DNA of 64,000 bases from Luteolibacter ambystomatis (GTDB taxonomy: Bacteria > Verrucomicrobiota > Verrucomicrobiia > Verrucomicrobiales > Akkermansiaceae): contig NZ_CP073100.1 of the NCBI RefSeq assembly GCF_018137965.1, positions 3,979,754 through 4,043,753 of the forward strand, given 5' to 3'. Positions 1 to 64,000 of this stretch are shown in pieces. Under the pieces are notes generated by a model, which worked only from the letters and a program-made list of their open reading frames with translations, made no database searches and was not told the DNA's origin. Position 1 is the stretch's first letter, and each line of letters opens with the position of its first letter. A program made the translations under genes and the position numbers.

Positions 1-720
1 TGCCGCAATGCCGCCGAACCGACGAATGTCTTCCGGACCATGATAACGGGACCAGTCCTCCCAACGGCTGGCTTCCGCAGTGCCCAGCCGCTCGGCCTTC
101 AATCCGGCGCGGCCTGGAGAAACCACGTCTCCATGACGGTTGTCCCCGCGATGCAAGATCTCGTGAGGCGCGGCTTCCAGTTCAGCCAGCAGACGCGGCC
201 ACATGTCGCCACGACCCTTGGTCACCTTCCATTCCCCCGATACCGCGAGAAGATCGCCCGGAAGAATCAGGTTTTCCCGCTCCAATATCCGACGGATGAA
301 GGACGGAGCGAGATACATGTCGCTGACAAACGCCACCCTCCGCCCCTCGTTCCGCGCGGCATTCACAGCGGCACGGCCATGAGGAGTGGCGGTCAGGAAT
401 TCCTCCTCGAGGGAGAGCTCCAGCGACACGGAACGTCTCCGGTCCTCTTCCGACCAACCAAGCAGACGGCCCAGCATCCGGTGGATGTCCTCCAGCGTCA
501 CTTCCCCGCCGGGCTCCATGCGGCGGGACCAGCGTTCGGCTCGGACCCGCAGCGCCCGGAACATTCCCGCGGAGGGAACGCGAACGCCTTCTTCCCTCAG
601 CTTCGCACCGAGCAGCATGAAGATATCCACCGGCAGCGCCGTCCGCCGCGTCAGAACCGTGTCAAAGACATCGAAAGTGGAAACGGGTCCTCTCAAATCA
701 CAACCGGTCGAGACCTTCAT
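1..720 (-). CDS. HAD-family hydrolase, N-terminal part (runs off window)
   Basis: The minus-strand frame is open from an ATG at 720 through base 1, so only the first 240 codons are visible. The N-terminus carries HAD motif I (FDVFDTVLTRR, residues about 17-27), a lysine motif near VTKGRG and an acidic motif RGDNRHGD, typical of class I HAD phosphatases. In polysaccharide loci such domains often precede a glycosyltransferase domain, but the rest lies outside the window. It overlaps the end of the upstream GT2 gene by 23 bases, so it is probably co-transcribed. The substrate cannot be told; a sugar phosphate is a guess from context. Confidence 0.75.
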   Translation of the reverse strand, partial: MKVSTGCDLRGPVSTFDVFDTVLTRRTALPVDIFMLLGAKLREEGVRVPSAGMFRALRVRAERWSRRMEPGGEVTLEDIHRMLGRLLGWSEEDRRRSVSLELSLEEEFLTATPHGRAAVNAARNEGRRVAFVSDMYLAPSFIRRILERENLILPGDLLAVSGEWKVTKGRGDMWPRLLAELEAAPHEILHRGDNRHGDVVSPGRAGLKAERLGTAEASRWEDWSRYHGPEDIRRFGGIAA

Positions 721-1711
721 TCGCATCCGCACTGATGCGGCGGTTGATCACCGTCCGCACCGCCTGCCTCGTCACCTTGAACGAGGCCAGCGGCAGCACA
801 GACATCAGGAGTGCCGAGCGTATTTTCATCTCCGCGTTTCCGCAGATGAAAATCCTCGCCAGCAACAACCACCAGAAGCGGATGGGCCGGCTCTCCTCAT
901 TGAAAATATAATGCAGGCCCGCACCGAGGAACGGACGCCAACGGGCATCATGGACGATTTGCCGCACCACCACCGCGATCGAACCATCGACACCCTCGAG
1001 GTCGATCAGCGCGGGCAATCCAGAAAGCACTTTCAAGTGGCTCCATGCCTGGTTCGCCGCCTGCGGAGACCGCTCGACCAGGCGTTCCGGGCACATCACG
1101 GCCAGGACATTCAAGTCCGCCATCATGGTCGCCAGCATCGCCACGTGCGGCACATGGGAATAAACCATCAGGTATCCCGCTCGCAGGTGCGGCAAGATCT
1201 TCCGCACGCGATAGCAGCCGGCGGAGATGAAAAGCAAATTGGAAAGCCGCCCCGCAATCCCCGGCCCCTCCACCAAACCGCGGAATCCACCAATCGTTCT
1301 CTCACCGTTATGGGTATGGAGAGAGGTGGAGAAACTCATGTAGCCCACTGCGGCATCCGCCGAAGCAATCCTCGCCAGGACATGCCCGACCGCATCCGGT
1401 AGCACGGAATCATCGTCACCCAACACCCACAGCCACTCACCATCGGCATGCTCGAAACATTTGCAGAGATTCGCGGCCAAACCGACATTGGCAGCATTCC
1501 GGTGGAAGTTGATCTTCGAGCCGATCCCTTCTCCGAACCGCTGCCGGACGACTGTCTCGACCACCTCGTCCGAGGCGTTATCGATGATCCGAACGCTCAC
1601 TCCGGATGCGAGCTGAGGCAGCAATTCCGCAATCCGGTCGCAGACTTTCGCCGCACGGTTGTAAGTCGGGATTACGATCGACAGCACGGGGAATTCAGCC
1701 GACAGGATCAT
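698..1711 (-). CDS. Glycosyltransferase family 2
   Basis: A GT-A fold transferase that would add a sugar from a nucleotide donor to the growing repeat unit at the inner membrane. The N-terminus reads LSIVIPTYNRA, the family signature, and an acidic metal-binding cluster DDD lies at residues 99-101 within WVLGDDDSV. The 337-residue start at 1711 is chosen because its ATG overlaps the TGA of the preceding gene (ATGA, 1708-1711) and directly precedes the conserved domain; the longer open frame upstream adds unrelated residues. It sits between a flippase and a HAD protein. Sugar and linkage cannot be predicted. Confidence 0.85.
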   Translation of the reverse strand: MILSAEFPVLSIVIPTYNRAAKVCDRIAELLPQLASGVSVRIIDNASDEVVETVVRQRFGEGIGSKINFHRNAANVGLAANLCKCFEHADGEWLWVLGDDDSVLPDAVGHVLARIASADAAVGYMSFSTSLHTHNGERTIGGFRGLVEGPGIAGRLSNLLFISAGCYRVRKILPHLRAGYLMVYSHVPHVAMLATMMADLNVLAVMCPERLVERSPQAANQAWSHLKVLSGLPALIDLEGVDGSIAVVVRQIVHDARWRPFLGAGLHYIFNEESRPIRFWWLLLARIFICGNAEMKIRSALLMSVLPLASFKVTRQAVRTVINRRISADANEGLDRL

Positions 1712-3078
1712 TCCGCGGGTTGAGGGGCTTGGTTCTGACGGTTCGCGAGCATCGTGCCAGTCTTCCAATACGGGCGCACGGTCAGTGCGATACCGATGCC
1801 GCCGATGATCCAGGTGCCTAGAATCGCGAGAGATCCCCCGCGCAGCCCCCAAGTCGAAAGGAATCCCCACAGCATCAGTGGCGTCGCGATCATCTGCACG
1901 TAGGCGATGATCACAAACGGTTCGACCTTGAAGGCGCGGGGCCAGTAAGTGAGACCGAGCGCGCAGGTCTGCACAAACTGCGCACCGAAAAGGATCAGCA
2001 TCGAGTTGTCATCCATGAGACGGCCCTCGAAGCGCGGAAATTGCGCCAACACCTTCGTCGCCACGAACGCCGCGGCCGCGCAACCCATGGAAAACAGGCA
2101 CACCTGAAGCCACCGCGCCTTGAACAACCGCCGCGCCGCCGCCACGTCTTCGTCCGCGATCAGGTGGGCCAGCTTCGGGAAGTTCATCGCCAGCCAGACC
2201 AGTGGCAGCCCGATCATCGCCGACCCCATGGTCTGGGAGAAACCGAGCCGTGCCGAGCTGGGAGCACCGAGCAGATGGAAGCAGATCGGCTGCTGGATCT
2301 GGAACACGAAGTAGGTGGTGAGATAGGTCTGGCTGGCCCGCTTGATCAGGCGGAGCAGCTCTTTCTTGAAATGCACGAGACGTTCCTCGATCTGGCTGCG
2401 GAACGGCACATACATCCACGGATAATTCTTCCGGAAACGAATCTCCTGGGAGAGGTAGGCGGCCAGCGCGCCGGCGCAGAATGAAAACAACCCCGCGCCA
2501 AGCAGCAGCAAGCTCCACTGGACGAGATACTGGATGAGCGCGTTCTTGGTCCGGAGGATGTTCGCGGCGGCCACCTGGTCCGCACCTTCCAGCAGGCCCC
2601 AGCGACCCTCCGAGGCAAACTGCAGCGAACTGATCGTGATGAAAGACACCCAGGCGCCGAGGGTATGGAAATCGCCATGACCCTGGTAGATGAGGAACGC
2701 CGCGCCGCCGAGTCCTGCGGCCAATCCGTATACCGTTGCCACGCGCAGCATCCACCGGTTCACGGTCGCCACGAATGCCGGTTCCAAGGGAGAGGTCCTG
2801 CGGCCCTCTTCATCCCCGCGCGCATGCGCGGCCACCTGGATGACCGAGGTGCCCGCCCCCAGCTCGAACAACGCGCGCAGAGCCAGCAGGCTCGCGAACA
2901 AATAGTACAAGCCCTGCTTCTCGGGAGTCAGGGTCCAGACCGTCAGAAATGCGCCTACAGGCGCGGCCGCCATCGACATGATACGCGCGCCGAGCCCGGT
3001 CAGGACCTTTTTGTCCAAGCCAAGCAAACCGGCGATCCGCAGGACCCAGGATGGAAGACGATCAGTCAAGGCAGGCAC
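1708..3078 (-). CDS. Polysaccharide flippase-like membrane protein (Wzx/MATE type)
   Basis: A multi-spanning membrane protein of about 456 residues with repeated hydrophobic segments from residue 30 to the end, the length and pattern of lipid-linked oligosaccharide flippases. The N-terminal region (ARIMSMAAAPVGAFLTVWTL, then AGTSVIQVAAHARG) resembles polysaccharide biosynthesis family proteins. It would move undecaprenyl-linked repeat units across the inner membrane. The start is uncertain: a GTG at 3078 lies just after the stop of the upstream epimerase gene, while a TTG at 3120 would overlap that gene. It is followed by a GT2 gene with a 4-base overlap. Function is inferred from topology and context. 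Confidence 0.7.
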   Translation of the reverse strand: MPALTDRLPSWVLRIAGLLGLDKKVLTGLGARIMSMAAAPVGAFLTVWTLTPEKQGLYYLFASLLALRALFELGAGTSVIQVAAHARGDEEGRRTSPLEPAFVATVNRWMLRVATVYGLAAGLGGAAFLIYQGHGDFHTLGAWVSFITISSLQFASEGRWGLLEGADQVAAANILRTKNALIQYLVQWSLLLLGAGLFSFCAGALAAYLSQEIRFRKNYPWMYVPFRSQIEERLVHFKKELLRLIKRASQTYLTTYFVFQIQQPICFHLLGAPSSARLGFSQTMGSAMIGLPLVWLAMNFPKLAHLIADEDVAAARRLFKARWLQVCLFSMGCAAAAFVATKVLAQFPRFEGRLMDDNSMLILFGAQFVQTCALGLTYWPRAFKVEPFVIIAYVQMIATPLMLWGFLSTWGLRGGSLAILGTWIIGGIGIALTVRPYWKTGTMLANRQNQAPQPAE

Positions 3079-3089
3079 GCGTATGGAAT

Positions 3090-3998
3090 TCAGACACCCT
3101 TCGGACGTTTTTGCTCCCAAAGCTCGCGGATCCCTTCTTCAAGAGTCACAGACGGCTTCCATCCTGGCACGGCTTCGCCGAGATCCGATGGCAGCATCAC
3201 CTCCCGCTCGCGGTAGGGTCTCGCCCCCCAGTGAGCGTTCACCGGACTGCCGGTCACCCGGCCGATCGTCGCCGCCAATTCACGGATGGAGATCACGCTC
3301 CCGGCGCGCAGCATGTATCGCTGGTGACACGGTTCCGTGGCGGCCCTCAGCAGGCGATCAGCGGCCAGATACGCTTCCGCCACATCCCGCACATGGACGA
3401 GATCGATCTTCTGCTCGCCCGGAGAAAGTTCCAGCGGCGTCTGGTTCCGGGCGGCGTTCAGAAGCAGCGTGATCAGCTTCCCGCGTGGATCATCCTCGCC
3501 GTAAGTGTCATGCAGCTTAAGCGTGACCGCCTTCACACCGGACACCCTCACGTAGTATTCGAGGAGATCCTCGAAGGCCTGCTTGGTGGCTGCATACAAG
3601 CACACCGGATCGTAGTCGTTGTTTTCGAAATGCTGCCAGCCGGTGCCGGTGTTGACGAAGCGTTTGCAACCGGTGGCGCGCATGCCCTCGAGCAACTGCA
3701 TGCCGAACAGGAGATTCGAAGCTACCAGCGACTCCACGTCACCCGCCGCATGGTTGGTGATGATCCTGGACGCGAGGTGGAAAACCGTATCCGGCTGCAC
3801 CATCTCGAAAACGCGGAGCATGTCGGTGGTGCTGCCGTCGTATTCCCAGACAGCGCAGCCTTCCGGAATCCGCGAGCGATCGGAAGTGGAGCGGACAATC
3901 GCCGCCACCTTCCATCCCTCCGCAAGGAGGCGGCGGGCGAGGTGATTGCCAATGAAGCCGGTGACGCCGGTGACGATGGCTGTTTGAGGAGAGGACAT
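3090..3998 (-). CDS. NAD(P)-dependent sugar epimerase/reductase (SDR family)
   Basis: An extended short-chain dehydrogenase/reductase of 302 residues. The cofactor-binding loop GVTGFIG is at residues 11-17 and the catalytic YxxxK is Y135-AAT-K139. It lies just downstream of an RmlC-like epimerase gene and an adjacent glycosyltransferase gene, in the same run as rfbF, rfbG and rfbH. In CDP-3,6-dideoxyhexose pathways a reductase of this family (AscF, RfbJ or RfbS type) performs the last 4-keto reduction, so that role is inferred here. A general UDP-sugar 4-epimerase cannot be excluded from the sequence. Confidence 0.75.
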   Translation of the reverse strand: MSSPQTAIVTGVTGFIGNHLARRLLAEGWKVAAIVRSTSDRSRIPEGCAVWEYDGSTTDMLRVFEMVQPDTVFHLASRIITNHAAGDVESLVASNLLFGMQLLEGMRATGCKRFVNTGTGWQHFENNDYDPVCLYAATKQAFEDLLEYYVRVSGVKAVTLKLHDTYGEDDPRGKLITLLLNAARNQTPLELSPGEQKIDLVHVRDVAEAYLAADRLLRAATEPCHQRYMLRAGSVISIRELAATIGRVTGSPVNAHWGARPYREREVMLPSDLGEAVPGWKPSVTLEEGIRELWEQKRPKGV

Positions 3999-4014
3999 CG
4001 GGCTGGTGATGAAA

Positions 4015-5007
4015 TCATTCGCTGCCGCGGAAGGTCCGCAGCAGGTTCGAGGCTAGGGCGGAAGCGCGGTGGCGTTCGTTGAGCAGACGGCGGGCGCCTT
4101 CCACAACAGGGAGGATTCTTTCAGGAGTGCGGAGCGCTTCTTCCACGAAGTCGGCGATGCCTTCAGCAGTGAGTTCCGGATCGTAGAGGAAGCAGTTCTC
4201 GCCATTGACCCAGTCGTGGTAGGTGCCTTCCTCCGCCCCATGAACGACGGGGGCGGCACCGGCTGCGGCGGCTTCCAAGGGACGGAAGCAATGATACGCG
4301 AGGCCCTTGCCCGCCATGCAGAGTTTGCTGTCCAGAAGACCAGCCGTGAACTTACCAAAGGATTTCTCTCCGAGTTCAAAGACCTTGTATCCGCGGGCGG
4401 CGAGGATTTGCGTGGCTTCGCGCTGCTTGATCCGTTGTTCGTTGTGATAGATGCCGGCCACGAAGATGTCGTGCCCGCCGGGGCCGGTTCGTTGTGCGCC
4501 GAGTGAATCGATGAGCTCGTCCGGCATCACCGTGGGCAGATAGTGGATGAGCGTGTTCCGCGGCCCCATGCAGGTGCCGACCAGATCGCACGGCACATTC
4601 AGCATGAAGTAGTGGTCCGGCTCGATGCAGGTGAGACCGAATTCACTGGGACGAAACTGATCGGAGTAGTCGGTGATGGCGAAGCGCGCTTTCGACCCGA
4701 AGAACACGCGCCGCATGAAGCGGGCGGCATCGGGATTTTTGAAGAACCAGGCGGCGATGCGTTTAACCTGCCGCCGCAAGAAGCCATTGCCGGTGGTCCA
4801 GGTGATGTGGACGGGAGGAACGATCACCCAATCGTAACGGCGGCCGCGCAGCAACTCGAAGGCCAGGCGGACCATTGCCGAGCGCGGCGCCTTCTTCGGG
4901 CAACCGCTGTGCATCACCGCATTGCCGGTCTGGCAATGGACGACTTCGACCTCCGGTGAGCGGGCCACCAGCAGGAGCGAGTCCGTTGTGAGATCGAGGA
5001 TCTTCAT
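4015..5007 (-). CDS. Glycosyltransferase, GT-B/CgeB-like
   Basis: A 330-residue protein whose C-terminal half has the look of a GT-B retaining transferase: a glycine-rich HDIFVAGIYH strand, then FRPLEAAAAGAAPVV with the acidic donor-binding residue, and a final ENCFLYDPEL segment as in CgeB/GT4-like proteins. The ATG at 5007 was chosen over the longer frame because it follows the stop of the RmlC-like gene by four bases and has GAGG just upstream. It probably transfers the deoxyhexose made by the surrounding pathway, but donor and acceptor are unknown. Confidence 0.65.
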   Translation of the reverse strand: MKILDLTTDSLLLVARSPEVEVVHCQTGNAVMHSGCPKKAPRSAMVRLAFELLRGRRYDWVIVPPVHITWTTGNGFLRRQVKRIAAWFFKNPDAARFMRRVFFGSKARFAITDYSDQFRPSEFGLTCIEPDHYFMLNVPCDLVGTCMGPRNTLIHYLPTVMPDELIDSLGAQRTGPGGHDIFVAGIYHNEQRIKQREATQILAARGYKVFELGEKSFGKFTAGLLDSKLCMAGKGLAYHCFRPLEAAAAGAAPVVHGAEEGTYHDWVNGENCFLYDPELTAEGIADFVEEALRTPERILPVVEGARRLLNERHRASALASNLLRTFRGSE

Positions 5008-5011
5008 TCCC

Positions 5012-5548
5012 TCAGAAGGGGCTCGCGTAGGAACCGAATTCCGGATGCGCGAGATCGCGGCCCGAAATGATCGCGTCCGTGATCGGCCATTCGAAGCCGA
5101 ATGAATTCCAAAGCAGGCCCTTGTCCGCATCCGCAGCGTGGACGGCATCCGTCTTGTAAACCATGCAGGAGCCGTCCTCCAAACTCAGGAAGCCATGGGC
5201 AAAACCCCGCGGGACGTGAACGACATGATGATTCGCCGCGGAGAGTTCGAAGGATGCCGCCTTGCCGTAAGTTGGGGATTCCTTCCGTAGATCGAGCAGG
5301 ACATCGAGCACGCGTCCGGAGAGGCAATAGATCAGCTTCTGATGATCGTGCGGCGGAATCTGGAAATGCATCCCCCGCAGGACATCCTTCGCGGAGGTCG
5401 AGAAGAACTCCTCCCGCACGATCATGGAGATTCCATGCGCAGCCAGTTGGTCTTCATGAAACGGTTTCACGAAGTTGCCGCGGGCGTCCTCAAACACGAA
5501 GGGTCTGAGGATCTTCACTCCCGGCAGGGGCTCGTCGATGAGTGTCAT
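5012..5548 (-). CDS. RmlC/AscE-like sugar epimerase (cupin)
   Basis: A 178-residue cupin of the dTDP-4-dehydrorhamnose 3,5-epimerase family. Catalytic positions are present: His61 in RGMHFQ, Lys71 in QKLIY and Tyr131 in MVYKT, with VPRGFAHGF at residues 112-120. No rmlA, rmlB or rmlD gene lies nearby. Instead it directly follows rfbH, the arrangement expected for AscE, the 5-epimerase that leads to CDP-ascarylose. Seen: family and active site. Inferred: the CDP-linked substrate. A dTDP-rhamnose role would require genes elsewhere. Confidence 0.85.
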   Translation of the reverse strand: MTLIDEPLPGVKILRPFVFEDARGNFVKPFHEDQLAAHGISMIVREEFFSTSAKDVLRGMHFQIPPHDHQKLIYCLSGRVLDVLLDLRKESPTYGKAASFELSAANHHVVHVPRGFAHGFLSLEDGSCMVYKTDAVHAADADKGLLWNSFGFEWPITDAIISGRDLAHPEFGSYASPF

Positions 5549-5565
5549 GGGATCGGGAGGAAACT

Positions 5566-7110
5566 TCAGCTTTCCGCGCCAGCGGTCTTTGCCGCGACGA
5601 AGTTGCGGATGGTTGCCGCCATGTAGTCGATCATCTCTCCGGTAAGGCCCGGATAGGTGCCGAGGAAAAGCGTGTGGTTCATGATGCGGTCCGCACCGGG
5701 CAGTTCGCCCGAGACGCGGATCGCGCCCGGATCATCGCGGCGGAGTTGCACGAAGGCCGGCTGGCGGACGAGGTTGCCGCCGAAGAGCATGCGGTTGCCG
5801 ATCTTCTTCTCATCGAGATGCGCGGCGAGTTCCGTACGGGTGAAGGGAGCTCCTTCGCGGATGGTCATCTTGAAGCCGAACCACGAGCAGGACGTGCGGC
5901 AGCCGGTATCGTCCCATTCAAAGGTGCCGTCTTCATTCCAAGCGGTCGCGTGGGTCGGCAGGGCGAAGTCGATGACCTCTTCCAATCCCTTCAGGCCCGC
6001 GCGGAGGCGCTGCCAGTTGTCCTTGCGTGCCTCGATGAACGCAGGCAGGCGGCGGATCTGCACGCGACCAATGGCGGCCTGCGGATCGAGCGGCTTCAGA
6101 TTGTAGCCGAGATGGCTGTAGATGTACTTGTGATCGTAGCCCTGCGGCAGTTCTCCGAGCTGCCATTGGAAGCGCTTGCCGCAAGTGTCGTCCTTGCCCG
6201 AGGCGCACCAGCAATCGCGGCCCCAGTCACGGAAGCTCTCCGCGTAGGTTTTGAGCGGGGGCTTTCGAACGATGTTCACCGCGCCACCCTCGCCCATGGT
6301 GAGATGGTGCGGAGGGTAGAAGGACTGCGTGGAAATATCGCCAAAGGAACCGGTCGGCGCGGTGAGCAGGTCACGGCCATCCACAAACTCGATGCGGATG
6401 ATCGGGTGCTCGCCCTTGTCCGCGATCTTCAGCAGGTGATCGAGGCCGAGTTCCTTCGCGCGCTCCACCGGCAGCGAGTAGGTGCAGCCAAGGGCGTCGC
6501 AGTTGTCCTCCACCAGCCAGAGATCGTACTTCTTGCAGAACTCGAGCACCACGCCGAGATCGAAGGGATTGCCGAGCGCGTGAGCCATCATCACCGCCTT
6601 GGTCCTGCCCGGCGAGTACGCCGCTTCCAGTAGCGAGCAATCCGCGTTTCCGGTGAGCGGCTTTGCATCGACGAAAACCGGAACGGCTCCGTTCTGGATG
6701 ATGGGCGCCACGGTGGTGGGAAAACCGGCGGCCACGGTGATCACTTCATCACCCGGGCGGATGCGCTTGTGCTCCGGCAGCTTGTGGGTGGTCAGCGCGC
6801 TGAAGGCCACGAGGTTCGCGGAGGAGCCGGAGTTCACCAGCAGCGAGTGCCTCACGCCGAGAAACGCGGCCAGCTCCTTCTCCATCGCCTCGCCCTCGGG
6901 GCCGAGCGTGAGCCAGAAATCGAGCGTGGCGGAGACGGCGGCGGTGACTTCCTCGGTTTCGAACACGCGCCCGGCATAGGGAACGGTGGTCTGGCCGGGA
7001 ACGAACGCGGGGCCGTCCTCGATGAACCCGGGACGATTCTGGCGGTGCGCCAAACGGGAGTATTCCGCGGTCAGGCGGAGGATTTCAGCTTTGAGCTCTG
7101 GAAGGGACAT
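5566..7110 (-). CDS. rfbH: CDP-4-dehydro-6-deoxyglucose 3-dehydrase (E1)
   Basis: A PMP- and [2Fe-2S]-dependent enzyme of the DegT fold that removes the C3 hydroxyl of CDP-4-keto-6-deoxyglucose. The usual PLP lysine is replaced by histidine (FYPPHHLTMGEGG, His268), the hallmark of this dehydrase. Iron-sulfur cysteines fit the known C-Xn-C-X-C-X7-C pattern: Cys204 (EDNCDALG), Cys300, Cys302 and Cys310. At 514 residues it is longer than typical RfbH (about 437). Part of the excess is an insertion of roughly 38 residues around 213-252, between Cys204 and the PLP-site histidine. No partner reductase (E3) is visible in the window. Confidence 0.93.
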   Translation of the reverse strand: MSLPELKAEILRLTAEYSRLAHRQNRPGFIEDGPAFVPGQTTVPYAGRVFETEEVTAAVSATLDFWLTLGPEGEAMEKELAAFLGVRHSLLVNSGSSANLVAFSALTTHKLPEHKRIRPGDEVITVAAGFPTTVAPIIQNGAVPVFVDAKPLTGNADCSLLEAAYSPGRTKAVMMAHALGNPFDLGVVLEFCKKYDLWLVEDNCDALGCTYSLPVERAKELGLDHLLKIADKGEHPIIRIEFVDGRDLLTAPTGSFGDISTQSFYPPHHLTMGEGGAVNIVRKPPLKTYAESFRDWGRDCWCASGKDDTCGKRFQWQLGELPQGYDHKYIYSHLGYNLKPLDPQAAIGRVQIRRLPAFIEARKDNWQRLRAGLKGLEEVIDFALPTHATAWNEDGTFEWDDTGCRTSCSWFGFKMTIREGAPFTRTELAAHLDEKKIGNRMLFGGNLVRQPAFVQLRRDDPGAIRVSGELPGADRIMNHTLFLGTYPGLTGEMIDYMAATIRNFVAAKTAGAES

Positions 7111-7134
7111 GGGAAGGGACGGTGGGGGTGAGCA

Positions 7135-8247
7135 TTAAACGGACCACGGCAGGCCGATGGCGGCGGCGGATGCCTGGTAGGCTTCGATCTGGCGATCGCA
7201 GAGGGTGGCGGCATCCTCGCCATTCTCCTCGGCGAGATACCATTCCGCGGTGCGGGCGATGGTTTCGGGAAAATCCCAGACGGGCTGCCACTGGAGCAGA
7301 TGGAAGGCCTTGTCGATGGCGAGATTCAGCTTGGAGGCCTCGTGCGGTGCGTTTGGATCGGAGCGGTCCTCCCAGTTTCCGCCGGTGTGACGGATGAGTT
7401 CGCCGACGAGTTCGGAAACGGGTCGGTTGCTGGTCAGGCGCGGGCCGAAATTGAAAGCGGAGCGGAACGGCGCGTTGTCCGGGTAGCCGGTGAGCCGCGC
7501 GTTGTGCAGCACCGCACCCAGCCAGAGGTAGCCGGACAGCGGCTCAAGCACATGCTGCCAGGGACGGGTGGCGATCTTGTTGCGGACCGGGATGGTCTCC
7601 CCGGCGCGCAGGGCGCGAATACAATCAGGCACGATGCGGTCCGCGGCCCAATCGCCGCCACCGATCACATTGCCCGCACGCGCGGTGGCCATGGCCACCT
7701 TGCCACCGGGATCGAAGAAGGAACGGCGGTAGGAAGCGGCGGCGATTTCCGCAGCCCCCTTCGACGCGCTGTAGGGATCATGACCGCCCATCGCATCCTC
7801 CTCGCGGTAGCTGTGGAGCCACTCGCGGTTCTCATAGCACTTGTCGGTCGTTACTACGACCACCGTACACTCATGCCCGCTGCGGCGGATCGCTTCCAAC
7901 ACATGGACGGTGCCCATGACATTGGTGGCGAAGGTATCCACCGGGATGTCGTAGGAGAGACGCACCAGCGGCTGGGCCGCGAGATGGAAAACGAAGCGAG
8001 GCTTCAGGGTCGCGACCAGTTCGGCAAGGCGATCCAACTCCGAGAGATTCCCACGGTGATCCGCAGCGAGACGCAGCGAAAGACCGAGGCTGTCATAGAG
8101 CCTCTCATGCGGCTGCGGGTCGAGCGCGTAGCCTGTGACCCGTGCTCCACAGCGGACAAGCCACTGGGCCATCCACGAGCCCTTGAATCCGGTGTGCCCC
8201 GTGAGGAGCACCTCCGCATCGCGATAGGTATCTGCAAACACGCTCAT
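7135..8247 (-). CDS. rfbG: CDP-glucose 4,6-dehydratase
   Basis: An extended SDR enzyme of 370 residues converting CDP-glucose to CDP-4-keto-6-deoxyglucose. LLTGHTGFKGSW near residues 14-25 contains the NAD-binding glycine motif, and Y159-SAS-K163 is the catalytic pair; both are typical of the RfbG group. It is transcribed after rfbF with an 18-base gap and before rfbH with a 24-base gap, the conserved order of CDP-dideoxyhexose loci. Confidence 0.95.
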   Translation of the reverse strand: MSVFADTYRDAEVLLTGHTGFKGSWMAQWLVRCGARVTGYALDPQPHERLYDSLGLSLRLAADHRGNLSELDRLAELVATLKPRFVFHLAAQPLVRLSYDIPVDTFATNVMGTVHVLEAIRRSGHECTVVVVTTDKCYENREWLHSYREEDAMGGHDPYSASKGAAEIAAASYRRSFFDPGGKVAMATARAGNVIGGGDWAADRIVPDCIRALRAGETIPVRNKIATRPWQHVLEPLSGYLWLGAVLHNARLTGYPDNAPFRSAFNFGPRLTSNRPVSELVGELIRHTGGNWEDRSDPNAPHEASKLNLAIDKAFHLLQWQPVWDFPETIARTAEWYLAEENGEDAATLCDRQIEAYQASAAAIGLPWSV

Positions 8248-8265
8248 GAGAGAGGAAAGGAAACG

Positions 8266-9033
8266 TTACCAGGTTTTCCAAGGAGCCTTGCGGGTCTCCC
8301 ACAGTCGCTCCAGCTCCAGCTTGTCGCGGAGCGTGTCCATCGGACGCCAGAAGCCGTGATGGCGGAAGATGCCGAGCTGGCGGTCACGAGCGAGCGACTC
8401 GAGCGGCTCGCGCTCCCAGATCGTCGGATCGCCTTCGATGCGGTCGAAGACGGACGGCTCCAGCACGAAAAAGCCACCGTTGATCCATGAGCCATCGCCT
8501 TCCGGCTTTTCCTGGAAGGCGAGGACGGAGTCGCCTTCCAGATGCAGCGCGCCGAAGCGTCCGGGCGGTTGCACGCCGGTAAGCGTGGCTTCAAGTCCGG
8601 CCGCGCGGTGGGCGGCGATGAGGGCGGTGATGTCGATGTCCCCCACCCCGTCGCCATAGGTGCAGCAGAAGGTCTCGTTTCCGATGTAGGGCTGGATGCG
8701 CTTGATGCGGCCGCCGGTCATCGTTTCATCACCGGTGTCCACGATGGTCACGCGCCACGGCTCGGCCTTCTTGTGGTGGACCTCCATGGTATTGCCGACC
8801 ATGTCGAAGGTGACATCCGACATGTGGAGGAAGTAGTTCGCGAAATACTCCTTGATGACGTAGCCCTTGTATCCCGCGCAGATGACAAAGTCATTGATGC
8901 CATGCGCGCTGTAGATCTTCAGCACGTGCCAAAGGATCGGACGACCGCCGATCTCGACCATCGGCTTCGGCTTGAGCGCGGTTTCTTCGGAGAGGCGGGT
9001 GCCAAGGCCTCCGGCAAGGATGACGGCTTTCAT
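8266..9033 (-). CDS. rfbF: Glucose-1-phosphate cytidylyltransferase
   Basis: Makes CDP-glucose from CTP and glucose 1-phosphate, the entry step of the CDP-3,6-dideoxyhexose pathway. At 255 residues it has the family length. The N-terminus carries the nucleotide-binding loop AGGLGTRLSEET and the sugar-binding KPKPMVEIGGRPILWH; the segment GYKGYVIKEYFANYF is characteristic of RfbF. It heads the rfbF-rfbG-rfbH set. The start ATG at 9033 coincides with the expected first residue of the fold. Confidence 0.95.
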   Translation of the reverse strand: MKAVILAGGLGTRLSEETALKPKPMVEIGGRPILWHVLKIYSAHGINDFVICAGYKGYVIKEYFANYFLHMSDVTFDMVGNTMEVHHKKAEPWRVTIVDTGDETMTGGRIKRIQPYIGNETFCCTYGDGVGDIDITALIAAHRAAGLEATLTGVQPPGRFGALHLEGDSVLAFQEKPEGDGSWINGGFFVLEPSVFDRIEGDPTIWEREPLESLARDRQLGIFRHHGFWRPMDTLRDKLELERLWETRKAPWKTW

Positions 9034-9067
9034 GGGGACAGTTTGTGGCGTGGGGGAAAGAAAAGAT

Positions 9068-10171
9068 TCAGGCGAGACGACGGGCTTCTCCGATCACATG
9101 ACCGGCGAGAGCCTCCGGTGACCAAAAGCGGCGGTAACGGTCCAAGACATGGGCGCGGCGTGCGGCATCTTCCGATGCGGAGATCTCCAGCAGGCCTGCG
9201 AGGCGCTGTTCGATGGCGGGCCAATCGACTTCTCCATCGAGCTCGTAGCCCATGGTGCCGAGTTCGATCAGCTCGGTTTCATCGAAGGGCTGGTACCAAT
9301 GAATCGAAAGCGAGTCCGTGGCGACGGCAGTACCGACCATGAAGCTGTCGATCAGGCGGAAGGGAATGCTCAGGCTGAGTCCCGAGACATTGATGTTCCA
9401 AGCGGAAGACGCGACCGTCGCCGCATAGTCGTCGTCATCGCGGAGAGCCGGACCAATGAGGGCGGGGTCGGAGCTATTGAGCAGGCGGGCATCCACATCC
9501 GGGCGGTTCATCGCACGGAGATGGCGGACGATGCGGCCGCGCTTCACGTTCGGATGCTGGTAAAGCCCCTGCTTGTCCTTGAGCCGGTCATTGGCCTCGG
9601 CATCGGAGTCCCCGCCGAAGTAGGCGAGGACGCGCTTGGCGCGCGGAGTTTCCGCATGACGTTCCCATGCACGCAGGAGTTCGAGGTTGCGCTTGAAGTC
9701 CAGCGAACGCGAAAGCGGCCTGCCCAACATCGCACGGCGGATCTTCGATGCATTGCGAACCGCGGCTTCCGGCATCGGGCGTTCGATCTGCCGGCACAGC
9801 TTCAGCGAATCCGGAAAGGAATCCGGGAGCTGGCACTTGAAATACAAATCGCAGTCATCGAGCAGATGTTCGGCATACGAATACCCGTGGTCGGTGACAT
9901 CGAAGACGAAGCGCTTCACCGTGCCACCGAAATCGATCTCACCCTGGAGCCACCACATCGGGCCGTTCACCTTTGCCACCCATGCCGGGGCCAGCGCCTT
10001 CGCGCCCCAGCGGAAGTAGCGATGGCGCAGGGCGGTCTTGGCAGCGGACAGGCGGAAGCGCAGATCCAGCTCTCCCTTCTGCTCCAACAGGCCGAGGCCG
10101 GTCACCAGCCAGTCGAAATAACCGGCGTGATTCAGGCAGAAATCCGTGATGGTGACGACCGGTCGCTTCAC
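9068..10171 (-). CDS. Hypothetical protein, possible glycosyltransferase
   Basis: A soluble 367-residue protein with no motif I can assign firmly. The order of features (an N-terminal strand with TDFCLNHAGYFDWLV, a central linker rich in basic residues, then WNINVSGLSLSIPFRLIDSFMVGTAVATD) recalls GT-B transferases that recognise donors late in the chain. The GTG start at 10171 overlaps the upstream stop (GTGA), indicating translational coupling with the nucleotidyltransferase before it. Its place in a biosynthetic operon supports a transferase or modifying role. A sulfotransferase was considered because PAPS genes lie nearby, but no PAPS loop was found. Confidence 0.55.
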   Translation of the reverse strand: MKRPVVTITDFCLNHAGYFDWLVTGLGLLEQKGELDLRFRLSAAKTALRHRYFRWGAKALAPAWVAKVNGPMWWLQGEIDFGGTVKRFVFDVTDHGYSYAEHLLDDCDLYFKCQLPDSFPDSLKLCRQIERPMPEAAVRNASKIRRAMLGRPLSRSLDFKRNLELLRAWERHAETPRAKRVLAYFGGDSDAEANDRLKDKQGLYQHPNVKRGRIVRHLRAMNRPDVDARLLNSSDPALIGPALRDDDDYAATVASSAWNINVSGLSLSIPFRLIDSFMVGTAVATDSLSIHWYQPFDETELIELGTMGYELDGEVDWPAIEQRLAGLLEISASEDAARRAHVLDRYRRFWSPEALAGHVIGEARRLA

Positions 10172-10893
10172 AGGCTGGCGGGGTCTTCGGCGAGGAAGGC
10201 CTGGTACTCGGCGGGAGTGCCGAGAATCCAATGCTTCTCGCAGGGATCGAGGATGAATCGCGCGCCGCGGGCGATGAGGCGGTTGTAGAGAGGAGCCACG
10301 TAGAACTCGCCCTTCTCCCGCTCATCCGCGGCGATGGCGGCGCGGGCGATTTCGAGGAAAGCGGCAGTGGATGAGAAATGATAAAGGCCGGTGAGAGCGT
10401 CATTCGAGATCACCGACTTCTCGCGGACCTCGTTGACGATGCCATCCGCATCCGTGCTGGCGAAGCTGAAACGCGGCTCGGTGGAATGGAACGAACCGAG
10501 CACGCCATCGTGCGAAGCGTCCTGCAATCGTGCGGCGAGGCCGCTGGAACGGAAGGCGGTGTCGATGTTGAAGATGAGCAGTCCGGCTTCCGGATCGAGC
10601 AGGTCCGCGGCGAGCACCACGGTTTCCGCTTGGCCGCGGGTGGTTTCATCCAACCACAGGAAACGGGGATTCCGTGAGGCGTAGAGACGGCGGATTTCAT
10701 CCTCCAGGCCGTGTTCATCGCGATGCTGTTTGAGTCCCACGAACACGAGCGTGGTCGCAAGTTCGAGCGGCAGCGAATCGACGCTCCACTCCAGCAGCGT
10801 CTTGCCATGCGCTGGCAGCAGCGGCTTGGGAATGGCATAGCCCGCCTCCGTGAAGCGGCTGCCGAGACCGGCCATGGGAATGACGATGTTCAT
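10168..10893 (-). CDS. Sugar-phosphate nucleotidyltransferase
   Basis: A 241-residue NTP-transferase: VIPMAGLGSRF near the N-terminus is the nucleotide-binding loop, followed by KPLLPAHGKTLLEW for the sugar phosphate and FNIDTAF as the acidic metal site. It probably activates a sugar 1-phosphate or a related phosphate with CTP or GTP. It follows a HAD phosphatase and a nucleotidyltransferase/kinase fusion by short gaps, so the three may make one unusual activated residue. The exact nucleotide and sugar are unknown. Confidence 0.8.
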   Translation of the reverse strand: MNIVIPMAGLGSRFTEAGYAIPKPLLPAHGKTLLEWSVDSLPLELATTLVFVGLKQHRDEHGLEDEIRRLYASRNPRFLWLDETTRGQAETVVLAADLLDPEAGLLIFNIDTAFRSSGLAARLQDASHDGVLGSFHSTEPRFSFASTDADGIVNEVREKSVISNDALTGLYHFSSTAAFLEIARAAIAADEREKGEFYVAPLYNRLIARGARFILDPCEKHWILGTPAEYQAFLAEDPASL

Positions 10894-10905
10894 CCGGGAA
10901 AAGAT

Positions 10906-11301
10906 TCAACCCACGTTGCCACCGGCTCCGGCCTGCTCCTCGCGGTTGGCGGGCAGGTTCGAGGCGTCATCGGCAACCGCATCCCAGCTCTCGAAGCGGA
11001 AGGCATTGTCATCGATGTAGATCTGCGCCCACGGCTTGCCGAAGTAGATCTCATCATAAGGAACGTCGTGCCGCTCCAGCCAATCCAGTGTGTCCTTCGC
11101 GATGCGCGCCTGGACGAGCCCGACGTTCGCGCCGCAGGTCTTCATGTGGCGTGCGGTCTGGATGATGATGTAGTGCCCGGCTTCCTTGAAGGCGCGGAGC
11201 TTTTCCGGTGCGCCGGGAATGGGGGCGATGTCCCGGTAAGTCTGGCCGGGTTTCTTCAATTCGGCGATCACGCCATCAAGGTCGATGCAAAGGCGGGCCA
11301 T
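10906..11301 (-). CDS. HAD-type phosphatase of capsule clusters
   Basis: A compact 131-residue HAD protein. Motif I is CIDLDGVIAE, motif II lies in IIIQTARHM, and the acidic motif is YIDDNAFRF, as in small phosphatases found in capsule loci. The ATG at 11301 is preferred because it begins directly before motif I; the upstream extension would overlap the preceding gene. It likely dephosphorylates a sugar or polyol phosphate intermediate made by its operon partners. Confidence 0.8.
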   Translation of the reverse strand: MARLCIDLDGVIAELKKPGQTYRDIAPIPGAPEKLRAFKEAGHYIIIQTARHMKTCGANVGLVQARIAKDTLDWLERHDVPYDEIYFGKPWAQIYIDDNAFRFESWDAVADDASNLPANREEQAGAGGNVG

Positions 11302-11308
11302 GGTTCGA

Positions 11309-12916
11309 TCAGGCAAGGGCTTGGGAGAGAAGGTCCAATCCGCGCAGGAAGAAGGCGAGCTGGCGGTCGGCGTCATCCGCATGGAGCGGGCACATGGAAA
11401 GGAACAGCAATGCGGTCATCACCTCGATCTCGCGCGGATCGGCTTTCTGGACCGCGATCAGCCAACGGGTCATTTCCGCGAGCCATGGCGCGTTCGGACG
11501 CAGGCCGATTTCCAGATGGAAGCCGGAGGCATCCCTCCACACGTCGAAGAGCCCATTGACGATGTAGTCGTAGTGGCCGATTGCGGAGTGGCTGAGCTTC
11601 GCGAGATCGTAGCGCCAGTCCCCGTGGATGCCGGGGCATGAGGCGCCGAAGCTGCCGCGCGGATCGATGAGGCGGACAACACCTGAAGCGACATCGAAGA
11701 GGATGTTGTTGAAGCAGAAGTCGCCGTGGAAAATGCCGAAGGCGGATTCGCGGTAGGCCGATTCGATGACCTCGCCCGCGCTGGCGAGCATGGTGCGCAA
11801 TGGCGGCAGCATGCGTCCGTTGAGGGTCACGTTCTGGTTCTCCAGAGCATCGCGCAAGGAAGCATCGGACAGCGAACGGAGGTAGGTCCCGATCCGCGAC
11901 ACCGTCTTGTCCCAGTGGAACTGGCGGTAGGCGGCGGGACCAATCGAGGCCGGATGCGCGCGGAAGAGATCGAGCGTATCATGCAGCGAGTCGAAGCAAC
12001 GCCACCAGCTCTCCTTGCTGAGGTCCCAGTAGAGGAGGTACTCGGCCAGATTCGGATAGCCATAGTACTCCATCTCGTAGGACTCCACCTCGCCTGCGTT
12101 CGCGGAGACGGAGACCAGCCGCGGAAACAGGACGCGCAGTCCGGCAGGAAGGGTTTCGAGATAAGCGGCCTCTCGGGAGAGCTTCTCCTTGTCGCTGGAG
12201 GACTTGGTGATGGTGCCGCGCCGGGTATCCACCCGCAGGCGGTTGAACGAGCGGCTGTTCACCAAGGAAGCACGGCTTCTGTAGTAGTTCGTCTCGTGGC
12301 CGCAATCGATCCAGGTGGTGGAGCGCAGTGTCAGCGGCGTGCGAGGTGCGGCAGCCTCGATGACGGAAAGCAGATCGTTCGGGCGCGCGGCCGTGGCCAC
12401 GGCTTGAGCGAGGATGGTGGACGGAAGATTGAAGACCCCGGTGAATGCCAACGCATCGTCCGGCCGGGCCTCGCCTTTGGCATGGAAGGTCATCGCATCC
12501 TCGCGCCAGGCGATGGCGGACCATTCGGAAGTGCTGTGCGCGGGTAGCACGCCACCCTGGACCTCACCGGATGCGGGGATCTCGACCGGAATGGTGGTGA
12601 CCAGATTCACGATCACTTCTCCAACAGCGGACACTTTCTCCAACGCCTGCCGCAGCGTGTCCACCACGCCGGGTCCGGGCTGCACGCCATGCAGCGTGAA
12701 GCCGTGCTTGCGGGGTGAGAGTTCGCGCCGCACTTCATCGGTGAAGCGCTCATCCACGAACAGGTGGAGGTCATGGCCGCGACCGTAGGCATCCATCACA
12801 TACGCGGCCAGCGGACGCGTGTTCAGCGGGATGAGCGCGGGGCACGCGCAACCGGCCTTCAGGAAAGGCAGCTTGCGGGAGATGTCCCCCCCGGCGATGA
12901 CAAGAACGGTGGCCAT
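11309..12916 (-). CDS. Nucleotidyltransferase-like / APH-type kinase fusion
   Basis: A 535-residue two-domain protein. Residues 1 to about 230 look like a degenerate nucleotidyltransferase fold (VLVIAGGDISRKLPFL, then a strand ending VEIPASGEV). The C-terminal part is an aminoglycoside/choline-kinase-like phosphotransferase with FHGDFCFNN (His397, Asp399) and RLIDPRG as the metal site. Such fusions could phosphorylate and activate one small alcohol or sugar. The neighbours are a HAD phosphatase and another nucleotidyltransferase. Domain identity is seen; substrate is not. Confidence 0.75.
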   Translation of the reverse strand: MATVLVIAGGDISRKLPFLKAGCACPALIPLNTRPLAAYVMDAYGRGHDLHLFVDERFTDEVRRELSPRKHGFTLHGVQPGPGVVDTLRQALEKVSAVGEVIVNLVTTIPVEIPASGEVQGGVLPAHSTSEWSAIAWREDAMTFHAKGEARPDDALAFTGVFNLPSTILAQAVATAARPNDLLSVIEAAAPRTPLTLRSTTWIDCGHETNYYRSRASLVNSRSFNRLRVDTRRGTITKSSSDKEKLSREAAYLETLPAGLRVLFPRLVSVSANAGEVESYEMEYYGYPNLAEYLLYWDLSKESWWRCFDSLHDTLDLFRAHPASIGPAAYRQFHWDKTVSRIGTYLRSLSDASLRDALENQNVTLNGRMLPPLRTMLASAGEVIESAYRESAFGIFHGDFCFNNILFDVASGVVRLIDPRGSFGASCPGIHGDWRYDLAKLSHSAIGHYDYIVNGLFDVWRDASGFHLEIGLRPNAPWLAEMTRWLIAVQKADPREIEVMTALLFLSMCPLHADDADRQLAFFLRGLDLLSQALA

Positions 12917-12949
12917 GATGGCTGCGTCGCGATCGACGCGTGATGGAGC

Positions 12950-13645
12950 TCAACGCCCCGCAATCCGCTTCAACTTCTTCGGCACCTTGCCGAGGCCGAA
13001 CCACAATTTTGCAACCATCCCGTAACGCCGGATGGCGCGCATCTCGCGGAACTGCTGGATCTTCTGGCCGATGCCATCCTTCCCTGCGGTGTAATTCGCG
13101 TGATAGATCCGGATGTTGTCCGGCGCGGGCCAGCCGTGGGTGCGGGCGTAGTATTCGAGAGGCAGCGTGCCCCAGGAAACTTTCGCGCCCTCGCGGAGCA
13201 TGTCATTGACCACCGCCTGCTCGTTCTTGCCAGGATCGGCGGCGAGGCGTGCGCCCACTTCGCGGAAGAAATCCGCCATCGCGGGCGAGGCACGGCAGAC
13301 GATGAAGCCGGTGTTCACCTCCGTGGTCTTCGGGCCTTCAGCTTGGAAGAGCACTTCCTTGCCGGAGGCTTCGTAGATGGCTTTGAGATCAGCCGCAGTG
13401 CTTTCGAGGTAGATGATGTCCACATCGCTCCACAGGATCACCTGGCCGTCGTTCTCCTCCATGCTGCGGACGATCAAATCGATCTTCCGGCGGATGCATT
13501 CCATGAACTCCTTGCTGTAGAAGTCCCCCGCGCCCTTGAGATCGAGAAGCGTTGACCGGACCTCGAAGTCGGAAGGCAGCGAGGGCTGGAAGTAGCCCGA
13601 GAACAGGATCTCGTGCGCCGGAGTGAAGCAGCAGAAGACTTTCAT
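12950..13645 (-). CDS. GT77-like nucleotide-diphospho-sugar transferase
   Basis: A 231-residue protein with the compact GT-A layout of the DUF/GT77 nucleotide-diphospho-sugar transferase group: an acidic metal site WSDVDIIY near residue 72, then VNTGFIVCR and NEQAVVNDML further on. It starts a new stretch of the operon after a 91-base gap that contains a hairpin. A role in adding a pentose or galactose is typical of the family, but not shown here. Confidence 0.7.
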   Translation of the reverse strand: MKVFCCFTPAHEILFSGYFQPSLPSDFEVRSTLLDLKGAGDFYSKEFMECIRRKIDLIVRSMEENDGQVILWSDVDIIYLESTAADLKAIYEASGKEVLFQAEGPKTTEVNTGFIVCRASPAMADFFREVGARLAADPGKNEQAVVNDMLREGAKVSWGTLPLEYYARTHGWPAPDNIRIYHANYTAGKDGIGQKIQQFREMRAIRRYGMVAKLWFGLGKVPKKLKRIAGR

Positions 13646-13710
13646 CGGCGGCGGTGTGGAATGATCGCCCGAAGCACTTTCGCTCCGGGCGATCGGAAGA
13701 TTTGAAGAAC

Positions 13711-13729
13711 GGGACAGAAATGTCCCTAC
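13711..13729 (-). repeat. REP-like single palindrome with GTAG head
   Basis: On the minus strand the sequence is GTAG followed by GGACA-TTTC-TGTCC, a short perfect hairpin with a four-base loop. It starts seven bases after the cysN stop codon. There is no T-run after it, so it is a poor intrinsic terminator. The GTAG head plus palindrome is the layout described for REP sequences mobilised by REP-associated tyrosine transposases. Confidence 0.55.
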
Positions 13730-13736
13730 TCCTTGA

Positions 13737-14981
13737 TTAGAGAATCATCCCTGCAGCGACCGTTTCGTTGGTGCCGGGATCGATGAGGATGAACGAGCCG
13801 GTGTGGCGGTTGCGGCGATAGGAATCGTGCAGCAGCGGCACCGCGGTGCGCAAGGTGATGCGGCCGATGTCGTTCATGTTGAAACCTTCGACATCCTCGA
13901 CCTTGTGAAGGGTGTTGATGTCCACGTGATACTTGATCTCCTGGACGATCGCCTTGGTCTCGCGGGTGGTGTGGCGCAGGACCAGCTTCGCGCGCGGTGG
14001 CATCGGCTTGTTCGAGAACCAGCAGATCATCGCCTCGATGTCCTGGGAGGCTTCGGGCGGATTGTTGGTCTTCACCAGCATGTCGCCGCGGGAAATGTCG
14101 ATCTCATCGCGGAGGGTGAGGCAGACCGACTGCGGCGCGAAGGCCTCGCTGATCTCGCCTTCCGGCGTGTGGATGGCTTTGACGTGGGTCTTGAAGCCGG
14201 AGGGCAGCACGGTGACTTCGTCGCCGGGTTTGAAGACACCACCCGCCACACGACCGGCGTAACCACGGAAGTCGTGCCACTCGTCGCTCATCGGGCGGAT
14301 CACCCACTGCACCGGGAAGCGCGCGTCGACGTGGTTCTCCTCACCGCCGATGTAGACGTGCTCGAGATGATAGAGCATCGAGGGGCCTTTGTACCACGGC
14401 ATCTTGTCCGACTTGTCGACGACGTTGTCGCCGTTGAGCGCGGAGATCGGGATGGTGGTGATATCGATGATGTTGTCCAGACGCGAGGCGAAGGACGCAT
14501 AGTCCGACACGATCTGGTTGTAGACCTCTTCCGAGTAGTCCACGAGGTCCATCTTGTTGACGGCCACGATGACGTGCTGGATGCGAAGCAAGTTCGCGAT
14601 GAAGCTGTGGCGCTTCGTCTGCTCGATCACACCCTTGCGCGCGTCCACCAGGATGATGGCGAGGTTCGCGGTGGAGGCACCGGTCACCATGTTGCGGGTG
14701 TACTGGATGTGTCCCGGCGTGTCCGCGATGATGAACTTGCGCTTCGGCGTGGCGAAGTAGCGGTAGGCCACGTCGATGGTGATCCCCTGTTCGCGCTCGG
14801 CCTTGAGGCCGTCGGTCAGAAGGGCGAGGTTGACGTGCTCGTCACCGCGGCGGCGCGAGGATTCCTCAACCGCTTCGAGCTGGTCCTCGAAGATCGACTT
14901 GGAATCGTAAAGGAGGCGGCCGATGAGGGTGGATTTGCCGTCGTCAACGGAGCCGGCGGTGGTGAAACGCAATAAATCCAT
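13737..14981 (-). CDS. cysN: Sulfate adenylyltransferase subunit 1 (GTPase)
   Basis: The GTP-hydrolysing subunit of ATP sulfurylase, which with CysD makes adenylyl sulfate. GTPase motifs are intact: GSVDDGKST (10-18), DTPGH and NKMD, and the effector region EQGITIDVAY is present. At 414 residues it ends after the translation-factor-like domains, with no fused APS kinase; cysC is separate here. A four-helix-bundle gene and repeats separate it from cysD, and the bases just before its ATG belong to that repeat, leaving no evident Shine-Dalgarno sequence. Confidence 0.95.
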   Translation of the reverse strand: MDLLRFTTAGSVDDGKSTLIGRLLYDSKSIFEDQLEAVEESSRRRGDEHVNLALLTDGLKAEREQGITIDVAYRYFATPKRKFIIADTPGHIQYTRNMVTGASTANLAIILVDARKGVIEQTKRHSFIANLLRIQHVIVAVNKMDLVDYSEEVYNQIVSDYASFASRLDNIIDITTIPISALNGDNVVDKSDKMPWYKGPSMLYHLEHVYIGGEENHVDARFPVQWVIRPMSDEWHDFRGYAGRVAGGVFKPGDEVTVLPSGFKTHVKAIHTPEGEISEAFAPQSVCLTLRDEIDISRGDMLVKTNNPPEASQDIEAMICWFSNKPMPPRAKLVLRHTTRETKAIVQEIKYHVDINTLHKVEDVEGFNMNDIGRITLRTAVPLLHDSYRRNRHTGSFILIDPGTNETVAAGMIL

Positions 14982-14983
14982 GA

Positions 14984-15020
14984 GAGTCTAATGTCTGAAA
15001 GTCGAAGGTCTGAAAGTCGG
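14984..15020. repeat. Inverted repeat, cysN-side arm of the four-helix-bundle element
   Basis: About 30 bases built from GTCTGAAAGTCGAA followed by GGTCTGAAAGTCGGAA. The reverse complement of the arm at 15411-15445 matches it at 27 of 30 positions. It lies immediately before the cysN start codon. Confidence 0.75.
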
Positions 15021-15026
15021 AAGAGC

Positions 15027-15389
15027 TCAGCGGCGGAGGTGCTTGGCCAGGGATTCGATTCCCCTGCTGAGTTGCTCACTGAAGGATCGGATGGAGGAAG
15101 CCGTGTCGGTAGAAAGATAGCGCCTGTCTTCGGCCAGATAGAGCATGCTGCGGACTTCACCGTTCGATCCTTTTGCCAGATCGAGGAACCGGGCGAAATC
15201 CGCGTCGGTTCTGCGTTCGAAGCCCTCTGCGATATTGTTCATGACAGAAACACCAGCGCGTTGGATTTGATCCCGAAAGCCGAAGTCCCGCGCGGCAACC
15301 GAATCCGGACCGAATGCATCGTAGATCTGATTGGCGAGCACTCGCGCGTCCTGCCAGATTCTGAGGTCTTCAAATCGTTGTGCCGTCAT
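15027..15389 (-). CDS. Four-helix-bundle protein (23S rRNA IVP-like)
   Basis: A 120-residue helical protein of the family named for proteins in 23S rRNA intervening sequences: FEDLRIWQDARVLANQIY at the start, FRDQIQRAGVSVMNNIAEGFER in the middle and a helical tail. Members assemble as pentameric four-helix bundles of unknown function. It splits cysD from cysN, which are normally adjacent, and is bounded by inverted repeats on both sides. This looks like a small mobile cassette that inserted into the sulfate operon without a transposase gene of its own. Confidence 0.9.
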   Translation of the reverse strand: MTAQRFEDLRIWQDARVLANQIYDAFGPDSVAARDFGFRDQIQRAGVSVMNNIAEGFERRTDADFARFLDLAKGSNGEVRSMLYLAEDRRYLSTDTASSIRSFSEQLSRGIESLAKHLRR

Positions 15390-15410
15390 ATCAGGTGTTT
15401 GCTTCTGACT

Positions 15411-15445
15411 TTTAGACCTTCGACTTTAAGACCTTCAGACCTCTT
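15411..15445. repeat. Inverted repeat, cysD-side arm of the four-helix-bundle element
   Basis: Carries GACTTTTAGACCTTCGAC followed by TTTAAGACCTTCAGACC, the inverted partner of the arm at 14984-15020. It ends at the cysD stop codon (15445-15447). A related pair occurs at 20171-20272. Confidence 0.75.
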
Positions 15446-16350
15446 CAGAAGTATCCTTCCTTCTTCCGGTCTTCCATGGAGGTTTCGGAACGCTTGTCGT
15501 CGGCGCGGTTGCCGCGCTCGGTCTGGCGGGCGGCGGCAACTTCGTCGATGATCTGGTCGAGCGTCACGGCATCGGACTCGATCGCGCCGGTGATGGTGGC
15601 GTCACCCATCGTGCGGAAGCGGATCTGCTTGTGCTCGACGGTCTCGCCTTCGCGCGGCTGGACGAATTCGGAGATCGCGAGGATCGCACCGTTGCGGACA
15701 AGCGTGTCACGCGAGTGGGCGAAGTAGAGCGAAGGCAGCGGGATATTCTCGCGCTTGATATACATCCAGATGTCCATCTCGGTGAAGTTGGACAGCGGGA
15801 AGACGCGGAAGTGCTCGCCGGAGTTCTTGCGGCCGTTGAAGAGGTTCCAGAGCTCGGGGCGCTGGTTCTTCGGGTCCCACTGGCCGAAGTCATCGCGGTG
15901 GGAAAAGAAGCGCTCCTTGGCGCGGGCCTTCTCCTCGTCGCGGCGGCCGCCGCCGAGGCAGGCATCGAACTGGTGGTGCTCGATGGTGTCGAGCAGGGTC
16001 ACCGTCTGGAGGGCATTGCGGGAAGCGTTCGGGCCCTTTTCCTCGACCACGCGGCCGGTGTCGATGGACTCCTGCACGGAGCCGACGACCAGACGCGCAC
16101 CGATCATCTCCACGAACTCATCGCGGTAAACCATCGTCTCCGGGAAATTGTGGCCGGTATCGATGTGGACCAGCGGGAACGGCATGCGGGCCGGCCAGAA
16201 CGCCTTGCGGGCGAGCCAGGCCATCACGATCGAGTCCTTGCCGCCGGAGAAAAGAAGCGCCGGATTCTGGAACTGCGCCGCGGTTTCGCGGAGCACGAAA
16301 ATCGCCTCGGCTTCGATCTGGTCGAGGTGGGAAAGTTGGTAGTTGGGCAC
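15445..16350 (-). CDS. cysD: Sulfate adenylyltransferase subunit 2
   Basis: Catalytic subunit of ATP sulfurylase, a PP-loop enzyme that joins sulfate to ATP with energy from CysN. The PP-loop SGGKDS lies at residues 35-40 and the C-terminus ends in the typical KKEGYF. The GTG at 16350 gives 301 residues, the length of E. coli CysD, and starts directly before YQLSHLDQIEAE; a TTG at 16389 is an alternative. It follows cysC after about 125 bases. PAPS made by CysDNC inside a polysaccharide locus points to glycan sulfation, though assimilation is also possible. Confidence 0.93.
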   Translation of the reverse strand: MPNYQLSHLDQIEAEAIFVLRETAAQFQNPALLFSGGKDSIVMAWLARKAFWPARMPFPLVHIDTGHNFPETMVYRDEFVEMIGARLVVGSVQESIDTGRVVEEKGPNASRNALQTVTLLDTIEHHQFDACLGGGRRDEEKARAKERFFSHRDDFGQWDPKNQRPELWNLFNGRKNSGEHFRVFPLSNFTEMDIWMYIKRENIPLPSLYFAHSRDTLVRNGAILAISEFVQPREGETVEHKQIRFRTMGDATITGAIESDAVTLDQIIDEVAAARQTERGNRADDKRSETSMEDRKKEGYF

Positions 16351-16474
16351 GGGAAGAGAGGACTTCGGTGGATGGGAGCCTGGACTCAACGACCGGACTC
16401 ATGCGCTGAAAGCGCCGCGCGGAGGTAATGAGACGGCAGCGGCACCGCAAGCAATAATTACCAAATTTACCATT

Positions 16475-17083
16475 TCACTCAGGAATAGCCGGAGAAATCC
16501 GGCCCCGGACGGCGTCCAAAAGGGCGGCGGCGACCTCCGCCACCGTGGTGCTTTCAGTATCAAGGAGAAGGTCCGGCTTCTCCGGGACCTCGAAGGAGCT
16601 GTCCCGGCCGGTGAAATTCGGAATCTCACCCTTGGCGGCCTTCGCGTAGAGACCTTTCACATCGCGCTGGGCGCAGGCTTCGAAACTCGCCTGGACATAA
16701 ACCTCGAAGAAATCCTCCCCGACGATACCGCGGGCCAGGCCCCGAAGGGCAGCACGGGGGGTGATAACGGACACGAAGGTGATGATCCCGTTCGCGGCGA
16801 AAACCTTGGCGGTTTCCGAGACGCGGCGGACGTTTTCGAGCCGGTCCTCATCGGAGAAGCCGAGGTTCGCGTTCAGCCCGGAGCGGAGGTTGTCGCCATC
16901 GAGGATGACGGTGAAGCGGCCTTCCTCATGCAGCGCGCGCTCGGCGGCGTTCGCGATGGTGGACTTCCCGGAGCCGGAGAGGCCGTACATCCAGATCACG
17001 AGTCCGCGCTGGCCGAGCAGGGTTTCCTTGTCCTGGCGGTTGAGGAAGCGGTGGAACTCGGTGTGGATGTTGGTGGCGGCCAT
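16475..17083 (-). CDS. cysC: Adenylylsulfate kinase
   Basis: Phosphorylates adenylyl sulfate to PAPS, the donor for sulfotransferases. The Walker A loop GLSGSGKST is at residues 34-42, followed by LDGDNLRSGLN and the FTGRDSSFEVP region for APS binding. The start at 17083 gives 202 residues and the usual N-terminus (TEFHRFLNRQ). It lies between a nucleotidyltransferase/kinase fusion gene and cysD, on the operon strand. No sulfotransferase was recognised within the window. Confidence 0.94.
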   Translation of the reverse strand: MAATNIHTEFHRFLNRQDKETLLGQRGLVIWMYGLSGSGKSTIANAAERALHEEGRFTVILDGDNLRSGLNANLGFSDEDRLENVRRVSETAKVFAANGIITFVSVITPRAALRGLARGIVGEDFFEVYVQASFEACAQRDVKGLYAKAAKGEIPNFTGRDSSFEVPEKPDLLLDTESTTVAEVAAALLDAVRGRISPAIPE

Positions 17084-17112
17084 GTGGGAAAGTGAAGAGG
17101 GCGGCGGAGAGG

Positions 17113-18195
17113 TCAACTGCGGCAAAACGGTTCGACCGCACGGTAATCGGGAAGGGCGTTCACCGCCGCATCGCGGTGGGTGGAGTTGCTGAACAGCACC
17201 ACCGCATAGCCACCATGGCCGCCGCCGCAGTACTTCGCGGCGAGGGCTCCGGCGGGCAGGTCGAGCGCGTCCATGCCTTCGCCGAGTTGGGCGCGGTAGG
17301 AAGCGCGCACGGATTCCGCGAGCAGGGCGAGATCGCCGAGCTTTACCGCCGCCCGGGCGATGGCACCGGCGCGAGCAATGGCTTCGAAGTCACGGTCGAG
17401 CGCGGCGATGCCAGGCGTGTCATGCGGCTTGCCGGTCCAGAGGAGCGCCATGCAGCCATTCAGAAATTCGCCGCGGGTCTTGAGCTCCAACACCGGTCGT
17501 GGACCGGATTGCCAGATGCACAACCCTGTCTCACGGATCACCGCCGGGTCCTGCCAGCCGACACCGAGATCGATCTCCGATTGGCATCCATCGTGACCAT
17601 TGAGCAAGGCCCATGCGCCGCTGCCACCAAGACCCGCGTTTTTTTCGTAGGGCCATGAACGCAGCGACACCAGCGGTGAGATCGCCATGTTGACGATCCA
17701 GGTACCAGGCTGGGCGTAACGCGGGACATCGAGCCAGCCACCGGCGAAATCAACACGCAGGGGAGCTTCCTCCGGTGCGCGCATCAGGCGGGCAATCGAC
17801 GAGGAACTGACATCGCCATTCCCGGCCGCAGACTTGCCGAGCACCACCAGACGGCAACCGGTTTCATCACAAAGCCGCGATTTCGAGGAGTGATAAGGAT
17901 CTCCTTCATTGATGACCAGCACCTGCGGTTGGACGCGGCGGAAGTGCTGTTCGAAATCGAGTCCGAGTTCACCGCCCTCTCCCAACACCACTTCATCCAC
18001 CATCCGCAGCGAGCCGATCAGCTCCTGCTTGTGATCGTCCGGAATGGAGGGCTTTCGCTGCTTGTGCCGCCACAGCGATTCCGCGGACGCCACCGACACG
18101 GTGAGGTGATCACCATGGGCACGCGCATCTTCGAAGAAGCGCAGATGCCCCGCGTGGAGAACATCGAAACAACCGCTGACAAATACCTTCACCAT
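17113..18195 (-). CDS. Cytidylyltransferase-like / GHMP-kinase-like fusion (copy 1)
   Basis: A 360-residue fusion. Residues 1 to about 135 form a TagD/RfaE-type nucleotidyltransferase with the HxGH site (His14, His17 in DVLHAGHLRFF) and an SSSS turn near 130. Residues from about 145 on show GHMP-kinase-like motifs: FAGGWLD, GLGGSGAW near 188-194 and a C-terminal CGGGHGGYAVV. This couples phosphorylation and activation of one sugar, like HldE in logic but with a different kinase fold and reversed order. A paralog lies two genes upstream, with a WecG-type gene between them. Confidence 0.8.
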   Translation of the reverse strand: MVKVFVSGCFDVLHAGHLRFFEDARAHGDHLTVSVASAESLWRHKQRKPSIPDDHKQELIGSLRMVDEVVLGEGGELGLDFEQHFRRVQPQVLVINEGDPYHSSKSRLCDETGCRLVVLGKSAAGNGDVSSSSIARLMRAPEEAPLRVDFAGGWLDVPRYAQPGTWIVNMAISPLVSLRSWPYEKNAGLGGSGAWALLNGHDGCQSEIDLGVGWQDPAVIRETGLCIWQSGPRPVLELKTRGEFLNGCMALLWTGKPHDTPGIAALDRDFEAIARAGAIARAAVKLGDLALLAESVRASYRAQLGEGMDALDLPAGALAAKYCGGGHGGYAVVLFSNSTHRDAAVNALPDYRAVEPFCRS

Positions 18196-18202
18196 CGGGG
18201 TG

Positions 18203-19009
18203 TCAGTCCATCGGGTAAGCCTTCACGCCGCTCAACTGCGCGAGCACTCCGGCAAGGAAGCGCGGATTGTTCCGCAGGTAGCGTTTCCAAAGCCGCTTCG
18301 GATCCATGAACAGGCGGAACAGCCATTCGAAGCCGCTGCCACGGATCCACTTCGGAGCTTCCTTCACGAGGCCCGCCTGGAAATCGAAAGCCGCACCGAC
18401 GCCGAAGAACAACAGTCCCTGGTCATCGGAGCGCAGGGCCTCGGCATGACGTTCGAGGAAGCCCGCCATGAAGCGTTCCTGCTTCGGCGTGCTGAGTCCC
18501 ACCCAAAAGTAATGGGGCTTGCTGGCGCGGATCGCCGCGACCAATTCGAGCTCTTCCTCATTCGTCAGCGGACGGAACGGTGGTGTGATCGTGCCCGCGA
18601 TGCGGAGCTTAGGATGCCGTTCCTTGAGCACGGAGGACAAGCGTTCCACCACACCATCTCCCCCACCCCACAGAAAATGGCGGCGGTCTTTTTCAAGTCC
18701 GCGCTCCAGCAAGGCGGGCATGAACTCCGGACCGCAGACCTGCTCCATGTCCGGACTGCCTTGCAGGCGGCCCATCCACACCATCGGGATGCCGTCCGGG
18801 ATCGAGAGATAGCTGCGGTTGTGGATGCGCTTGAGCGCCGGATCTTCCTGCGACTCGATCACGCCATGAACACCGGTGACGGTGACGTAGCCGAGCACGC
18901 CGGGAGTGTCCGCCGCGTTCTCGACCTCGTTCAAGGCCGAGCCCATGGTGACATCACTGATGCCGACACCGAGGACATTCGCGCGGGGAATGGTAGAGGA
19001 GGACAACAT
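18203..19009 (-). CDS. WecG/TagA/CpsF family glycosyltransferase (GT26)
   Basis: A 268-residue GT26 transferase that typically adds a ManNAc-type or glucuronic residue to a lipid-linked first sugar. The family signatures are clear: YVTVTGVHGVIESQ near the start, IPDGIPMVWMGR, LWGGGDGVVERL, FWVGLSTPKQERFM and GVGAAFDF, ending with the RNNPRFLAGVL helix. It sits 7-8 bases from each of the two flanking fusion genes, so the three are almost surely translated from one message. Confidence 0.9.
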   Translation of the reverse strand: MLSSSTIPRANVLGVGISDVTMGSALNEVENAADTPGVLGYVTVTGVHGVIESQEDPALKRIHNRSYLSIPDGIPMVWMGRLQGSPDMEQVCGPEFMPALLERGLEKDRRHFLWGGGDGVVERLSSVLKERHPKLRIAGTITPPFRPLTNEEELELVAAIRASKPHYFWVGLSTPKQERFMAGFLERHAEALRSDDQGLLFFGVGAAFDFQAGLVKEAPKWIRGSGFEWLFRLFMDPKRLWKRYLRNNPRFLAGVLAQLSGVKAYPMD

Positions 19010-19017
19010 GCCGCGAT

Positions 19018-20160
19018 TCAGAAATTGAGGGATGGCAGGCGGATGCGCAGTGGCACCGCGTCCGCAACGGGAGTCTCCGAAACAATCATCAGATAACCGC
19101 CGCCACAGCCGGAGAAACAGGAACCGAGCGAGCCCTTCGCGAGTCGCTCGCGGATCGGCAGCAGATCATCCGGCACCGTCGCGGGCAGAAGCGCTCTCCA
19201 GCTTTCGAGCGTTTCATCGAGTGCCTTCCCAAGACCGGCCGCATCGCGTGCGAGGATCGAGTCCCATGCCAGATGTCCCGCATCGGCGAGACGACGCGCA
19301 AAGGCCGGGTCGAGATGCTTTTCCACCAGGGGGTCGTAGCCTTCACCACGCTCACCAACCGGCACCAGATGCAACACGGACTGCAACCATTCCACGATGG
19401 CAGGATCGGTGCAGCGCTCGATGTGTTCCGGCCAATAGCCGCCCGCGTAGTCAAGGCGATTGATGCCCGGCAGCACGAATCCCAGCGCGTCCTGCGAGCC
19501 GGAGACGTATTGCGTGCCCGGAGGATTCTCAAACGCAAACAGCACCTTGGCCTGATGCTCCAGACGCGTGTCCGGCATGCGCTGGCCCCAAAGGATCTCC
19601 GCACTCCTGCGGCTGCTGGTCGCCATGCCCGCGCGATCCATGAACGCGATGGTCGGTTCCAACTGCGCCACCACCACCGGACCCGCCGCGAGTTCCGAGA
19701 CCCACGGTTGATCCAGCCAACCGCCCGCGATGCAAACGCGGTAAGGTAGTGCGGTGCGGCTTTTCGAATCGGTGCTGCTGCGCGCGGGAAAGTTCTCCGC
19801 CGGGATGCGGTCGAGCACGTGATACTCGATGCCTTTCTCGCGGCAGAGCGCCTCCTTGTCCGGCGTGTGACCGTCGTGATTCACCACAAACACATCCGGG
19901 CGGATGACATCGATGTCCGGTGCGAAGTCGAGCATGCCCCAGCCGGCGGAAACGCGTGCTTCATGAACACAAGCGAGCTTGCTCAGCAGATACACGCGCT
20001 CGTCCTGTGAGAACAGCGGCGGGCGGCCCTTGAGGTTCTCGACATTCGCATCCGAACCCACCCGCACATGCAGCCGCCCGAACTTCGCCGCCTCTTCCAG
20101 GAACGCGATATGCCCCGCGTGGAGCAGATCGTAGCAGCCGGAGACGAGGACGGTTTTCAT
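19018..20160 (-). CDS. Cytidylyltransferase-like / GHMP-kinase-like fusion (copy 2)
   Basis: A 380-residue paralog of the fusion at 17113-18195. The nucleotidyltransferase site HAGH is at residues 14-17, and GHMP-like motifs follow: CIAGGWLD (143-150), GSQDALGFVLPG and a late SGCGGGYLMIV. The two copies differ enough in the middle section to act on different substrates. The gene starts next to a repeat-filled 112-base gap that separates it from the GDP-mannose 3,5-epimerase-like gene. Function is inferred; the kinase glycine loops are less canonical than in copy 1. Confidence 0.78.
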   Translation of the reverse strand: MKTVLVSGCYDLLHAGHIAFLEEAAKFGRLHVRVGSDANVENLKGRPPLFSQDERVYLLSKLACVHEARVSAGWGMLDFAPDIDVIRPDVFVVNHDGHTPDKEALCREKGIEYHVLDRIPAENFPARSSTDSKSRTALPYRVCIAGGWLDQPWVSELAAGPVVVAQLEPTIAFMDRAGMATSSRRSAEILWGQRMPDTRLEHQAKVLFAFENPPGTQYVSGSQDALGFVLPGINRLDYAGGYWPEHIERCTDPAIVEWLQSVLHLVPVGERGEGYDPLVEKHLDPAFARRLADAGHLAWDSILARDAAGLGKALDETLESWRALLPATVPDDLLPIRERLAKGSLGSCFSGCGGGYLMIVSETPVADAVPLRIRLPSLNF

Positions 20161-20170
20161 GATTCGGAAA

Positions 20171-20272
20171 GAGTCTGAAAGTCCAAAGGCCGAAGGTCGG
20201 AGCCAGTCCGGCTGGTGCCGGGTCTTCTTTCTCTTACGACTTTAAGACTTTCGACCTTCAGACCTGCGACTC
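20171..20272. repeat. Degenerate inverted repeat related to the cysDN insert
   Basis: The left arm begins GAGTCTGAAAGTCCAAAGG and the right arm reads CGACTTTAAGACTTTCGACC. They face each other about 40 bases apart and resemble the arms flanking the gene at 15027-15389. No gene lies between them, so this may be a solo or emptied copy. It fills nearly the whole gap at 20161-20272. Confidence 0.6.
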
Positions 20273-21271
20273 TTATTGAACGACAGCTTCGCCGCGCTTG
20301 CGCTTCTCGTGCTGCTCCTTGATCCACCAGTAGGTCTTCTCCAGGCCGGTCTTCAGGTCGATGCCCGGCTCCCAGCCGAGGACTTCCTTGATGAGAGTGT
20401 TGTCGGAGTTGCGGCCACGCACACCCTGCGGCGCATCGAGCTTGTACTTCCGCTTCATCTTCACACCGGCGATGCCTTCGATGATGTCGAGGGTCTGGTT
20501 GATGGAAACCAGTTCGCTGCGACCGAGGTTGAGCGGATCCGAGTAGGAAGAGGCCATCAGCCTATCGATGCCGGTGATGCAGTCGTCGATGAACATGAAC
20601 GAGCGGGTCTGCTCGCCATCCCCCCAGATCTCGACTTCCATCGTGCCGTTGTCGATCGCCTCGATCACCTTGCGGCAGAGCGCGGCGGGAGCCTTCTCGC
20701 GACCACCATCCCAGGTGCCCTTCGGGCCATAGACGTTGTGGAAGCGGAACACACGGACGTTCATGCCGTAGTCCTGCTCGAAGTGCTTGCACAGGCGCTC
20801 GGAGAAAAGCTTCTCCCAGCCGTAGCCGTCTTCCGGCATCGCCGGATAGGCGTCGGATTCCTTCAGTGCCACCACTTCGGCGTCTTCCTGGCGATAGTCC
20901 GGATAGGCGCAGGCGGAGGAGGAGTAGAAGTAAGCCTTCGCACCCTGGTCCTTCGCAGCCATCAGCAGGTGGGTGCTGAGCAACACGCTGAGCATGCACA
21001 GGGCCTTGTTCTTCGTGATGAAGCCCATGCCACCCATGTTGCAGGCGAGGTTGTAGACTTCGTCACAACCTTCCGCGGCGCGGTAACAGTTGGCCTTCTC
21101 TTCCAAGTCCATCACCAGGTTCTCGGCCTGCGGATGGAGCTGGTACCATTTGTCGAGCGGCTTGATGTCAGCCACCACAACCTGGTGGCCGCGCTCGATG
21201 AGGACGCGGGCGAGTTCGCCGCCGATGAAGCCGCCGCCGCCGGCGACGAGGATGCGTTTGCTAGTGCTCAT
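20273..21271 (-). CDS. GDP-mannose 3,5-epimerase-like SDR
   Basis: A 332-residue extended SDR closely resembling plant and bacterial GDP-mannose 3,5-epimerase, which makes GDP-L-galactose or GDP-L-gulose. Recognisable segments are CNMGGMGFIT, SSSACAYP, the catalytic YGWEK, RFHNVYGPKGTW with GGREKAPAALCRK, and GVRGRNSDN near the C-terminus. The ATG at 21271 starts directly before the Rossmann strand. It follows gmd and fcl, so all three draw on GDP-mannose. Other C3/C5 epimerases share part of this pattern. Confidence 0.87.
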   Translation of the reverse strand: MSTSKRILVAGGGGFIGGELARVLIERGHQVVVADIKPLDKWYQLHPQAENLVMDLEEKANCYRAAEGCDEVYNLACNMGGMGFITKNKALCMLSVLLSTHLLMAAKDQGAKAYFYSSSACAYPDYRQEDAEVVALKESDAYPAMPEDGYGWEKLFSERLCKHFEQDYGMNVRVFRFHNVYGPKGTWDGGREKAPAALCRKVIEAIDNGTMEVEIWGDGEQTRSFMFIDDCITGIDRLMASSYSDPLNLGRSELVSINQTLDIIEGIAGVKMKRKYKLDAPQGVRGRNSDNTLIKEVLGWEPGIDLKTGLEKTYWWIKEQHEKRKRGEAVVQ

Positions 21272-21306
21272 GTGGGTGGGGGTAGTTTGAGAGTTTGGAA
21301 ATGAAA

Positions 21307-22341
21307 TCAACGGGTGGCCGCGAGCTCCTTGCCCGCGGCGGTGGCCACCGCCCGTTCCTGACGGGCGAGTTCGAGATCGGCCTCGGTCATGATCTTCACC
21401 AGATCCTTGAAACGGACCCGCGGCTCCCAGCCGAGCTGGCGCTTGGCCTTGGCCGGATCACCGATGAGAAGATCCACCTCGGCGGGGCGTTCGTAACGCT
21501 GGTCGTAGTCGACGTATTGCTCCCAATCGAGACCGAGCAGACCGAAGGCCTCCTGCACGAATTCCTTCACGGAGTGGGTCTCATTGGTGGCGACCACGTA
21601 ATCGTCCGGCGTGTCCTGCTGGAGCATCAGCCACATCATCTCGACGTATTCCTTGGCGTAGCCCCAGTCGCGCTTCGCATCGAGATTGCCGAGGAAAAGC
21701 TTGTCCTGCAGGCCCATCTTGATGCGGCCCGCAGCACGGGTGATCTTGCGGGTGACAAAGGTTTCGCCACGGCGCGGCGACTCGTGGTTGAAGAGGATGC
21801 CACTGCAACCGAAGAGTCCGTAGGACTCGCGGTAGTTCACCGTGAGCCAGTGCGAATAGACCTTCGCACAGGCATACGGCGAGCGCGGCCACAGCGGAGT
21901 CGTCTCCGTCTGCGGCACTTCCTGCACCTTGCCGTACATCTCGGAGGATGAGGCCTGGTAGAAGCGGACCTTTTCGATCAGGCCGGTCTGGCGGATCGCC
22001 TCCAACAGACGCTGCGTGCCGAGGCCGGTGACATCACCGGTGTATTCCGGAGCATCGAACGAAACGCGCACGTGGGACTGCGCCGCGAGGTTGTAAACTT
22101 CGTCCGGGCGGATTTCGCAAAGCAGCTTCGCAAGGTTGGTGCCGTCCGCGAGGTCACCGTAGTGCAGGAACAGGCGTTTGTCGCTGCGATGGGGATCCTG
22201 ATAAATGTGATCGATGCGGTCGGTGTTAAAGGTGGACGCACGGCGGATGATGCCGTGGACTTCGTAGCCTTTTTCCAAAAGGAACTCCGCGAGGTAGGAG
22301 CCGTCCTGACCGGTGATGCCGGTGATGAGCGCGCGTTTCAT
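21307..22341 (-). CDS. gmd: GDP-mannose 4,6-dehydratase
   Basis: Converts GDP-mannose to GDP-4-keto-6-deoxymannose, the first step to GDP-L-fucose. At 344 residues it has the standard N-terminus [19 protein letters not shown], then [15 protein letters not shown], the catalytic SSSEMYG and YACAK, and the [16 protein letters not shown] segment unique to Gmd. It directly precedes the GDP-mannose 3,5-epimerase-like gene in transcription order and follows fcl. Confidence 0.97.
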
Positions 22342-22367
22342 GGGGATGGGTGCAATGGCAATGGTGG

Positions 22368-23300
22368 TCAGAGACGCGCGGCCGCGGTGCCGAGCGTGGA
22401 GAGGAAGTCCTGATAGGCGGCGGCGAGGCCTTCGCGCAGGGCGATGGTCGGCTGCCAGCCGGTGGCGCGGATCTTCGAAATATCGAGCAGCTTGCGCGGC
22501 GTGCCGTCCGGCTTGGTGGGATCGGTGAGGATCTCGCCGGTAAAGCCACTGGTTTCCGCAACCAGCGTGGCGAGTTCGAGAATGGTGATGTCCTCGCCGG
22601 TGCCGACGTTCACCCAGTCCGGCGGATTGTCCTGCTCCAGCAGATGCAGGCAGGCGGCAGCGAGATCATCGACGTGCAGGAACTCGCGGCGCGGCGTGCC
22701 GGTGCCCCAGATGGTGACGGAGGCATCGCCGCGTTCCTTAGCTTCATGGAAGCGGCGCAGCAGCGCGGGGATCACGTGGGAATTCTCGGCATGGTAGTTG
22801 TCGCCCGGACCGTAGAGGTTCGTCGGCATCGCGCTGTGATACAGCAGGCCGTGTTGCGCGCGGTAGTGCTGGCAGAGCTTCAGGCCCGCGATCTTGGCAA
22901 TGGCGTAGGCTTCGTTGGTCGGTTCGAGCGGCGAGGTCAGCAGGCAGTCCTCGGTCATCGGCTGTGGAGCCTGCTTCGGATAGATGCAGGAGCTGCCGAG
23001 GAAAAGCACGCGCGGCACACCGGCACGGCGGCTGCCCTCGATAAGATTCATCTCGATCCCAAGGTTCTCGTAGATGAAATCCGCCGGATAGGTCGCATTG
23101 GCATGGATACCGCCGACCTTGGCCGCGGCGATCACCACCACGTCCGGCTTCTTGTCCGACAGCCAATCGAAGACCGCACGCTGGTCGAGCAGGTCCAGCT
23201 CGGCACGCGTGGCGGTGAGCACCTCGTAACCGTCCGCAGATCGCACCAGTGCGGAGCCAACCATGCCGCGATCACCGGCGATGAAGAGTTTTGGTTTCAT
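22368..23300 (-). CDS. fcl: GDP-L-fucose synthase
   Basis: A bifunctional epimerase/reductase (WcaG type) completing GDP-L-fucose synthesis. The NADP-binding [22 protein letters not shown], catalytic YAIAK and the [10 protein letters not shown] segment are all family hallmarks. The ATG at 23300 gives 310 residues; an upstream TTG is less likely. It lies 26 bases from gmd and five bases after a glycosyltransferase gene. The product would be a donor for a fucosyltransferase in the same operon. Confidence 0.96.
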
Positions 23301-23305
23301 TCCAA

Positions 23306-24418
23306 TCAAGGAGCCTCGCAGGCTTCCACCAGAACCGTGCGCATGGCGTCGAGGTGGGCGGAGAGCGTCAGACGTTGTTCGTAGATGTCGCGTCCTCTTG
23401 CTCCCATGCGGTTCCGCAGGTCCGGGTTTGCGGCGAGTTCAACGAGGCGATCCGCGAGGGCATCCGTGTCATGTGGCTGGACCAGGAAGCCGGAGCCGCC
23501 CTCCTCCACAATCGAAGGAGCACCGCGCCAGGCATATGCGGCCACCGGCAATCCACAGGCCATCGCTTCGATCAGCACGAGAGGGAAATTTTCCGCACGA
23601 TAGTAAGACGGAAATCCGAACACATCCGCACCGGCAAAGGCCTGCCACTTGTCATCGCCATAGGCCGGAGCGGGAGGATCGATGGTGAGATTCGCAGGGA
23701 GGTCCGCGACGAGCGCTTCGAATTTCGCGCGGGTGCCTTCATCCGGCCATTTGCCGACCAGTCTCAAGCGCACCGAACGGTCGATGCGTGCCGCAGCGGA
23801 CTTGCAAGCGGTGACCAGATCGAGCACGCCCTTGTCTTCATAAAGATTGCCGACGAACAGGACCTGGAAGGCATCGCCCTCGCGGTTCTCAGCGGGCAGA
23901 GGAGAAACATCGAGACCGTTGGCGATTTCGAACTCGCGTTCCGCGCCGAAGTCTTTTCCCGGCACCGCCGCGTGTTTCGAAAGGCAGACCGCCCAGGCAC
24001 CACGGCCGTAGATCCAGCGCCCGAGGAAGCTTTTCAGCGGGCTGGCGTTGAGGAATTCAGGAAGACCGCCGGAGTGGTAGTGCAGCACCGTGCGGCGGAA
24101 CAGCGGACGACAGAGACCGAGGAAGATCACATCGCGGACGAAGGGCACCATCGCCGCGCTACCAGGAGTGTAGTAGAGAACACGGGCACCGGATTTGAAC
24201 CGGAGGCGGAAGCCGCGGGCGACGATGGAGATCAGACCGAGGCCTTTTTTCAGCGAAGCCTTGCCGACTTCGCCGAGCTCATTGCTGGAGCGGATCTCGA
24301 GGAGAGCCTTCTCAAGCGGCGCGAGATCCGCATCGAACAGCGCGCGGGTGGCGAGCGATTGGCCGTGGACGGGTGGGGGCACCACACCGGCCATCAGGAT
24401 CTTGTGGCATGCCGCCAT
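23306..24418 (-). CDS. Glycosyltransferase family 4
   Basis: A 370-residue GT-B retaining transferase. The N-terminal loop is [13 protein letters not shown]; the C-terminal domain has [47 protein letters not shown] with the donor-binding glutamates, and [12 protein letters not shown]. The ATG at 24418 is chosen; a GTG at 24436 is also possible. Its position beside fcl makes a fucosyl or related donor plausible, but this cannot be read from the sequence. Confidence 0.87.
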
Positions 24419-24448
24419 CGCTGGGAATACCGGCACGCCGGCGGGAAA

Positions 24449-25555
24449 TCAGGAAGCGAACGCGGCGACGGCCAGCGCGACTTCATCGAGCTGCGCCTGG
24501 ACCAGCTCCGGATAGACCGGGATGCTGAGCACTTCACGCGACAGCGCTTCGGAGACAGGGCAATCGCTGGCAGGCAGATCGGCGAAGCACTCCTGCTGGT
24601 GCAACGGCACCGGGTAGTAGATCTCGCAGCCGATGCCGCGCTCGGCGAGGTGCTGCTTGAAGGCATCGCGGCGGCCTTCACCCGCGATGCGCAATGTGAA
24701 CTGGTTCCAGACGTGGCCGCGGTTTTCGAGGGCTGCCGGAGCCTTGCAACCTTCCGGCAGCGGCAGGTTCGCGGCATACCACGCGGCATTGCGTGCACGG
24801 CCTTCCGCGTAGGAATCAAGATGGCGCAGCTTCACCCGCAACAGCGCGCACTGGAGCGCATCCATGCGGAAGTTTCCGCCGACCATCTGATGATAGTAGC
24901 GCGGATGCATGCCGTGGTTGCGGAGCTTGAGGATCTTTTCCGCGAGCGCGTCGTTGTTGGTGGTGACGAGACCGCCATCACCGAAGCCGCCGAGATTCTT
25001 CGAAGGGAAAAAGCTGAAGCAGGCGACCTCGCCGAAGTTGCCGCACTGAACGCCCTTGAAAGTCGCGCCGATCGACTGCGCGGCGTCCTCGATGACGATC
25101 AGCTTGTGCTCGTCCGCGAAGGCGCGGATGGCATCCATGTCGCAGCACTGGCCGAAAAGATGCACCGGCATGATCGCCTTCGTCTTCGGTGTGATGAGCT
25201 TCGCGGCGGCGGCGAGGTCGATGGTGAAATCATCCTCACGGACATCGCAGAACACCGGCACGGCACCACTGCGCGAGATGCACCCGGCGGTGGCAAAGAA
25301 GGTGAACGACGGACACAGCACTTCATCGCCTGCGCCAATCTCCAGGGCCATCAGCGCCACCAGGATCGCGTCCGTGCCGGAGGAAATCGAGATCGCGTGC
25401 TTCGCGCCGATGTACTGCGCGCACTCGCGTTCGAAGGCCTCGACTTCCTCGCCGAGAATGAAGCGGCCGGTGGCGAGGACCTTCGCGAACACGTCCTTCA
25501 GCTCGGCTTCGAGCGGACGGTTCTGCGCGTTGACGTCTAAAAGTGGAACGGACAT
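24449..25555 (-). CDS. DegT/DnrJ/EryC1 sugar aminotransferase
   Basis: A PLP-dependent aminotransferase of 368 residues that would convert a keto sugar nucleotide to an amino sugar. SSGTDAILVAL binds the phosphate, EDAAQSIGA holds the cofactor aspartate and SFFPSKNLGGFGDGG contains the PLP lysine (Lys186). It is preceded by a WbpA-like dehydrogenase gene, the pairing seen for 3-amino uronic acids (WbpE type), though the oxidase and acetyltransferase of that route are not in view. Confidence 0.9.
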   Translation of the reverse strand: MSVPLLDVNAQNRPLEAELKDVFAKVLATGRFILGEEVEAFERECAQYIGAKHAISISSGTDAILVALMALEIGAGDEVLCPSFTFFATAGCISRSGAVPVFCDVREDDFTIDLAAAAKLITPKTKAIMPVHLFGQCCDMDAIRAFADEHKLIVIEDAAQSIGATFKGVQCGNFGEVACFSFFPSKNLGGFGDGGLVTTNNDALAEKILKLRNHGMHPRYYHQMVGGNFRMDALQCALLRVKLRHLDSYAEGRARNAAWYAANLPLPEGCKAPAALENRGHVWNQFTLRIAGEGRRDAFKQHLAERGIGCEIYYPVPLHQQECFADLPASDCPVSEALSREVLSIPVYPELVQAQLDEVALAVAAFAS

Positions 25556-25561
25556 GGGAAA

Positions 25562-26878
25562 TCAGGCTTTCACGACCTGCCCTTCGCGCGTCGCGACGGC
25601 GGCCATGGCATTGCGGGTATCGACGATCAGATCGGCGGAAGCAGCAAGCTCATCCAAATTGAACGCCGCGTGGTTCGTCGAGATCACCACGCAGTCATAC
25701 GAACCGAGTACTTCCTTCGACCAGGCGACGGACTCCTTGCCCGCCCAGTTCATGTGCTCACGGGTCTTTCCGACGACCGGCACATGCGGGTCGTGGAAAT
25801 CCACCTGTGCGCCGAGTTCGAGGAAACGGTCCATCAGCTCGAAGGTCGGCGACTCGCGCATGTCATCGACGTTCGCCTTGTAGGCGAGGCCGAGCAGCAG
25901 CACGCGGCTGCCTTTCACCGCCTTGCCACGGGAATTGAGAGCCTCCATCGCACGATGGATCACGTACTTCGGCATCGAGCGGTTGATCTCGCCAGCCAGC
26001 TCGATGAAGCGGGTGTGTACGCCGTATTCGCGGGCTTTCCACGTCAGGTAGAACGGGTCGATCGGGATGCAATGGCCGCCGAGGCCGGGGCCGGGATAGA
26101 AAGGCGTGAAGCCGAAGGGCTTGGTCGAGGCAGCGCGGATCACCTCCCAAATGTCGATGTCCATCGCATCGGCGGCGACTTTCAGTTCGTTGACGAGGCC
26201 GATGTTCACCGCGCGGAAGATGTTCTCCAACAGCTTGGTCAACTCGGCCACCTTGCAGGAGCTGACCGGCACGACCTGTTCGAAAGCGGCGCTGTAGAGT
26301 GCCACGCCCGCATCGAGGCAGGCCGGAGTGATGCCGCCCACCACCTTCGGGATGTTGGTGGCGGAGAACTTCGGATTGCCCGGGTCCTCGCGCTCCGGCG
26401 AATAGACGACGAAGAGATTGGTGCCGACCTTGAAACCCGCGGCCTCCACCCGCGTCACCACTTCCTCATCGGTGGTGCCGGGATAAGTGGTGCTTTCCAA
26501 GCTGATCGCCTGGCCTTCGCGCAGGTGCGGGACCACGGATTCCAGCGTGTCCGTCACGTAGCTCAGATCCGGCTCGAAGTGGTGGTCGAGCGGAGTCGGC
26601 ACGCAGAGGATGATCGCATCGCACTCGGAGACGCGGCGGAAATCGGTGGTGGCATCCAGCGTTCCTGCGGCGCGCGCTTCTTCGACATGCTCGCCCGGGA
26701 TGTGCTTGATGTAGCTCTCGCCGCGATGGAGGGCCTCCGGTTTCTTCGGATCAATGTCGAAGCCGACGGCCTTGAATCCGGCGCGGGCGTAGGCGAGCAC
26801 GAGCGGCAGGCCGACGTAACCGAGGCCGACGACGCCGACGACGGCGGTTTTGGCGGAAAGTTTCTGCTGGAGATTCAT
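25562..26878 (-). CDS. Nucleotide-sugar dehydrogenase (WbpA/UDP-GlcNAc type)
   Basis: Oxidises the C6 of a UDP-sugar to a uronic acid with two NAD molecules. The 438-residue protein has the N-terminal [21 protein letters not shown], and the catalytic [13 protein letters not shown] with Cys270. GESYIKHIP near residue 53 favours the WbpA/WbpO group over plain UDP-glucose dehydrogenase. Its ATG overlaps the stop of the mutase gene before it (ATGA). Its product could feed both the DegT enzyme and, if UDP-glucose is accepted, the xylose synthase. Confidence 0.9.
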
Positions 26879-28053
26879 GCGCGTTCGCGGACGCCGAAGC
26901 GTTCGAGGAGCTTGGCGGCTTCGGTCAGGGCCATGCCGGTGACCTGGTCCATGTTGTAATAGCGGTAGGTGGCGAGCCGGCCGGTGAAGGTGGTGTTCTC
27001 CTCCCCGGCGGCGAGTGCCGCGTAGCGCTGGTAGAGTTCCTTCGCATCGGCGGCGGGGACGGGATAAAACGGTTCATCCCCCGGAGTCCACGCTTTTGGA
27101 AACTCCCGCACGATGGTGGTGGCGTCCGTCTGCTGGCCGGTGGCGTGCTTGATCTCCACGATGCGGGTGAAGGGCACGTCCGCCTCCGGGTAGTTCACCT
27201 GCATCGCGGGCTGCCAGAAGCCCTGCTTGCCGGAGATCGCCTCGCGTTCCACCAGCTCGTCCGCCGTGAAGCTCTCATGCTCGAAGCGCAGCGAGCGGTA
27301 GGGCAGCGGACCGTAGCAGCGGTCGAAGTATTCGTCGATCGGGCCGGTGTAAACGAGATGCGTGTAGCTCCAGCGGTTCTTCGCTTCCTCGAAATCCACG
27401 CCGAGGTGGAGTTCCGCACCGGGCGAGGATTCCAGCATGCGCTGGAACATGGCGGTGTAACCTTCACGCGGCAGGGCTTGGAATTCCTCGCGCAGATAGC
27501 GGTCATCGCGGTTGGTGCGGATCGGGATGCGCCCGCAGACGGAGGGATCGAGATCCCGCGGGTGGCGCTGCCATTGCTTGAGCGTGTAGCCCTCGAAGAA
27601 CAGCTCGTAGAGATCGCGGCCGACCTGGGAGATGATGACCTCCTCGGAGTTCGCGGGCTTGTCGATCTTCTCGCGGTGCTCCTCCAGCCAGGTCTCGAAC
27701 TCCGCCGTGGTGGCCGGGCGGCCGATCCATTCCTCGAAAGTGTTGAGGTTGATCGGAAAGCTCCAGTAGCGCCCGGCGGCGTGGCTCTTGATCGTATAGT
27801 CGACCGGATGCCAGTCGGTGAAGCGGCTGAGGTAGCCGACGATCCGCGGCGAGTTCGTCCGGAAATAGTGCGGGCCGTAGGGATGGATCAGCACGCCCGC
27901 CTCGTCCTTGCGATCATAGGCATTGCCGCCGAAGTGATCGCGCTTGTCCACGATCACGCATTTCCAGCCCGCGTTCGAGAGCTGCTCGGCCATCACCAGC
28001 CCGGAGAATCCGGCGCCGACGATGAGAAAATCGATGTGGGTTTTGTCCGCCAC
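26875..28053 (-). CDS. glf: UDP-galactopyranose mutase
   Basis: A flavoenzyme interconverting UDP-galactopyranose and UDP-galactofuranose. The 392-residue protein has [17 protein letters not shown] and FGGNAYD for FAD binding, [10 protein letters not shown] for the active-site pocket, [15 protein letters not shown] and [14 protein letters not shown]. The GTG at 28053 starts directly before the Rossmann strand and seven bases after the preceding stop; an upstream frame extension is rejected. It implies galactofuranose, or a related furanose, in the polymer. Confidence 0.92.
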
Positions 28054-28060
28054 GACTCGC

Positions 28061-29032
<972 letters not shown>

Positions 29033-29052
29033 GGAAAACGTGGGAAGCCTGA

Positions 29053-29064
29053 CACGCTGCCGCC
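29053..29064 (-). promoter_or_regulatory. ops-like element in operon leader
   Basis: On the minus strand the sequence is GGCGGCAGCGTG, one base different from the enterobacterial ops element GGCGGTAGCGTG that recruits RfaH. It lies 21-32 bases upstream of the first codon of the operon and just after a hairpin. A NusG/RfaH-like gene is encoded within 1.3 kb. Recognition by that protein is inference. Confidence 0.4.
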
Positions 29065-29182
29065 CTTGGTCGATCTTTTGCTCTTCGCAAAAGAAACCTG
29101 GGGCGCGGACTCAGGGAATGGACGGCTGCCGCTCCACTCGGAAAGGCGTTGGTCACCGACATCCACGGGCAATTCCGGACTT

Positions 29183-29207
29183 TGTTCAACAAAAAATGAA
29201 CAAACCC
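29183..29207. promoter_or_regulatory. Palindromic operator candidate, copy A
   Basis: TGTTCAA-N7-TGAACAAACCC, an inverted repeat about 150 bases upstream of the operon's first gene. It shares all 18 fixed bases and the spacer length with copy B at 30867-30891. Confidence 0.6.
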
Positions 29208-29312
29208 AGCCACGCGATCGGGGAGGCTGAAAGGAGGAGGAAAAACCGGACACCCGAGACCCGCTCCGGATTTATTTGGCCAGTGGAAGCTGATTTCCTA
29301 TCCCTACCGCGG

Positions 29313-29405
29313 ATGTCACGGCTCACCCTATTCCTCCCTTTGATGGCTTTGGCGCTTGGCGGTTGCGGATTGGCCCCGAGCGGACCAGCGGAACGCAGTC
29401 ACTGA
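29313..29405 (+). CDS. Very small lipoprotein (30 residues)
   Basis: An ATG at 29313 opens a 30-codon frame encoding a hydrophobic signal ([15 protein letters not shown]) with a lipobox LGGC, followed by [12 protein letters not shown]. The lipobox and the CGL start of the mature part recall LptM/YifL-type micro-lipoproteins of Gram-negative cells, but the mature part is only 13 residues. It is encoded divergently from the polysaccharide operon and ends 19 bases before the phosphatase-like gene. Too short for a firm call. Confidence 0.5.
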
Positions 29406-29424
29406 AAGCTCGCATCCACATCCA

Positions 29425-29745
29425 ATGCTCCACGTTTTGTTCATTTGCAGCCGCAACCGCTGGCGGAGTCCGACAGCCGAAGCGGTCTTCGCAGATCATC
29501 CGGGGATCGAATGCGCGTCAGCCGGTCTCAGCCGGGACGCGGAGAATCGCCTCGATTCCGAAACCGTAAAGTGGGCGGATTTGATTTTCGTCATGGAGCG
29601 CCATCATAAAGCCAAGCTCTCTTCCCAGTTCCGCAAAGAGCTGACGGAAAAGCGGGTCGTGTGCCTCGGCATTCCGGACCACTACCCGTTCATGGATCCA
29701 CGGCTGGTGGAGATCCTGAAAACGAAGGTCGGGAAACTGCTATAA
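29425..29745 (+). CDS. Low-molecular-weight tyrosine phosphatase-like protein
   Basis: A 106-residue protein with the P-loop C8-SRNRW-R14-S that fits the CX5R(S/T) phosphatase signature, and a late PDHYPFMDP segment carrying the general acid aspartate, as in the small predicted tyrosine phosphatases of COG4551. ATG 29425 starts directly before the first strand; the longer frame is not used. It is encoded divergently from the polysaccharide operon. A link to polysaccharide control is possible only by position. Confidence 0.8.
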   Translation: MLHVLFICSRNRWRSPTAEAVFADHPGIECASAGLSRDAENRLDSETVKWADLIFVMERHHKAKLSSQFRKELTEKRVVCLGIPDHYPFMDPRLVEILKTKVGKLL

Positions 29746-29783
29746 TAGGATAGCCGGGGCGGGAAACCGGGATGACCAATCGT

Positions 29784-30326
29784 TCACGGCCTTGGCTTCC
29801 GCGGCATCAGGATCGCGAACAGATCCAGATCCACCACCTGCTCCTGACCAAGGAACTCCAGAAGAACCTTCACGCGCTCCGGAGCTGGAGCCACCGATAC
29901 CACCGTACCTTTCATCCCCCGCAGCGGACCGGTGGCGACCTCCACTTCCTCTCCCTCCTCGATCACCGGGGCCACGGTCAGGACATCCCCTTCCGAGGTA
30001 TCCCGCTCCGTGATCTCCGCCTGCAGCAGATCGACAAAACCCTGCGGCACCGGTGGAATCTGCCCGCCAAAGCGCACCAATCCCCGCACGCCCTGGCTGA
30101 AAGTCACCGCGCGCTCCAAGGCGGCGAGATCGAACTTCGCCAACAGGTAGCCCGGAAACAGCGGCTCGACCCACCAGATTTTCCCTCGGCGGGTGGCCTT
30201 GCGGTAGCGCAGGCGGGGGCAGAATACCTCCACCCCCTCCAATTCGCGCAGGTGTCCGGCGGCGATGTGCTCGCGCTTCGTCTGGGTGCGCACGCAGTAC
30301 CAAGCGCTGTGCCCGGCCCCGCTCAT
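29784..30326 (-). CDS. NusG paralog, RfaH/UpxY-like antitermination factor
   Basis: A 180-residue NusG-type protein. The N-terminal NGN domain begins AWYCVRTQTKREHIAAGHL and contains FPGYLLAKFDL; a KOW motif follows (VEVATGPLRGMKGTVV). It is distinct from housekeeping NusG by its context: it is translated with the GbsR-like regulator (ATGA overlap, 30323-30326) and lies next to a 29-kb polysaccharide operon, as RfaH, UpxY and LoaP do. Such factors load onto polymerase at a leader element and prevent early termination. Its target is inferred to be the operon at 29032. Confidence 0.85.
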   Translation of the reverse strand: MSGAGHSAWYCVRTQTKREHIAAGHLRELEGVEVFCPRLRYRKATRRGKIWWVEPLFPGYLLAKFDLAALERAVTFSQGVRGLVRFGGQIPPVPQGFVDLLQAEITERDTSEGDVLTVAPVIEEGEEVEVATGPLRGMKGTVVSVAPAPERVKVLLEFLGQEQVVDLDLFAILMPRKPRP

Positions 30327-30838
30327 TGCCCTAGGAGCCGTTGGATGAGAGGCAACATCACTCCTCCGCGCCGCAGCCAATTGTCCAACCGCTCGATCCG
30401 CTCCTCCAGAAACTCGCGCCGTTCGGGATCTTGCTCGCGGGCCGCGACCTCGGCCAGCTTGCCGATCTTCTGCTTCCCGCTCTCGATGTGGGGCCGGACC
30501 TGTTCGCGGATAAAGCCGCCCACCAGGCGCTTCAGCTCGACCGCCGGCTCGAAATAGGTGCGGCGTCCACCATTCAACTCCACCTCGCGGACCGCACCGA
30601 GCCCCTTCAAGGCCCGGAGCCCCTGGCTGGCGGATCCCTTGCTGATGTCAAGCCGCTCGACCAGATCGTCCAGCGCCAGCGGCACCGGGGAAATGAACAG
30701 CAACCCGTAGATTTCCCCGATCGAACGCGGCAATCCCAACACCTTCACCCCATCAACGAATACGTCCACGACGAGGCGCTCCAAGGGATCGAGCGATCCA
30801 GTGGAAGGGGCGTCGTCGCGCTCCGATGACTGCGGCAT
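30323..30838 (-). CDS. GbsR/MarR-family transcriptional regulator
   Basis: A 171-residue winged-helix regulator. GLPRSIGEIYGLLFIS and LDDLVERLDISKGSASQGLRALKG form the helix-turn-helix in the GbsR style, and GGRRTYFEP the wing; the C-terminal half is helical and likely dimerises. The ATG at 30838 is used in place of a TTG three codons upstream. A palindrome lies 29-53 bases upstream (copy B), and the same palindrome precedes the polysaccharide operon, suggesting autoregulation and operon control. Confidence 0.85.
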   Translation of the reverse strand: MPQSSERDDAPSTGSLDPLERLVVDVFVDGVKVLGLPRSIGEIYGLLFISPVPLALDDLVERLDISKGSASQGLRALKGLGAVREVELNGGRRTYFEPAVELKRLVGGFIREQVRPHIESGKQKIGKLAEVAAREQDPERREFLEERIERLDNWLRRGGVMLPLIQRLLGQ

Positions 30839-30866
30839 GTGGGCCAACTAGCCCACTCCACGCCAA

Positions 30867-30891
30867 TGTTCAAACTTTATTGAACAAACCC
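30867..30891. promoter_or_regulatory. Palindromic operator candidate, copy B
   Basis: TGTTCAA-N7-TGAACAAACCC just upstream of the GbsR-like gene; on that strand it contains TTGAAC, which would be followed after 17 bases by TAGTTG, a weak promoter candidate. It matches copy A at 29183-29207. Confidence 0.6.
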
Positions 30892-30940
30892 GCCGTGCCA
30901 AACATTGGACGGTTCCCGCCGGATCGGCTTGGGTGGCGGC

Positions 30941-31543
30941 ATGGAACTCGACCTGCTCGGCGCGCACGCGGAACGCGCCTATCCGATCCTGGCCTCGCTG
31001 GTGTGCCCCCGGCCGATCGCCTGGGTGACGACGCTGAACGCGGATGGCTCGGTCAATCTGGCGCCGTTTTCCTTTTTCAATCTCGTAGGCACTGATCCGC
31101 CCCTGCTGATGGTCTGCCCTGGCGATCGTCACGATGGCACTCCCAAGGACACCGCCCTGAACGCGAAAGAGCGCGGCGAATTTGTGGTCCATCTGGTGGA
31201 CGAGCCGCTGGGCGAAGCCATGAACCGCTCCTCCGCCACCCTGCCCTATGGCGCCAGCGAGGTGGCCAAGGAAGGACTGGAACTGCTCTCCTCCTCCACC
31301 ATCGCCACGCCACGGCTGGCCGCAGCTCCGGCAGCGCTGGAGTGCAAGGTCCACTCGGTGCAGTTGATCGGGGAAAACCGGATGATCCTCGGCCTGATCC
31401 AGCGCGTCCACGTGCGGGAGGACATCTACGAGCCGGACAGCGCCCGCATCCGCGTGAATGCCTATCACCCGGTGGGCCGCATGGCCTCGCCTAACTGGTA
31501 TTGCACCACCCGCAACCAGTTTGAAATGGTCCGTCCGGCCTGA
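30941..31543 (+). CDS. Flavin reductase-like domain protein
   Basis: A 200-residue FMN-binding split-barrel protein: YPILASLVCPRPIAWVTTL, then NLAPFSFFNLVG and FVVHLVDEPLGEAMN are the conserved flavin-contact blocks. Members reduce FMN with NAD(P)H or bind FMN for other redox work. ATG 30941 is preferred over an earlier start that would encode a short odd leader. It is encoded divergently from the regulator gene. Partner oxygenase not seen. Confidence 0.88.
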   Translation: MELDLLGAHAERAYPILASLVCPRPIAWVTTLNADGSVNLAPFSFFNLVGTDPPLLMVCPGDRHDGTPKDTALNAKERGEFVVHLVDEPLGEAMNRSSATLPYGASEVAKEGLELLSSSTIATPRLAAAPAALECKVHSVQLIGENRMILGLIQRVHVREDIYEPDSARIRVNAYHPVGRMASPNWYCTTRNQFEMVRPA

Positions 31544-31572
31544 TTTCACCCCTCCTCTCTCCCATTTCGACC

Positions 31573-32598
31573 TTGGATCTCCTCGCTCCAGACCGCCCCT
31601 CGCTCGTCCTCGCCCCGATGCAGGACGTCACCGATCTCCCATTCATGCGGGTGATCGCCCGGCGCGGTGCGCCCGATTGGTTCGTCACCGAATATTTCCG
31701 CGTCTATCCGGATTCCCGGCCCGATCCCTACATCCTGCGCTCGATTACGGAGAACAAAACCGACCGACCGGTATTTGCGCAGATGATCGGGCGGGACATC
31801 CCCGCCTTGGTCAAGACGGCGGTGGAACTCCAGCGCCATCCGGTGGCCGGGATCGACCTGAACCTGGGTTGCCCGGCTCCGGTGGTGTGCCGCAAGGATG
31901 CGGGTGGCGGGCTGCTGCGGAGCCCGGATCAGATCGACGCCATCTTCGGGGCGCTGCGCGAGGTGATTCCCGGTCGTTTCACCGTGAAGACCCGGATCGG
32001 CTATCACGATCCGGAGGAGTTTCCCCGGTTGCTGGAGGTTTTTGCCAAGCACGCCATCGACCTGCTGACCATCCACGGCCGCACCGTGGAGGAACGCTAT
32101 CAAACCCCGGTCCATCCGGACTGCGTGAAGCTGGCGGCCGAAACCCTGCCCTGCCCGGTGATCGCCAACGGCAATGTGGTTAACATACCAACTGGTTTGT
32201 CTTATATTCAAAAGACGGGCGCGGCGGGTCTGATGGTGGGTCGTGGCGCGATCCGGAATCCGTGGATTTTCACGCAGCTAAAGGCCGCGTTCGCCGGAGA
32301 AGCTGCCATCCAACCAACCAGACGAGACCTTCTGGAATACGCGATGGAGCTGTACGCCGAACTGGCGGCGGAAACGAAGCGTTTCAATCCCCTCGCCCAC
32401 GTCCAGCGGATGAAAAAGACGATGGTCTATATCACCCAGGGACTGGATCAGGATTTCCACCACCGCATCTGCCGGGCGAAGACCCCGGAGGACTTCGAAT
32501 CCGCCTGCCGCGATCACCTTGACCACGACGCCCCGCTCCCGGACACACCGCCGGACGACACCAAGCTGTTCTGCGGCTTCGGGGAGTTGGTGAAGTAG
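31573..32598 (+). CDS. tRNA-dihydrouridine synthase
   Basis: A 341-residue FMN enzyme that reduces uridine in tRNA D-loops. The TIM-barrel start LVLAPMQDVTDLPF, FAQMIGRD, the catalytic cysteine region LNLGCPAPVVCRKDAGG and GLMVGRGAIRNPW are typical. The start appears to be TTG at 31573; no ATG or GTG lies upstream in frame. Its TAG stop is formed by the GTAG head of a REP-like element, so the C-terminus may have been trimmed by that insertion. Confidence 0.92.
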   Translation: MDLLAPDRPSLVLAPMQDVTDLPFMRVIARRGAPDWFVTEYFRVYPDSRPDPYILRSITENKTDRPVFAQMIGRDIPALVKTAVELQRHPVAGIDLNLGCPAPVVCRKDAGGGLLRSPDQIDAIFGALREVIPGRFTVKTRIGYHDPEEFPRLLEVFAKHAIDLLTIHGRTVEERYQTPVHPDCVKLAAETLPCPVIANGNVVNIPTGLSYIQKTGAAGLMVGRGAIRNPWIFTQLKAAFAGEAAIQPTRRDLLEYAMELYAELAAETKRFNPLAHVQRMKKTMVYITQGLDQDFHHRICRAKTPEDFESACRDHLDHDAPLPDTPPDDTKLFCGFGELVK

Positions 32599-32721
32599 CG
32601 CGAGGCTCCCGCCTTGCGTGCTTCTGGAGAATCGGACCTGAAAAAGCGTGCCCTAAGGATGACTCGTGACTTCAGCGGCAGCGATCTTGGAGACACACGC
32701 AAGGCGGGAGCCTCGCGCTAC
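32595..32721. repeat. Paired REP-like element (REPIN), family a
   Basis: Two arms of GTAG plus a palindrome (CGCGAGGC-TCCC-GCCTTGCG) face each other over a 75-base spacer. The arms, 32595-32620 and 32696-32721, are perfect inverted copies. It fills the space between the convergent dus and rmuC genes and could also fold as a transcript terminator. It provides the stop codon of dus. Confidence 0.75.
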
Positions 32722-32724
32722 TAG

Positions 32725-34221
32725 TTACTCCAGCGCCGATCTCAAATCACTCGCCGCGTTCCGCGCACCGGCATCGGGCACGAAGGTGAAATCATCCTCC
32801 GGTTCCACGACGGCGATGGTCGGCAGGGCGGCCTGCGTCTCCGGCGCGGTATCCCGCGGCAATCGCGCGAGCTTTTCCACCGGCTCCGGTTCCGGCAGCA
32901 CGGCGTTCTCCGCCGCCGCCTTGAGGTCCTCGAACTTGCGGGCGGCGGGCAGCACGCGGCTTTCGAAGGAGGCGACGGCGTTGTTGTAGTTCTGCACCGC
33001 GCCATCCAGCGACTTGCCAACCTTCGCGAAGTGTCCGGACAGCGTGCCGAGGCGTTCGTAGAGCGTGCGGCCCATCGCGGAAATCTCGCGCGCGTTCTCG
33101 GCCAGCGCCTCCTGACGCCAGCCGTAGGCCACGGCCCGCAGCAGCGCGATCAGCGTGGTCGGCGTCGCGAGGATGACACCATTGTCCACACCGCGCTCGA
33201 TCAGACCGGGATCATTCTGGAGGGCCGCGGAGAAAAACGACTCACTGGGCAGGAACAGCACCGTGAACTCCGGCGTGTGATCGAACTGCGCGGTGTAGTT
33301 CTTCGAGGAAAGCTGGTCGATGTGCGTGCGGACCTGGCGGGTGTGGCGGCGCAGCGCGTCCTCACGGGTGGCGTCATCCGCGGCTTCCAGCGCATCCAGA
33401 TAGGCATCCATCGGCGTCTTGGAATCGACGACGAGGGTCTTGCCACCGGGCAGCTTCACGATGAGATCCGGGCGCAGGCGCTTGCCCTCATCGGTGGTGG
33501 CGGTGTGCTGGGTTTCGAAATCGCAGTGCTCCTGCATGCCGGCCAGTTCGACCACGCGGCGGAGCTGGATTTCCCCCCACTGGCCTCGACCGGTGGGCTG
33601 GCGCAACGCCTTCACCAGATTCGCGGTCTCGCGCTGGAGGCCGGACTGGCCTTCGCCGAGCGATTTCACCTGCTGCTGGAGTTCCGCATAGGCGGCCACG
33701 CGGGCTTTCTCGATCTCACCGACGCGGAGTTCGAACTTCCCGAGCGATTCCGCCACCGGCTTCACGAGGTTCTCGATGGCGGTCTTCCGCTGCTCGATCT
33801 CTCCCTTCGCTTCCTCCGTCTGGGCGCGCAACGAGGTCTTGGCGAGCTGGAGGAACTGTTCAGCGGAGGATTTCAGGGCATCGGCGGAGAGCGCCTTGAA
33901 GGTATCGGAAAGGCGCTGCTCGGCGCGGTCGAGAAGCTCTTGTTTCGCTTTGGCCGCTTTCTGCTCTTCTTCCAGACGCGTCTTCAACTCCGCGAGGTGG
34001 CTGCGGACGGCGCTGGCCTCCTGATCGTTGAGGGTCGACTCCTCGGTGAGGCGTGCAAGGCGGGCCTCGATTTCGGCCGCGCGGCGTTCCTCGGCCTTCA
34101 GACGCTCGGCGGCGGCGGTGTGGCGGCTGTTGGCGGCCAGTTTTGTAATCAGCCAGCCGAGGAAAAGGCCTGCAACGGCGGCGATGATAACGGGCAGATG
34201 CTGTTGGAGTTCGGGCGGCAT
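32725..34221 (-). CDS. rmuC: DNA recombination protein RmuC
   Basis: A 498-residue protein with one N-terminal membrane helix ([18 protein letters not shown]), a long coiled coil to about residue 190, and the RmuC nuclease-like domain: [45 protein letters not shown] and [12 protein letters not shown]. RmuC limits inversion and recombination at short repeats in E. coli. ATG 34221 is chosen because the membrane helix follows it. Convergent with dus. Confidence 0.93.
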
Positions 34222-34330
34222 GGCGGATTTTACCTTGCGGGGATTTTTGCCTGCGCTTTGGTTAGGCTGTCCACGCGACAACCGGCGTATCCGCCGCCGC
34301 GTCGGAACGCAAACCAAACTCCCGATTCCC

Positions 34331-34954
<624 letters not shown>

Positions 34955-35006
34955 TCCACCGGGGGGGGACGTTCTTGTTCCCCTCGCCAGAATCATGATT
35001 TCATCC

Positions 35007-35036
35007 GGCGGGGACAGCGATGTCCCCGCCTTTTTT
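35007..35036 (+). terminator. Intrinsic terminator after sodA
   Basis: A ten-base-pair perfect stem GGCGGGGACA-GCGA-TGTCCCCGCC followed by six T residues. Its core resembles the REP-like palindrome at 13711-13729. Confidence 0.85.
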
Positions 35037-35037
35037 C

Positions 35038-36336
35038 ATGCCCATGAAACGGCTCCTGCCCAAACTCCTGGCCGCACTGGTGCTGGCGATGCTGACCGTC
35101 CTGGCATGGCAGTTTCGTTTCGAGCACTCCGGGCCGCTGCTCACCGGCCCTTTCAAGCCGGGTCTGCCGGGCTGGGAATGGAAAAGCGGGAAGGGCCGTG
35201 AAGCCAATCCGGATGAAACCGGCGCGGTGACAATCTCCCGCACCAAAGGGGATGGCGACCCGGCGGTGCTGGTCGAGCACGTGCTGGGCACTCTGGATGA
35301 CGCGCGGTTCCTCCACATCGAGATGGATGCGAAGTGGGACGACGTGGAGCAGGACGGCGACGTCCGCTGGGCCACGGCGCGGGTGATTCTCTTCGGCAAG
35401 CATCCGGATGGCACCACGACCATGCCTCACGATCACGGCCTGATCAGCGCGTATGGCAGTGCCCCATGGCATCATGAAGAAGCAGTTTTCGATCTCGTTC
35501 CGAATGGCGGAGAACAACGTCTCTCGCTGGAGCACTGGGGCGTACGCGGCTCGCTGCAACTCCGAAACGTGGAGGTCTCCGTGGTCCGGCAGCGCGCGTG
35601 GTTTCTTCCGGCCGCCACCGCTCTGCTGATCGCGTGGGTGCTGTGGGGAACATGGTGGGCGGCTCCTGCTCCCGGACGCTGGAAATGGCTCCGCGCCCTC
35701 CTCGCCGGATGCACGCTGGTGGGGGCCACGTGGTTCCTGGTGTTTCCCCAGCCGCGGTTCAGCGCCCGCTCGCTCTCGGGGCAATTCCGGCTTGGTACGG
35801 CACTTCCAGTAGTTGCCCCTCCCAAGGCTCCCGAACCTGCGCCACCCCAACCCGTTCCGCCGGTCGCCGTCGTTCCAGCACCAGCACCGCCGCCGGTTTC
35901 TCCAGTGGTTCCACCGCCGGTCGCGCCACCCGCACCTCCTGCGATCGTTCCGCCCACGGCCCCGGCTCCCGCACCACCATCGGAGAAACGCGAGGACCGT
36001 TTCGTCGATGAAGCGATCCGGCAGTTGCACGACCGCTTCAACTTCCTCCACATCGTCGCCTTCGGAGCCTTCGGGCTGGCGCTGTTCGGATTCGCGCGCC
36101 CCGGGCTGTGGCCGATCACCGCGGTGATCGCGTTCGCCTCGGAAGCGCTGCCGAACTACCAACAGCATCAGGCATGGGATCGCGGGGACATCGGCGATCT
36201 GCTATCGGATGGCGCGGGCCTGTTGCTCGCGGCACTGGTGGTGATGGCCGTGAGGAAGCGGTGGCGGAAGAGATGCTCTCCAACGGATGATCCGGCCTCC
36301 GGAGACTCCACCCCCGGAAAAGCCCTCCCCGGCTGA
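35038..36336 (+). CDS. Membrane protein with VanZ-like C-terminal domain
   Basis: A protein of about 432 residues. An N-terminal membrane helix (LLAALVLAMLTVLAW) is followed by a presumably periplasmic domain, two further helices around residues 190-240, a proline/alanine/valine-rich linker, and a VanZ-like region: NFLHIVAFGAFGLALFGF, then EALPNYQQHQAWDRGDIGDLLSDGAG. VanZ-like proteins have roles in envelope processes, but this one's function is unknown. The start may be ATG 35038 or 35044; an earlier ATG lies within the sodA terminator. Confidence 0.7.
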   Translation: MPMKRLLPKLLAALVLAMLTVLAWQFRFEHSGPLLTGPFKPGLPGWEWKSGKGREANPDETGAVTISRTKGDGDPAVLVEHVLGTLDDARFLHIEMDAKWDDVEQDGDVRWATARVILFGKHPDGTTTMPHDHGLISAYGSAPWHHEEAVFDLVPNGGEQRLSLEHWGVRGSLQLRNVEVSVVRQRAWFLPAATALLIAWVLWGTWWAAPAPGRWKWLRALLAGCTLVGATWFLVFPQPRFSARSLSGQFRLGTALPVVAPPKAPEPAPPQPVPPVAVVPAPAPPPVSPVVPPPVAPPAPPAIVPPTAPAPAPPSEKREDRFVDEAIRQLHDRFNFLHIVAFGAFGLALFGFARPGLWPITAVIAFASEALPNYQQHQAWDRGDIGDLLSDGAGLLLAALVVMAVRKRWRKRCSPTDDPASGDSTPGKALPG

Positions 36337-36340
36337 CGCC

Positions 36341-36949
36341 TCAACTCCTTTTCCGGATCGAGCGGTCTTGGAAAAACCGCGTGAGCACCACCGCCACCAG
36401 CGAACCGATCAGGCAGGTGAACATATCCTCCTGCGTATCCCATGGATCACCCTGGGTACCGAGGAACGCTTCCGATGCCTGCGCGGACACCAGTGCGGCG
36501 CACCACTCCAGAAGCTCATACACCGCGCTCACCGCCATGCAGAAGCAAACCGTGAGAAACTCCCGCCAACCGCGCCGCGCGATCACGCGGTTCCGGATCA
36601 TCACCTCGCGGAACAGTACCGCGGGCACGAAGCCCTGCGCGAAATGACCGAGGCGATCGTAATGGTTGCGCTGGAAGCCGAACCAATCCTCCGCCCATTC
36701 ACCAAGCGGCACCCTCGCATAGGTGTAGTGCCCACCGACGATCAGCAGGATCATGTGCAGGGCGATGCATGTCAGCGCGAAGCTTGAGAAGGACCAGCCC
36801 TTGCGCGCGGCAATGAACAACCCGGCCAAACCGATGAACACCGGCGCGGTTTCCATGCCCCACGTCAGCCAGTCGTAAGGACGCCACATCGACCATGCCA
36901 AAACGGGCAGGACGCAGGCGAGAAGAGGCAGCAGGCCGGAACGCTTCAT
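36341..36949 (-). CDS. DUF2238 (YjdF-like) membrane protein
   Basis: A 202-residue protein with five or six membrane helices. YTYARVPLGEWAEDWFGFQRNHYDRLGHFAQGF and ELLEWCAALVSAQASEAFLGTQGDPWDTQEDM are the conserved blocks of DUF2238, whose function is unknown. ATG 36949 is chosen over the longer frame since the first helix follows directly. Convergent with the VanZ-like gene; stop codons lie about five bases apart. Confidence 0.87.
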   Translation of the reverse strand: MKRSGLLPLLACVLPVLAWSMWRPYDWLTWGMETAPVFIGLAGLFIAARKGWSFSSFALTCIALHMILLIVGGHYTYARVPLGEWAEDWFGFQRNHYDRLGHFAQGFVPAVLFREVMIRNRVIARRGWREFLTVCFCMAVSAVYELLEWCAALVSAQASEAFLGTQGDPWDTQEDMFTCLIGSLVAVVLTRFFQDRSIRKRS

Positions 36950-37059
36950 TCGTCCAACATCGCACGAAACAGACCGTGCGGAAGCACCATCCGCCAAGGC
37001 CGCATTTCTCCAGCAAGCGGGCTGGCCAGCCACCGATCCCCGGGATATGTGTGCCGCGG

Positions 37060-40000
37060 ATGATGGAGATGTTTGAACCGCGGGAGGACGTGCTGGCGCA
37101 ACTGGAGCGCCTGTGGGAACAAGGGCTCATCCTCCAGGCATGGGAGCTCGCCAAGGAACACGGACCGATGGAGAGGTGGGCACCGGGGCCCGCCCTGCTC
37201 GTGGCGGCACGGATCGCATCCACCGCCGGGAACTCCAAGCTCGCCAACGTCTTCGACATCCTCAACTGGCGTGACGACCGGCAGGACCCCGGCCGCTATT
37301 TCCAAGCATTGTTTCCCCGGCTCAAGTGGCGCCCTCCGGTGCTGCTGCTGCCGGAGATCCAGGCCATGCTGGAGCAGCGGACACGCCCGATGGAAGACAC
37401 GGACCGCGCCGATCTCCTCTCATTCAAGTCCTGGGCACTCGGCACGCTCCGCGATTTCGCGGCAGCACATGAAGCAGCCGATGAGGCGATCCGCCTTGTC
37501 CCGTCCTCCCCCTGGATCCGCGTGCAGCGGTCGTCCGTCCTCGAGATGGAAGACCGCTACGAGGAAGCGCTGGCCGCAGCCCGTGAGGGCATGCGGATCC
37601 GGAAGTTCCATCGTCCCTCGGTGTTGCAAACGGTGGATTGTCTGGTCCACCTCGGCCGTGACGATGAAGCCATCCAACTGCTTCACGAGGCTCACGATGC
37701 CACCGAGCTGGGCGCGTTCGCGATGCAACTCCAGGCGCTCTACAGCGAACGCGAGGATCATGAGCGCGGACTGTGGTGCCTGGATGAGGCGGAGCGCCGC
37801 ATGCCCCTGATCACGAAGGATCTCACCAAGTGGATCGCCGGACGCCGCGCGGACTTCCACTATCTGGCCGATGACATCGATGCCTGCTTGGAATGGTGCG
37901 ATCGCAAGGGCGAGGGCTTCCAGAAATTCATGGCCGAGAAGCTGAGGCGGCCGGATGCCCGGACGCGCAAGCGCAAGCGCCTGAACGTGCCCTTCATCCG
38001 CCAGCACAACATGACCTGTGCGCCCGCGACACTCGCCTCACTGGCGAAGTACTGGGGCAAGGATCACGACCACCTCGCCATCGCCGATGCCATCTGCTAC
38101 AACGGCACGCCTTGGCACAAGGAGCACGGTTGGGCGGAGACGCATGGCTTCACGGTGCGTGAATTCCGGTTCACCCGCGAGGTGCTCATCGCCCTGATCG
38201 ATCGCGGCCTGCCCTTCACGCTCACCACCTCCTACGTCACCTCCGCACACCTCCAGGCCTGCATCGGCTATGACGATCGCTCGGACATGGTGCTGCTGCG
38301 CGATCCCACCAACCGCCACTACGGCGAGATGTTGATCGACGGCCTGATCGAAGCCCATCCGACACAAGGCCCCCGCTGCATGGTGCTGGTGCCGCAGGAG
38401 GAAGCCCACCGGCTCGATGGCATCCTGTTTCCGGATGAAGCGGTGTATGACGCGCATCACCATCTTTCCGTGGCGACCGAACATCACGACCGCTGGAAGG
38501 CGGAGGAAGCGGTGTCCACCTTGCGGGCGATCTCACCGGAGCATCCGCTCACGCTGCTCGGAGAAGTGGAGCTGGCCGCCTATCTGGGCCACCGTGCCCG
38601 GCAACTGGAATTCACGGACCGCTTGATCGCCCGCTTTCCCAATCATGCGCCGCTCCAGCTCAACCGCCTCGGAGTCCTGCAAATGCTGGGCGACCGCGAG
38701 GCCAGCAAGGTTCTCCTGGAAACGATCACCGCGAAGCCCTGCGATCCGATTTTCATCTCGGAGTTGGGCGAGTGGTTGCTGGAAGATGCCAGACAGCTCG
38801 CCCCGGCCCGCCGCTACCTGCGTCGCGCGGTCCTGCGCAAACAGCAGGACGGACAACCGCTGGAGAATCTGGCGAAATGGCACATCAAGCGCGGGGAGTT
38901 CGAAGAAGCGGCGCGGCTGCGGCGCTACGCCTCGAACCTCTCGTCCGCATGGGAGCCTTACGCACGGAGCTACTTCGACAGTTGCCGGATCATCGGGCGC
39001 ATCGAGGATGGATTGGAGTTTCTCCGCCAAAGGACGAAGCATCAGGGACGCTCCGATTCCGCACCATGGCTCACGCTTTCCGGAGCCTTGGAGAGCCTGC
39101 AACGAGCCAGCGAGGCAAGGGCGGTGCTGGAAGAAGCCATGACCGTCTTCCCCGAGGATGGGACATTGAAACTGGAGGCCGGACAGATGATGGTCCGGTG
39201 GGGCGATGCCGAGCGAGCCGTGGGATTGCAGTGGATCGAGGAAGCGCGCGGCAAGGTCGCGGATTCCCAATGGCGTCGCCATCGCGCGCGGACGGCGCTT
39301 TACCTCGGCGATCGCCCGCTGGCCATCCGCCAGTGGCAGGGAGTGCTGGAGCGTGAACCGCTGGCGATCGATGCCTGGCAGACGCTCGCGCGCCTGATCG
39401 CGGAGGAACAGGGTGAAACCGAAGCGCTGGCGTTTGTGAAGGCCGGAGTCGCCCGGCACCCGCGCCACACCGGACTGCTGACGCTGCTGGCCCAGTGGCA
39501 GTCCGCGCCTGAAGACCCGTTGCCCACGCTCGACCGCCTGCTGGAGCTGGACCCGGACGACAACTGGGCACGCCGCGAACGCGCCAGCGCCCGGTTCCGG
39601 CTGGGAGATCAAGAGGGCGGCCTGGCGGATGCCCGCGAAGCCTTGTCGCGCAATGAACGTGAGCCCGCCTCCCTCGGCGTGCTGGCCGATCTGCTCCACC
39701 GCCACGGAGAACAGGAGGAAGCCGTGGCCTGCCTCCGTCGCGCGCTGATGCTGGATATCGACTACACCTTCGCGATCGACCGGCTGATGGAGTGGTGTCC
39801 CGACCCCGCCGCCCAGCAGGAGTCGATTGCCTTCGTAGCGGAGGAAATGAAACGCCAGGTGTCCAATGGCGAATGCGTGCCGGTATTCCAGCGCTGCGCC
39901 TGGGGCGTGCTCGCGCCGCCGGATCTCATGGCGCGGCTGCAGGGCTTCTGCAAGGAGCGCCCGGATCTCTGGCAGACATGGATCGCGCGGTTGAGCCAGG

Positions 40001-42195
40001 CCTTGCAAATGGATCTGCCGGGCGAGGCCGCGATCTGCTCGGACCATCTGGCCACGGCTTTCCCATTGCTGCCGCGCACATGGCTGGAGGTGGCGAAGGT
40101 GCGCCATGCCGCGGGTGATGTGGCGGGCGAGGTGGAGGCCCAACGGAAGGCGCTCGAACTGGCTCCCGCCTGGGACACCGCCGCCCGCAGCCTTTCCGAA
40201 TCGCTCGAACGCCTCGGTCGCCACGATGAGGCCGAAGACGTGCTCCGGAGTGCCGTCCGTCACGAGCCGCTGAACGCAATGAACCACGGCGTGCTGGCGG
40301 AATTGCTGCTCCGTCGTGGCAAGAAGGAAGAAGCATGGCAAAGCCTGCTGAACGCCGTGGACGCCGCGCCCACCTATGCCTGGGCATGGTCCGCATTGAC
40401 CCATTCCTCAACCGGACTCGGCAAGGAACAGGAACTCCGCGATCTGGTCGAACGCCAGAACGTGACGCACAGCCACAGCGCCTCCTGGTGGGGCATCGCC
40501 GTGGATATTCTCCGGACACTGAAGGATCGGGAAAAGGCCCTCGAAACCGCACGCGCGGGATTGGCCCTTCACCCCAAAGCCACCCAACTGCGGGATCAAG
40601 TGCCCGTACTGCTCTGCGATCTGGGCCGCTACGATGAGGCCCTGCAGGCGTGCGAAGCGGCACCGGGAGAAACGGAGTCACCCTTCGAAGTCGCCGGTCG
40701 TCGCGCCTGGGTAATGATGGAGATGGGTGATGGACCGGCCGCCATCCGCGCCATGGAGGCCGTACTGGAACGACAGCCCGACTATGCGTGGGGATGGCAG
40801 TTGCTTTCCGAATGGCATCACGCGCGGAAGAATTGGAAGGCTTTGGAGGATTCCACGAAACAATGGACGCGCTTCAGTCCGGACAACTCCATCGCACACG
40901 GTTTCGCCGGACTCGCCGCCGAGCAGTTGGAAAAACCGGACCAGGCCAAGCGTGCCTTCAACCGGGCCTTCCTGCTGGATCCCACCTATGAATTCGCCGG
41001 ACGCAAATTGATCTATCTCCGCATCAGGAGCGGCGAATTGAACGCGGCACGGGAAACCCTCCAGATGCTCCGCCACTACTCACCGGGGCCATGGGTGGAG
41101 TGCGATGCCATCCTGATCGCCCTCGCGGACAAGCGGGATTCCATGGCTCTGGAGATGGGCGAAAAACTCTGCCGCGAAATCGACGAGGCCGGTCCGCTGA
41201 TGTGGCTGAACCAGGAGTTCACCAATCACAAGCTCGGCGTGAAATGGCAGAACCTCCTCGACCGGATGGTCACGGAGGGTGGCGATCTTTCACCGGCTGT
41301 CCTCGCCGCGTGGGCCTCGCCATTCTCGGGCAAGGAGGCCTTGGAAAAAGCCGCCAAGCGCCTGCGCAAATTCAAGATCCCGGAACCGGCACGCAATGCC
41401 GCATGGGACGTGCTGCTTCATTCCGCACCCCGGAACCGCCTGCCAAGCCTGGCCCGCACGTGGATCCGCAAGGAACGCGCCCGCTTCCATGCCGATCCGG
41501 AACTATGGAACGCAGTGGGCGAGGTGTTGGTCGCCATCGATGACTTCAAGGCCGGGGCTCAATGGCTTGGTGATTGGAAAGACCGCGGCGATGCGGTGGG
41601 TGCCCACACGCTGGTGAACCTGACCTCCGCCATCGACGCGATGGAGGGCCCGGCCGCATCCGCGCCGATCCGCGAATCAGGCATCACGCGCTTCCGCAAT
41701 GATCGCAACTCGCTCGCATTGCGCGCGGCGCACGCATCCTATCTCGCATCCATCGCGCGAGTGGATGAAGCGGACGAGTTGCTCGGTCCCATCGAGGAAG
41801 GCCGTACTTCGCAGTACTACAACGGACTGGCGGAACTGGGCCGGGCGATGGTTGCGGCCACGCGCACGAAAACATCGACCGCGGAAACCCACTACCGCAA
41901 CGCCATCCGGCAGCTCGGCACATGGCCGGATGACCCTGCGGCTACCAACCACATCCGTGCCGCCCAAAAGGCGCTGGCTTCACAGATTCCCGGACTGAAG
42001 GGCAACCCGCGGAAGGTGATCAAGATGTGGGGCGGAGCCCGCAAGTCGAGCAAAGCAAAATCCGCCCTGTTCAAGGTCGCAATCGTTCTTCTCGCGATCG
42101 CGGCAATCGTCATCGCCGTGGTCTCCGGATCGCCGATTCTCATCATTGGTGTCTTGATCGGCCTGGCCCGTGGCATCGGGTCGCAGCAGAAGTAA
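37060..42195 (+). CDS. Giant TPR protein with embedded C39-type peptidase domain
   Basis: A 1711-residue protein. Residues 1-305 are TPR-like helices; about 305-450 form a papain-like C39-type domain with Q-HNMT-C320 APATLASLAKYWG, His397 (SAHLQACIGYDD) and Asp415 (LRDPTN), so the catalytic set appears complete. About 450-1640 are many further TPR-like repeats. The C-terminus has two closely spaced membrane helices (KVAIVLLAIAAIVIAVV and ILIIGVLIGLARG), no signal peptide is seen, so it may be a tail-anchored protein facing the cytoplasm. C39 domains usually cleave double-glycine leaders in ABC exporters; none is nearby. Start ATG 37060; ATGs at 37063 and 37069 are equally possible. Confidence 0.8.
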   Translation: MMEMFEPREDVLAQLERLWEQGLILQAWELAKEHGPMERWAPGPALLVAARIASTAGNSKLANVFDILNWRDDRQDPGRYFQALFPRLKWRPPVLLLPEIQAMLEQRTRPMEDTDRADLLSFKSWALGTLRDFAAAHEAADEAIRLVPSSPWIRVQRSSVLEMEDRYEEALAAAREGMRIRKFHRPSVLQTVDCLVHLGRDDEAIQLLHEAHDATELGAFAMQLQALYSEREDHERGLWCLDEAERRMPLITKDLTKWIAGRRADFHYLADDIDACLEWCDRKGEGFQKFMAEKLRRPDARTRKRKRLNVPFIRQHNMTCAPATLASLAKYWGKDHDHLAIADAICYNGTPWHKEHGWAETHGFTVREFRFTREVLIALIDRGLPFTLTTSYVTSAHLQACIGYDDRSDMVLLRDPTNRHYGEMLIDGLIEAHPTQGPRCMVLVPQEEAHRLDGILFPDEAVYDAHHHLSVATEHHDRWKAEEAVSTLRAISPEHPLTLLGEVELAAYLGHRARQLEFTDRLIARFPNHAPLQLNRLGVLQMLGDREASKVLLETITAKPCDPIFISELGEWLLEDARQLAPARRYLRRAVLRKQQDGQPLENLAKWHIKRGEFEEAARLRRYASNLSSAWEPYARSYFDSCRIIGRIEDGLEFLRQRTKHQGRSDSAPWLTLSGALESLQRASEARAVLEEAMTVFPEDGTLKLEAGQMMVRWGDAERAVGLQWIEEARGKVADSQWRRHRARTALYLGDRPLAIRQWQGVLEREPLAIDAWQTLARLIAEEQGETEALAFVKAGVARHPRHTGLLTLLAQWQSAPEDPLPTLDRLLELDPDDNWARRERASARFRLGDQEGGLADAREALSRNEREPASLGVLADLLHRHGEQEEAVACLRRALMLDIDYTFAIDRLMEWCPDPAAQQESIAFVAEEMKRQVSNGECVPVFQRCAWGVLAPPDLMARLQGFCKERPDLWQTWIARLSQALQMDLPGEAAICSDHLATAFPLLPRTWLEVAKVRHAAGDVAGEVEAQRKALELAPAWDTAARSLSESLERLGRHDEAEDVLRSAVRHEPLNAMNHGVLAELLLRRGKKEEAWQSLLNAVDAAPTYAWAWSALTHSSTGLGKEQELRDLVERQNVTHSHSASWWGIAVDILRTLKDREKALETARAGLALHPKATQLRDQVPVLLCDLGRYDEALQACEAAPGETESPFEVAGRRAWVMMEMGDGPAAIRAMEAVLERQPDYAWGWQLLSEWHHARKNWKALEDSTKQWTRFSPDNSIAHGFAGLAAEQLEKPDQAKRAFNRAFLLDPTYEFAGRKLIYLRIRSGELNAARETLQMLRHYSPGPWVECDAILIALADKRDSMALEMGEKLCREIDEAGPLMWLNQEFTNHKLGVKWQNLLDRMVTEGGDLSPAVLAAWASPFSGKEALEKAAKRLRKFKIPEPARNAAWDVLLHSAPRNRLPSLARTWIRKERARFHADPELWNAVGEVLVAIDDFKAGAQWLGDWKDRGDAVGAHTLVNLTSAIDAMEGPAASAPIRESGITRFRNDRNSLALRAAHASYLASIARVDEADELLGPIEEGRTSQYYNGLAELGRAMVAATRTKTSTAETHYRNAIRQLGTWPDDPAATNHIRAAQKALASQIPGLKGNPRKVIKMWGGARKSSKAKSALFKVAIVLLAIAAIVIAVVSGSPILIIGVLIGLARGIGSQQK

Positions 42196-42201
42196 GAGCC
42201 C

Positions 42202-44448
42202 TTACCGGGACTTTTCCTCCGGGGCCTTGTCGAACGAATCGCCCGTTCCGGCTCCGCCGGTCCACGGGCCGTCGGGTTCGATGAACCAATGTTTTTCAAT
42301 CACGGCCTTGCCGATCCCGGTCTTCGGGCAACGCTTCTCAATCTGGTAGTAGATCTTGTCCGCGCCGGGATTGTCGAGGTCCTGGATCCAGCGGCCCGCC
42401 TGGTTGAGAACGTCCGCGGTTTCCTCGGTATTGTCCGGAAGCAAGGCGGCGGCTTTCACCGCAAGGGCGGAGGCTTGTCGGACGTACTGGCGCATGGATG
42501 CGGCACGTCCCTGGGCAAGACGCTTGCGCTCGGAGTCCGAGGAAGGAACGAAGTTGTCGACCAACTTCACCTTGTCTCCATCTTCCTCATCTCCGCCCGA
42601 TGCCTTCGATTTGCCAGTCATGCGGGACTGGACGAGGGCTTCCGGATGTTCCGGCGCATAGCCGCCCCACTCGGCACGGACGACATCATCCTCGGTGCCA
42701 CACCAGGACGAGCCATCTTCGAGAATGCATGCGGCCTCGAAGAGCGCCCGGGCGCGCTCCTTCTTCGGATTCTTCTCGTTGTTTCCCTTCGCACCCAGTT
42801 CCCGGAACAGGTCGAAGAGCTTGCGGGGTTCCTCGCCAAGCAGGAGGCGGCCTTCGGCATTCCGGTCTTCGCGGATGAGGCGGCGTCCGGCGAGGTTCAT
42901 GAGGTTGTTTCTCATCTCGCGGCGCATGTCCGCGGGAGTCCGCTCATCACCCGGTTGATTGGCGCGCTCCTCATCCGTGAGCATGGCATTGGCCTTCACG
43001 AACGCGACCAGTTCGTCGGTGCCCAGCAAACGCTCCGCCACATAGCCGGCGTCAAACCAGCAACCACCGCTCCAGAAGGCCGCCAGAGATTCCTTGAACT
43101 TTCCTTGGGCCAACAACGAGGCTCCCAGATCCGCGGCGGCGGAGGCTTTGGGAAGATAGCCATCCTCGTAGCGGGTGGCCGCATCGTCCGGAAGCTGGGG
43201 CACCACCACCGCCATGAGGCTGGATGCAGTGGCGAAGTCACCCTTGCGCAGGGCGAGCTTCGCCTGGAGCCATTGCCCGAGCGGCGAAGCGGGCTTGTCG
43301 AGGCGGGCCCACTTTTCCGCCTCCGCGAACTTCCCGGCGGTGTAGGCGGCCCATCCGAGCGATGCCGCGCCTTCCATGCGGTCCAACTTCGCCTTCTCCA
43401 CAATTTCCAGCCATGTGGTCAGGCGGGTCTTGTCCGACTCCGACCAATAGGACGTGCTGGTGGAGAGAACGTGCGCTGTGACGATCTGGCGGAGGACTTC
43501 ATCCTTGGCGGCTGCGATCATCTTGTGCTCCACCGTCCCGGCCTCCGCCTTGAGTTGCTCCTCCGTCTTTTCCGGATGAGGCACGGAGTCATCCTGCGGC
43601 CCCTGTGGGACCAATGCCTCGAAGGAAAGCGGCGACAGTCCCGCACCGGTCTCCCGGTCCGGCACCAGCAGCTTCATGGAACGGATCGCCGAGGTATCGC
43701 CCAACGCAAGTTGCTGGAGATAGTGGCGGGCGGCGGCCGCGTGATTGCCCGCATCATACTCGGCACGCGCCTGCCAACCGAAACTATCCGCAGCCAGATT
43801 CAGCGGATCCGCAAATCCCTCCCGCGCGTATTGGCGGCACTTGCCGAACCAAGCCACCGCATCGGCGCGGGTTTTTTCATCCTGCATGCAGGTCTTCCCG
43901 AGCATGTAGGCGGCCCATACCGTGCGGTAGTGGCGTTGCCCGGCGGGGCGCTGGAGCAACTTCTCCCACGCGGTCTTCGCCTCCGCCGGTTTGTCATCGG
44001 CCAACAAGCCCGCACCCCGGTGGTAGTCCGCGAATTCGGAATCCGTCTCGGCCAGCTTCGGGCGATCTTCATCGCTGGCTCCTTTTTGAAGCCACGCCCG
44101 CATCTCAGCCTGTGCGGCTCGGGCCGATGTCACATCGGTGGGTTTCAGTTTTCCGGATTTCAGCGCCTCCTCGAAGTCGGCGTTGTCCGCTGCGGCAGTG
44201 GCCCCCGCCTTGCCATCCTCCGCCGTGTCCTCGGACGGATCGGTCTTGAATTCCGGCGGCAGATCCTTCTCCGCATACTGCCTGGCGAGACGATTGAGTT
44301 CGAGGTCCCAGTAGAACTGCGGCGGACCTTTCAGCACCTGCCCGCCTTCATCAAGAAAGCGCTCCGGCACCCAGCCGCCGGTCGCGAAGGCCTCGCCGGA
44401 AAACATTCCGCACAAAACCAAAAGCATCCCTCTAGCGGACGATTTCAT
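42202..44448 (-). CDS. Secreted TPR-like hypothetical protein
   Basis: A 748-residue protein with a signal peptide (MLLVLCGMFSGEAFA) and a mature part rich in helical, TPR-like pairs, for example HYRTVWAAYMLGKTCMQ and AAAARHYLQQLALGDTSAI. It is probably periplasmic or exported. Its stop is six bases from the end of the convergent giant TPR gene, and its start overlaps the 3' end of the DUF3142 gene, suggesting co-expression with that lipoprotein. I do not recognise a family beyond the repeats. Confidence 0.7.
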   Translation of the reverse strand: MKSSARGMLLVLCGMFSGEAFATGGWVPERFLDEGGQVLKGPPQFYWDLELNRLARQYAEKDLPPEFKTDPSEDTAEDGKAGATAAADNADFEEALKSGKLKPTDVTSARAAQAEMRAWLQKGASDEDRPKLAETDSEFADYHRGAGLLADDKPAEAKTAWEKLLQRPAGQRHYRTVWAAYMLGKTCMQDEKTRADAVAWFGKCRQYAREGFADPLNLAADSFGWQARAEYDAGNHAAAARHYLQQLALGDTSAIRSMKLLVPDRETGAGLSPLSFEALVPQGPQDDSVPHPEKTEEQLKAEAGTVEHKMIAAAKDEVLRQIVTAHVLSTSTSYWSESDKTRLTTWLEIVEKAKLDRMEGAASLGWAAYTAGKFAEAEKWARLDKPASPLGQWLQAKLALRKGDFATASSLMAVVVPQLPDDAATRYEDGYLPKASAAADLGASLLAQGKFKESLAAFWSGGCWFDAGYVAERLLGTDELVAFVKANAMLTDEERANQPGDERTPADMRREMRNNLMNLAGRRLIREDRNAEGRLLLGEEPRKLFDLFRELGAKGNNEKNPKKERARALFEAACILEDGSSWCGTEDDVVRAEWGGYAPEHPEALVQSRMTGKSKASGGDEEDGDKVKLVDNFVPSSDSERKRLAQGRAASMRQYVRQASALAVKAAALLPDNTEETADVLNQAGRWIQDLDNPGADKIYYQIEKRCPKTGIGKAVIEKHWFIEPDGPWTGGAGTGDSFDKAPEEKSR

Positions 44449-45727
44449 AGGAAAACGTCATATCAGGTGGCGGCGGTTCCTGATAGCGAATCCATCCCAG
44501 CGGCATCGAATTTCCCGGCGCCAGACGGATCGGCCTACCTTGGGTAGGGAACTGGAAATCGACATGGTCCGGAGCGGCCTTGCACTGCCAGCCGCCGAGC
44601 CCATCCGCAACGACGGCCTCCGGAGGTCCCGGCCGGGTGACACGAATGCTCCTGGGCAGCAGGTCGTCCTTCTCACCGGTATTCCAAAGCACGAAGTCCA
44701 CGGGGCTGCCGGGAGCCGCCTTGATCTCCCATCTCGCCATCGGCACACGACCAGACATCACCGCTGCCAGCGTAGGCCAGCGCCAGTTGTACGTTTCTCC
44801 ATCGACCGGCAGACGATACCAGTAGAGTCCCTGCATCATGGCCGGACGTTGCTTCGTCCACTCCGCCACCAATCCGGCGAGGTCTGCGGAATCCGATGTG
44901 AATTCCACCACGCGGGCGTCCCACCGCCACGTCGGATGGCCGGCGTCCGCCACCATCCCGAGGCAACGGCCATCCGGCCCGTACCCGGCGATACAACTGT
45001 AGGTGGGCAGGGCGACATGGAACGGGCGGCCGAGCTTCGCCGCGCGCGCCACCCACTCCCGCGCCATCACCGGATCGCAGACGGTGGGCGCCTTTCCGAG
45101 TGCGGTGAGATCGAATGAATGGACCTGAAGAACATAACCATCCACCCCATCCACGAGCTTTTCAAAAGCGGGCTCACCGAGCCAACTCGGCAGCGTGGTG
45201 ATGCGCAGCGGAACACCGGTGGAACGCAATCCTTCCCGGACAGAGGCCAACCACTGCCGGTAGCCTTCGAGATTCTTCTGCGCGCAATCGTAATCGATCT
45301 GGAACTCGGAAACCGGAACCGATGCCGCTTTCGCCTCGGCGAGACGCTCCAACAGCACGCGGATCACAGCCTCCGCCACCATCCGGCCCTCACCCGCCCG
45401 CTGCACCCTGGCGACGAGACCCGCGGGCCTCGCGGCGGCACGGAGAGCACCCCAGTCAATCGGAGGTCGGACCACGGACGGCTCCCCGCCTGTTGCCTTC
45501 CACTCGATCTGAGCGGCGAGCACGGCCAGACTGTCGAAGGCTCCGCCATGGGCGGCAATGGATCGGGACACCTCCGGCCTCCAATCACGCTGCCAGACAT
45601 AGGCCCGCTGAACCATCGGGCCGGATGCGGTCGCCGGAGCCTCCGCGGGCTTCGTCTTGTCGCAGGACGACAATGCCGCCAGCAGCAGCGGGGCGATGAC
45701 GGCGCGGACCGGAAAGGCAAAGCCCAT
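44432..45727 (-). CDS. DUF3142-like lipoprotein
   Basis: A 431-residue protein with a lipoprotein signal (APLLLAALSSC; lipobox Cys about residue 22). AYVWQRDWRPEVSRSI, FQIDYDCAQKNLEGYRQWLASV and ITTLPSWLGEPAFEKLV resemble DUF3142, thought to have a TIM-barrel-like fold related to glycoside hydrolases; activity is unknown. ATG 45727 is chosen because the signal peptide starts there. It is followed by the secreted TPR-like gene, with which it overlaps by 17 bases. Confidence 0.7.
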   Translation of the reverse strand: MGFAFPVRAVIAPLLLAALSSCDKTKPAEAPATASGPMVQRAYVWQRDWRPEVSRSIAAHGGAFDSLAVLAAQIEWKATGGEPSVVRPPIDWGALRAAARPAGLVARVQRAGEGRMVAEAVIRVLLERLAEAKAASVPVSEFQIDYDCAQKNLEGYRQWLASVREGLRSTGVPLRITTLPSWLGEPAFEKLVDGVDGYVLQVHSFDLTALGKAPTVCDPVMAREWVARAAKLGRPFHVALPTYSCIAGYGPDGRCLGMVADAGHPTWRWDARVVEFTSDSADLAGLVAEWTKQRPAMMQGLYWYRLPVDGETYNWRWPTLAAVMSGRVPMARWEIKAAPGSPVDFVLWNTGEKDDLLPRSIRVTRPGPPEAVVADGLGGWQCKAAPDHVDFQFPTQGRPIRLAPGNSMPLGWIRYQEPPPPDMTFSYEIVR

Positions 45728-45755
45728 GCTTCCATTTGCAGTCCGCTTTCTCCGC

Positions 45756-45780
45756 TCACAAGCAGGAACGCTCGCGAGGC
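45756..45780 (-). repeat. Decayed REP-like palindrome
   Basis: On the minus strand CGCGAGCG-TTCC-TGCTTGTG can pair along eight positions if G-T pairs are allowed. It shares the TTCC loop and 3' arm with the element at 54226-54374, but lacks a GTAG head. It lies directly after the stop codon of the M29 aminopeptidase gene. Confidence 0.45.
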
Positions 45781-46881
45781 TCACCCGTTCAGCTTCGCCA
45801 ATGCGGCGGGCAGGAACTTGCCGTCCTTGCGGATGACCTTGCCGTCGAACTTGATCTCGCCGCCACCGTAGTCCTTGCGCTGGATGTTCACGAGGTCCCA
45901 ATGGACCTGCGAGCGGTTGCCATTGTCCGCCTCCTCATAGGCCTGGCCCGGCGTGAAGTGGAAGGAACCGGCGATCTTCTCATCGAAGAGGATGTCACGC
46001 ATCGGCTCGCGGATCACCGGGTGGAAGCCGATGGCGAACTCGCCGATGTAGCGCGCACCCTCGTCGCTATCGAGGATCTTGTTGAGTTGCTTGGTCTTCG
46101 CTCCGGCCTCGGCCTTCACGATTTTGCCCTTGGAGAACTCCAGCTTCACGTTGTCGAAGGGAATGCCCTGGTAGATCGTCGGCGTGTTGTAGGAGATCAC
46201 ACCTTCGACGGAATCGCGCACCGGCGCGGTGAAGACCTCGCCGTCCGGAATATTGCAGGTGCCGCCGCAGACGATGGCGGGGATGTCCTTGATGGAAAAC
46301 TTGAGATGGGTGCCCGGGCCGGTGATCTCCACGCGGTCGGTCTTGTCCATGAGCTTCTTCAGCGCGTTCATCGCGGGGATGAGCGCCTTGTAGTCGAGCA
46401 GGCAGACATCGAAGTAGAAGTTCTCGAAGGCCTCCGTGCTCATGCCCGCCTGCTGGGCCATCGCCGGATTCGGCCAGCGCAGCACGCACCATTTGGTTTT
46501 CTTCACACGGTGGTCGATCACCGGGCGGAGATGCTTCATGGCGAGCTTCATGCGCTCGGCCGGGACATCGGAGGACTCGGCGATGTTGTGGCCGCCGCGG
46601 ATCGCGATGTAGGCGTCCATATCCTTCATCTCGGCGAGCAGATGCTTCGAGATGATCGAGTACTGGGCATCCTCCGCACCGAACAGCATCTCACGCGTGA
46701 TGCGGGAGTCATGGATGCGAACGACCGGGATAGCACCCTTCGCACGGGTCTCGCGGATCAACGCGATGCCGATGGAATCCGGCACGTCATAGAGATCGAT
46801 GAGGACCTTCTCGCCTTTCTTCAGCGAGGTCGAGTAGCGGACCAACTGACGGGCAAGAGCGTCGATGCGGGCGTCGTGCAT
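45781..46881 (-). CDS. M29-family aminopeptidase
   Basis: A 366-residue metallopeptidase of the thermophilic aminopeptidase (M29) family. [20 protein letters not shown] starts the fold; [36 protein letters not shown] and VHWDLVNI hold the Glu, His, Tyr and Asp metal ligands. The start ATG 46881 was chosen since the upstream open frame lies in the gap shared with purN. It likely removes N-terminal residues from cytoplasmic peptides. Confidence 0.88.
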
Positions 46882-47030
46882 GCGGCATGCTGTCAACTCC
46901 TTGGGAACTGCCAAGTTCCAATGCGGGGTATTGATTCCCAACCGGCGTCTCTGCTCGTTTGAAGCCATCCCCCTTGCGCCCAACCCGCCTTGGCGGTTGA
47001 AAACCCCCGCCCCGCGTTCTACACCCGGGC

Positions 47031-47609
47031 ATGCGCCTCGGTATCCTCGGCTCCGGTTCCGGTTCCAACATGCAAGCGATCCTCGATGCGATCGACGCCG
47101 GAACACTCGATGCCGAAATCGCGCTGGTGCTTTCCGACAATCCGGGAGCTTTCATTCTCGAGCGTGCCGCCAAGCGTGGCATCCCCACCGCGGTGATCGA
47201 CTGCCAGGGCTTCAAGACGAAGTTCCCGGAGGAAGTGCAAGCCGCCACCGCCCGGCAGTTGCATGAGGCGGGCGTGGACATCGTCTGCCTCGCGGGCTTC
47301 ATGCGGCTGGTAAAGCAGCCGCTGTTGGACGCCTTTCCAGACCGCATTTTGAACATCCACCCCGCTCTGCTCCCCGCCTTTCCCGGTGTGGATGCATGGA
47401 AGCAGGCGCTGGCCGCAGGAGCCACGGAAAGCGGCTGCACGGTCCACTATGTGGACGCAGGGATGGATACCGGCCCGGCGGTTCTTCAAGCAAAGGTGCC
47501 GGTACTGGCGGATGATACGCCGGAGACTCTGCACGCCCGCATCCAGGTGGAAGAGCACCGGCTCTACCCGGAGGCCATCCGGGTCGTCGCGGAGAAACTC
47601 GGCGTCTGA
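47031..47609 (+). CDS. purN: Phosphoribosylglycinamide formyltransferase
   Basis: Third step of purine synthesis; transfers formyl from 10-formyl-THF to GAR. The 192-residue protein has [11 protein letters not shown] for phosphate binding, [12 protein letters not shown] with the catalytic Asn-His, and [11 protein letters not shown] with the catalytic aspartate. It stands alone between the M29 gene and a zincin gene. Confidence 0.97.
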
Positions 47610-47613
47610 CCGG

Positions 47614-47985
47614 CTATTCGAGGCCGCGATCTTCCAGATCATTCTCCTCCCAGCCGAGGTAGTGGCCGAGTTCGTGGAGGAAGGTGATGCCGACCTCATC
47701 GCGATAGTCCTGCTCGTCCTGTTCGACCCATTCCCACAAATTGAAGAGGAACAGCCGGACCTGCGGGATCATGCCGCCGGGAGACGAGGTTTCCTCCAAC
47801 AGGGAGGGTCCTTCGAAAAGGCCGAGTTCGTCGCCCTCCAGTTCTTCGTCGTGAAGGCTGCGACCGGGGCGCTCCTCGAAGGAGATCGAGCACGCCATGG
47901 CCGGCTTCTTGACCTGCGGCGGCAGGGTGGCGAGCACGGCCTTCACTTCCTCATCGGCCCACTTGGAGAGCGTTTCGAAATCCAT
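47614..47985 (-). CDS. Zincin-like metallopeptidase family protein
   Basis: A 123-residue protein with the metal motif HELGH (His104-His108) inside TFLHELGHYLGW and a downstream EENDLEDRGL, the layout of the short zincin-1 family (PF06262-like). It has no signal peptide and is probably cytoplasmic. Its stop faces purN four bases away. Confidence 0.88.
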   Translation of the reverse strand: MDFETLSKWADEEVKAVLATLPPQVKKPAMACSISFEERPGRSLHDEELEGDELGLFEGPSLLEETSSPGGMIPQVRLFLFNLWEWVEQDEQDYRDEVGITFLHELGHYLGWEENDLEDRGLE

Positions 47986-48191
47986 GGCGGGGTTCTAGCG
48001 GATGGGGGGAGGGAGAGGAAGAGGGAAGAAACGCGGCGAACCCCTGGCGGAATTACCTTCGGCCATGCCAGCATGTGGCTTCGCCAATTTTTACGAAGTC
48101 GCGAAGCTCCTGCCGCATTCGGACTCTTGCTGCGCTCGAAAGTTCTCACCCACCACTCCTGGGTGGAAAGAACAGCGATCGTTCTTGAAAC

Positions 48192-48218
48192 AAAAAAGCC
48201 TCCCGGTGAAGGAGGCTT
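48192..48218 (-). terminator. Intrinsic terminator after tRNA-Pro
   Basis: An eight-base-pair stem AAGCCTCC/GGAGGCTT with a seven-base loop, followed on the minus strand by a run of six T residues. It ends the tRNA transcript. Confidence 0.85.
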
Positions 48219-48227
48219 GGTCAACCA

Positions 48228-48307
<80 letters not shown>

Positions 48308-48325
48308 CCAGTGGTGGAAAATGAG

Positions 48326-48402
<77 letters not shown>

Positions 48403-48458
48403 GTTGGCCTTGCGGCGGGGCGCAGAGAAGACCCCAACGGCCCGACCCTGTCAACATT

Positions 48459-49826
48459 TTACGCGGAAATCTCTTCGAGCGGACCACAAATTCCTCTCGC
48501 GTGCAAACGGGCGTGGTTTTCCAAGTTCATCCGGATCACGCGCTCGAACGCTTCCCCGGCATCCCGGAGGCTCACCGCGCCGCGTTCGACCGACTTCCGC
48601 ATGTGTCTGGCAATGAGTTCGGGAGACGGCGTGCCAGGCAGTTGCTCCCATTCGCAGCCCATGGGAATGGCGGAGGCAAAGGCGGTGTCATCCGAGGTTT
48701 TCAGGGACGTCCCATCCGGCAGCCATGCATAGAGAGCAACCGAGTACCGCTCGGGAAACGCATCGCCACGGACCCGCGAGAAGAACATCAGGTCACGCCG
48801 GTCCCGATGGAACAGACAGATCTGTTCCGAGTGACTGTTGAAGCGATCCGGGATCGGCAGATGAATCCACGTATGGATCGACCAACCGTCCTCCCGGAGA
48901 CCGGGCTCCATGGCCAGGATGCGGTCCCGGAACTCCGTCGAAACGACCTCGGAACCCGCCGTGGAGGGCTTCGTCTGCATGACCGCACGGGTGTCCAACG
49001 CCCGCGGTTGGAGGAGTTTCGTCAGGAGAATGTTCAGGCAGGGCAGTGGACGCCAGCGCAGCAACCTGAACCACTCCAACAGCGGATGTTTCGCCATGTG
49101 GATGACGTAGGTCCGCAGATCCAGATTGGGCCGCGAGGCCGGATCCGGCGGAGGTGGAAGCGCGCAAAGGAAATCGATGGCCGCCTGATGTACCCCGCGC
49201 AGCAGCAGCCAATCACCGGAGGTCCCTCCGGTCCGCAACTGGCCGTCGCGCTTGAGCACCAGAACCCCGCCAACAATCGCAGCCACCACCGGAGGCACCA
49301 GAATCAGGCCCCCCACCGCGAACGGCTCCATGCGATGAGTGGATTGGGAAACCAAGGCCCAGGCAATGAGGGTGCCTACGACGCAGGAGCCGATGATACA
49401 CGCGATCCAGATCAAGATAGGCCGCATGAGGCGGCGCGAAGCCAGCTGTGATTGCTGGTATCGGATCAGCCAGGTTGGCACCTTCAACCAGCGCCCGGAC
49501 AAGAGGCACAGAAGGACCACGATACCCGTCAGGACCTCGATGGGAATGTGAAAGCCCAACCACGATTCCAGCTGCTCCCGGCCGGACGCCGCACCGGCGA
49601 TGAAGATACAGGGAATCAGCACACGCAGGTTCAACGGCATGAGGGAAACCTGCCGGACCACCGCATCCGCAGGCAGCACCTCCCCGGTCAGCAGATCGAC
49701 TCCGGGAAGGAACGCCCCGGTCCGCACCCACAGATCGGTTCCATCGCATTTCCAGAGTCCCTTTTGGAGGTCAGGCGCATCCTGGACGATCGGCGGCGCG
49801 TAGGGGTTGGGAGGCTCGTCTGCCAT
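48459..49826 (-). CDS. Hypothetical membrane protein
   Basis: A 455-residue protein I do not recognise. A proline-rich N-terminus ([10 protein letters not shown]) is followed by four membrane helices between about residues 65 and 195 (for example [21 protein letters not shown] and [22 protein letters not shown]), then a soluble C-terminal half of about 260 residues with no motif I can assign. It lies just downstream of the sulfatase terminator, on the same strand, and upstream of the tRNA pair. Confidence 0.75.
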
Positions 49827-49860
49827 TCCAGTTCACTTGGGCAGATCCCGCCCTCACGGG

Positions 49861-49900
49861 AAAACAAAAACGCCCCGGTCCGTGGAACGGCCGGGGCGTT
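49861..49900 (-). terminator. Intrinsic terminator after the sulfatase gene
   Basis: A ten-base-pair stem AACGCCCCGG/CCGGGGCGTT with a 12-base loop. On the minus strand it is followed by TTTTTGTTTT, fitting termination of the sulfatase transcript. Confidence 0.85.
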
Positions 49901-49914
49901 TGTTGGAAAGGATC

Positions 49915-51393
49915 TCAGGATTGGGGGCGGGTACGCTCGGACTTGCGGATTTCCTCCAATCGCTTGGTGAGGCGTTCAACAACCTCCGGGTGCTCGGCGG
50001 TGAGGTCTTTCTTCTCCGCAAGGTCGTCCTTCAGGTTGAAGAGCTGCAAGGGGAAACGCCCGCCTGCGAGGAGCAGCTTCCAATCGCCCTCACGGTAGGC
50101 GAGCCGGTTGCCGGGAAGACTGTCCTCCACCAGCCACTCGCGGCCGGTCTTCGATTCACCGAGCAGCGCGGGCATCACGTTGAGGCTGTCCGGTACCGCA
50201 TCGGCTGCCAGTTTCACCCCCGTGAGGGCGGCGAAGCTGGCGGCGAAGTCCATCTGGTTGACGATGGCGGAGCTGGTACCGGGTTTCACCTTCCCCTTCC
50301 AACGGACAATGAAAGGCACGCGGGTGCCGCCTTCGAACAGCGAGTACTTGCCGCCGTTGTAGGGACCCGCCGGCTTGTGGTCTCCCAGCTTTTCCTTGGC
50401 CTCATCCTTGTAGCCGTCATCGATCACCGGACCGTTGTCGCTGCTGAGGATGACCATCGTGTTTTCCGCAAGGCCGAGCTTGTCGAGCGTCTGCATCACC
50501 TGACCGACCTGCCAATCGAACTCGGCGATGGAAGCCCCGCGCAGGCCCATCGTGCTCTTGTCGAGGAACATCGCGTTCGGAACACGCGGCACATGGATGT
50601 TGTGGGTGGCGAAGTAGAGGAAGAACGGCTGGTCCTTGTGCTTCTCAATGAAGCCGAGCGCCTCGCGGGTGAAGTCCTGCGACATCTGGTCATCCTTCCA
50701 CAGCGCCTTGGTGCCACCCTTCATGTAGCCGATGCGGCCGATGCCATTGATGACCGCCATGTTGTGCCCCGCGCTCCAATCCATCTTGAGCGTGGCGCGG
50801 TCCTTCTTGCCATCCGGCAGACCGGGGAAGGGTTTCTTGTAGTCCACCTCGATGGGGTCCACGGGATCGAGGTTCTCCACGCGGTGGTTGCGGATGTAAA
50901 CGGTCGGCACGCGGTCGCCGGTGGCGGCCATGATGAAGGATTCGTCGAAGCCGATGTCATTCGGGCTCGGCTTGATCTCGCCATTCCAATCGACCTTGCC
51001 GCTGCCGAGGCCGAGGTGCCACTTGCCCACCGCACCGGTGGTGTAGCCGGCTTGTTTGAAAATGGACGGCAGCGTGGTGCTGCCCGGCTTGATGATCATC
51101 TCCGCGTCTCCCGGCAGGATGCCCGTGCCCTTCTGCCGGAAGGCATACTGGCCGGTCATGATGGAATAGCGGGACGGCGTGCAGGTGGAGGACGCCGCGT
51201 GACCATCGGTGAAGTTGATGCCCTCGGACGCCAGCTTGTCGACGTTGGGAGTCGCGACGCCTTTCGCGCCGTTGCAACCGATGTCTCCGTAGCCAAGGTC
51301 ATCGGCATAGATGAAGATCACGTTGGGCTTCGTGGAGGCGACGGCGGCGGCCTGGAGCAGACAGGCGGCGGCGAATGTGGATAGCAGCTTCAT
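49915..51393 (-). CDS. Secreted arylsulfatase-type sulfatase (S1 family)
   Basis: A 492-residue S1 sulfatase with a signal peptide (LLSTFAAACLLQAAAVA). NVIFIYADDLGYGDIGC binds calcium, and C71-TPSR is the CxPxR site matured to formylglycine. ILSSDNGPVIDDG and the KWKL-like DWKLLLAGG near the end are typical. It would release sulfate from a glycan outside the cytoplasm. A XylR-like regulator is encoded divergently, 110 bases away. No maturase gene is in view. Confidence 0.92.
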   Translation of the reverse strand: MKLLSTFAAACLLQAAAVASTKPNVIFIYADDLGYGDIGCNGAKGVATPNVDKLASEGINFTDGHAASSTCTPSRYSIMTGQYAFRQKGTGILPGDAEMIIKPGSTTLPSIFKQAGYTTGAVGKWHLGLGSGKVDWNGEIKPSPNDIGFDESFIMAATGDRVPTVYIRNHRVENLDPVDPIEVDYKKPFPGLPDGKKDRATLKMDWSAGHNMAVINGIGRIGYMKGGTKALWKDDQMSQDFTREALGFIEKHKDQPFFLYFATHNIHVPRVPNAMFLDKSTMGLRGASIAEFDWQVGQVMQTLDKLGLAENTMVILSSDNGPVIDDGYKDEAKEKLGDHKPAGPYNGGKYSLFEGGTRVPFIVRWKGKVKPGTSSAIVNQMDFAASFAALTGVKLAADAVPDSLNVMPALLGESKTGREWLVEDSLPGNRLAYREGDWKLLLAGGRFPLQLFNLKDDLAEKKDLTAEHPEVVERLTKRLEEIRKSERTRPQS

Positions 51394-51503
51394 GGGCGAA
51401 AGGAATGGATGATGATGATCCAATACTCCGCGGACGGACCAGACCATGTTCATTTCGAGGAAACGACTTCACTTTTTGGGAAGTTTCACCAAGGTGCCGG
51501 AGA
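51394..51503. promoter_or_regulatory. Divergent sulfatase/XylR-like promoter region
   Basis: This 110-base gap must hold both promoters. It contains GAAAC and GTTTC as a spaced inverted pair around 51457-51486, a possible regulator site; support is weak. Confidence 0.3.
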
Positions 51504-52664
51504 ATGTCCGCCGTCGGAATTCCCACCGTCATGCTCGCCCTGCCATTGTTCTATGGACAGGCGCGGCGCATCCGGGAGGGCGTGATGGCCCATGTGGACA
51601 GGCACGGCGGCTGGCGGCTGGTGGAATGCGATCTGGAGCAGGCGGCATCACGGCCGGAGGTCTTCACCGGCGTGGATGCCGTGATCACCTGGACGGGCGG
51701 TGATACCGGGTGGATGAAGGGCCTCGATGCCCGGGGATTGCCGGTGGTGAACTGCATGGACGATCCACCTGCCGTCCCCGGAATCTCACGGGTGGCCACG
51801 GAATGGCCATCGCTGGCACGGCTGGTGGTGGCTCATTTCAAGGATCTCGGACTGGAACACGCGGCGTATCTGGAGCGCCGGATCGGAACCGGCTCCTCCC
51901 GGCATCACCGGCTCAAAGCACTCCGGGAAATCACCCGGGAAGCGGGGATCACCTGCCACGGTCATGAACTGAGGGCACACGCGTGGCCGGGAACGGCACC
52001 GGCGGCCGATGAGCACAAGGTGGCGGATTTCCTGCGCGCCCTCCCGAAACCCTGCGGGGTGCTGTGTGAGGACGATCCGGCGGCGGTGCGGGTGCTGGAG
52101 ATCGCGGCAAGGCATGGCCTGCGGGTTCCCTCGGATCTGGCCGTGGTGGGGCAGGGCAACCGTTTGATCGGCCGCACCGGACGACCCGCGCTCACCACCA
52201 TCGTGCCACCGGGCGAGGAGATCGGCCTGAAGGCGGCGGAAGTCTTGTCCGAACGCATGGCCGGGCGTCTGCCACCCGGAGGCCTCTGGCTGCTGCCCTG
52301 CACCGATCTGTTGATACGGGACAGCACCCAGACGGCGGCGGCGGACCCGGCACTGGAACGGGCCTGGCGTTTGTTCGACAGGCGGGTGCTGGAGGGCATC
52401 ACCGTGCAGGAACTGGCCGCTGCAGCAGGCGTTTCCACCAAGACGCTGGTGAAACGGTTCGGCACGCGCTTCGGGATCGACCCGGCGGGCGAAATCCGGC
52501 GGCGGCGCACGGAGGAAGCGAAGCGCCTGCTCGCGGAAACGGACACTCCGGTCGCGGAAATCGGACGGCGCTGCGGGTTCCCCTCCCCCTCCAACTTTTT
52601 CAACTTCTTCCGCCGCAACACCGGCGCCAGCCCAACGGATTTCCGCAGATCTTTTGCACGTTGA
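51504..52664 (+). CDS. XylR-like LacI-AraC hybrid transcriptional regulator
   Basis: A 386-residue regulator. The first 270 residues form a periplasmic-binding-protein-like sugar sensor (ALPLFYGQARRIREGVMAH, ALPKPCGVLCEDDPAAVRVLE, AVVGQGN), as in LacI proteins but without the N-terminal helix-turn-helix. The C-terminus is an AraC DNA-binding domain (EGITVQELAAAAGVSTKTLVKRF and VAEIGRRCGFPSPSNFFNFFRRN). The type is common in Verrucomicrobia beside glycan-degradation genes, so it likely controls one or both flanking sulfatases. Confidence 0.9.
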   Translation: MSAVGIPTVMLALPLFYGQARRIREGVMAHVDRHGGWRLVECDLEQAASRPEVFTGVDAVITWTGGDTGWMKGLDARGLPVVNCMDDPPAVPGISRVATEWPSLARLVVAHFKDLGLEHAAYLERRIGTGSSRHHRLKALREITREAGITCHGHELRAHAWPGTAPAADEHKVADFLRALPKPCGVLCEDDPAAVRVLEIAARHGLRVPSDLAVVGQGNRLIGRTGRPALTTIVPPGEEIGLKAAEVLSERMAGRLPPGGLWLLPCTDLLIRDSTQTAAADPALERAWRLFDRRVLEGITVQELAAAAGVSTKTLVKRFGTRFGIDPAGEIRRRRTEEAKRLLAETDTPVAEIGRRCGFPSPSNFFNFFRRNTGASPTDFRRSFAR

Positions 52665-52724
52665 CTGCTGCTCGACATCCCCCCTCCGCCACGTAATTTC
52701 GCAGCCACCACGGCCCGCTTTCCC

Positions 52725-54218
52725 ATGATCCGCAACCTCATCGCCGCGCTGGCCCTGCTCGCGCCCGCCATCGCCCGCCCGGCCCTCGAGAAGCCGAACG
52801 TCATCGTGGTCCTGCTGGATGACGCCGGCTACGGCGATTTCTCCCATACCGGGAATCCGACGATCAACACGCCGAACCTCTCGCGCATGGTGAGCGAGGG
52901 TCTGAATTTCCCGCAGTTCTATTGCGGCTCGTCCGCCTGCACCGCCTCGCGCTACTCGATCCTCACCGGCCGCAATCCAATCCGTTCCGGTTTCGGCTCC
53001 TGGGTGCTCGGCCCGGAGTCGCCGCGCTACATGCACCCGAACGAGGTGACGCTGGCGGAGGGATTGAAACACCAGGGCTACGCCACCGGCATGTTCGGCA
53101 AGTGGCACCTCGGCACGCCGAACGCGGCCAACCAGATGACCCCGGATACCCTGCCGCTGGCGCACGGCTTCGACCAGTGGCTCGGGACCAACGTCTCCCA
53201 CGACTATGAACATGGTACCAACCTGATCCGCAGCAACCCGCAGGGGAACTCGCCGGTCCAGGGTTACGAAATCATTGAAAAGGACATCCTCGGCAACGTG
53301 CCGGTGCTGGAGAGCCTGACCAAGCGTTACACGGACGCCGCCATCGACTTCATCAAGGCGAAGAAGGACGCGCCGTTCCTGATCTATTTCACGCCGAACT
53401 ATCCGCACCTGCCGGTGCATGCCTCGAAGGATTTCCAGGGCACCTCGCTGCGCGGCCTCTACGGTGACTGCATCGAAGAGATCGACAGCAATCTCGGCCG
53501 CCTGCGCTCGGCATTGGAACAGTCCGGCATCGCCCAGAATACCCTGGTCATCTTCGCCTCCGACAACGGCCCGTGGATCAAGTACCAGGACACCGCCAAG
53601 GACGCGAAGTACGGTGAAGCCCGTATGTTGATCGGCTCCGCCCTGCCCTTCCGGGATGGCAAAGGCTCGACCTGGGAAGGCGGCCAGCGCGTGCCCGGCG
53701 TCTTCTGGTGGCCGGGCACCATCCGCCCCGGCACCGTGGTGCAGGCTCCGGCGAGCACCATGGATGTGCTCCCCACCGCTTTCGCACTGGCGGGTGAACC
53801 GCTGCCCACCGGCCGCACCCTCGATGGCCGGGACATCCGCCCGTATTTCAACGCGGATAAATTCCCCGGCACCGTTCCAAGTTTCACCTTCGCCTTCTCC
53901 GGATTCGGCGACAACTCGATCGGCGCGATCCGCAGGGGGCCTTGGAAGCTGCACACCAAGATCGCCTCCCAAACCGGCAACAACTACGGCTTCAAGCCCA
54001 CGCCGGAAAAGCCGCTGCTTTTCAACGTCGAACAAGATCCCGGCGAACGCATCGACCGCGCCGCGGAGCAGCCGCAGACCGTGGCTGAATTGAAAAAGCT
54101 GCTCACCGACTACGCCGCGGGAGTCGAGAAGGAAGGCTCATTCTGGCCGCCCCTGCCGAAGCCCGACCCGAAGGCCAAGGGCAAACCGGGAGCCAAGCCG
54201 GTGGATGAGGATGAGTAG
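52725..54218 (+). CDS. Secreted sulfatase (S1 family)
   Basis: A 497-residue sulfatase with a signal peptide (LIAALALLAPAIA). NVIVVLLDDAGYGDFS binds calcium, and C72-TASR is the CxAxR variant of the formylglycine site. FGKWHLG, HLPVHASKDFQG and FASDNGPWIK are present. It ends in a lysine-, proline- and acid-rich tail. It follows the XylR-like gene by 60 bases and may be co-regulated. Substrate unknown. Confidence 0.92.
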   Translation: MIRNLIAALALLAPAIARPALEKPNVIVVLLDDAGYGDFSHTGNPTINTPNLSRMVSEGLNFPQFYCGSSACTASRYSILTGRNPIRSGFGSWVLGPESPRYMHPNEVTLAEGLKHQGYATGMFGKWHLGTPNAANQMTPDTLPLAHGFDQWLGTNVSHDYEHGTNLIRSNPQGNSPVQGYEIIEKDILGNVPVLESLTKRYTDAAIDFIKAKKDAPFLIYFTPNYPHLPVHASKDFQGTSLRGLYGDCIEEIDSNLGRLRSALEQSGIAQNTLVIFASDNGPWIKYQDTAKDAKYGEARMLIGSALPFRDGKGSTWEGGQRVPGVFWWPGTIRPGTVVQAPASTMDVLPTAFALAGEPLPTGRTLDGRDIRPYFNADKFPGTVPSFTFAFSGFGDNSIGAIRRGPWKLHTKIASQTGNNYGFKPTPEKPLLFNVEQDPGERIDRAAEQPQTVAELKKLLTDYAAGVEKEGSFWPPLPKPDPKAKGKPGAKPVDEDE

Positions 54219-54225
54219 GACCATT

Positions 54226-54374
54226 GTGGCACAAGCATTCCTGCTTGTGAATGAGAGCGGCTCGATGCCGCCGACAGCAACAACCATCCAATAACTTCAC
54301 GCGAGGCCGCCGGGAAACAGGGTGGATAGGAGCTTTCCGCTCCACCCACTCACAAGCAGGAATGCTTGTGCTAC
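54226..54374. repeat. Paired REP-like element (REPIN), family b
   Basis: Two arms face each other: GTGG then CACAAGCA-TTCC-TGCTTGTG on the plus strand (54226-54249), and GTAG with the same palindrome on the minus strand (54355-54374). Between them are about 105 bases. It fills the convergent gap between the sulfatase and GH89 genes and provides the GH89 stop codon. Confidence 0.75.
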
Positions 54375-56965
54375 TTTCCCTGCTTGAGGAAATACACGCC
54401 GGAAGAGTTGGTCGTGCCATCGGTGCGAACTTCGGCTTCCAACACCATCGGCGTGTTCAGCGGGATCTCCGGCAAGTCGAGCTTCCAGGTGTTGTCCACA
54501 TGCTCGTTACCGGTGTGGCCTTCATGCAGATCCTTCGACACGATCTCGCTGCCGAAGCGCAGTGTGACATTGCGTACGTGCAATCGGCTGCGGCCTCCCT
54601 GGTAAAGCGCGCCGAAGGTCCACGGCCCACCCGCATCGAGATGTTTCGTGAGGTCGATCGTGATTTTCTTCCACTGCGTGGCATACTGGTCTGCGGACCA
54701 AGAACCCACTTGAACGGCCCCCTGCGGCAGCGCGTTCTGTTGTGGTGTTACTTTGGTGGACACCTGCGTCTGGATCAGTGAGCCATACTTTCCGAGCAAT
54801 TCCTTGCCGATCGCGGCGGCATCTCCCTCCACCTTTGCAGGAAGCTGGTGAGCGGTCGTGATCCATGCCCATTCCTTGTCTGCAAGCACGCTGAAGTAGT
54901 CATTCGCCCTCAACGCCGGGCGCCCATGCGCCTGCTTGAGGCCCTCCTCGGTCCAGGTGCCGCCGGATTTGAGCACCTCCGCCAGATGTCGGTGGAAATC
55001 ATTCCAACGCATGCGGTAGTAGCCGCCCACCAGACCGGACCATTCGCGCCACGCGTAGTCGAAAATAACCGGGTCGCTGCCGCCCTTCTCGGGTCCCCAC
55101 CACGTCACCAGCATCACCGCATTGCGCTCATAAAGCGCGCGCTCCTCATCGGTCCTGCCGAAACGGCGGGCGTCCGAGATCCACTTGCCCAGCGAGTATT
55201 CGCCGCGGGTGGCTAGCAGCCGGTCGATGTCCGCGAGCAGTCCATCGAAGGTCTTCACGAGTTCCGCGAAACGGGCCGCATCCTTGTTGCGGAAGGCTTC
55301 GGCAATCTCACGTTGCAAAGGCTGGCAGGCATTCGACAGCACCTGACGACCGACATCGACCACATCGAATCGCCAGGCATCTGACTTCGAAAGCACGGGT
55401 GCGTCCTGCAACAGCAACTCCCAGGCTCGTAGTAATTCCGGTGCCGCGTAGGGAATGGAGAATCCGGCATTGGGTCCGGATTTCTTCGGGTCGAGCGCCG
55501 GACGTGCGGCAGGCATCGAGGAATTCTCCGTGCCCATGGTTCCCGGCTTGTAGGGACCGGCGAGCAGGATCTTCCATGCCTCCACCGCGGCAGCGGACTC
55601 CGCGCCATAACGGCGGCGCGCATAGGCTTTCAGCCACTCGTCGGGATCGACCGGGCCGCTGCGCCAAACGCTGTCGAAGGCCAGATCATACACCACCGGA
55701 TTCTGCACGATGGCTTCCATGAAGAGGCCCATGCCGGTCGCGTTCGGCGCGGCTTCGCGGGTCTTGTGGAAGGGATTCGCCGCCAACGAGCGCAGGTCGC
55801 CGTGCAGATTGATGCGGCCGCCGAAGTTGTGAAGCATGCCGGTCACGAAGGGACGGCCCCAGAACTTCTCGGTGGAGTTCGCACGCGAACCATTGAGATC
55901 CAGCACCAGCAGGCTCTCCGCTGGCACGGCGGTGGCGATCGGCTTGCGGATCGACCACGACTGCATCACCCACACCGGCTTGTCGGCGGCCTTCCGCATG
56001 TTCTCGAAGATGGTCTTGCCGACATTGACGAGATATTCGTCACCCGGTTTCGGCGGCGAGCTTTCATGAAACGGATCGGCGGCGATGTAATGCAGGGGGC
56101 CGTAGAATTTACGAAGCTCCTCGTACCAAGTCGCCGCGATCTTTCCGAACAACGGATCAAGCGGATCCAATTGCGCGCTGCCCGGGAAGGCGCACCACGA
56201 TGGCTGGTTCGCCACCCCCGCATCCGGGAACTTCCGCTTCAGCTCGCGCGGCACGAAGCCGGAGAACCCCTGGTAAATCGGCTCCATCCCCAGCTCGCGC
56301 TCGCGAGCGGAGATCTTGCGCGAGAGTTCGCGGCGCTGGTCGAGCCACGACTTCGGCAGGGGCCCGCAGTGGCTCTGGATGTTCGTCATCCACTGCCACG
56401 CGAAGAACGCCGGACCGACCAGGAACTTGCGCGCCTCCTCATCGCTGAAACCGTGCTTCAACAGCGTGTCATACCACACGCACTCGAGACCCGTGACATC
56501 GAGCGGACGGTTGATGCCATTGAGCGCGAGAAAATCGAGCACACGCTGCCAGTCGTTCCAATCCCACCATGCGCCGGTGTAGCTGAGCGTACACCAGTTG
56601 AAGAACACGCGGTGCTGGAACTCATTCACCACCCGCTCCTTCGCCCCCACCTTGGGCAGCGTGGCAGGGAGATTCATCTGATCACCGCAGAATGAGAGAT
56701 GGCACTGCGCGCGGGTCTTCAGGTAGTGGCCCAGCGCGGAGGCGATGGAGACGCCATTGTTGCCGCGCAGCACGATCTTCCCTCCGGGGCCATCCTCGAT
56801 TTCGAAGACATCCTTACCATCTTCCGTTGGGATTTCTTGGACGTGGAACTCGCCCGCTCGGTCCTTCGCAACGCGTTTAACGAGAGAACTGGCGGCAAAT
56901 TCCGCCGGAGTTGCGGCGTGGAGCACAGGCACCACGAACAATAAGAGAAGCCAAATACGATTCAT
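54371..56965 (-). CDS. Alpha-N-acetylglucosaminidase (GH89)
   Basis: An 864-residue secreted glycosidase (signal IWLLLLFVVPVLHA). NEFQHRVFFNWCTLSYTGAW, FLALNGINRPLDVTGLECVW and MTNIQSHCGPLPKSWLDQ are NAGLU hallmarks; Glu301 in ADPFHESSPP matches the acid/base region. A C-terminal part of about 130 residues may be a carbohydrate-binding domain. It would remove terminal alpha-GlcNAc from glycans. The TAG stop coincides with a REP-like head GTAG. Start ATG 56965 has the signal peptide. Confidence 0.93.
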   Translation of the reverse strand: MNRIWLLLLFVVPVLHAATPAEFAASSLVKRVAKDRAGEFHVQEIPTEDGKDVFEIEDGPGGKIVLRGNNGVSIASALGHYLKTRAQCHLSFCGDQMNLPATLPKVGAKERVVNEFQHRVFFNWCTLSYTGAWWDWNDWQRVLDFLALNGINRPLDVTGLECVWYDTLLKHGFSDEEARKFLVGPAFFAWQWMTNIQSHCGPLPKSWLDQRRELSRKISARERELGMEPIYQGFSGFVPRELKRKFPDAGVANQPSWCAFPGSAQLDPLDPLFGKIAATWYEELRKFYGPLHYIAADPFHESSPPKPGDEYLVNVGKTIFENMRKAADKPVWVMQSWSIRKPIATAVPAESLLVLDLNGSRANSTEKFWGRPFVTGMLHNFGGRINLHGDLRSLAANPFHKTREAAPNATGMGLFMEAIVQNPVVYDLAFDSVWRSGPVDPDEWLKAYARRRYGAESAAAVEAWKILLAGPYKPGTMGTENSSMPAARPALDPKKSGPNAGFSIPYAAPELLRAWELLLQDAPVLSKSDAWRFDVVDVGRQVLSNACQPLQREIAEAFRNKDAARFAELVKTFDGLLADIDRLLATRGEYSLGKWISDARRFGRTDEERALYERNAVMLVTWWGPEKGGSDPVIFDYAWREWSGLVGGYYRMRWNDFHRHLAEVLKSGGTWTEEGLKQAHGRPALRANDYFSVLADKEWAWITTAHQLPAKVEGDAAAIGKELLGKYGSLIQTQVSTKVTPQQNALPQGAVQVGSWSADQYATQWKKITIDLTKHLDAGGPWTFGALYQGGRSRLHVRNVTLRFGSEIVSKDLHEGHTGNEHVDNTWKLDLPEIPLNTPMVLEAEVRTDGTTNSSGVYFLKQGK

Positions 56966-57116
56966 TGGGAAGGAGTGCCGTTTTCCGGATATTACTGACC
57001 ATTTTTCTGCAGATTTAGATTCGATAATTGGCAAAATTGCGGAATTTGTACCCGATTTTGGCCAAACGGGGAGAATGCTCTGGAATGCACCCGTCGGGTG
57101 GAATAGTTCCGCGCCC
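56966..57116. promoter_or_regulatory. Divergent GH89/alanine dehydrogenase promoter region
   Basis: This 151-base AT-rich gap includes an imperfect palindrome: TTGGCAAAAT at 57028-57037 facing ATTTTGGCCAA at 57055-57065. It could be an operator for ald, which is often controlled by Lrp-type proteins. Confidence 0.35.
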
Positions 57117-58226
57117 ATGGTCATCGGCGTACCGAAAGAAATCAAAGCGCAGGAAAACCGCGTCAGCATGATCCCCGGATCGGTCGCGGATCTCGTCAAG
57201 CGCGGCCACAAGGTCATCGTGCAAAAGCAGGCGGGCGAAGGCGCCAGCTATCACGACAGTCAATACGAGGCCGTGGGTGCCACGCTTGTGGACACTGCGG
57301 CGGATGTTTTCGCCCAGGCGGAAATGATCGTGAAGGTGAAGGAACCGCAGGCATCCGAGATCGCGATGCTGAAGCCCCATCACCTGCTTTTCACCTATCT
57401 CCACCTCGCCGCCAGCAAGCCGCTGACGGAAGGACTGCTCGCCACCGGTTGCACCGCGGTCGCCTATGAGACCATCGAGGTGAACCGCCGCCTGCCACTG
57501 CTCGAACCGATGAGTGAGATCGCGGGCCGCATGTCCGCCATCGTCGGCTCCTACCATCTCGCGAAGCATCGCGGCGGCCGTGGCACGCTGCTCGGCGGCG
57601 TGCCGGGCGTAGCTCCGGGCCGTGTGGTCGTGCTCGGCGGCGGTACCGCAGGCGTGAATGCCGCACGCGTGGCCACCGGCATCGGCGCGGACGTGACCAT
57701 CCTGGAAGTCGATTTCGAGCGCATGCGCTTCCTCGACATCACCATGGATGGCGCTCACACCGTTTACTCGAACGAAGCCAACCTCACCGAACTGCTGCCG
57801 CGCGTGGACCTTGTCATCGGCGCGGTGCTCGTTCCCGGCGCGAAGGCACCGAAGCTCATCACCCGCGAGATGCTGCGCATGATGCCGAAGGGCAGCGTGT
57901 TCGTGGACATCGCGGTCGACCAGGGCGGTTGCTCGGAAACCACCCGTCCAACCACTCACGACGATCCGACGTATGAGGAGGAAGGCGTGCTCCACTACTG
58001 CGTGGCGAACATGCCGGGCGCCTACTCCCGCACCGCCACCCAGGCGCTGAACAACGTGACCCACCCGTGGACGATGCTGATCGCCGACAAGGGTCTCAAG
58101 GAAGCCTGCCGCATCCGCCCGGACCTGCTCAAAGGCATCAACACCGCCGGTGGCAGGCTCACCTGTGAACCGGTGGCGCTGGCGCACGACATGCCGTTCA
58201 CCTGCGCGAAGGAAGCGGTGCTGTAA
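57117..58226 (+). CDS. ald: Alanine dehydrogenase
   Basis: Catalyses NAD-dependent oxidative deamination of L-alanine to pyruvate. The 369-residue protein starts [20 protein letters not shown], has KVKEPQASE with the substrate lysine, [13 protein letters not shown] with the catalytic histidine, [13 protein letters not shown] for NAD, and [20 protein letters not shown]. The ATG 57117 is used; a longer frame upstream runs into the divergent gene. A terminator follows. Confidence 0.96.
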
Positions 58227-58249
58227 TCCCACAGCCACGATCTGAAACA

Positions 58250-58290
58250 AAAAGGCAGAAGCCCGCGGGCTTCTGCCTTTTGATTTTTTC
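58250..58290. terminator. Bidirectional intrinsic terminator
   Basis: A perfect 32-base palindrome centred at 58265/58266, with AAAAGGCAGAAGCCC as its left arm, followed on the plus strand by GATTTTTTC. A-runs on the left allow it to serve the minus-strand GH95 gene too. Confidence 0.85.
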
Positions 58291-58322
58291 AGAGGCTCGA
58301 CGGATAAAGTCCGCCGCCACGA

Positions 58323-61040
58323 TCAAAGCTCGATGCTGTATTCCGTGCCCGCCTTGGTCGGGAACGAGAACACGCCGTTCTTCGCTGCAACTTGTGCGGT
58401 GCGGCCACCGGTTTCCTTCAGGGTGATGGTGGCGGGATTGCCGGGCAGACGCACGGAAGCAGGCTGGCCGAGGCCGGAACGGATTTTCGTGCCCGTGAGC
58501 TTGCCGTCCTTCCAGGCCGCATCGACCTCGAAGCCACCGCGACCGCGCAGGCCTTTCACCGAGCCGTCCTTCCATGCGGGCGGCAACGCCGGCAGGATCG
58601 AGAGTTCATCCGCGTGCGATTGCAGCAACGTCTCGCAAATACCCGCGGTGATGCCGAAGTTGCCATCGATCTGGAACGGCGGGTGGGTGGTGAAGAGATT
58701 CGGCATCGTGTTGTAGGTCAACAGGCCGCGGATCATTTCCCCGGCCTTGTCCGGACGATTGAGACGCGCCCACAGCGCGGTGCGCCATGGCCAGGTCCAC
58801 GAACGGCGCGAGTCGCCGGAGGTGCCGCGCGCTTCCAGCGAAACCGCCGCCGCCTTCGCGAAATCCGGCGTGCCGCTCATGCTGATCTGCTTGCCGGGAT
58901 ACACGGCGTAGAGATGCGAGGTGTGGCGATGGCCGCTCTTCTCCTCGTTCGGCCGCTCGGTGGTCCATTCCATGAGCTGGCCCCATGAGCCAATCTTCGG
59001 GCCGAGCAGCTTGTCGCGGGCGGCGGCCACCTTGTCGGTGAAGGCATCCCTTTTCCCGAGCGCCTTGGAGGCCGCAAGGGTGTTGTTGAAAAGATCCCAC
59101 ACGATCTGCTGGTCATGCGCCACACCGTCCTCGCGCGGACCATGCTCGGGCGACCAGCCTTTCGGCGCGACGAGCTTGCCATCCTTCTCGACCAGGTGGG
59201 CGAGCCAGTATTCGGACACATCGTGAAGTACGGGCCATGCCGTTTTTTCAAGGAACGCCTTGTCACCGGTGAAGGCGTAGTGATCCCAGAAATGCTGGGC
59301 CAGCCATGCCGAGCCGGGCGTGTTCCAGTCCCAGCCATTGCCGCCGAAGATGTTCACCGAGGTGCGCATCGTCCAACCGGGTGTGTCCGCGCCGAAGGCC
59401 TTCTTCGTGGCCGCCACGCTGCCGGGGATCATGGCGGTGGTCCAGTTGAACAACGGCATCGCGCAGTCCGACAGGTTCGCCGGCTCCGCCAGCCAGTAGT
59501 TCATCTGGAGGTTGATGTTGATGTGGTAGTCGGAGAACCACGCCGGTTTGTTGCTGTCGTTCCACAACCCTTGCAGGTTGGCAGGCAGCACATCGCGCGA
59601 GCTGGAGATCAGCAGATAGCGGCCGTAGTGGAACATCAGCGCCTCCAGGTTCGGATCCGCCTCGCCTTTCTTGTAGGCATCGAGGCGCTCGTCGACCGGC
59701 TTGTCCGGAGCCGCGCCAAGGTCGAGATCGACCCGGCCCATCAGCTTCTGGAAATCGGCGATGTGGGAGGCGCGCAGCGTGGCGTAGGGCTTCGCGGCCG
59801 CCACGGCGATCTGCTTCTGGACCAACGCGTCCGGATCGACTCCGCTGCGGAAGTTCTTCTTCGGGTCGAGCGCGTAATCGGTCGCCGCACCGAGGATCAG
59901 CGTGGCCGCATTGCCGGACCACGAAACCTTGTCCGCGGTCGTGGTGACCTTGCCGCCATCGCACAGCACTTTCACGCGCGCGGCATAGCGGAGATCATTG
60001 GAGAGCTTGCCGGAAAACGCATCGTCCGAGCCGCTGGCGGCGGACTTCTGGCCGTGAGCGTCGGTCATGCCGATGCTGCCGCTCACCTTGCCGGGTTTGT
60101 CCGCAGTGATGCGCACCACGATCACATTGTCCGGATGGCTGGCAAAGACCTCGCGGGTGAACTTGGTGCCATCCTGTTTCCAGGTCGTGGTGTGGATGGC
60201 GGTGGACAGATCCAAGGTGCGGGAGAAATCCGTGATCGCCGCACCGTCAGCACCCGCCGATTCCTGGCCGTCGAGCGCGATGTCCGCGACCTGGAAGTGA
60301 TTGTCATCCTTCGCCGGAGCGAAGACGAAGCGGTAGTAGCGGAACCTGGAACTCTTATCCGAAGCAACGGCGTAGTGCTTGGTTTCGCCGCGCTTCGCAT
60401 AGGGGGCATCCCCCTTGTGCTCATCCAGCGTACGCCAGGCCTTGCCATCCTCGGAGCCCTCGAACTTCCACGTCCGCGGATCGCGGGCCGGAACGTCGTT
60501 GGCCGAAGTGAACGAGTAACCCGGCACGGCCTTCGCCGCTCCCAGATCGATCTGCCAGACGATGTCCTTGTCCTGGTGCTCCATGCACCACTTGGTGTCC
60601 GCCTTGCCATCCCCGGCATTGCCGATGTCTTGGCCGTTCGACGGCTCCTGGCCGCTCGTGCTGACCGGATCGGAACCCACCGGATCACTTGGACCACCGG
60701 ACTCGAGAAACAGGTCGCCGAAATTCTGATACGCTCCGAACTGGGTCACGTCATATCCCCCCGAGGGATTGTCCGTGCCGGTCCAGAGCGTGATGTCATT
60801 GAACTGGATGCGCTCCTTCAGCGGATTGCCGAAAACCATCGCGCCGATCCGGCCGTTGCCAACCGGTTGCGCCTGGCTCTCCCAGTTCGAGGCGGGATAC
60901 TTGTCCGCGTTGCCAAAGGACCCGGAGGGGCCGGAGCTGGCGCCTCCTTTCCCGACAGGTGGTTTTGTGAAACGGATTTCCAATGGCTGACCGGCCAGGA
61001 CCGGAAGCGCCATTGCGGCGAGCACGAGCAAAGAACGCAT
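58323..61040 (-). CDS. Alpha-L-fucosidase (GH95) with inserted lectin-like domain
   Basis: A 905-residue secreted glycosidase (signal [13 protein letters not shown]). The N-terminal GH95 beta domain has [21 protein letters not shown] and [10 protein letters not shown]; the alpha/alpha barrel has [32 protein letters not shown] with catalytic asparagines. Residues about 130-260 interrupt the N-terminal domain with an F5/8C (CBM32-like) segment ([32 protein letters not shown]). It likely removes alpha-1,2-fucose. The operator-like repeat at 61084-61107 lies upstream. Confidence 0.93.
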
Positions 61041-61083
61041 AACGTGGACAATGGGAAACGAATGATCCAAGTCTTGGAAGTTC

Positions 61084-61107
61084 AATTCCCATCAAACGAA
61101 GGGAATT
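61084..61107. promoter_or_regulatory. Operator candidate upstream of the GH95 gene
   Basis: AATTCCC at 61084-61090 faces GGGAATT at 61101-61107 across ten bases, a perfect inverted repeat 44-67 bases upstream of the fucosidase start. The regulator is unknown. Confidence 0.35.
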
Positions 61108-61213
61108 CCATTTTTCCAAAGAACCCCTCTTACCCCACGGACTGCGTCCTTCTTTCTCAAATCCGCCGCAGTGCCCGGCGATTTTCTGACCGCGGGGCAT
61201 CTGAAATGGCATG

Positions 61214-61993
61214 CTATTTTTTGAAAAGTCCGCTGAAGAAGTCGCTCATGTCCTTCCATGAACCGGTATCCGCCGCCTCGTTGTAGGCGGAGCCTTTGGA
61301 CGGGTCATTGCCCGCGCTCTTCTGGGTGAACGAATGGACGGCTCCCGGATAGAGCACCACCCGGCAATCCGCCCCGGCATCGGACATCTCTTTTTTCAAC
61401 GCCTCCACCTGCGCCGCCGGCGCATGCGGGTCATCGGCTCCATGGAGGACCAGCACCTTCGCCTTCACGGTGCCTTTCTTCGCCTCCATGCCGGAAGCGG
61501 CATCCAGCGAACCGTGGAAAGACACCACGCCCTTGAGATCCACCTCCGCCCGGGCAAGCTCCAATACGGCTAGTCCGCCGAAACAGTAACCGATGGCACC
61601 GAGATTCGCCGTGTCCGTGTGCTCGTCTTTTTTCAGCGCGTCGAGTGCGGCATAGAGGCGTTCGCGCAGGAGCTTGCGGTCGTTCTTGTACTTCCCGGCT
61701 TCCTTGCCTGCCTCCGGTGGTTTGGGTCGGACACCCTGGCCGTACACATCGGCGGCGAGGACGTTGTAGCCGAGTTTGGCCAGCTTGCGGCTTTGTTCCT
61801 TCTCGTGCTCGCCGAGGCCGGTCCATTGGTGGACCACGAGGATGCCGGGACGCTTGCCGGTGACGGCATCGTCATAGACGTGGAAGCCCTCGAGCTTCAC
61901 GCCGCCTTGTTCGTAAACCACGGGCTTTTCAACCAGTTCGGCGGAGGCGATCGAAAGCGTCGCGGCGATGGCGGAGAGGATGTGGCGGGTCAT
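61214..61993 (-). CDS. Dienelactone hydrolase family protein
   Basis: A 259-residue alpha/beta hydrolase with a short signal-like N-terminus (ILSAIAATLSIASA). The nucleophile is a cysteine in GYCFGG; Asp in GADDPHAP and His in AVHSF complete the triad. HQWTGLGEHEKEQSRKLAKLGY is typical. It likely cleaves an ester or lactone, possibly on a glycan or phenolic, outside the cytoplasm. ATG 61993 is chosen over a longer frame that would cross a repeat. Confidence 0.88.
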   Translation of the reverse strand: MTRHILSAIAATLSIASAELVEKPVVYEQGGVKLEGFHVYDDAVTGKRPGILVVHQWTGLGEHEKEQSRKLAKLGYNVLAADVYGQGVRPKPPEAGKEAGKYKNDRKLLRERLYAALDALKKDEHTDTANLGAIGYCFGGLAVLELARAEVDLKGVVSFHGSLDAASGMEAKKGTVKAKVLVLHGADDPHAPAAQVEALKKEMSDAGADCRVVLYPGAVHSFTQKSAGNDPSKGSAYNEAADTGSWKDMSDFFSGLFKK

Positions 61994-62042
61994 CCGGCAC
62001 CAAGACACCGGAGCTGTTGGGTTGTCAAATGGCTCTTCGTAC

Positions 62043-62159
62043 GTAGTTCCTCCTTCAGGAGGGTGTCTCGGACGGCACCCTTTCCCCCCTGCCCGCATCG
62101 TTCCAAACAGCCCGTGGGATACTTTGAAGTCATAGACGCCCTCCTAAAGGAGGAACTAC
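62043..62159. repeat. Paired REP-like element (REPIN), family c
   Basis: Arms of GTAG followed by TTCCTCCTTCAGGAGG (62043-62068) and its inverted copy (62134-62159, two mismatches) face each other over 65 bases. It lies between the dienelactone hydrolase and the small anchored-protein gene. Confidence 0.75.
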
Positions 62160-62171
62160 TTACAAAGAACC

Positions 62172-62681
62172 TCAATTGGACGACTCTATATCGTCCTCCG
62201 TCCACATTTGACGATCCGGCCCGGCGGAGCGGATGTCGGTGCGTCCCGCCGTCATGGAGTGGAAGAAGTACGGCGTGCCCCAGCGGTCGATGAGCTGGCC
62301 CGAGGCATTCACAAAAGGGACGTTCGCGGGCAGATAGGCGAGGCGCTTCGGGTTGTTTCCCAACAACGCGGCGGTGATTTCCTCGTTCTCGCCGGTGGGA
62401 TTCCCCCCGCTGTTTTTGCCGTATGTGGCGAGCACCAGGGACAAACTTGAAAGATCATCCTGCGGCAGAGTCTCCGGAGAATTCAAACGAGCCATGTCTG
62501 CGGCGATGGGAAGCAGGGTGACCGGCAGCTCCACGCGGGCAGGAACGGGCGGAGCCGTATTCAGCGAAGGAGGCTCCCCCGCAAGTGGTGCAACACCAGA
62601 CATTGGATCGCGCCACTTCCAGATGACGATGCCCGCCAGCGCCGCGAGGACGAAGCCACCGATGACCTTCGCCTTGCTCAC
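62172..62681 (-). CDS. Small membrane-anchored protein with pseudopilin-like C-terminus
   Basis: A 169-residue protein with one N-terminal membrane helix (VIGGFVLAALAGIVIW) and a C-terminal segment LIDRWGTPYFFHSM followed by RSAGPDRQMWTEDDI, which resembles the calcium-site tail of type II secretion pseudopilins. It lacks a prepilin cleavage motif, so it is not a canonical pseudopilin. Its GTG start overlaps the stop of the DUF1501 gene (GTGA), so the two are coupled. Confidence 0.7.
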   Translation of the reverse strand: MSKAKVIGGFVLAALAGIVIWKWRDPMSGVAPLAGEPPSLNTAPPVPARVELPVTLLPIAADMARLNSPETLPQDDLSSLSLVLATYGKNSGGNPTGENEEITAALLGNNPKRLAYLPANVPFVNASGQLIDRWGTPYFFHSMTAGRTDIRSAGPDRQMWTEDDIESSN

Positions 62682-64000
62682 AGGAACGCGAGATTCGCCG
62701 AGGAAACGCTGAACGGACTGTCGAAGCGCCCGAGGTTCGGGAAGATCGCCGCCAGTTCGCTGGAACCCGCGCCCATCCAGGAAGCCAGCACCGACGAGTA
62801 TTGGTCGACGGAGGTTCCCGGAATCCAGCGGCCGCGGTTGGTGGTGCCCGCGTCGATCGATCCCGCGACGGAGCCGGTCTTCAACGACGGGAACTGGCCG
62901 TAGAGATCACCGCCCTGGACCGCTCCCCCCATGACCAACGCATGACCGCCCCAGGCGTGGTCCGATCCCGCCTTGGTGGCGTCGACGTTGTTCGAAGTGA
63001 GGGTGCGGTTGAAATCGGAGGCGGTGAAGGTGACGACATTGTCCCACACACCGAGCGCGACCAACGTGTCGTAGAAAGCCTTCAATGAATTGTTCAGCTC
63101 GGTCATCAGGTTGCCGTGCGAAGTGAGCAAGGTCTGGTGGGTATCGTAGCCACCGACCTGGCAGAAGAAGATCTGGCGGTTGTTGCCGAGCGCGGTGCGG
63201 CCCGCGATGAGCTTCGCGATCATTTTCATCTGCTGGCCGAGCGAGGTGGTGGCATTCACGAACTTCGCATCGAAGTCCACACCGCTCGCGGCCGCCGCGG
63301 TGAGAGCCGCACCGATGGTGCCCTCCGTGGCACGGGCACGCGCGACCACGCGGTTGTATTCCTCCTCATGCAGGTTCGCATGGGTCAGTCGCATGATGTC
63401 CTCGAAGGCCTTCAAACGCCGCCCCTGGTCGCGATCGAGACGATAGCCGCCGGCATTGATCGCGCCATCGTAGGGGTCGTTGTCCGTCGCATCACTGACG
63501 CTGCTGAATCCGGAAAGCGGCACGGTGCCGGTGGACTGCACCACGTACTGCGTGACTTGGCCGGACGTGCCAACCTGGAACGAATTGATGCCCGCCAGCG
63601 AAACGGACATCGAGACCTTCGAATTGCTGGCATTGTACGAGGCATTTAGTAGGTCCGCGGCCCGGCCACCCCAGCCTGAAGTAAAGGGCTTGTCCGAAAC
63701 GGAGGACTGCCACTGCGTCTGCTGGTCCGAGTGGGAGAAAAGCTGGGTGGGCAGCGGCACCTGTCCGCCGGAGTAGGCCGCACGGTCCGCTACCGGGAAC
63801 GCCAGCGTGCCGACATTGCACAGCACCGCCAGCTCGCCGCTGTTGAAGAGGTTCGCCACGTCCGCCATGTTCGGGTGCAGGCCCATCGGAGCCACGTTTC
63901 CACCGTAGTACTTCGTGAAAGCCTTGGTGGTCGCAGGCACGGTGAGCGGCTGGAGCAGGGTGCGGTCGAGCGCGAGCACTCCGCGGCCCGTCTCGTAATC
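62678..64000 (-). CDS. DUF1501 protein, C-terminal part (runs off window)
   Basis: The minus-strand frame is open to base 64000, so the N-terminus, where a Tat signal would sit, is missing. Visible blocks LHPNMADVANLFNSGELAVLCNVG, FSHSDQQTQWQS, FFCQVGGYDTHQ, TFTASDFNRTLTSN and AGSDHAWGGHALVMGG identify DUF1501, a sulfatase-fold-related secreted family frequent in Planctomycetes and Verrucomicrobia and often paired with a DUF1800 gene. Function is unknown. It is translated together with the small anchored protein. Confidence 0.92.
   Translation of the reverse strand, partial: DYETGRGVLALDRTLLQPLTVPATTKAFTKYYGGNVAPMGLHPNMADVANLFNSGELAVLCNVGTLAFPVADRAAYSGGQVPLPTQLFSHSDQQTQWQSSVSDKPFTSGWGGRAADLLNASYNASNSKVSMSVSLAGINSFQVGTSGQVTQYVVQSTGTVPLSGFSSVSDATDNDPYDGAINAGGYRLDRDQGRRLKAFEDIMRLTHANLHEEEYNRVVARARATEGTIGAALTAAAASGVDFDAKFVNATTSLGQQMKMIAKLIAGRTALGNNRQIFFCQVGGYDTHQTLLTSHGNLMTELNNSLKAFYDTLVALGVWDNVVTFTASDFNRTLTSNNVDATKAGSDHAWGGHALVMGGAVQGGDLYGQFPSLKTGSVAGSIDAGTTNRGRWIPGTSVDQYSSVLASWMGAGSSELAAIFPNLGRFDSPFSVSSANLAFL

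Follow-up and report, generated by a model that had tools for sequence, protein, structure and literature searches.

A shared palindrome and an ops-like leader suggest two-layer control of a polysaccharide operon in Luteolibacter ambystomatis

A regulator, a NusG paralog and a polysaccharide gene run

The window, a stretch of 64,000 nucleotides of Luteolibacter ambystomatis DNA, contains a regulator unit and a polysaccharide unit, both on the minus strand (Table 1). The regulator unit encodes a GbsR/Mj223-type winged-helix protein followed by a specialised NusG paralog, whose ATG overlaps the regulator stop codon by 4 bases. Homology of the regulator to the Mj223 winged-helix fold extends over residues 18-154; its score against Pfam MarR_2 (23.8 bits, E 5e-5) lies under the cut-off of 27, and as a CudC-type choline regulator it falls far short of NCBIfam NF047500 (40.2 bits, cut-off 218). 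Elsewhere in the genome we found one further, more distant GbsR-like match (32%) and one other NusG-like match (30%, covering part of the query only).

The polysaccharide unit opens with a sugar-nucleotide epimerase/dehydratase gene and continues through a run that includes genes for UDP-galactopyranose mutase, a nucleotide-sugar dehydrogenase, a DegT aminotransferase and glycosyltransferases, along with GDP-fucose-type genes, sulfate-activation genes and others; the run is presumably transcribed as one message. Three of its open reading frames (4015-5148, 9068-10231 and 11309-12916) gave no Pfam match at 1e-5. The segments 13737-17125 and 21307-23309 (both minus strand) hold GTP_EFTU/CysN-like, PAPS_reduct/CysD-like and APS kinase genes, and GDP-mannose dehydratase/GDP-fucose synthase-like genes, and the combination of sulfate-activation and GDP-fucose-type genes suggests that the polymer made may be sulfated and perhaps contain fucose. 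Between the NusG paralog and the operon lies a low-molecular-weight phosphotyrosine phosphatase-like gene (29425-29745, plus strand), which diverges from the operon across the operon operator; L074, of the relatives retrieved the closest to share this gene order, has the operator directly behind its NusG gene.

Table 1. Features of the locus, in window coordinates
Feature	Position	Strand	Evidence
Polysaccharide gene run (further genes)	4015..28053	-	Pfam matches
First polysaccharide gene, NAD-dependent sugar-nucleotide epimerase/dehydratase	28061..29032	-	Pfam Epimerase 159 bits, GDP_Man_Dehyd 154 bits
Ops-like element GGCGGCAGCGTG	29053..29064	-	11/12 bases as E. coli ops12 printed in PMC5995543 (in part)
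Leader hairpin, GGTT-stem-loop-stem-AT-C-GACC	29068..29098	-	Covariation, 60 relatives; window match of model R1
Putative palindromic operator, polysaccharide operon promoter	29182..29203	-	Exact match; second copies before the next unit in relatives
Specialised NusG paralog, 180 aa	29784..30326	-	Pfam NusG 48.6 bits, cut-off 22.2
GbsR/Mj223-type winged-helix regulator, 171 aa	30323..30838	-	PDB 1ku9 (MJ223), E 3.2e-17
Weak -10-like element TAGTTG, regulator promoter	30845..30850	-	Position from profile of 73 relatives; own copy matches poorly
Putative palindromic operator, regulator promoter	30866..30887	-	Sequence match; kept in 73/80 loci; promoter geometry of relatives

The original prediction described a palindrome pair at 29183-29207 and 30867-30891 (plus strand), one copy before the GbsR-like regulator and the other before the polysaccharide genes; both copies are exact at these positions and their placement is correct. 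The 18 fixed bases ascribed to the motif hold for the pair itself, and the trailing CCC among them is not kept beside the regulator's site in relatives. By chance, the window would be expected to contain 0.01 matches at up to 3 mismatches. Genome searches used the widened 22-bp pattern TTGTTCA-N8-TGAACAA, which the operon copy matches exactly and the regulator copy with one mismatch, the former ending 149 bp before the first polysaccharide gene and the latter 27 bp before the regulator ATG. At up to one mismatch these are the only two places in the genome (5.32 Mb, one contig), and the same pattern read backwards has none; raising the limit to two mismatches gives 6 places, and 3 for the backward control, so that the four two-mismatch places count as background. 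Such a genome-wide search had been proposed at the outset, with occurrence at random positions as the outcome that would tell against a regulatory role, and the claim survives it.

Conservation of the palindrome and promoter geometry

The palindrome is genuine and conserved, and the system around it is richer than first reported. A first set of 59 genomes, the own genome included, gave 30 loci as best matches in a protein search, and all 30 (own included) carry the palindrome upstream of the regulator at up to 2 mismatches. For a second set we took the best 80 of 482 loci in a named genome collection, whose record titles identify them as Akkermansiaceae and other Verrucomicrobiota; because some genomes belong to both sets, the two are not independent. 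Here 73 of 80 loci carry the palindrome within 260 nt upstream of the regulator match, 38 of them exactly, 18 with one mismatch and 17 with two, as against 0 of 80 for a control palindrome with reversed half-site, and over all 593,592 bases of these loci the palindrome itself occurs 103 times against a single control match. It was not found upstream of the regulator in seven of the 80 (L181, L185, L212, L222, L224, L225 and L228). A phylum-wide draw of 193 genomes supplied 29 more loci; the palindrome is kept in 23 and was not found at the regulator in six, whereas shuffled half-sites gave 0.04 on average and 3 at most.

Exact copies also occur away from the regulator. Three loci of family f6 (L093, L094 and L095) lack the palindrome before the regulator, as does L101, all four belonging to the same order; the genomes of two of these four (G041 and G048) carry an exact copy elsewhere, before a kdsA-like gene. 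Many relatives have a second copy before the next transcription unit, lying immediately past the NusG gene or else past a CysN-like one, and extra exact palindromes precede glmM-like genes in G003, G007 and G031, the names glmM-, kdsA- and CysN-like having been assigned by eye, without a family search. In G003 and G031, where a close regulator was not detected, there is in each case also an operon-type site with an ops-like leader, the other exact site being that before the glmM-like gene; we take the regulator gene to be missing from these draft assemblies. By locus, exact copies stand ahead of glmM-like genes at L082 3074, L084 1205 and L089 5042, in three genomes, and, with a short membrane-protein gene in between, ahead of kdsA-like genes at L092 5038 and L094 10907, in two. 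A tally of palindrome presence against regulator presence across the 59 genomes was dropped, with 84 places against 28 for the backward control at 1 mismatch. Four f4 genomes without a close regulator have seven listed palindrome places; all are one-mismatch matches, none exact, with mixed spacers, and they resemble that background.

Aligning the 73 regulator promoters of relatives on the palindrome revealed an invariant TTGAAC at palindrome positions 15-20, in sites picked at up to 2 mismatches, a selection that partly fixes five of these six positions. A 17-bp gap separates it from a TANNNT-like element (T 58%, A 67%, last T 49%), and in about half of the promoters an NTG start codon lies 6 nt past that element. 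The layout is that of a sigma-70-type promoter, with the right half-site as the -35 box and a message that would be nearly leaderless. In the regulator promoter of the window, the right half-site TTGAAC occupies 30868-30873, at the -35 position, and the -10 elements of both window promoters are poor (TAGTTG for the regulator, GTGGAT for the operon). Overlap of the palindrome with the -35 position suggests repression, which we prefer because the -35 box would be covered once a dimer occupied the palindrome. The original interpretation is partly supported; the word 'switch' in it goes beyond the evidence, since simple negative autoregulation gives a set-point.

A hairpin and an ops-like element in the operon leader

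Downstream of the operon palindrome runs a conserved string, CGACCAAGGGCGGYAGCGTG. The last 12 bases of the conserved leader string in the window, GGCGGCAGCGTG, directly follow the leader hairpin and differ by one base from the RfaH ops sequence GGCGGTAGCGTG, position T6 being C in the window; as with RfaH, the element lies in the leader of the presumed target operon. When the 600 nt behind the NusG gene are searched for an ops-like 20-mer, 57 of 80 loci contain it at up to 2 mismatches, another 6 have a best match with 5 mismatches, and in 17 it was not found (at least 7 mismatches), one of them cut by a contig end; fifty shuffled 20-mer patterns reached up to 3 mismatches in 0 of 4000 trials. 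The 19-mer CGACCAAGGGCGGYAGCGT occurs just once in the own genome, as an exact match in the operon leader, and because its backward control has two 2-mismatch places, it is exactness and position that count here, not number. Allowing up to 2 mismatches, the 59 genomes together hold 162 places for the 19-mer and 34 for the control. The short core GGGCGGYAGCGTG was rejected as a stand-alone mark, being unspecific by its counts in the own genome (three exact places; 86 against 50 for the control with 1 mismatch). Substitutions at ops G4, G5, A7 and G8 abolish RfaH recruitment in E. coli (PMC5995543, in part), and these four bases are invariant in 60 aligned leaders, whose rows were chosen by likeness to the motif.

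That alignment, made of the 57 leaders that match the 20-mer at up to 2 mismatches plus three picked from the six with 5, places a hairpin of the form GGTT-stem-loop-stem-NN-GACC directly before the ops-like element. Stem pairing is kept through two-sided changes in 113 cells versus 45 in shuffles, 79.3% versus 68.9% of stem cells are paired, and the covariation score is 0.329 versus 0.157, each of these measures beating all 500 shuffles. The count of doubly changed pairs discriminates less well (7 versus 5.6, a value of 7 being reached by 45 of the 500 shuffles), and the register slid by -1 comes close, with a score of 0.313 and more pair types (28 versus 25), in part, we think, because the hairpins start in slightly different columns. 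E. coli polymerase pauses on ops at C9 and U11 (PMC5995543, in part). In the leader, the last base of GACC lies 12 nt from ops C9 and 14 nt from T11. A distance of 12 nt is close to that between hairpin and RNA 3′ end in hairpin-stabilised pauses. Rfam JUMPstart (RF01707) was rejected as the identity of the leader: it gave no match in window positions 28950-31000 at E up to 5, none in 16 loci at the gathering threshold and none in L153 4950-5250 at E up to 10, and no Rfam family reached its threshold in the leader searches.

A covariance model of hairpin and ops (R1) was trained on sequences that did not include the window. At E <=0.001 it matches the own genome once, at the operon leader itself (29053-29108, minus strand; 55.9 bits, E 3.6e-12). 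R1 matches occur in 47 of the 59 genomes, the own included, many of the training sequences coming from genomes of this kind, and in 24 of the 193 genomes of the phylum-wide draw. Within that draw the leader accompanies the regulator, being present in 20 of 48 genomes with a close regulator (E below 1e-30, own included) versus 4 of 145 without (Fisher p 1.2e-10, which ignores kinship). By the same search it is absent from all 17 listed genomes of genus g18, which belongs to the same family. Among the 29 phylum-wide loci, an ops-like string follows in 14 of the 15 with an adjacent NusG paralog (up to 4 mismatches) and comes after the regulator in 7 of the 14 without one (up to 3 mismatches); at the latter the paralog would act in trans, as none is adjacent. 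Loci of other families in which the regulator is followed by a hairpin-ops leader, with no adjacent NusG paralog, include L255 (1395-1449), L236 (2176-2224) and L254 (2527-2585).

The NusG paralog is encoded directly downstream of the regulator in 80 of 80 loci. It scores below the cut-offs of the RfaH equivalog TIGR01955 (69.2 bits, cut-off 144.5), the UpxY model NF033644 (56.6 bits, cut-off 100) and the LoaP model NF033641 (54.1 bits, cut-off 125). In a hand count over 20 aligned paralogs, numbered against what we take to be the RfaH sequence, three of RfaH's four ops-contacting residues recur as H20 in 15, K10 in 6 and R73 in 2, so that the K10, H20, R73 set of RfaH appears not to be kept. 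The paralog may read the same ops loop through other residues, such as the conserved R13, K17, E19 and H20. In an AlphaFold2 model, pLDDT of its C-terminal half is mostly 43-71, too low to judge an RfaH-like helical domain. The original prediction had cast the NusG paralog as a second layer of control, and this idea gains support from the ops-like element, which went unnoticed in the first reading; recruitment of the paralog to it is presumed.

A proposed two-layer circuit and its alternatives

We consider it probable that the locus encodes a two-layer circuit, in which a self-limiting repressor governs initiation and the co-encoded NusG paralog governs elongation through the hairpin-ops mark. 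A dimer of the GbsR-type regulator would bind the 22-bp palindrome in both promoters, its own and that of the polysaccharide operon, most likely excluding RNA polymerase from the -35 region until a signal of some kind releases it. The regulator promoter would also make the NusG paralog, so that the elongation factor should appear at the time when the operon promoter is released. Having left that promoter, polymerase would make the leader hairpin and at once meet the ops-like pause, where the paralog would load via the exposed non-template strand, as RfaH does, and then suppress termination across the long operon. The proposal draws on sites, spacing, gene order, covariation, the ops-like core, conservation and co-occurrence, all read from sequence; its weakest link is the reading of ops by the paralog, given partly kept contact residues and C at T6.

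Our best reading is a system that works like RfaH-ops with a dedicated repressor in front, its paralog failing the RfaH, UpxY and LoaP cut-offs and its leader lacking a JUMPstart match. As in E. coli RfaH-ops, there is a specialised NusG paralog, a nearly identical 12-base ops, a leader ahead of a long polysaccharide operon and an adjoining stem-loop, and unlinked leaders occur too, as with ops/JUMPstart leaders. Unlike RfaH, the paralog is co-encoded with a repressor-like protein and the operon, its contact residues are partly changed and T6 is C or T; RfaH is described as largely confined to Proteobacteria (PMC7593976, in part). Bacteroides UpxY proteins likewise stand at the head of the polysaccharide operon that they presumably serve (PMC7819879 and PMC7593976, both in part), whereas the locus described here adds a partner DNA-binding regulator with a shared operator. 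GbsR/OpuAR/CudC-type repressors share the Mj223-like winged helix; GbsR-type regulators have been described as repressing osmolyte genes, and one heterogeneous GbsR sub-group and the Bacteroidetes show no consistent neighbourhood (PMC6207618, in part). The regulator described here, in contrast, sits with polysaccharide genes and lies far from the CudC cut-off. The term 'Verrucomicrob' is absent from the main text of PMC6207618.

Recruitment of the paralog by the RNA hairpin alone, in the manner of LoaP, with the ops-like string merely pausing polymerase, is an improbable alternative. Bacillus LoaP, too, is a NusG paralog that uses, and needs, a small leader RNA hairpin (PMC12691694, in part), the hairpin here covaries, and the RfaH contact residues are only partly kept. 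Against this, unlike in LoaP leaders, the ops-like string abuts the hairpin and the stem sequence is variable; stem and loop vary while the ops loop bases are fixed, and the fixed bases include ones that E. coli needs for RfaH loading, not for pausing (PMC5995543, in part).

The sign of regulation could also be reversed, with the co-encoded regulator binding the palindrome as an activator that aids polymerase at two weak promoters. We regard this as unlikely, because the right half-site falls on the -35 hexamer, at the usual 17 bp from a -10-like element, and a bound dimer would hide it.

It is very unlikely that another regulator, such as LexA, binds the palindrome. The half-sites resemble those of the Verrucomicrobia LexA box, which are reportedly TGTTC/GAACA, but in the palindromes N10 separates them instead of the N4 spacing said to be typical, and the sites precede the regulator in 73 of 80 loci, with none seen at recA. 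A box of that TGTTC-N4-GAACA type, TGTTCAACCGAACA, lies in the own genome at C1:4599062-4599075 (L112 1501-1514), some 45 bp ahead of a gene identified by eye as recA-like, and its 4-bp spacer disfavours LexA as binder of the palindrome.

That palindrome and leader are chance matches or dispersed repeats is scarcely credible: multiple leaders in G018 and G026 (8 and 9 copies), several in G018 and others without a nameable following gene, fit such a view, but the own genome holds just a single leader and two palindromes, gene context is fixed, the hairpin covaries and controls are near zero.

Returning to the two-layer circuit, we tentatively extend it to a composite loading dock, a reading somewhat short of even probability. 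The hairpin base, 12 nt behind the RNA 3′ end at C9, would fill the exit channel as the ops loop is exposed, and the paralog, whose expression would depend on the same repressor, would read hairpin and ops loop alike, uniting LoaP-like and RfaH-like signals; the cassette of repressor, elongation factor, shared operator and composite leader might then be an old polysaccharide control unit across Verrucomicrobiota. If true, this would explain how, in this lineage, a NusG paralog encoded in an operon locates its target. Open-access searches found nothing joining GbsR, NusG and exopolysaccharide, or 'ops element' with Verrucomicrobi, and among the matches listed in broader searches (titles and abstract starts) there was no description of such a system or of a composite loading dock. 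The likely recruitment mark of a NusG-paralog family can be read from its leader, including individual bases whose importance is known from E. coli, in Verrucomicrobiota, a phylum for which we found no ops report in the open-access literature. Initiation and elongation control would be joined in one transcription unit with one operator, which makes both layers testable with standard reporters.

Leaders also occur apart from the regulator. Of 22 such unlinked leaders examined, seven precede a gene nameable by eye as polysaccharide-related (rmlA-like, rmlB-like, sugar-nucleotide dehydrogenase-like, epimerase-like and three sugar-transferase-like), and for the remainder the next gene is unclear, short or cut off. 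On contig C7 of G018, three hairpin-ops leaders lie within 3.3 kb (L129 5793, 7232 and 9031), each with a more or less degenerate palindrome about 90 nt upstream (5, 2 and 3 mismatches).
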